Origin: SAR202 cluster bacterium
GTDB lineage: Bacteria; Chloroflexota; Dehalococcoidia; UBA3495
Length of the DNA stretch: 21,124 bases
Assembly (NCBI GenBank): GCA_009392775.1
Contig: VFFT01000045.1
Span: 1-21,124 of the forward strand
Direction: 5' to 3'
In this document: positions 1-21,124 of the stretch, one piece after another
Layout of the letters: the number at the start of each line of letters is the position of its first letter
Position numbering within the stretch: the stretch's first letter is position 1
The notes under the pieces: generated by a model
What the model was told of the DNA's origin: nothing
What the model saw: only the letters and a program-made list of their open reading frames with translations
Database searches by the model: none
Translations under genes and position numbers: made by a program

Positions 1-442
1 TGGTTCACTTACCGCTTCGGGTACTCTGAAAAGGAATGGTTCACTCACTCCGGTGGTGCTATCGGGAGATATGGTTCACTTTGTCTTCATAATACTTTTA
101 GATACTTTGGTTCACTTCCCATATACGTTACTTTTCATTCCGGTGGTTCACTTGGTGCTCGTGTTACTTTCAAATCTGATGGTTCACTTTCCTCCTTAGG
201 TACTATCTGTTATGCAGGTTCACTTAATTCCGACGTTACTTTTCTTCTCTGTTGGTTCACTTATCAATTTTGTTGCTATTGGACATGTTGGTTCACTGTC
301 TCAATATGTTGCTTTCTGACTGGGTGATTCACTTTTGCGCCATGTTACTTTTCTTTCAACTGGTTCACTCTTTTTTTTTGGGTGCTTTCAAGGGCCGTGG
401 GTTCACTTCATACGCATGTTACTTTCTATTCATATGGTTCAT
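1..442. repeat. TIGR-like array: tandem 36-bp dual-box, dual-spacer units
   Basis: Box 1 (consensus TGGTTCACT) starts at 1, 37, 72, 108, 144, 180, 216, 253, 289, 325, 361, 399 and 435, so units are 35-38 bp and mostly 36. Each unit has a second box (GTTACT, GGTACT, GTTGCT or GGTGCT) about 19 bases in. Between boxes lies variable spacer A (9-11 nt), and after box 2 spacer B (11-13 nt). Spacer pairs A/B in order: TACCGCTTCG/CTGAAAAGGAA; CACTCCGGT/ATCGGGAGATA; TTGTCTTCAT/TTTAGATACTT; TCCCATATAC/TTTCATTCCGG; TGGTGCTCGT/TTCAAATCTGA; TTCCTCCTTA/ATCTGTTATGC; TAATTCCGAC/TTTCTTCTCTGT; TATCAATTTT/ATTGGACATGT; GTCTCAATAT/TTCTGACTGGG; TTTGCGCCAT/TTTCTTTCAAC; CTTTTTTTTTG/TTTCAAGGGCCG; TCATACGCAT/TTCTATTCATA. 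The unit at 435 is degenerate (box 1 TGGTTCATT, no box 2). The array runs off the left edge. Known TIGR arrays yield 36-nt guides with two spacers. Orientation is not proven: the minus strand reads AGTGAACCA and AGTAAC, and contains the UGA expected of a C-box-like kink turn, and the nearest promoter (809-839) also reads that way. Confidence 0.85.
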
Positions 443-670
443 TTACCATATATATCCATCTAAGTCGAAAGGACTAACTGCTTCTTGTTCTACAACGAAA
501 CCGTCCTGTCTACTCCATGTTGCCCGCCATTCGCATCTTCTACATTCATAGTGACTTCCGTAATCGACTACCCGATCATTAGAATCGTAATTCTCAAAAG
601 GATCTCTATCTAGATAATCCTCATGGCAGCCTGTCGGACATGTAATTGTTCTTCTATCAGTTGATGACAT
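443..670 (-). CDS. Small zinc-ribbon-like protein beside the array
   Basis: This encodes 75 residues starting at ATG 670. That start is chosen over the upstream ATG at 700 because AAAGGAG lies just before it. The product has a CPTGC motif near the N-terminus and a CRRC motif about 35 residues later, a four-cysteine pattern suggesting a small zinc ribbon; the rest is acidic and unrecognised. The stop codon touches the last degenerate array unit, and two further units (724-795) lie just upstream, so the gene sits inside the array. It is the first gene after the promoter at 809-839, so one transcript could carry it and then the array on the minus strand. Function is unknown; a link to the array is suggested only by position. 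Confidence 0.62.
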   Translation of the reverse strand: MSSTDRRTITCPTGCHEDYLDRDPFENYDSNDRVVDYGSHYECRRCEWRATWSRQDGFVVEQEAVSPFDLDGYIW

Positions 671-723
671 ATTTTTCTCCTTTATATACATATACGTCAT
701 TCAACTCACTTCTGTTACAAAAT

Positions 724-796
724 TAGTTCATTCGTTCATCATGATACTTTTCGGTTGTGTGATTCACTTGTAAACTTGGTTGCTGTCACAACTATT
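724..796. repeat. Two outlying 36-bp TIGR-like units
   Basis: Two back-to-back 36-bp units repeat the array design on the other side of the small zinc gene. Unit 724-759 reads TAGTTCATT, spacer CGTTCATCAT, box GATACT, spacer TTTCGGTTGTG. Unit 760-795 reads TGATTCACT, spacer TGTAAACTTG, box GTTGCT, spacer GTCACAACTAT. A third box start (TGGTT) at 796 runs straight into the promoter palindrome. They lie between the minus-strand promoter and the gene at 443-670, so they would be the first part of that transcript. Confidence 0.75.
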
Positions 797-799
797 GGT

Positions 800-839
800 T
801 ATACTTAAAGTATAGCAAAAATATAGGTACGTTTGTCAA
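800..839 (-). promoter_or_regulatory. Minus-strand promoter with palindromic operator, reading into the array
   Basis: On the minus strand there is a TTGACA -35 (839-834), a 19-bp spacer and a TATACT -10 (814-809) preceded by TG as in extended -10 promoters. The -10 lies in the 15-bp palindrome TATACTTTAAGTATA (800-814). The same arrangement recurs at 10819-10858 and 13051-13090, and with small changes at 14722-14760. It would transcribe the two outlying units, the gene at 443-670 and then the main array. Confidence 0.75.
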
Positions 840-849
840 AGGGGGAGAG

Positions 850-921
850 GGGGTCACTCGTGCAGTGGGGTACTCTCGAACATCGGGGTTCGCTTCGTTA
901 TGTTGCTGCTATCTGCTTAAC
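850..921. repeat. Further TIGR-like units upstream of the array promoter
   Basis: Unit 850-885 fits the 36-bp design: GGGGTCACT, spacer CGTGCAGTGG, box GGTACT, spacer CTCGAACATCG. The next, 886-921, is degenerate: GGGTTCGCT followed by GTTGCT only 7 bases later. A weak box TGGCTCAAT starts at 922, again 36 bp on. The second unit overlaps the 3' end of the gene at 898-1161. The first starts 54 bp (one and a half units) from the aborted unit at 796. Confidence 0.62.
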
Positions 922-1161
922 TGGCTCAATCTCAGGATTTCTTTCAACTGCTATAGCGTTCTTTTTCGACCATCCCCCAGACATTAAGTTAGCTCTTCCT
1001 AGTTGTTTATCGTGCGTACCACATACGTGATACCAATTTTTATCCTTATATAGTTCAAATCCTTCTTCATATTCAGAAATACTTAATGCGTAACGAGCGT
1101 CACGATGGCAGTTCTTTACTGAATCTATTGAACGTATTTCGCATTTTTTTAATTTTGGCAT
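898..1161 (-). CDS. Small Cys/His hypothetical protein
   Basis: This encodes 87 residues from ATG 1161, with AAGAG as a weak ribosome site. It has Cys7, a CH pair at 18-19 and a later C-x2-H (HVCGTH) near residue 47, a spacing that could bind one zinc ion. No family is recognised. It is the last gene of the long minus-strand block that starts near 6067. Its final codons (QIAAT) lie in a degenerate array unit (886-921), so repeat DNA has become its C-terminus or the gene ends inside old array. Confidence 0.55.
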   Translation of the reverse strand: MPKLKKCEIRSIDSVKNCHRDARYALSISEYEEGFELYKDKNWYHVCGTHDKQLGRANLMSGGWSKKNAIAVERNPEIEPVKQIAAT

Positions 1162-1169
1162 GTTGTCTC

Positions 1170-1445
1170 TTAATTAGCCTGCTGCTTTCCTAAAAGTGGA
1201 TCACTTCCTGAAGTTGGTGCTATTTGCCCTGATGGTTCATTTTGATCGTTATAGAAATCTTCATCATTTAAATACGTTTCTCTATGCATCCATGATATAC
1301 GTTTCCGATGTTCGGCATTGGTCAGTATTTCTTTAGGGTTGTACTTTCCCCACCGACGCATTCGAGCATTACAGTCCATACAGATACAAGTACCGCAATA
1401 ATTAATTATCTTATTTACTTTTTCACCACAATACTTACATATCAT
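1170..1445 (-). CDS. Small double-CxxC zinc-ribbon protein with array-derived tail
   Basis: This encodes 91 residues. The N-terminus has CKYC (3-6) and a second group CGTCICMDC (17-25), consistent with a zinc ribbon. The middle is basic (ARMRRWGKY, AEHRKR), which may suit nucleic-acid binding. The start codon ATG 1445 shares an ATGA overlap with the stop of the upstream 57-residue gene, so the two are probably translationally coupled. The C-terminal part (about QNEPSGQIAPTSGSDPL) is encoded by a complete 36-bp TIGR-like unit at 1197-1241, so this tail is likely acquired rather than conserved. Function is unknown. Confidence 0.65.
   Translation of the reverse strand: MICKYCGEKVNKIINYCGTCICMDCNARMRRWGKYNPKEILTNAEHRKRISWMHRETYLNDEDFYNDQNEPSGQIAPTSGSDPLLGKQQAN
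1197..1241. repeat. TIGR-like unit embedded in a coding sequence
   Basis: TGGATCACT (1197-1205), spacer TCCTGAAGTT, box GGTGCT (1216-1221), spacer ATTTGCCCTGA, then the next box TGGTTCATT (1233-1241) exactly 36 bp after the first. Both boxes and the length fit the main array. The unit lies in frame within the 3' part of the gene at 1170-1445. Confidence 0.68.
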
Positions 1446-1615
1446 TCTTGTTCCATCTTCTCTATTTCTTGTAATGAGCGGTAGAGTCTGCCTATTAATG
1501 TTTGGACTTCAATTTCCTGCTCATGTGGATATCTCTTAGAGTCGAGCGCCTTGATAATAATTTTTTGTTCCTTAGGACTTATTCTCAAAAATTTATTTCG
1601 ACGTCGCGTATACAT
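1442..1615 (-). CDS. 57-residue basic hypothetical protein
   Basis: This small gene starts at ATG 1615, with GGAAAAAAG just before it, and ends at TGA 1444-1442, overlapping the next gene's ATG by four bases (ATGA). The product begins MYTRRRNKFLRISPKEQK and continues as a probable helical segment rich in Glu, Gln and Leu (EIEVQTLIGRLYRSLQEIEK). The basic N-terminus followed by an amphipathic helix could be a small nucleic-acid or protein-binding factor, but no family is recognised. The coupling and full use of the space between neighbours support it as a real gene. Confidence 0.62.
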   Translation of the reverse strand: MYTRRRNKFLRISPKEQKIIIKALDSKRYPHEQEIEVQTLIGRLYRSLQEIEKMEQE

Positions 1616-1649
1616 CTTTTTTCCATATATATAATTATTAGTTGTGTAA

Positions 1650-1931
1650 TTAAACGCTATTCCTAACGCTACTTAATGCTTTTGACAGTGAATCTATATC
1701 TTTTTGTGCTCTGGGGTTTATATTTTGGGTATTTCTATCAACTGATTTATTGGAAACCATCCTATCCCAACAATATTCACACAAACCGTCTGCTAATAGG
1801 TTAGGAATTCCTTTGCTATTACATGTTTGTTTTTTTCTTTTCACCTTCGGTATGTATCGCTTACACGTACCGAATGATTCTTTAGGTAATTTCACAGCTT
1901 CTGGCACTCTCAAGTAATCAGGTTTGCTCAT
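1650..1931 (-). CDS. Small four-cysteine hypothetical protein
   Basis: This encodes 93 residues. Cys23, Cys37 and the pair CEYC (51-54) give C-x13-C-x13-C-x2-C around a very basic stretch (KRYIPKVKRKKQ), which suggests a zinc-stabilised, possibly nucleic-acid-binding fold. The C-terminus is Ser-rich and probably helical. The ATG follows the stop codon of the 681-residue gene directly (TAAATG), so translation is probably coupled. Family unknown. Confidence 0.68.
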   Translation of the reverse strand: MSKPDYLRVPEAVKLPKESFGTCKRYIPKVKRKKQTCNSKGIPNLLADGLCEYCWDRMVSNKSVDRNTQNINPRAQKDIDSLSKALSSVRNSV

Positions 1932-3977
1932 TTACCTGTCCACCTTATAGGTTTTTCTTTTAATTGGCTTTCCTTCCGGTCCTTTTAGGTGAGCATCTAT
2001 CCATTTCAATGCATGTGATTTAGGATCATTTACAGATCCTCTAGATGGATAGTATTGGTTTCGAAAGTGTCCTGATTGCCACCACTGGAAATCGTGATGA
2101 ATAGGTCCACTGTCCTCATCATTCTTACTCTTAGCCTTTCTTTGTGGGTGTCGTAGCGTGATTACACTAGATTCGTATTTATTATCGTCCCACGCCCCTT
2201 TATAGCTGCCATTATCCTCTCTATCTAGTTGTTTTCGCAAAGAACGCGGCAGTCCTTGAGTCTCTAAATGTATTAAAGGAGTATTTAGGAAATTCAACAT
2301 TGCTATTACTACATGTATATATTCCGGTAATACGAAATCGTCAGGATATCTACTACCATGTCTAATCACATCTCGTACTATTTGAGCATCATCTGCATTA
2401 ACTAGATCATGAAAAATCTCAATTATAGGTTCGCCTTTTGTTGATACTACTTCACGAATGTATATCCAGTTTCTTTCTCCTAAAGTTTTATCAGGTGTTT
2501 CTTCTAAACTAAGAGAATATGAATCTTCAAATGAAAAGAACATACCTTCGGGATGTTGTAATAAAGGTAAAGCGATTGTGTGAGGCGGCAGCGGCATTTG
2601 CCTAGCTGTTTCGAATATTTCGGTTGACCACAGATATACTGCTGCACTTTGGTGCAGAGATAGTGCCGTTGATAGCATGTATGCTCTTGGAGCATCAGCA
2701 ATACTCACATCATCTTCTGTTGCTGTTTTAGATGCTGAGACAACATCTTCGGATACGGCGAACATGAAGTAAGCTAATAGTTTTTCTCCTTGTGCTTGCC
2801 ATGCTGCTCTGTTTTTAACTCCAAGTGACGGGTTTGATTGTAATAGCTCCCTAGCGCCATCTACGCTCCCAGACGACGCTGAGAGAACAGGGCTGGTGTT
2901 GTGCTTTAGATATCTCTGGAACAGAGGATCTCGCATTACATCCTCTCTCATACCGTTAGAAAGTTTATCTAATAACTCCTCAGGTATTTTTCTCATATCG
3001 GTTGTTCCATCACCATTGTCGGTGACTTCTAATATTTCTGCAGCTACCCTTTGTCGTTCTCGTAATATTTCTTTTTGGGCAGGACCGACATTTATTTGTC
3101 CGATTTGTTGAGGAGTCCACCTGTTTCTAGCTTCTTCAGTAGTTAGTCGGGTTTCTTCCATATCTTCTCGTTGCATCTCGAGTACTAACTTAGCGTGCTT
3201 CTCACAATAAAAGTATGGGCCACTTCTTTCTCCGGTACGACCATCTCTTGTGTGCATACCGCCGTGCCAGTGACCACGTATTCCATCTAATAGTTCGGTT
3301 GAGCCGTCTTCTAATATTTCCGCTACTCCTATAACGTTTCCTTCTTCATCTATGGCATTAGTGTAGGACTCTGTAATACAGCGGTTATAAACAGCCAACT
3401 TTTCACATACTTTGTCAGGATTACTTATAGGTCTGTAATCACATGGGTTTGTGCCAGTAGCTTCGGCTGGTTGTGAGGCAATACCAGTTCTATCGAAAAT
3501 TAAATCAAATTCACTTGCTATGAATTCGCCAGTAAATCTATATAGTGGTGTAGTGCCTCTGGCACTCCCAGAATATTTTTCAGCTATTATTTCTTTCTTT
3601 TCTTCTGTGTCTTGAAGTTTTATTAACTCTCTTACCGCTATTTTATTTTTTTCAGCACGAGTAGTAGAGCCAGCTTTTTTTAATGCTGTTGCGAAGTTTT
3701 TATTAAATTCTTCACCTTCGTTGTAGCCACCAATTCCAAGCCATGCTTTGTTAAATCTAGGATCAGACCCTAGCCATGCATTTGTTGTCGTATTTATTGA
3801 GGTAGACGCTCTTGCGGCGGAAACAACTTGGTTATCGCACATCTCACAACATCGTCCTGCGGCAATAGGTTCTGCATTAAAACCGTTACTGTTAGGATCG
3901 TTCTGCGTAGGCAATATAGGTAGATTGCATATTACACAGGTAGAGTGTGCTTGAGGATAATGATTTAGTCGATTCAT
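1932..3977 (-). CDS. Large zinc-ribbon protein with AcrVA2-like C-terminal motif
   Basis: This encodes 681 residues, the largest minus-strand product. Residues 14-47 form a CVIC ... GRCCEMC zinc ribbon of a type common in small phage proteins (a run ending in AEPIAAGRCCEMCDNQVV). A middle region of about 500 residues is unrecognised and includes HWHGGMH and a Cys/His patch (YFYCEKH). Residues 636 to about 670 carry GHFRNQYYPSRG followed by WIDAHLKGPEG. From memory this resembles the C-terminal signature of AcrVA2-like proteins of mobile elements (HWRNQ... W-I-x-P...GP). AcrVA2 itself blocks Cas12a production, but the motif also occurs in proteins of unknown role, so anti-CRISPR activity is only a possibility. 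Stop and start codons touch those of both neighbours (TAAATG). Confidence 0.72.
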   Translation of the reverse strand: MNRLNHYPQAHSTCVICNLPILPTQNDPNSNGFNAEPIAAGRCCEMCDNQVVSAARASTSINTTTNAWLGSDPRFNKAWLGIGGYNEGEEFNKNFATALKKAGSTTRAEKNKIAVRELIKLQDTEEKKEIIAEKYSGSARGTTPLYRFTGEFIASEFDLIFDRTGIASQPAEATGTNPCDYRPISNPDKVCEKLAVYNRCITESYTNAIDEEGNVIGVAEILEDGSTELLDGIRGHWHGGMHTRDGRTGERSGPYFYCEKHAKLVLEMQREDMEETRLTTEEARNRWTPQQIGQINVGPAQKEILRERQRVAAEILEVTDNGDGTTDMRKIPEELLDKLSNGMREDVMRDPLFQRYLKHNTSPVLSASSGSVDGARELLQSNPSLGVKNRAAWQAQGEKLLAYFMFAVSEDVVSASKTATEDDVSIADAPRAYMLSTALSLHQSAAVYLWSTEIFETARQMPLPPHTIALPLLQHPEGMFFSFEDSYSLSLEETPDKTLGERNWIYIREVVSTKGEPIIEIFHDLVNADDAQIVRDVIRHGSRYPDDFVLPEYIHVVIAMLNFLNTPLIHLETQGLPRSLRKQLDREDNGSYKGAWDDNKYESSVITLRHPQRKAKSKNDEDSGPIHHDFQWWQSGHFRNQYYPSRGSVNDPKSHALKWIDAHLKGPEGKPIKRKTYKVDR

Positions 3978-4250
3978 TTAGTTTTTTCCTAATATATGAT
4001 TTTTTATATTTTCTGGGGCGATTTCAGTGTTAATTAATTCCACTACGATGTAATTTTGATCTGATTCATCATCGCTGAGTGGGTTATACATAGTCCAAAT
4101 AACATTATTTACTAAACAGTTGATGTTAAATGATGGAATTTCTTCATCTGAGATGATTATTCTTGTACCAATAGAAGGAACAGTGTCGGATTTATGTGTG
4201 AATTTCCTAACATTGTTCTCACTATATTTAAGATGGTACTCAATATTCAT
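3978..4250 (-). CDS. Hypothetical 90-residue protein
   Basis: This starts at ATG 4250 and ends in TAA directly before the ATG of the 681-residue gene. Its hydrophobic pattern (GTRIIISDEEI, INCLVNNVIWTMY, YIVVELINTEI) suggests a small beta-rich domain, with no transmembrane segment or metal-binding motif. Family and function are not recognised. Tight packing with both neighbours supports it as a real operon member. Confidence 0.65.
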   Translation of the reverse strand: MNIEYHLKYSENNVRKFTHKSDTVPSIGTRIIISDEEIPSFNINCLVNNVIWTMYNPLSDDESDQNYIVVELINTEIAPENIKNHILGKN

Positions 4251-4251
4251 G

Positions 4252-4431
4252 CTATTTAAACTTGTGATATGCCTTTTTCCATTCTTTTTCTTCTGATTTA
4301 ACCCATTTAAATTGATTTAATCTATTTATACAGGTGTCGCAGTAATCAATTCCCGCATTATCTAGGTGTGATCTACTGCTATGTCCGCAATTAATGCATT
4401 TATTGTTGATTATTTTCTTCTTCTTTTTCAT
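4252..4431 (-). CDS. 59-residue zinc-ribbon protein
   Basis: This gene starts at ATG 4431 and ends at TAG 4254-4252, two bases before the next start. The product opens with a lysine run (MKKKKK), then CINC (12-15) and CDTC (31-34), a CxxC-x15-CxxC ribbon, and ends in a Lys/Trp-rich helix (FKWVKSEEKEWKKAYHKFK). It overlaps the end of the upstream 107-residue gene by 32 bp and the ribosome site is weak, so translation may depend on the upstream gene. The two CxxC pairs and basic ends suggest nucleic-acid binding, which is inference. Confidence 0.68.
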   Translation of the reverse strand: MKKKKKIINNKCINCGHSSRSHLDNAGIDYCDTCINRLNQFKWVKSEEKEWKKAYHKFK

Positions 4432-4723
4432 TTCTAATTTGGTTTTTGAACTGTTCCTTCAATTTTCGCGCACTATACACCATGTTTAAGATGATATTAC
4501 AGATGCATTTAGCGTTTTTTATTTGATTATAATCAACACATGCATCGAAATGACCATGAGTCTCCACAGAAAAGTCAGTAAAGACATCTGGATCGGCATC
4601 TATTTGGTTAGAAATGTTTTTTAATTCTTCAAAAATACTTTTAGATGTTGTTTCTTTTGTATAAGCGGTGTTAGTTATCTGCTCATTCCAATTATTTATT
4701 ATGTTGTCTAAATCTTCGCTCAC
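4400..4723 (-). CDS. Hypothetical 107-residue helical protein
   Basis: This starts at GTG 4723, with AAAGGAAAA as ribosome site, and overlaps the stop of the upstream gene by one base (TAGTG). The product is mostly helical by composition: an acidic, Asn-rich N-terminal half, a short Cys-containing core (FDACVDYNQIKNAKCICN) and a charged C-terminus (LKEQFKNQIRNEKEEENNQQ). No family is recognised. Position places it in the same operon as the coiled-coil protein upstream. Confidence 0.62.
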   Translation of the reverse strand: MSEDLDNIINNWNEQITNTAYTKETTSKSIFEELKNISNQIDADPDVFTDFSVETHGHFDACVDYNQIKNAKCICNIILNMVYSARKLKEQFKNQIRNEKEEENNQQ

Positions 4724-5844
4724 TAATTTTCCTTTCTATTGCGGCTTACTAGGTTAGTAAGTTTATTAACTACTCCGCTATTTTCATTATTTGTTGATTG
4801 CATTTTGGATAATTCTTGTTCTAATTGTTCAATTCGTAGATCTTGTCGAAGAATAGATTTTCTTTGCACTTCAATAGTGTTTCTATATGCTTCATGATCA
4901 TCTGCAAATAATTTATTAAAGTTTTCTTCGACTTCTTCTTTAATATTTACTTGACTGGATTCAAGATCATTAATTTGTTTTTGCAGTTTGTTGATCTCGT
5001 CATTTCGATCTTCTAATATTTTTATTAAAGAATTCATCAGATCGTCGCTAGTTACATTATTTGTTTCTTGCGGTGCTGCTACAGGAGGAGACGCATATTC
5101 TCTCTCCAGTGGGGCAGCTAAGTCTTCTGTTTCTGTGATCATAGGCTCTTCCTTTTGTTTAGATGCTTTAGCATCTCCAGTTTCTGGATCAATTGTTCTT
5201 AGAAATTTGCCAGTAACATCAGTTCCATACAAGGCATTGACTAATTTGGCACTTGTTTCTGCTGTAAATTTCAATGCTCTGTAGTACAAATACGTACTAG
5301 CGGCGTATTTTCGTAATTCGAGCTTATTCTTATTTTTGGTAACTCCGACCTCATCAGGCATAAAATGGAGATTAGTGATCTCTTCTTTATTAGAGGCAAT
5401 TAATGGACTTACATTTTTCATCCAACCGCTGGCAGTAGCTGTGGTCATTCCTACTTTAAGTTGTGCTCCTACTATTCCTGCAACCATTGCCCATGTATGC
5501 GACGGGGTTGTATATCGAATAGCTTGGATAACTGATATCAAAAGTTCCTTTTGGTCATCAGAGTAGGTATTGTATCTACCTTGTTTTTTACCACGCATTT
5601 CTTCAAGTGTGGCTTCAGCCCATTTAAAATCTACAGGTATGGCCCCTTCCTCTAATACGGTTGAGTGGACTTGACGGTATTTCTTATCTGCAACTTCCAC
5701 AATTGGGCGTTCAAATCCTGATCTTCGTTCTGTCTCTTCTTTTTCAAAGTTTTCTTTGATTGAGTTTCTACGATCTCTAGCACGATCTAAGGCGCTATAT
5801 ACAGGAAAGTTTTGAGCTTGTTCGCGGGAAATTCTATATGTCAT
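4723..5844 (-). CDS. HTH-like and coiled-coil hypothetical protein
   Basis: This encodes 373 residues from ATG 5844, with AGGAG eight bases upstream. Residues 95-150 (YSDDQKELL ... TTATASGWMKNV) look like a helix-turn-helix, with TTATASGWMK in the place of a recognition helix. Residues 205-265 are a Pro/Glu-rich linker and residues 266-345 are heptad-rich (KILEDRNDEINKLQKQINDL ... LRIEQLEQELSKM), a long coiled coil likely to drive self-association. A DNA-binding, oligomeric architectural or regulatory role is inferred; no named family is recognised. The first 60 residues are strongly charged. Confidence 0.68.
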   Translation of the reverse strand: MTYRISREQAQNFPVYSALDRARDRRNSIKENFEKEETERRSGFERPIVEVADKKYRQVHSTVLEEGAIPVDFKWAEATLEEMRGKKQGRYNTYSDDQKELLISVIQAIRYTTPSHTWAMVAGIVGAQLKVGMTTATASGWMKNVSPLIASNKEEITNLHFMPDEVGVTKNKNKLELRKYAASTYLYYRALKFTAETSAKLVNALYGTDVTGKFLRTIDPETGDAKASKQKEEPMITETEDLAAPLEREYASPPVAAPQETNNVTSDDLMNSLIKILEDRNDEINKLQKQINDLESSQVNIKEEVEENFNKLFADDHEAYRNTIEVQRKSILRQDLRIEQLEQELSKMQSTNNENSGVVNKLTNLVSRNRKEN

Positions 5845-5863
5845 TTTCTTCTCCTATTCCGGT

Positions 5864-6067
5864 CTAGGAATTTTCATCCAGTATTCTGTGTATACGAGCA
5901 ATTGGATTGTCGTACTTACTTGGATGTCCTATATGCCAACCCCTATGTCTTTTACATTGATAAGAGGAGACATCGTCATCCTCTTTAAATAAATCCCTGT
6001 TATGCAGATATGCAGCTTTATCAGCCATCTGCTTATTAGGATAAATTTTTTTATTTGCACAATTCAT
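5864..6067 (-). CDS. Small C/H-rich phage protein
   Basis: This encodes 67 residues from ATG 6067, with AGGAGAG as ribosome site. The sequence has the layout of a common small phage/actinobacterial family: an N-terminal Lys-rich segment (KKIYPNKQMADKAAYLHNRD) and a C-terminal C-x-R-H-x-G-W-H-I-G-H motif (CKRHRGWHIGH), as in YxCxxCxGWHxT proteins. Here one zinc ligand seems replaced by His. It is the first gene after the promoter at 6145-6175, heading the block that runs to 898. Confidence 0.65.
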   Translation of the reverse strand: MNCANKKIYPNKQMADKAAYLHNRDLFKEDDDVSSYQCKRHRGWHIGHPSKYDNPIARIHRILDENS

Positions 6068-6144
6068 ATCTCTCTCCTATATTCAGCCCGGAGAAGGATG
6101 GTGCACTTAACTTATATTACAGCCCTAATATGATTTCTACTAAG

Positions 6145-6175
6145 AGTCTATCAGATTTAACTGGACGTTTGTCAA
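6145..6175 (-). promoter_or_regulatory. Minus-strand promoter, no palindromic operator
   Basis: TTGACA (6175-6170), a 19-bp spacer and TAGACT (6150-6145). The -35 context TTGACAAACGT is identical to the promoters at 839, 10858, 13090 and 14760, but the 15-bp palindrome is not kept (TAGACTCTTAGTA), so this copy may escape a shared repressor. It sits just after the stop of the gene at 6172-6537 and would drive 5864-6067 and the genes downstream. Confidence 0.65.
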
Positions 6176-6537
6176 CTTAGCGCCCTATTAAAATTACGTT
6201 TCTTTCTTTTTTTAGTCTCTAAAGCGTCTTTTACGCTATTACTTTTAGGGCGTTTCCCATCAGATCTTCTCCATGCATCCATCCCGTCCATTGAGTTGGG
6301 AAATGTTTTTGTTTCTCCACAGGGACACTTACCTTCACAAACAGGTCCGTTAGGTGAGGGAAGTACCCAATAATGGCTGTGTGTTAATTCGCCGTTCTTA
6401 TATTTATCTAGCCATTTACGAATTGTTCCTTCTGGAACATTTATTTTTCTGCTTATTGCTGATCTGCCTAATCCTGAAATGAAATAGCCTATTGCTTTAT
6501 TTATTACTGTATCGGGATATTTATATCTATTAGTCAT
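6172..6537 (-). CDS. HTH protein with C-terminal zinc motif
   Basis: This encodes 121 residues. Residues 10-46 (VINKAIGYFISGLGRSAISRKINVPEGTIRKWLDKY) form a clear transposase/Cro-like helix-turn-helix. Residues 55-82 give HYWVLPSPNGPVCEGKCPCG followed by KTFPNS, a His/Cys motif repeatedly seen in phage proteins (HxW...GPxxxGxCxxCG...F.NS). The C-terminal tail is very basic (KKRKKRNFNR). A DNA-binding regulator is likely; target unknown. The stop codon overlaps the -35 element of the next promoter (6170-6175). Ribosome site AAAGAGAG. Confidence 0.72.
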   Translation of the reverse strand: MTNRYKYPDTVINKAIGYFISGLGRSAISRKINVPEGTIRKWLDKYKNGELTHSHYWVLPSPNGPVCEGKCPCGETKTFPNSMDGMDAWRRSDGKRPKSNSVKDALETKKRKKRNFNRALS

Positions 6538-6581
6538 TAAGCTCTCTTTTACTATATGTACGCGAAATTAAAAAGTGTCCG

Positions 6582-6971
6582 CTATTTGGTATTAGAGTTT
6601 TTAACTCCGTTCCAGCATGTTGGGCAATACACAGGTCTGTTAGGTTCTGGAGTGAAAGGAACCTTAGATACCCGATTACAGTTATTACAGATTATTTGAT
6701 TCGTATCTTTTCGAACATGGTTGTCTACATATTGTTTCTCTTCAGTGTTTCGTATGTGACTTCCCACATGCTGCGCCACACCGCCTTCTTTTCTTAGTTG
6801 TCGGCATGGTTTACACCGCTTTGGTGTTTCAAGTTCATGTTGTACATAAAAATCTATTTCTCCAGATGTTAGGAAAAAGTTATCATCACATTCAATACAT
6901 TCTCGTTTTCTAGTGTCTTCTTCTGATTCGTGTTCTTTCACAGAGGAAAGAAATGACGGAAACGAAGGCAT
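6582..6971 (-). CDS. Tandem zinc-ribbon protein
   Basis: This encodes 129 residues from ATG 6971, with AGGAG upstream. The first ribbon is CIEC (25-28) ... FFLTSGEIDFY ... RCKPCR (53-57), matching the widespread CxxC...FxF(T)xGEQxFY...RCxxCR zinc-binding domain. The second is CNNC (95-98) ... VPFTPEPNRPVYCPTCW (116-119), matching the CxxC...VPF.P...RPVYCxxC domain often found with it in phages and candidate-phyla bacteria. The exact role of this family is unknown; nucleic-acid binding is probable. The first 20 residues are a charged extension. Confidence 0.78.
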   Translation of the reverse strand: MPSFPSFLSSVKEHESEEDTRKRECIECDDNFFLTSGEIDFYVQHELETPKRCKPCRQLRKEGGVAQHVGSHIRNTEEKQYVDNHVRKDTNQIICNNCNRVSKVPFTPEPNRPVYCPTCWNGVKNSNTK

Positions 6972-6986
6972 TTAAAAATCTCCTAA

Positions 6987-7301
6987 TTAATTATCTGATT
7001 CGAGTCTCTTAATGAATACTGGGGTATGTTCTCCAAGCCATCCACCTATCACGTTATAGTCAAAATGTTCGACTGCCATTGTGTAGGGATCATCATCTTC
7101 ATCTAATTCTTCTTGAGACATTTGTTTAGCAAATATATCTATAACCATGTCGTAGTCATATGCGACATAGCATTCACCTCCAAACCTATGGGCAATTCCA
7201 ATGATTGCAGGTTCAAATTCTTCTTTATCGTCACCGCCAAGAAGTAATAGAGGTTGTTCTGTTTCGTCTGCGTATTCGTCTATTTGTTCAATTTTATTCA
7301 T
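6987..7301 (-). CDS. Acidic hypothetical phage protein
   Basis: This encodes 104 very acidic residues starting at ATG 7301, overlapping the stop of the MazG-like gene by four bases (ATGA). The motifs AIIGIAHRFGGECYVAYDYDMVIDIF and HFDYNVIGGWLGEHTPVFI suggest a compact alpha/beta fold of a type seen in other phage small proteins, but no function is assigned. No metal motif or membrane segment is visible. Translational coupling to the MazG-like gene is likely. Confidence 0.7.
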   Translation of the reverse strand: MNKIEQIDEYADETEQPLLLLGGDDKEEFEPAIIGIAHRFGGECYVAYDYDMVIDIFAKQMSQEELDEDDDPYTMAVEHFDYNVIGGWLGEHTPVFIKRLESDN

Positions 7302-8023
7302 ATATTTTTATTTCCGTGCCTATAAGGGCGGGTTTTATTAAATTTCATCTTTAAATCTATCGCTTTATCAAGTTCTAGATCTAATTTTCCGCATAAATCA
7401 GCAATTCTTATCACCGTATCGGCTAATTCAAATATAAAACCTTCTGGTTTACCATCAGATTTGCGTCTATACATCTCTTTTTCGCCATGATCTCGGTACG
7501 CTTCTAATGCTTCACTCACTTCTGAGTGTATTAATGCAAGCTTTTCTCCAATATTAGGCTCTTTATCCCACCAACCTTTATCTTTAGCGGTTTCGTGGGA
7601 TTCTTTAATGATATGTTTTATTGTTAATGATGAGTCTTCTGTAATAGGAGCCGCTTTTCTTAACTCGTAGAGTTGTTCAACAGGTGTAGTTGATTCAATT
7701 ACGTTTGATTTCCAAACAGTAACACCATCATGGTGAGATTTAGCAGACTTAGTTTGTCTTTTAGTATTGCTAGCTAATTTTATTTTAACTAAATGTCTGA
7801 GAACCCCACCAATTGCTGATTGTTCGTGTGTATCTAAAGTGGGTTCTTGTTCTTTCAGCTTGTTCCATATGTCATCAACAGTGAAATAAGCTTTTTCTTT
7901 AGCTACGCACTCACCTGCATATTTAGCAGCATCCATCCAATCAAGGTTGGCATTATAAGTTGCTGAGGTTATTGCGGCTTCTTTATTTTCTTCCCAATCA
8001 TCAAATATGTTTTGTTGTGACAT
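7298..8023 (-). CDS. MazG-like pyrophosphohydrolase with N-terminal winged-helix-like domain
   Basis: The C-terminal half (residues 130-241) is a MazG-type all-helical nucleoside triphosphate pyrophosphohydrolase: EKLALIHSEVSEALEAYRDH supplies Glu168/Glu171 and FELADTVIRIADLC supplies Glu199/Asp202, the metal-binding ExxE...ExxD pattern; it ends KFNKTRPYRHGNK as in this family. Phage MazG proteins hydrolyse nucleotides such as (d)NTPs or alarmones. Residues 40-105 (AYFTVDDIWNKLKEQEPTLD ... GVLRHLVKIKLA) resemble a winged helix; this fusion is less usual. The start at ATG 8023 is chosen because it overlaps the upstream stop (TAATG); an ATG ten codons earlier is possible. Confidence 0.82.
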   Translation of the reverse strand: MSQQNIFDDWEENKEAAITSATYNANLDWMDAAKYAGECVAKEKAYFTVDDIWNKLKEQEPTLDTHEQSAIGGVLRHLVKIKLASNTKRQTKSAKSHHDGVTVWKSNVIESTTPVEQLYELRKAAPITEDSSLTIKHIIKESHETAKDKGWWDKEPNIGEKLALIHSEVSEALEAYRDHGEKEMYRRKSDGKPEGFIFELADTVIRIADLCGKLDLELDKAIDLKMKFNKTRPYRHGNKNI

Positions 8024-8517
8024 TAGTATGCCCACACACCTTCTTCCATCCAAAGTCTTCTATCACAAGCAATTGGTCTTTTAGAGACTATTAATTCATA
8101 TGCCTCGTCGATGGTCATGCTTTGATACTTAACTAGGTATCCAACTACTGCTAATGGCGCTCTTTCCATTCCCATAGCACAGTGAACTACTATTTTAGTA
8201 TCGTCTTCTGTATTTAGTTTTAAATCTACTAGATCAGCAAATGCGTTCATCTGCTTGGTTAGTTGTTTCGGTCTTCCTTCGAAAGGAATATCAATATCAT
8301 CATATGGGTTACCCATTAACTCCTGTGCTACGTTAACTACATAACATCCTGTTAGTTGGGCTTCTTTTGCGCCTTCCCAGTCAGTTATAGCGATTCGGTC
8401 TGTAATCCATGACAATTCGTCAGGATCAAACCTATCTGCAGGTCTTTCTAGTATTTGTGATAATGTTCCTGCTAATCTTTCCTTCGATGATTCTCCGTTA
8501 TATTTATTTGGGTCCAA
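8023..8517 (-). CDS. Dual-specificity/tyrosine phosphatase-like protein
   Basis: This encodes 164 residues. The signature VVHCAMGMERAP holds the catalytic Cys113 and Arg119 (CX5R), and the following helix and RPIACDRRLW segment match dual-specificity phosphatases. A candidate general acid lies among the Asp residues of NPYDDIDIPFEG (72-76). It would remove phosphate from Tyr, Ser or Thr residues or from small phosphorylated molecules; phage examples are thought to alter host signalling. The start is TTG 8517 with AAGGAG ten bases upstream. It sits between SNase and MazG genes in the operon headed by the Tas-like gene and is coupled to MazG by TAATG. Confidence 0.8.
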   Translation of the reverse strand: MDPNKYNGESSKERLAGTLSQILERPADRFDPDELSWITDRIAITDWEGAKEAQLTGCYVVNVAQELMGNPYDDIDIPFEGRPKQLTKQMNAFADLVDLKLNTEDDTKIVVHCAMGMERAPLAVVGYLVKYQSMTIDEAYELIVSKRPIACDRRLWMEEGVWAY

Positions 8518-8545
8518 TTAATTTATTCTCCTTAAATTTTTTCTA

Positions 8546-9094
8546 TTAAATTCCTACGTCTGCGTCGTGTATGACGTATCCGTTAGGTGTCCATCTAGTC
8601 CAAGTACCATCGCACTTACGACCTCTGGTCATCTTTTTTCCTTTACAGTTGTGGGAGCATCCTGTATCTACAGTCCACTCACCCATCTCATCTTTAGAAC
8701 CACCCATATACCATCGGGCGTGTCCTTCATCTATAAGAGCTTGGTTAACATTAATACCTTCACCAGTATTAGCATTAATCCAAATCTCACCTAAGATTCT
8801 TCCAAACTTCCCTTTACCGTCTTTAGCGGTTTTGAGGATTACGTCTTTCCTTCCACGTTTGCCGGGAAGAGTATTAGCTGATGCTATTAGCTCTTTGATT
8901 CTAGCTTTAGCAGCTTGTCCTAAAACTTTTTCTTTTTTATTTGATGTTCGTGACTCTGGGGTATCTAACCCAAGTAATCTAATACGCTCATCGTATTTAA
9001 TCTTAAAACCGATATCGATTAGGGCATCAACTGTATCGCCGTCAACAACATTGGTTATTCTTACTTGAAATTCGTAACTAGGTCCCATTGCCAT
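8546..9094 (-). CDS. Staphylococcal-nuclease-like (SNase) endonuclease
   Basis: This encodes 182 residues from ATG 9094, with AAAGGAG upstream. SNase landmarks: VVDGDTVDALIDIGF with metal-binding Asp20; RIRLLGLDTPE with Arg39, Asp44 and Glu47; GQAAK; and GKFGRILGEIW with Arg99. These correspond to the Asp21/Arg35/Asp40/Glu43/Arg87 active-site set of staphylococcal nuclease, so it should be a calcium-dependent DNA/RNA nuclease. No signal peptide is visible, so it probably acts in the cytoplasm. After residue 140 there is a Cys-containing extension (DTGCSHNC ... RKCDGTW) that may bind zinc. It lies three genes downstream of the nuclease-free Tas-like gene, in the same operon. Confidence 0.88.
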   Translation of the reverse strand: MAMGPSYEFQVRITNVVDGDTVDALIDIGFKIKYDERIRLLGLDTPESRTSNKKEKVLGQAAKARIKELIASANTLPGKRGRKDVILKTAKDGKGKFGRILGEIWINANTGEGINVNQALIDEGHARWYMGGSKDEMGEWTVDTGCSHNCKGKKMTRGRKCDGTWTRWTPNGYVIHDADVGI

Positions 9095-9105
9095 CGGATT
9101 CTCCT

Positions 9106-9477
9106 TTAATCTTCTAACATTATTGAGCGAGCCTTATCAAAATATTCGGGTTTATTACCCTTTTTCGTAATTATCTCATCCCCACCAAGTGGTTTATTGT
9201 CCCATGTCACTGTTCTAGCTGGAGCAGCGTTTGCGACTTCTTGTGGAGTTAATGGTCCGCGCTCGTATATATTTTTTTCATCAATTGCATCAGCAATAGT
9301 ATCCGCTGCATATCTTATATCCGATCCATGATCTTTAGGTTGGAACGGTCTAATAGCAAATCCAATCAATAATGAGATTATTATAAACGGAACTATGACG
9401 ATAGCGGATATTGGAAATATTACACATATTCCTATTAGTATTCCTAATGCAATTAAACCGCCTTTGCCACTTCCCAT
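9106..9477 (-). CDS. Small two-helix membrane protein
   Basis: This encodes 123 residues from ATG 9477, with AAGGAG upstream. Residues 7-43 are almost wholly hydrophobic (LIALGILIGICVIF, PISAIVIVPFIIISLLIGFAI), fitting two membrane helices in a tight hairpin; the remaining 80 residues are polar and likely cytoplasmic, with the segment YERGPLTPQEVANAAPARTV. No enzyme motif is seen. It may be an inner-membrane anchor or host-takeover protein; this is inference. Confidence 0.7.
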   Translation of the reverse strand: MGSGKGGLIALGILIGICVIFPISAIVIVPFIIISLLIGFAIRPFQPKDHGSDIRYAADTIADAIDEKNIYERGPLTPQEVANAAPARTVTWDNKPLGGDEIITKKGNKPEYFDKARSIMLED

Positions 9478-9485
9478 ATTAATTT

Positions 9486-9689
9486 TTACTCCTTTGTTGG
9501 TCCTTTACAGTTAGGACAGAATTTTTCTAATAAATGATCAAATAGATTAAATCCGCAGCGAAGACAACAATATTCAATGTCATCCTCCTCTTCAGACTCA
9601 TCTAAGAGGCGGGACTCCTCTTCAGTGAGAAGCCCTGCCTTTTTTAGTAGCAACCAAACTTTTCTTTCTTCCGGTGCTAACTTAGTCAA
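9486..9689 (-). CDS. Small zinc-ribbon protein coupled to the Tas-like gene
   Basis: This encodes 67 residues from TTG 9689, chosen because a perfect AGGAGG lies five to six bases before it and overlaps the TAG stop of the Tas-like gene (TAGGAGG). The N-terminal half is a charged helix (EERKVWLLLKKAGLLTEEESRLL); the C-terminal half is a ribbon with CLRC (42-45) and CPNC (58-61). The stop/Shine-Dalgarno overlap suggests it is made together with the Tas-like protein, but its function is unknown. Confidence 0.72.
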   Translation of the reverse strand: MTKLAPEERKVWLLLKKAGLLTEEESRLLDESEEEDDIEYCCLRCGFNLFDHLLEKFCPNCKGPTKE

Positions 9690-9698
9690 TGTATCCTC

Positions 9699-10748
9699 CT
9701 ATGGAATTAGGATTCCTTCTTCCTCATCCCAATTAGGTGGAGATACCACATGTCCGTGACCCAAGTGCGAGAACGCATATGGCTTAGGTGGGTTTTCTCC
9801 GAAACGGAGGGTGTAAGCAACGTGATGGTAGTGGGAGAGGAATAGTTTTACTAACCACCGCCTAGATCTCATCTGGATTTCTCCGTCGGAGAGCTTACCC
9901 TCTTTATATGCTTTATAAGCTTTAGTTGTTTTACCTACAGTGTCTATCTTTCTTTCTGCTATATCAGCAAAGTCGCCTGCAAGGTTCTTAGCATGTTCTT
10001 TTGCTTTTCTCTCTAGAAATAACGGCGCGTAATAGTTCTTTTCGTTATTTACCTGTCTGACACAAAGCTGATCGCTAATCTTAAAGCACAGTGTCTTTAA
10101 TGTTGCGTTATAAGGTCTTTTCGATATTCCTTTCGCCAAAGACGCCTTAGTTATCCTGCCAGTCGGTTTTCCATTTTTGTACTCTTCAGCACTTCTTTCT
10201 AGGTTCTCAAGCCTTCTATTGATTTCAACAGATATGTTAGCCATCTCTTCACGAGTAGGTGTTGTTCCTGCTACGTGCTTGGAAACTATTTTGGTTGAGT
10301 CGGCAGAACTAATCCATTTAGATGATGGGTCTAATCCTGCGTACCTCCATATATGTCCTACTGTAGGGGCCTTTTCGATGTCAATGTATGCCATTAAGCC
10401 CGCTGATATTAGGGGTCCAATTCCAAGAATGCTGCTCAGCCATTGACCGAGTTCCTGTGAATCGACATAAATACTTAAGATCTTAGCTAGGTTTCTTTCT
10501 GACTGATCTTGATAGTTAGCAAACCAATTTATGATTGCGCTTTCAAGGTTTCTATCTTTAAGAGAGCGTAACTGGTTAGTAGTTCGAATTCGATCTCCCT
10601 GTAGCTGATAAAACGCATCTACTAGAAATCGTATTTCGTCTTTACCGACGAGTCCTTTCTTTACTGCCTCTCTTGCCGTCTCGTTTACTTTTAAAAACGG
10701 TTCTAGGTCGAAATCGACCACTGGATCGAATGCTGGTGCTGTTGCCAT
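9699..10748 (-). CDS. Nuclease-free Tas-like protein (IS110 C-terminal/Nop-type domain)
   Basis: This encodes 349 residues from ATG 10748, with GGAAGG upstream. After a helical N-terminus, residues 106-140 (SSILGIGPLISAGLMAYI ... APTVGHIWRYAGLDP) form the helix-hairpin-helix of the IS110/IS116 transposase C-terminal domain. Residues 208-230 (ISKRPYNATLKTLCFKISD) and 290-339 (EIQMRSRRWLVKLFLSHYHHV ... PPKPYAFSHLGHGHVVSPPN) match a phage family annotated as IS110-like. The IS110 N-terminal DEDD/RuvC domain is absent and no HNH is present, so it is not a transposase. Published TIGR-associated (Tas) proteins have a Nop domain related to IS110 and box C/D snoRNP proteins, sometimes without a nuclease; with the 36-bp array this fits an RNA-guided DNA-binding protein. 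Residues 145-207 look like an insertion relative to relatives I recall. It has its own promoter (10819-10858). Confidence 0.82.
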   Translation of the reverse strand: MATAPAFDPVVDFDLEPFLKVNETAREAVKKGLVGKDEIRFLVDAFYQLQGDRIRTTNQLRSLKDRNLESAIINWFANYQDQSERNLAKILSIYVDSQELGQWLSSILGIGPLISAGLMAYIDIEKAPTVGHIWRYAGLDPSSKWISSADSTKIVSKHVAGTTPTREEMANISVEINRRLENLERSAEEYKNGKPTGRITKASLAKGISKRPYNATLKTLCFKISDQLCVRQVNNEKNYYAPLFLERKAKEHAKNLAGDFADIAERKIDTVGKTTKAYKAYKEGKLSDGEIQMRSRRWLVKLFLSHYHHVAYTLRFGENPPKPYAFSHLGHGHVVSPPNWDEEEGILIP

Positions 10749-10818
10749 ATATTTTTACCTTCCTTTTATAATTTTATATATATGTTTCTATTTGTATGAA
10801 TACAGACTTAATATTGTT

Positions 10819-10858
10819 TATACTTAAAGTATAGCAAATACTATATTACGTTTGTCAA
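10819..10858 (-). promoter_or_regulatory. Promoter and palindromic operator of the Tas-like operon
   Basis: TTGACA (10858-10853), a 19-bp spacer and TATACT (10833-10828) with TG one base before it; the -10 lies in TATACTTTAAGTATA (10819-10833), identical to the palindrome at 800-814 before the array. It begins right after the stop of the Cas2-like gene and would drive 9699-10748 and the genes down to about 6172. Confidence 0.78.
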
Positions 10859-10862
10859 ATCG

Positions 10863-11363
10863 CTATACTCCTGTTCCCGGTTCCCTGTTTTCGATTTTCC
10901 CTATTTGTATTCGAAATGCGTCTACCGCCTCTTGTACTGAATCGCTTTGTCTTAAATTTGCGACGTACTCTAAATGCGATATACGGTCATATAGGGAAGA
11001 CAGTCTTTTTGAATATCCCCTTTTATTGTGAACAGTCTCTATTGATAGAATTTTGGCATCTTCCAATTCTTCTATTTTTGTTTCAGTCTCTTCGAATAAT
11101 TTCCTAATGAAAGTATCGTATGCACTTTCTAAATCATTTATTCGATCCTCAGGAACCTCAGCTTTAACTACTAATAAGTCTTCGCCAAGGGTTCGCAGCT
11201 TTTCATATGTTTCGGGGGTATATGGGGCGCAGTAGACGCTCTGTGAGTGAATAGCTGCCCCCATTGCCTTGAATTGTCGGTGAAGTCTTACACGTTTGGT
11301 AAACTCCTCACTTCCCATATCAAAGAATATAAATACCCATTTGTTTAGATGTTTATTTTTCAT
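10863..11363 (-). CDS. Cas2/PaaX/ChrB-fold-like protein next to the Tas-like gene
   Basis: This encodes 166 residues. Residues 8-75 read as beta-alpha-beta-beta-alpha-beta: KWVFIFFDM (strand 1 ending in Asp), SEEFTKRVRLHRQFKAMGA (helix), AIHSQSVYCAPY (strand 2), TPETYEKLRTLGED (helix), LLVVKAEV (strand). The order Asp, Arg-rich helix, GA, QSVY resembles the ferredoxin-like domain shared by Cas2, VapD, PaaX C-terminal and ChrB N-terminal proteins. Residues 78-150 are helical. Cas2 is the structural core of CRISPR spacer integration; ChrB and PaaX are regulators. Which this is cannot be told by eye. It ends five bases before the Tas promoter and belongs to the operon that begins at 13030. Confidence 0.62.
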   Translation of the reverse strand: MKNKHLNKWVFIFFDMGSEEFTKRVRLHRQFKAMGAAIHSQSVYCAPYTPETYEKLRTLGEDLLVVKAEVPEDRINDLESAYDTFIRKLFEETETKIEELEDAKILSIETVHNKRGYSKRLSSLYDRISHLEYVANLRQSDSVQEAVDAFRIQIGKIENREPGTGV

Positions 11364-11367
11364 AGCC

Positions 11368-11580
11368 TTAACCTGTAAAAATTACCTGTCCTTCTGGAGT
11401 ATGTATGTGAGGCTTGTGACCAACCTTGTCCTTTATAGAGAACTCACGCATAACCGTATCGACCACTCTTTCTGAGGTCATTCCCGGCGGAAATCCTCTG
11501 AGGAGTTCGATCTTGATGTCATCCCCATTGAACTCGACTTCGATTGCTTTACTGCCTTTTGTAAGTATTATCTTGTCCAT
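11368..11580 (-). CDS. Hypothetical 70-residue protein
   Basis: This starts at ATG 11580, one base after the stop of the upstream gene. It opens with a probable beta-hairpin (DKIILTKGSKAIEVEFNGDDIKIEL), then GFPPGMTSERVVDTVMREFSI and a short tail KPHIHTPEGQVIFTG. The position beside DUF1257/Ycf35-like and Ycf46-like genes recalls bacterial clusters where a small DUF2997 protein occupies this place, but I do not see clear DUF2997 residues. Function unknown. Confidence 0.62.
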   Translation of the reverse strand: MDKIILTKGSKAIEVEFNGDDIKIELLRGFPPGMTSERVVDTVMREFSIKDKVGHKPHIHTPEGQVIFTG

Positions 11581-11581
11581 A

Positions 11582-11890
11582 TTAGTTACTTTCTCCTATC
11601 CGTACTTCTCGAACCACCCATCCGGGGTTCTTAGCTTGCCATTTAGTGGTGAATCGTTGTTTATTAAACGTAGATTTGATTTCATCCACTGCCACTTGGC
11701 TAGTACCGCGATACTCATAGCGACCATCATTGGTCTTGAGTAATCCGAACTGTTTGTTACCGTTTATGAATTCAAACCCATTTCCGGTGTTAGCAATTCG
11801 GTAGCCTTTTTCTTTAGCTATCTGTTTTACTTTCTCGAGGTCAGATGCCTCGATGTGTCCATATGTTTTATATACGATGTAGCAGGGCAT
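11582..11890 (-). CDS. DUF1257/Ycf35-like protein (tentative)
   Basis: This encodes 102 residues from ATG 11890, with AAGGAG upstream. The pattern DLEKVKQIAKEKGYRI, then FEFINGNKQFGLLKTNDGRYEYRG and a C-terminal GWVVREVRI resembles DUF1257 (Ycf35), where an 'align the helix, then beta-sheet with G-x-Y' layout is usual. The assignment is helped by the Ycf46-like ATPase two operon steps upstream, since Ycf35- and Ycf46-type genes often neighbour each other. The function of the family is not well known. If the similarity is false, it is simply a small alpha/beta phage protein. Confidence 0.6.
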   Translation of the reverse strand: MPCYIVYKTYGHIEASDLEKVKQIAKEKGYRIANTGNGFEFINGNKQFGLLKTNDGRYEYRGTSQVAVDEIKSTFNKQRFTTKWQAKNPGWVVREVRIGESN

Positions 11891-11903
11891 TTTTTAACTC
11901 CTT

Positions 11904-12188
11904 TTAGTTTAGAACCACAGCCCGTAGTTCAAAGTTTCTAGATTCTATGTTTGCAAGAGATTTCTGGTTACTGAACTCACCTACATAATCAGCCCCATTT
12001 TCCATAAAATGAACTAGGTGTTTACAGTTCTTTATCTCTTCATTCCGGTATACAAATTTTTGTTTACCCATTCTCCATGCGGTGCATGTGCAGTAGACTC
12101 GATAGTCTTGTCCGACACGTAATTCGTAAGTCGTACCTTTATTCTGCCTTTTTGGGTCAGTGCTATTTACTGTTGCTAGTACTACCAT
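11904..12188 (-). CDS. SWIM-type zinc finger protein
   Basis: This encodes 94 residues. YCTCTAWRMGK ... NCKHLVHFM gives the C-x-C-x(n)-C-x-H ligand set of SWIM zinc fingers (Cys33, Cys35, Cys54, His56 approximately), a motif for DNA or protein binding found in recombination and remodelling factors. The N-terminal strand segment (TTYELRVGQDYRVYC) precedes it as in other SWIM proteins. The ATG at 12188 overlaps the stop of the DUF3150-like gene (TAATG), so the two are probably translated together. Confidence 0.75.
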   Translation of the reverse strand: MVVLATVNSTDPKRQNKGTTYELRVGQDYRVYCTCTAWRMGKQKFVYRNEEIKNCKHLVHFMENGADYVGEFSNQKSLANIESRNFELRAVVLN

Positions 12189-13030
12189 TAGTCCAACACC
12201 ACCGCTCTGACTTGGTCGAGGGTTACTGCAGATGCGGCTGACTTCAGTGCCTCTGCATTCTCACTAGTCGGATTAGCAGCAAGAGAAAATGCCGCCTGTC
12301 TCAGTTCGGGATCGTTTGATAGGTCCATAGAAGTAAGACGATCAATTAATGTCTGCACTCTACGCATTGTCCTACCGTCTAACGTTCCGTCATTGATAGA
12401 CTTCTTAATAGCATCTGCTGCTGTAGAAGCCTCTTCCCTTAGGGAGTTGATGGATTGAACCGCCCACTCAAGGTAAAGCTGTTCTCCAGACTCGTCTCCG
12501 ATAACAGAACTGCTTAGTGATGCCATGAAGTAAACCGCCCTAAAGCTGAACTTACTTCTTACAAAACCTGCCTCAGGATAATGTTGTTCAAGTATGTCTC
12601 TATACTCTTCATTATTATCTAAGAATTCTGCTCTTCTTTCTTCGTAGCGCTCAATAAAGCTATCTACTTCAGAATAGAATGCGTCTTTTTCTTTTTCAAG
12701 AAATCCTTTTAGCTGATCATAATTGCTAAATGGAATGAAATACGCTCCAGTGATAAAGAAAGGAAATCCTAATCTCTCAGCCACGTTTCGTGCGCGACTT
12801 ACATAATTGAGAAACCTATTCTTCTCCTTTACTGGAAGTAATCTTTTCTTACCAAGAGTTACAAAAGATGGAACCTTCTGTACTCCTATATCTTGTGCGT
12901 CTAGCTTAGTCTCCATTGACCATACTCCGCCCTGTATCTGAACAAGAATTCCCTTGTTCCAGAGGTTGGAATACACGCCAGTTTCATTAGTAGTCATTGG
13001 TGATTCAGCAGCCCATGTTTCCGTAGTCAT
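12188..13030 (-). CDS. DUF3150-like protein
   Basis: This encodes 280 residues from ATG 13030. Near the N-terminus, NLWNKGILVQIQGGVWSMETKL followed by KRLLPVKEKNRFLNYVSRARNVAERLGFPF matches, from memory, the DUF3150 family found in phages and plasmids beside AAA+ ATPases; the rest is helical, including a long charged stretch (FLEKEKDAFYSEVDSFIERYEERR). Some members are proposed partners of MoxR/AAA+ ATPases, with biochemical role unknown. The gene begins right after its own promoter and lies downstream of the Ycf46-like ATPase, consistent with a joint ATPase-adaptor module. Cytoplasmic; no membrane segment. Confidence 0.72.
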   Translation of the reverse strand: MTTETWAAESPMTTNETGVYSNLWNKGILVQIQGGVWSMETKLDAQDIGVQKVPSFVTLGKKRLLPVKEKNRFLNYVSRARNVAERLGFPFFITGAYFIPFSNYDQLKGFLEKEKDAFYSEVDSFIERYEERRAEFLDNNEEYRDILEQHYPEAGFVRSKFSFRAVYFMASLSSSVIGDESGEQLYLEWAVQSINSLREEASTAADAIKKSINDGTLDGRTMRRVQTLIDRLTSMDLSNDPELRQAAFSLAANPTSENAEALKSAASAVTLDQVRAVVLD

Positions 13031-13050
13031 TGTTTTCTCTTAACTCCTTT

Positions 13051-13090
13051 TATACTTAAAGTATAGCATATAGCTAGATACGTTTGTCAA
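13051..13090 (-). promoter_or_regulatory. Promoter and palindromic operator of the DUF3150-like operon
   Basis: TTGACA (13090-13085), a 19-bp spacer and TATACT (13065-13060), with TG before it. The palindrome TATACTTTAAGTATA (13051-13065) is identical to those at 800-814 and 10819-10833. It lies between the stop of the AAA+ gene and the start at 13030, leaving a leader of only about 20 bases. Confidence 0.78.
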
Positions 13091-13101
13091 GTATTTTATC
13101 T

Positions 13102-14685
13102 TTAATTTAAATTATCTTTGAGGTTTACGCCTCGAATAGATTTAGTTGCGCTTTTCTTGGATTTAGCGCCTATAGATACCATCTCACCGTCTTGGGCGAA
13201 CTCACATCGATCCTTTGCCCATCGGCGATCATTTTCTAATTGCTCTTTATTGAGTATGGATACAGGAACTAATTTCTCAGCAGCCTCAATAATGTGAGTT
13301 GCGTTAAGATCTTCGTCTCTAGAGAACGCCTTCTTCATACCTTTAAGAACGGTTTTTTCTATCTCTCTACCAGAGAATCCATTAGTAGCCTTAGCCATCT
13401 CGTTCATGCCTATTTTTACTAGATCGGAGAGTTGTCCCCTCTTTTCTAAATGGATTTCTAGAATTCGATTTCTATCTGTTTCGTTAGGTAGGTCTACCCA
13501 AAATAGTGAGTCGAACCTACTTAATAGAGCAGGAGGTAATCCTTCTATGCTGTTAGCAGTTACTACTAAGTAGATAACTTTGTCCGAGGGGCGCTCTTCC
13601 ATCCATGTAAGTAATTGACCGAATACGCGTTTGGTCACACCGCTATCAAAACTTCCAGATGACTCAACACCTGCCATACCTTTTTCGATTTCGTCTACCC
13701 ACACAACAGCAGGAGACAGAGCCTCAATTTGATCCAATGCAGTACGCATTCTTTCTTCAGATTGTCCGACTAGCGAACCAAATACTTTAGAAAGATCGAA
13801 ATGCATTAGCGGTAGACCCCATTCTCGAGCCACGCACTTAGCAGATAAAGATTTACCTGTGCCGGGAAGTCCTAGTAGGAATACTCCTTTTGGTGCATCA
13901 ATACCGAACTCTCTGGCTTTAGGGTCCATTACAGACCTTTTCTCTTCTGAAAGCCATCGCTTAAGGTTGTCTAAGCCACCTACAGAATTCATGTCATCTG
14001 TAAAAGGTTCATAAGTAATAAGCCCGCCTTTTTCCAGAGTCTTAGCTTTTTCAGCCATGATGATATCTGGATCAAGTTTTGGACCGTCTTCATCTTTTCG
14101 AGTTTTAACTAGGGACAACGCAATGGCGCTTTCTACTTCGTCTTCGGTCATACCGCTAGCGTTTGATATTACAGAATCTCTTATTGCCTCAGATTCCCAC
14201 TCAATCTCATACCCTTCTGCATTACCGTCAACAATGCGTTCTATTACTTCTCTGTTAGGGAGACTATAAGGAACGATTTGTATAAATCTTTTCAACTCTT
14301 CGGGAATTTCGAGTATAGGAGAAACTATTACTAGTGTTCGCTTATTCTCAGCGAGCCTCCAGTTGTAGTACCCATCGATAAGAGGTTGGATAAAGTTGAT
14401 ATCAGGTTCCCTAAGGAATGCGTGATAGTTCTGAGCTATAGCAATAGCTCCATTTGGTTGTCTGTTAATATCCTCAAATATGCTTAGAGGATCACTAGGA
14501 GAACCGGGATTTTGGAAGTTCCACCCTGATGTATACCTCCATGTAAATACTGATGTTCCATTCTCACCTATCTCAGCAGATAGTTTTTCAATGGATGACA
14601 CAGCCCTTTCTGGTTCGGATGCAGTCACATACAGTAACGGATATCCCGCTCTTACATATGAGGAAAATTCTTCTTTAAAGCCCAT
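13102..14685 (-). CDS. Ycf46-like AAA+ ATPase
   Basis: This encodes 527 residues. AAA+ landmarks: Walker A GLPGTGKS (272-279), pore-type segment FGSLVGQSEERMR, Walker B VVWVDEIEK (327-335), sensor 1 Asn378 in VVTANSIEGLP, arginine finger Arg390 in LLSRFD, and a C-terminal lid (GFSGREIEKTVLKG). The N-terminal 200 residues (VRAGYPLLYVTASEPERAV ... VFTWRYTSGW) match the Ycf46 subfamily of bacteria, chloroplasts and phages rather than FtsH, whose protease and membrane segments are absent. It should form a hexameric ATP-driven remodelling enzyme in the cytoplasm; the substrate is unknown. It has its own promoter and precedes the DUF3150-like/SWIM operon. Confidence 0.9.
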   Translation of the reverse strand: MGFKEEFSSYVRAGYPLLYVTASEPERAVSSIEKLSAEIGENGTSVFTWRYTSGWNFQNPGSPSDPLSIFEDINRQPNGAIAIAQNYHAFLREPDINFIQPLIDGYYNWRLAENKRTLVIVSPILEIPEELKRFIQIVPYSLPNREVIERIVDGNAEGYEIEWESEAIRDSVISNASGMTEDEVESAIALSLVKTRKDEDGPKLDPDIIMAEKAKTLEKGGLITYEPFTDDMNSVGGLDNLKRWLSEEKRSVMDPKAREFGIDAPKGVFLLGLPGTGKSLSAKCVAREWGLPLMHFDLSKVFGSLVGQSEERMRTALDQIEALSPAVVWVDEIEKGMAGVESSGSFDSGVTKRVFGQLLTWMEERPSDKVIYLVVTANSIEGLPPALLSRFDSLFWVDLPNETDRNRILEIHLEKRGQLSDLVKIGMNEMAKATNGFSGREIEKTVLKGMKKAFSRDEDLNATHIIEAAEKLVPVSILNKEQLENDRRWAKDRCEFAQDGEMVSIGAKSKKSATKSIRGVNLKDNLN

Positions 14686-14721
14686 TTGTTTACTCCGGTG
14701 AAGGAACTAACTCCACTTCTT

Positions 14722-14760
14722 TATACTCTAAGTATAGCAGCCCGCTATGACGTTTGTCAA
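14722..14760 (-). promoter_or_regulatory. Promoter and operator of the AAA+ ATPase gene
   Basis: TTGACA (14760-14755), here with an 18-bp spacer, and TATACT (14736-14731). The palindrome is TATACTTAGAGTATA (14722-14736), one symmetric pair weaker than the three perfect copies. It drives 13102-14685. Confidence 0.75.
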
Positions 14761-14782
14761 GTATTTTATATTATCTTGTAAA

Positions 14783-15049
14783 TTAACCTTTATAAATGCT
14801 CTCTGATGTTTTCGACGCGTTGTTTAGTCTAGCCATAGTTGTTTTGGTAGGACTAGTGTGGCATCCGTGGAACTCACTCAGGCATCTCATGCACCTGTGA
14901 AATTTCTCCGAATCATCTTGGTCTTCGAAGTGGATCACTCCTAATGAACCACATATCGGACAACAGTCGTAATTCTCTGGAGTTGGGGGATTTTCCCAAA
15001 CCTGATGTAGGTGTATGAAAAATGGAGCCTCTCCACCTTCATTTGTCAT
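14783..15049 (-). CDS. Small zinc-ribbon protein
   Basis: This encodes 88 residues from ATG 15049. The core CCPICG (29-34) ... CMRCL (53-57) is a CxxC-x18-CxxC zinc ribbon with an extra CH pair (FHGCH) after it. The ends are polar. It is the first minus-strand gene after the divergent promoter region and stands alone before the AAA+ gene's own promoter. A regulatory or RNA polymerase-binding role is possible for an early phage zinc protein, but nothing in the sequence proves it. Confidence 0.7.
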   Translation of the reverse strand: MTNEGGEAPFFIHLHQVWENPPTPENYDCCPICGSLGVIHFEDQDDSEKFHRCMRCLSEFHGCHTSPTKTTMARLNNASKTSESIYKG

Positions 15050-15195
15050 TTTTATCAGCCCTTATTGTGAATTTATCGCATGTATATTCTATTCAGAAAA
15101 GGTATATGAGTATACTATTCAATAGTGTTTGCGACATATTTATCGCGAATATCTTATGTATTTATATATATTCTTTTTTCTTTCTTCTTATAAAA

Positions 15196-15226
15196 ATTTT
15201 ACCATATCTATGGTGACCTTTGTCAA
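15196..15226 (-). promoter_or_regulatory. Minus-strand promoter of the divergent region
   Basis: TTGACA (15226-15221), a 19-bp spacer and TAAAAT (15201-15196), with TGG before it as an extended -10. The spacing is the same as in the other minus-strand promoters but there is no palindrome. It leads into 14783-15049. The stretch 15060-15195 is AT-rich with no gene seen. Confidence 0.65.
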
Positions 15227-15231
15227 TACCC

Positions 15232-15261
15232 TTGACTTATGTATCTTCTTACAACTAACAT
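15232..15261 (+). promoter_or_regulatory. Plus-strand promoter of the divergent region
   Basis: TTGACT (15232-15237), an 18-bp spacer and TAACAT (15256-15261), about 45 bp before the ATG at 15306. Its -35 lies five bases from that of the opposing promoter, so the two are divergent and nearly back to back; one regulator could control both. The -10 is a weak match. Confidence 0.5.
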
Positions 15262-15305
15262 ATTAGAAGTAATTTTAATATATCGATTGAGAGGGTATAG
15301 TTCCG

Positions 15306-16193
15306 ATGACATCGGTGACCACTAAAAGTCGTATCCAAGAGTATTTATCTAGTCATTCGGATTCACCTACACTTAATGCTTCTGAGATAGGTCGTAAAGT
15401 AGGAACTAGCAGACAACGAGTTTGTCAGATTTTGGAAGATCTTGGAGAAGATCGCCATAAACGAAGTGTGAAAGCGTTGCAGCATGTCTGCCCAGTTTGC
15501 GATAAGAAGATTAGTAGAAACGCTAAACATTGCAAAGAACATAGTATTGTTAGGCAAGATCGCCAAGAAGGCTTTAACTATATGTGTAGGTCTTGTCACC
15601 AATACAAACCTCTCGAACTTTTCGCTAAAAGTGCCAGACATTTTTCAGGATATGAGACTAGGTGTTTAGATTGTAAAGCTGAGTGGCAGAGACGTTATAA
15701 CCGAACTCGTAAAGGAAAAGAGAGTCATTTAAAAGCTAATCGTAAATCTGCACAGAAACATCCAGAACGTATACGTGCTTACTATCAAGTTTATAAAGCT
15801 GTCCGTAGAGGGGATTTAATTAAACCTTCTGTTTGTGAAGAGCGCAATTGTAGCAACACGACAGTACGTGCAACACATGTTGATTACCATAGACCTTTAG
15901 CTGTGCGGTGGTTATGTGCTTTACATGCAAAACGTAATACTTCTGTTCGTTCCGGTCATATTCCTAATCAATTAGAAGAACAATTTCGTGATTATGTTTT
16001 TACTCAGATAGATCATACTAACAGTGCTACAAGATGGATTAATGCGTTAAAAAATCACTTTAACGGAGCAGAGATTAGTTATTCTTTACTATTAGATGCG
16101 ATTAATTCTTCTTATCCTATACCCGGATTAGGAAGACAATTCAGAATAAAGGCGAGGCATTTTTTAGATAATGTAATCAAGTCTTTGGATTAG
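15306..16193 (+). CDS. HTH and zinc-finger protein with HNH-like motif
   Basis: This encodes 295 residues from ATG 15306. Residues 24-47 (NASEIGRKVGTSRQRVCQILEDLG) are a helix-turn-helix. Zinc motifs follow: CPVC...CKEH (62-79), then CRSC...CLDC (94-123) with FAKSARHFSGYETRC between them, as in small HNH/zinc proteins of phages. Residues 160-208 (YQVYKAVRRGDLIKPSVC ... THVDYHRPLAVRWLCALH) resemble the Y-A-V-x-x-G-x-L-x-x-P-x-x-C...H-x-D-Y-x-x-P-L-x-V-x-W-L-C-x-x-H module, related to HNH folds but perhaps only structural. The C-terminal 80 residues are unrecognised. A DNA-binding regulator or endonuclease is likely. It is the first plus-strand gene, after the divergent promoter. Confidence 0.72.
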   Translation: MTSVTTKSRIQEYLSSHSDSPTLNASEIGRKVGTSRQRVCQILEDLGEDRHKRSVKALQHVCPVCDKKISRNAKHCKEHSIVRQDRQEGFNYMCRSCHQYKPLELFAKSARHFSGYETRCLDCKAEWQRRYNRTRKGKESHLKANRKSAQKHPERIRAYYQVYKAVRRGDLIKPSVCEERNCSNTTVRATHVDYHRPLAVRWLCALHAKRNTSVRSGHIPNQLEEQFRDYVFTQIDHTNSATRWINALKNHFNGAEISYSLLLDAINSSYPIPGLGRQFRIKARHFLDNVIKSLD

Positions 16194-16196
16194 TTT

Positions 16197-16814
16197 ATGC
16201 CGTCTATAAGAATGAGCGACGTATTAAATAATCCAGATGTTCATATCGCTGAAGTACAGTCTGAATCTCAGTGGAAAGTTTTTATTAGCAAGATACAAGA
16301 AGGGTTAAGCGTAGTAGTACATGATGATTACTACTGGCATAGATATAAAGGAATTAAGAATCCTCTTAGATCTTGTTTTATATATGAGCGGGTAAGGCGT
16401 AAGTTTGAGCCTTGGGAAGGTTCGCAACTTTATGCTTTTCATCATAAGTCTGGGGATTTATGGATTACTTTGAGGTTGCCCGATCATTTTTGTTTAGATT
16501 GTGACAAAAAGATAAGACCTAATTGGGAGCGGTGTAGGAGTTGTAGAAATAGAAGATGGTATAGGTTGCAGCCTTTTTATCCAGAACGAACAGAGGTTAA
16601 TTATTCTGCTACCGACCAGACCTTAGAGTTTGCATATAGGTTGTTACGTAATTTGAGGTCGAATGAGAAATTAGTTGTGGAGCATGCGGATTGCAGTACA
16701 CCGAGAAGATGTTTACATATGAGATTTCATTTAATGAAACGTATAGGTTCTGCTCTTCCCTACTCTTTAAAAATTGTAAATAATGTTAGCTATATAGTGG
16801 AGAAGAATGAGTAA
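16197..16814 (+). CDS. Hypothetical zinc-ribbon protein
   Basis: This encodes 205 residues, starting three bases after the upstream stop. One zinc ribbon, CLDC (99-102) ... CRSC (113-116), lies in a basic, Trp/Arg-rich segment (RNRRWYRLQPFYPER). A short beta-rich N-terminal region (residues 1-95) and a helical C-terminal part (FAYRLLRNLRSNEK; CLHMRFHLMKRIG) flank it. It resembles other phage regulators in style but no family is recognised. Its pairing with the HTH/zinc gene upstream suggests a shared role. Confidence 0.65.
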   Translation: MPSIRMSDVLNNPDVHIAEVQSESQWKVFISKIQEGLSVVVHDDYYWHRYKGIKNPLRSCFIYERVRRKFEPWEGSQLYAFHHKSGDLWITLRLPDHFCLDCDKKIRPNWERCRSCRNRRWYRLQPFYPERTEVNYSATDQTLEFAYRLLRNLRSNEKLVVEHADCSTPRRCLHMRFHLMKRIGSALPYSLKIVNNVSYIVEKNE

Positions 16815-16995
16815 GCGGGGTTTTTATTCCACAATAGGGGTGTTTGCTTTATTAGGTGCGACTGCTGCAGTTGGTATCTCTATTGTGATGTCTAGAAGAA
16901 ATCAAGCGAAGAGAGATCGTTTGGTTTATAAGAAGAAGGATTTAAGAAGACGCTGGTTTCATTATTTATATGGTTATTACGGGAAAAAATATTAA
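16807..16995 (+). CDS. Small single-pass membrane protein
   Basis: This encodes 62 residues, overlapping the previous gene by 8 bp. Residues 8-28 (STIGVFALLGATAAVGISIVM) form one hydrophobic helix, followed by a strongly basic tail (SRRNQAKRDRL ... KKDLRRRW). The charge bias predicts the tail is cytoplasmic, with the N-terminus outside. The layout could fit a small lysis-associated or host-interaction protein, but nothing is specific. Ends directly before the ATG of the next gene (TAAATG). Confidence 0.62.
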   Translation: MSKRGFYSTIGVFALLGATAAVGISIVMSRRNQAKRDRLVYKKKDLRRRWFHYLYGYYGKKY

Positions 16996-17151
16996 ATGGT
17001 TCAATTAATAAGCGGCGATTCTGGTTGTGTAGTTTGTGGTATACCTTCCGATGATTTAACTCCTTGCGAGTCTTGCGAATCTCCGGTTTGTGATGACTGT
17101 TCAGAGGAGAGATGGCCCGATATTTTTTGTTCTGTTGAGTGTATGAGTTAA
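16996..17151 (+). CDS. 51-residue eight-cysteine zinc protein
   Basis: This gene starts at ATG 16996, immediately after the upstream TAA, and ends at TAA 17149-17151. The product has eight cysteines: CVVC (11-14), CESC (24-27), CDDC (32-35) and CSVEC (45-49). Four ordered pairs in 40 residues fit a two-zinc cross-brace such as a PHD, FYVE or treble-clef fold. Most of the chain is used by the motif, so it is probably a small binding module rather than an enzyme. It is the last gene before the next promoter. Confidence 0.68.
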   Translation: MVQLISGDSGCVVCGIPSDDLTPCESCESPVCDDCSEERWPDIFCSVECMS

Positions 17152-17174
17152 CTCAAACTCCCTTAGAAATCTGT

Positions 17175-17202
17175 TTTACATCAAACATATTTCGGGTATA
17201 CT
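17175..17202 (+). promoter_or_regulatory. Plus-strand promoter of the structural block
   Basis: TTTACA (17175-17180), a 16-bp spacer and TATACT (17197-17202), about 65 bp before the ATG at 17269. It is a clear sigma70-like match in the only sizeable gap (17152-17268) between the regulator genes and the structural-type genes. The gap also has a small palindrome (GAGTTAACTC at 17145-17154) at the preceding stop; it has no following T-run, so I do not call a terminator. Confidence 0.6.
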
Positions 17203-17268
17203 CTCCGTTAAAGGTTAGGGGCTAAAGTGGGGATTATTTATCTCTATTTATAGAAAAGGTAAAGGGTT

Positions 17269-17496
17269 ATGGTAAATAAACAATCGGATTGGGAAGACGT
17301 TTATGACAGACGGGTTTCCAATATGGTACGGGAATGCATGGTTATTTTAGAGGGGTTGGTTCCTGATGATAAACAAAGGTCACCCCTTAGACAATTAATG
17401 AGAAGAACTATATATAACGCTACTGATGGCTTAAAGAGCGATTTAGTAAATATGGGATTACAGCGTAAGCAAGAAGATTTTAAATTCCCAACATAA
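17269..17496 (+). CDS. Hypothetical 75-residue protein
   Basis: This starts at ATG 17269, with AAAGG upstream, and is the first gene after the promoter at 17175-17202. The product is helical and charged (DWEDVYDRRVSNMVRECMVILEGLVPDDKQRSPLRQLMRRTIYNATDGL), with no metal motif or membrane segment. No family recognised. Small helical proteins at the front of a head block can be scaffold accessory or terminase small subunit-like, but this one lacks a visible HTH. Confidence 0.6.
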   Translation: MVNKQSDWEDVYDRRVSNMVRECMVILEGLVPDDKQRSPLRQLMRRTIYNATDGLKSDLVNMGLQRKQEDFKFPT

Positions 17497-17532
17497 TATT
17501 GTAATATATGACAATTAAGTTAGGAGGTAGCC

Positions 17533-17760
17533 ATGCCGGGATTTAATAGACCGGACTTCCCTGAAGTTCCTGACAGTAAAATAAATATTGGAGACTACCG
17601 AGACGGCGCACCTCTTCGCGTTACTGATTTGTATGAGACAGGTTCTTTGAGCCAGACTCCAGAATTACGTGATCAAGTGCTGACTGTCGCAGATCCAGTA
17701 GTTACTATGGAACAGAAAATAGCGGAAGCTATTGGTGATTTTTTAAATAGAGATAAATAA
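17533..17760 (+). CDS. Hypothetical 75-residue protein
   Basis: This starts at ATG 17533 after a very strong TAGGAGGT ribosome site, implying high expression. The N-terminal half is Pro/Asp-rich and extended (PGFNRPDFPEVPDSKINIGDYRDGAPLRV), the C-terminal half probably helical (TMEQKIAEAIGDFLNRDK). This pattern fits a small structural or linker protein of the virion, which is inference from position. The stop codon abuts the next ATG (TAAATG). Confidence 0.65.
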   Translation: MPGFNRPDFPEVPDSKINIGDYRDGAPLRVTDLYETGSLSQTPELRDQVLTVADPVVTMEQKIAEAIGDFLNRDK

Positions 17761-17976
17761 ATGCCCGCACAGTCGGAACAGCAACGACGGGCTGCGGGTG
17801 CTGCGTTAGCGGCAAAACGAGGAGGTTCTTCTAAGGGACTTAGGAGTGCCTCATTATCTATGTATGAGAGTATGACAGAAGATGAGTTGGAGGATTTTGC
17901 TAGTAAGGAGGCCGATCCTCAGATAATTAATATATTAAAGGCAATAGATCGTTACGTTGCACAAGGTAAAGGTTAG
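17761..17976 (+). CDS. DUF3008-like small protein
   Basis: This encodes 71 residues. The opening MPAQSEQQRRAAGAALAAKRG and the later SMTEDELEDFASKE follow the layout of small phage and bacterial proteins of the form MPAKSKAQQRxxGxxLAxKRG...SMSEKELEDFA, which I associate with DUF3008. Their role is unknown; in phages they often lie near head and tail genes, as here. It starts directly after the previous stop and is followed two bases later by the next ATG. Confidence 0.72.
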   Translation: MPAQSEQQRRAAGAALAAKRGGSSKGLRSASLSMYESMTEDELEDFASKEADPQIINILKAIDRYVAQGKG

Positions 17977-17978
17977 GA

Positions 17979-18281
17979 ATGGTTTTACAAAAGGCGAGGA
18001 AGATAAGAAAAATGGATGAGATTAGAAAAAGCAGACAGGAGAATATAGATTACATCTTAGAGAATCGACAAGAGCTTGTTGAGAACTTCACTAACAAGTG
18101 GCTGTCGGTGAATAATGGAATGGTTGAGTTAGCTGATGATGAACTCTTCACTCTTTATAAGCTTGTATCAGGCAGACAAGAGGGAGATGAGTCTAGGGTT
18201 TTCTACCTTTCTAATTTATTTGATCCTGCACTTATATTGATTAGACCCACTGAGGTGGAGTATGACTCTTCAAAAACATAA
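17979..18281 (+). CDS. Hypothetical 100-residue protein
   Basis: This starts at ATG 17979, two bases after the previous stop, with TTAGGA as ribosome site; a second Met ten codons later (MDEIRKSRQ) is an alternative start. The N-terminus is basic and helical, followed by helical segments (YILENRQELVENFTNKW; ELFTLYKLVSGRQEGD) and an extended C-terminus. Its last 20 bases overlap the 665-residue gene. No family is recognised. Confidence 0.62.
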   Translation: MVLQKARKIRKMDEIRKSRQENIDYILENRQELVENFTNKWLSVNNGMVELADDELFTLYKLVSGRQEGDESRVFYLSNLFDPALILIRPTEVEYDSSKT

Positions 18282-20259
18282 AGTAGATAACATGACTGAA
18301 AGTGACGCCCACATGGTTATGTCGTGGCTCACTGATGCTATTGAAAGTTTAGAAGAGGAACAAGAAGATATACAAAAAGCTGACGTTTCAGTTCCAGCAA
18401 ATGAAGAATCTGCTGCTGTAGCTCAAAGTACTATAGGTGATGTTGCAAATGGTGGATTAACTCCTCCTGCTGCAGAAACTCCTAATTTAGGTACTACAGC
18501 TTCTTCGCAATCTCAACTTCCTATACAAGCCTCGGCTGATGGGCAGGATGCAGAGAAGTCTAAATCTAAGACAAATCTTCCTCCTGAGATGGGACAACGT
18601 GATTCAGGGGACACGGTTGCTATGCCATTTTTGAGAAGAAAAGATATAAAAGACCCCAAATCTGATGATTTTAAGAAGGCTGATTCTGAAATTGCACGAC
18701 TAAATGCTTGGTCTGTGGTAGATAAAGCGGCTGGTTTGCTATTAGAAGAGACTGTTTCAGATAGTTTTATACGTAAATCATTCAATATTTCTGAAGATTT
18801 ACCCATTGAAGAGGTTTCTCAAGGCACTTTATTGCATAGATTGCTTTCTGATTCTAATAGACCGTCTTCGGATTGGTGGGAATCTTGTGTCGAATTTGCA
18901 AAAAGTATTGAAGGTGTGACAGAACCCGGAATTTTTGCTGCGGTTCTTTATTACCATCCCGAACAGTTTGAGATAGATGACTTCTTGGAAAAAGAAGCCA
19001 GTGCCGCTACTTCTGAAGGTGGGGCTAACATTACTATTCTTGGCTATGACACTAAGAATTTTGATATATGTCCCGGTGCGGTTACCGCATTTGAGTCTAT
19101 ATTGGAATGTTCTTGCACAGAAGCAGAACCTCAAATCATTAAAGCTGCTAAAGAGACGGATCGTTTCTTAGGGTTAGAAAAGAAATATATAGATAAAGGA
19201 AAAGCGGATAGTAATGAGATAGAAGAGATGGTTCGATCTATTGCTACTACTCATTATTTAGTAGGTCAGCTTTCTAATCAGTTAGAGCGGGACTTTACTG
19301 ACGAGTTCACTTTTACCTCCATGCATATAGGTACAGTACTTCCAATTCTTGAGAAAGGAATGGAGTTAGATACTTTAGAGAAAGACGGTAGTCTTCCTTT
19401 TGGGGCAACCAAAGTATCACCTAATCAGATTCTTACTTATGGAGATGGTCCTGCGGGAACAGGAGAATCTACTTCTACTATTGGTAAATCTCACCACGAG
19501 AAATCAGAAGATGGTGAGGAAGAGGTAGATGAGATTATCTATACTGAGAACGATGCTGCTGAAGATGAAGATATGGAGAAAGCAGATATTCCTCCTGCCC
19601 CAGTTCCAACAGGGACACCTACTGATGATCTAACTTCCGACCAAAAGAAACAACAAAAATTAACAGATGATGCACACGCAGCAGAAGATGCTCGTTTAAA
19701 AGCTAATGCTGAAGCTAGAGATGCAGCTTTAACTCAAGGTTCTGGTACATCTGATACAGATGCTACCGCTGCTGCTGCTTTACTTTTATCTACTATAGAG
19801 TCTGAGTTAGAGAAAGCTATTGATGATGGGAAAGGGGCTAAAGAAACTTTAGCTAAAGTTATTAATTACTCTGAGAAGCTTATAAGTATGCTTGGAGATA
19901 ATGATGACTTAGATCATTGGATCAATGACAAGATATCCCGTGTAGGTACTTATATAAGTGATGTAGCACATCATTTAGAAGATAAAGAAAGTTTAGAGAT
20001 TGTTGAAAATAGAAAAGATTTAGAATCTCCGTCCGAGACGGGTCCTATGGACCGTGCGGAATCTCGACCTAATGTAATTATGAGAGAAGAGATTGTAGAT
20101 GAAGATTCAACTGAATATTCTAGAATGCATGACACGAGTGGTGCGGGTCCCGCTGGGGACTCTGGTGAACCTGATAATGTTTCTGGGGACGGCATGGAAG
20201 GTTTGGGTATGTCTGCTGATGATCACGATCATCATCATGAAGATATTGGAAAAACTTGA
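18262..20259 (+). CDS. Acidic virion/prohead-type structural protein
   Basis: This encodes 665 residues, strongly acidic overall, with Ala/Thr/Pro-rich linkers (55-110, 440-505). The start at ATG 18262 overlaps the previous gene and follows GAGGTGGAG; ATG 18292 is an alternative. Residues 515-574 (ELEKAIDDGKGAKETLAKVI ... SEKLISMLGDNDDLDHWI, then DKISRVGTYISDVAHHLE) match the K-L-x-x-M-x-x-x-x-x-L-x-x-W-x-x-x-K-I-x-x-A-x-x-Y-I-x-x-V-x-H-x-L-E domain that I recall from head-core or structural proteins of T4-like and other myovirus-type phages. The C-terminus ends in a His/Asp cluster (DDHDHHHEDIGKT), a possible metal-binding tail. Acidity and low complexity fit a scaffold or internal head protein; a prohead core role is the best guess. 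Confidence 0.68.
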   Translation: MTLQKHKVDNMTESDAHMVMSWLTDAIESLEEEQEDIQKADVSVPANEESAAVAQSTIGDVANGGLTPPAAETPNLGTTASSQSQLPIQASADGQDAEKSKSKTNLPPEMGQRDSGDTVAMPFLRRKDIKDPKSDDFKKADSEIARLNAWSVVDKAAGLLLEETVSDSFIRKSFNISEDLPIEEVSQGTLLHRLLSDSNRPSSDWWESCVEFAKSIEGVTEPGIFAAVLYYHPEQFEIDDFLEKEASAATSEGGANITILGYDTKNFDICPGAVTAFESILECSCTEAEPQIIKAAKETDRFLGLEKKYIDKGKADSNEIEEMVRSIATTHYLVGQLSNQLERDFTDEFTFTSMHIGTVLPILEKGMELDTLEKDGSLPFGATKVSPNQILTYGDGPAGTGESTSTIGKSHHEKSEDGEEEVDEIIYTENDAAEDEDMEKADIPPAPVPTGTPTDDLTSDQKKQQKLTDDAHAAEDARLKANAEARDAALTQGSGTSDTDATAAAALLLSTIESELEKAIDDGKGAKETLAKVINYSEKLISMLGDNDDLDHWINDKISRVGTYISDVAHHLEDKESLEIVENRKDLESPSETGPMDRAESRPNVIMREEIVDEDSTEYSRMHDTSGAGPAGDSGEPDNVSGDGMEGLGMSADDHDHHHEDIGKT

Positions 20260-20289
20260 GCACATTAATTAAGGACTGCAGTCTGTAGT

Positions 20290-21124
20290 ATGTTAGAGAT
20301 CGAACCAACAGAATTACTAGATGAGGTTGATATCCTCATAAAGAATGCATCAGATAGTTCTGAGAATATTATAAGTATGTATCGGGACGGCGATGTCACT
20401 ATCGAGCTTGCAGATATTAACGGTATATTTTTTGTTCGTCGAAGCGGAGCAAATTTATATACTGGAGATGATCCAGCAAAAGCTGCACATGTTTATTACA
20501 AAAGTATTGTTGATACTTATGAAGATAAACGTAAAGGTGTAGACCCAAGTTTTTCTACCTTAAGACAGATACTTACTTCTCGAAACGATCATGTTAAAGA
20601 TGCTTTAGGTCAGTTAGGTCATAGTCTTCTTTCTAGAAGTTTAGAGGATTTTGAGTTTTATCGAGAACAGGATGTCTATTCTTTATTAGTAAAGAGGATG
20701 GATGAGATTGAGTCTGAGGACTTTTTAAAATCTCTTGAGGATGATGGGTATACAGTAAAGGATATGGGCGCTGCTACAGCAATACCGGGTCCTACTGATA
20801 TAGCTGATCCATACCAGTCTGTTGCTGAGATAAATCAAGTAAGACGGGCTGGCACTGTTCAAAGCCCTAAAGGTATTAGATCTACAAGACCCGGACATAA
20901 GGTTAGTGAGTCTCAGTTAGCTGCTTTAGAAGAAGCTGGAATTTCTTGGGAAGAATATTTGAGAGAGCATCCTAATATGCTTCTTCCTGAAGAAACTGAA
21001 GATGATCGAATGAAAGAACGCGAACCCGGCGATGAGCCTTATTTACATAAATTTGAGAACACTATCGCTATGACCCCTGATGCTGAGACTCCGAATTTAG
21101 GTGAGATGCAGCATGAGAGGCGGG
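20290..21124 (+). CDS. Structural-block protein, 3' end outside the window
   Basis: The frame is open from ATG 20290 to the window edge (at least 278 residues). The first 160 residues form an ordered alpha/beta region (VDILIKNASDSSENIISMYRDGDVTIELADINGIFFVRRSG), the rest is acidic and helical, with an extended Gly/Pro segment (AIPGPTDIADPYQ). Residues near 270 contain TPDAETPNLG, nearly the same as TPPAAETPNLG in the preceding 665-residue protein, so the two may share a binding motif. AAGGA is too far upstream to be a good ribosome site; a perfect 10-bp palindrome, GACTGCAGTC (20274-20283), lies between. Function unknown; structural by context. Confidence 0.6.
   Translation, partial: MLEIEPTELLDEVDILIKNASDSSENIISMYRDGDVTIELADINGIFFVRRSGANLYTGDDPAKAAHVYYKSIVDTYEDKRKGVDPSFSTLRQILTSRNDHVKDALGQLGHSLLSRSLEDFEFYREQDVYSLLVKRMDEIESEDFLKSLEDDGYTVKDMGAATAIPGPTDIADPYQSVAEINQVRRAGTVQSPKGIRSTRPGHKVSESQLAALEEAGISWEEYLREHPNMLLPEETEDDRMKEREPGDEPYLHKFENTIAMTPDAETPNLGEMQHERR

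What the first reader, a model, noticed from the sequence alone, without database searches (positions are those of the whole stretch)
1..442. Array of 36-bp dual-spacer units: a probable TIGR array in a phage
Thirteen box starts are spaced 35-38 bp, mostly exactly 36. Each complete unit has two different conserved boxes about 19 bp apart, with variable 9-11 and 11-13 base segments between them. This is not the CRISPR pattern of a long identical repeat and one long spacer. It agrees with the published TIGR design, in which arrays are processed into 36-nt RNAs with two short spacers that bind DNA in tandem. A Tas-like gene is present 9.3 kb away. The array runs beyond the left edge, so its full size is unknown.
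Basis: partly seen in the sequence, partly recalled or inferred. Interest (0 to 1): 0.95.

Follow-up and report, generated by a model that had tools for sequence, protein, structure and literature searches.

The report
Phage TIGR guide array, distant Tas
The left end of this sequence, which is likely from a phage, carries a string of paired 9-letter variable segments between two alternating short repeats, the anatomy of a TIGR array; it likely makes small RNAs that would steer a Tas-like protein encoded 9.3 kb away to matching DNA, and most of the related Tas genes examined have the same kind of array close by.

The parts
1..443 (-). Main TIGR array: 13 edge repeats (consensus AGTGAACCA), 12 loop repeats (AAAGTAACA), 24 spacers; the 3' part is cut by the window edge
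   Evidence: its first edge shares one base with the TAA stop (445-443) of ORF 443-700(-)
724..786 (-). Small piece of array (about one unit)
   Evidence: profile R1 hit 726-768, E 1.2e-6; chain of 4 sites
850..930 (-). Small degenerate piece of array (about two units), overlapping the 3' end of ORF 898-1161(-)
   Evidence: R1 hit 887-928, E 7.7e-4; chain of 5 sites, low score
1180..1241 (-). Small piece of array (about one unit)
   Evidence: R1 hit 1197-1241, E 4.2e-5; chain of 4 sites
9699..10748 (-). tasA-like gene, 349 aa, Nop domain without N-terminal nuclease
10863..11363 (-). Cas2/PaaX-like gene next to tas (context only; membership in the system not supported)
   Evidence: PaaX_M 5.4e-4 (below Pfam's cut-off), PADLOC Cas2 1.1e-3, model best matches PaaX 8a39 then Cas2 5zyf; adjacency to tas not seen in L001, L006, L007

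Best explanation
Window 1-443 is a TIGR-type dual-repeat array on the minus strand whose transcript is predicted to be cut in the edge repeats into 36-nt tigRNAs that would load a TasA-like protein encoded 9.3 kb away and direct it to DNA. Shown here: the array, its strand, the Tas-like gene and its predicted fold, the recurrence of the same arrangement in relatives, and the joint inheritance of the two spacers of one unit in related arrays. Inferred from the published TIGR systems: processing to 36 nt by a host RNase with Tas, assembly of one tigRNA on a Tas dimer through the C and D boxes, and pairing of spacer A to one DNA strand and spacer B to the other. Inferred from the missing nuclease: this Tas binds and bends DNA rather than cutting it, most likely to block transcription or replication of a competing mobile element or of the host. 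The ORFs that I picked between 443 and 15049 all lie on the minus strand, so array and tas are likely expressed in the same direction and possibly on one long transcript.
For: Unit anatomy and variability; chance controls; profile R1 from 36 units of 7 other loci (one of them, L006, of the same lineage) gives its 12 best hits, E up to 0.24, all on the minus strand of 37-1241; array within 1 kb of tas in 86 of 96 loci, on the tas strand and in none of 96 opposite strands or 96 Markov versions; distant arrays in two members of the same lineage; Tas sequence and fold matches; joint inheritance of A and B.
Against: No target was found: matches in the published geometry equal those in a wrong geometry over 2998 spacer pairs, and lineage arrays do not match lineage genomes beyond re-paired controls. 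The array is 9.3 kb from tas. The two nearest relatives (L001, L002) have tas but no array on their contigs, which end before the corresponding place. Several edges and loops deviate from consensus, so part of the array may be decaying. The 3' end and any terminator lie outside the window.
Confidence: 0.88

Rival explanations
1. The array is a decaying TIGR relic: anatomy inherited from a working system, but no longer processed or used.
For: Deviating boxes within the main array (AAAGTATTA, AAAGCACCC, AATGAACCA) and three broken pieces at 724-1241; distance from tas.
Against: The tas frame is intact at 349 aa; 9 of 12 spacings are exactly 36; lineage relatives keep 50-60 units.
Confidence: 0.08
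2. The repeats are protein-binding sites (iterons or an operator array) of the phage with no guide role.
For: No targets found; no RNA evidence.
Against: Two different alternating repeats with variable spacers; arrays of this kind within 1 kb of tas in 86 of 96 loci and on the tas strand; A-B linkage in related arrays.
Confidence: 0.02
3. The gene is an IS110-type transposase and the array an unrelated repeat.
For: Pfam names the domain Transposase_20 (IS116/IS110/IS902) and PHROG calls the family transposase.
Confidence: 0.02

Closest known systems
TIGR-Tas, dual-repeat TIGR arrays with TasA (Faure et al. 2025, PMC12045711)
   Same: Alternating edge and loop repeats, 9-nt spacers, 36-nt unit, Nop-domain protein without nuclease, likely phage setting, shared ..CA ends of both repeats.
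   Different: Array 9.3 kb from tas with 17 intervening ORFs (the paper extracted 5 kb on each side of tas); 50-60 units in two lineage relatives against 'most often 5 to 15'; small broken pieces between ORFs.
TIGR-TasR (9mty) and TIGR-TasH (9w04, 21kl)
   Different: No RuvC or HNH N-terminal domain; an insert around residues 146-210 that shorter relatives such as P0060, P0099 and P0116 lack.
IS110-family recombinases (IS621, ISCro4)
   Different: No N-terminal catalytic domain in this protein; an array of guides instead of one bridge RNA (the latter from the paper).
CRISPR arrays
   Same: Repeats with variable spacers.
   Different: Two alternating short repeats and 9-nt spacers, no long identical repeat; among the six proteins scanned with PADLOC only a weak Cas2 match.

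Membership tests
TIGR-Tas | Two distinct alternating 8-12-nt repeats separated by about 9-nt spacers | tested here: met
   Edge and loop of 9 nt each, 20 of 24 spacers 9 nt, others 8 or 10
TIGR-Tas | Nop-domain Tas protein encoded with the array | tested here: met
   TasR/TasH by sequence and fold; same strand, 9.3 kb away; two lineage relatives have the same layout
TIGR-Tas | C- and D-box-like motifs shared by edge and loop repeats | tested here: met
   Most copies of both repeats end in CA and a profile from other tas loci scores the window units; contacts to protein not tested
TIGR-Tas | Array starts with a truncated edge, ends with a truncated edge and a terminator | tested here: inconclusive
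   5' end: first edge AATGAACCA overlaps a stop codon by one base; 3' end lies outside the window
TIGR-Tas | Processing into 36-nt tigRNAs | not testable with these tools
   needs RNA sequencing
TIGR-Tas | Tandem spacers bind opposite DNA strands | tested here: inconclusive
   No target enrichment; A and B of one unit are inherited together in related arrays, which fits but does not show binding
TasA subtype | Solo Nop domain, no HNH or RuvC | tested here: met
   The match begins at residue 31-35 of the model against residue 63-66 of TasH and 111 of TasR; no nuclease family
CRISPR-Cas | One repeat type of about 25-36 nt with one spacer per repeat | tested here: not met
IS110 transposase | N-terminal DEDD catalytic domain | tested here: not met
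   Only PF02371 passed its cut-off; the model's match starts at residue 124 of IS621 and 123 of ISCro4, and only about 30 residues precede it in this protein

The most novel reading that the evidence does not exclude
TIGR arrays are living, reshuffled libraries: a mechanism acting at the edge repeat inserts and removes whole 36-nt guide units inside the array, so that each A-B spacer pair is kept as one targeting word; in the window's lineage the library has grown to dozens of units, moved about 9 kb from its TasA, and may draw on a lineage-specific Cas2/PaaX-like protein.
Probability: 0.15. Interest if true: 0.85.

Novelty: new member of a known kind. Interest (0 to 1): 0.62.

Why it matters
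TIGR systems were described in 2025, and that paper leaves the origin and growth of the arrays and their natural targets open. This case shows that arrays can lie outside the 5 kb that the paper searched on each side of tas and, in relatives, can hold far more than the usual 5-15 units, so surveys of that design can miss them. The comparison of related arrays gives natural evidence that the two spacers of a unit are kept as a pair and that whole units, bounded at the edge repeat, are gained and lost. That makes the mechanism of array growth directly testable.

Tried and rejected
Cas2/PaaX-like neighbour as a TIGR adaptation gene: attractive because it sits just upstream of tas in the window, but among the tas loci it has a match only in L001, L002, L006 and L007 (no match in the other 91 tas loci at E 1e-5); two IMG/VR scans add only L117 (same lineage, with tas) and L118 (a fragment, no tas seen). 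It is not next to tas in L001, L006 and L007 and its best structural match is PaaX. The 28 homologs have no known context. Not supported, not excluded.

Spacer targets: (a) 700 of 2998 pairs at up to 2 mismatches against all tas loci: 122 hits in the published geometry, 142 and 129 in two wrong geometries; (b) all 2998 pairs at up to 1 mismatch: 30 against 28; (c) 144 pairs of the lineage against lineage genomes: no excess over re-paired controls; single A spacers had 311 exact 9-mer matches against 256-283 in five column shuffles, single B spacers 313 against 314-386, so no consistent signal; (d) IMG/VR scan for the target of a unit shared by G001 and G002: 9 loci in 6 sequence groups; (e) IMG/VR scan for the target of window unit 1: 2 loci that are the same phage sequence, an exact 18-nt match inside a 395-aa gene. 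I do not know the collection's size in bases, so calling (d) and (e) chance level is a rough guess. The other 11 units of the window were not scanned against IMG/VR.

More relatives of the array region: the 681-aa neighbour 1932-3977 found nothing in IMG/VR; the first 39 bases of the window found nothing there; tblastn of this Tas against INPHARED found nothing at E 1e-5. Rfam at gathering scores and ARAGORN found nothing in the window. Promoter-like sites were fewer than in shuffles (21 against a mean of 46), so I draw nothing from them. Papers: TIGR literature was searched; I read PMC12045711 abstract and sections 4-10, 24, 44 and 49, and passages of PMC12385481. In what I saw there was no report of unit-wise array turnover or of arrays beyond 5 kb; supplements and other literature were not seen.

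Weak points. The 95 other loci are the best 80 of 404 IMG/VR matches plus 15 from GTDB contigs; several are near-identical copies (for example L015/L016, L031/L032/L033/L042), so counts are not independent. For turnover: clean indels were by definition flanked by matching spacers on both sides, so the result says nothing about array ends; pairs share ancestry; group L008/L010/L011 goes the other way (4 of 23 within-unit links broken, 2 of 25 across edges), and a few within-unit breaks are one-base shifts. Two odd-length indels occur, both in L043/L051. Of 89 loci with arrays, those scoring under 100 or without clear edge/loop assignment were dropped, leaving 70. Three shared spacers changed role.

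Full report
What is there. Window 1-442 does hold a periodic dual-repeat array. On the plus strand one sees TGGTTCACTT and GTTACTTT. The informative strand is minus: edge AGTGAACCA, spacer A, loop AAAGTAACA, spacer B, with edges from 443 to 9, nine of twelve spacings exactly 36. Twelve units are complete; the thirteenth edge ends at the window start. All 24 spacers differ; 20 are 9 nt. The in-register recurrence of a 7-mer (11) is far above 300 Markov versions of the window and 1000 of its first 700 bases (maximum 3). Short, more degenerate pieces lie at 724-786, 850-930 and 1180-1241, between or at the ends of small ORFs.

Link between array and protein. I examined 95 other tas loci, the best 80 of 404 IMG/VR matches and 15 from GTDB contigs. 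With a per-locus repeat model, 86 of 96 loci (window included) have a dual-repeat chain within 1 kb of tas; 3 have it further away (window 9259 bp, L006 8497 bp, L007 7750 bp to a small piece); 7 show none. The same procedure on the opposite strand of all 96 loci and on 96 Markov versions found none. A cruder, strand-blind word search without typed seeds finds in-register words in 82 of 96 loci, in 80 within 1 kb of tas; it misses some of the 86 but finds words beside tas in three of the seven 'none' loci (L038, L060, L063), leaving L001, L002, L092 and L094 without any array by either method; 0 of 196 resampled sequences gave such words. To avoid circularity for the window I built a sequence-only profile from 36 units of seven other loci (L003, L005, L006, L009, L037, L052, L059); L006 belongs to the window's lineage. 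Its best 12 hits in the window (E up to 0.24) all lie on the minus strand of 37-1241; the best are 1.7e-8 and 1.9e-8, the next hit outside has E 1.2.

The lineage. Window, L001, L002, L006, L007 and L117 share the endonuclease-like gene, the Cas2/PaaX-like gene, tas and several uncharacterised genes homologous to window 16197-21123; the AAA ATPase and DUF3150 genes are shared by window, L001, L002 and L117. In L001, L006, L007 and L117 tas follows the endonuclease gene; in window and L002 the gene order looks inverted, which brings the Cas2/PaaX-like gene next to tas. L007 belongs to a 141-kb virus record. Profile search of the whole records gives 59 hits in G001 (L007's record), 50 of them in one array at 74378-76595, 62 in G002 (L006's record) at 3244-7865, and none in those of L001 and L002, whose contigs end within the homolog of ORF 1932-3977, before the place of the array. 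From the coordinates the G001 array lies about 10 kb and the nearest G002 block about 8.5 kb from tas. So a distant, large array is a trait of this lineage, and the window's 12 units are probably part of a larger one (inference). The paper extracted 5 kb on each side of tas and gives 5 to 15 units as most common (PMC12045711).

How it probably works. From the published systems: transcription, cutting within edges into 36-nt tigRNAs that needs Tas and is probably done by a host RNase, loading on a Tas dimer through C and D boxes, pairing of spacer A with one DNA strand and spacer B with the other, no PAM. For TasA, binding without cutting, as the paper suggests. None of this is shown here for the window. 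What I add is a test of pairing from evolution. In 44 pairs of related but non-identical arrays (from 70 loci with edge and loop assigned), aligned shared spacers keep their A or B role in 1014 of 1015 cases, and all 43 distinct clean indels begin with an A spacer, 41 of them holding whole units. These indels were required to have matching spacers on both sides, so they show gain or loss inside arrays and are silent on the ends. Counting links instead, the B partner of a shared A spacer is kept in 186 of 195 cases, the next A after a shared B in 153 of 283 (Fisher p 9e-26, not corrected for shared ancestry). One group (L008/L010/L011) does not show this. Between G001 and G002 one unit is clearly shared, and as a pair: spacer A identical, spacer B 7 of 9. 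This fits spacers that act as a pair; it does not show what they bind.

Targets. None found by five searches; details and the counts are under Tried and rejected. Targets may be hosts or phages not in the set.

Cas2/PaaX-like gene. Weak sequence matches and model matches (PaaX first, Cas2 next). It is present in the lineage but has no match in the other 91 tas loci, and 28 homologs were found against 1678 for Tas. I treat it as a lineage gene of unknown relation to the array.

Verdict. It is a new member of a known kind, with an unusual distance and a probably large size, and the comparison it prompted yields a useful property of TIGR arrays that I did not see in the papers read.

Noticed in passing
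window 10863-11363 (-): Cas2/PaaX-like protein with a helical C-terminal part, conserved in the phage lineage; next to tas in window and L002 only.
   Followed up: yes
L008-L080 arrays, e.g. L043, L051, L056, L057, L061, L065, L067: Related TIGR arrays differ by gain or loss of whole edge-to-edge units inside the array; spacers A and B of one unit stay together.
   Followed up: partly
L056 against L061, L048 against L055: Some shared spacers between related arrays differ by one or two bases, as if spacers drift while the unit is kept.
   Followed up: no
window 9699-10748 (-), residues about 146-210: Insert in the Tas protein that shorter relatives (P0060, P0099, P0116) lack; modelled mostly as helices with high confidence.
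   Followed up: no
G001 contig positions 38266-38414: Second small TIGR array (chain of 8 sites) about 48 kb from tas in the 141-kb relative.
   Followed up: no
window 8023-8517 (-): Dual-specificity phosphatase-like protein (DSPc 8.6e-13) with homologs in L001, L002, L006 and L007.
   Followed up: no
window 8546-9094 (-): Staphylococcal-nuclease-like protein (SNase 2.8e-11), 90% and 89% identical in L001 and L002, more conserved than its neighbours.
   Followed up: no
window 14760-14731 (-): Sigma-70-like site matching 11 of 12 bases with TG before the second hexamer, near the head of the minus-strand gene run; pattern only.
   Followed up: no
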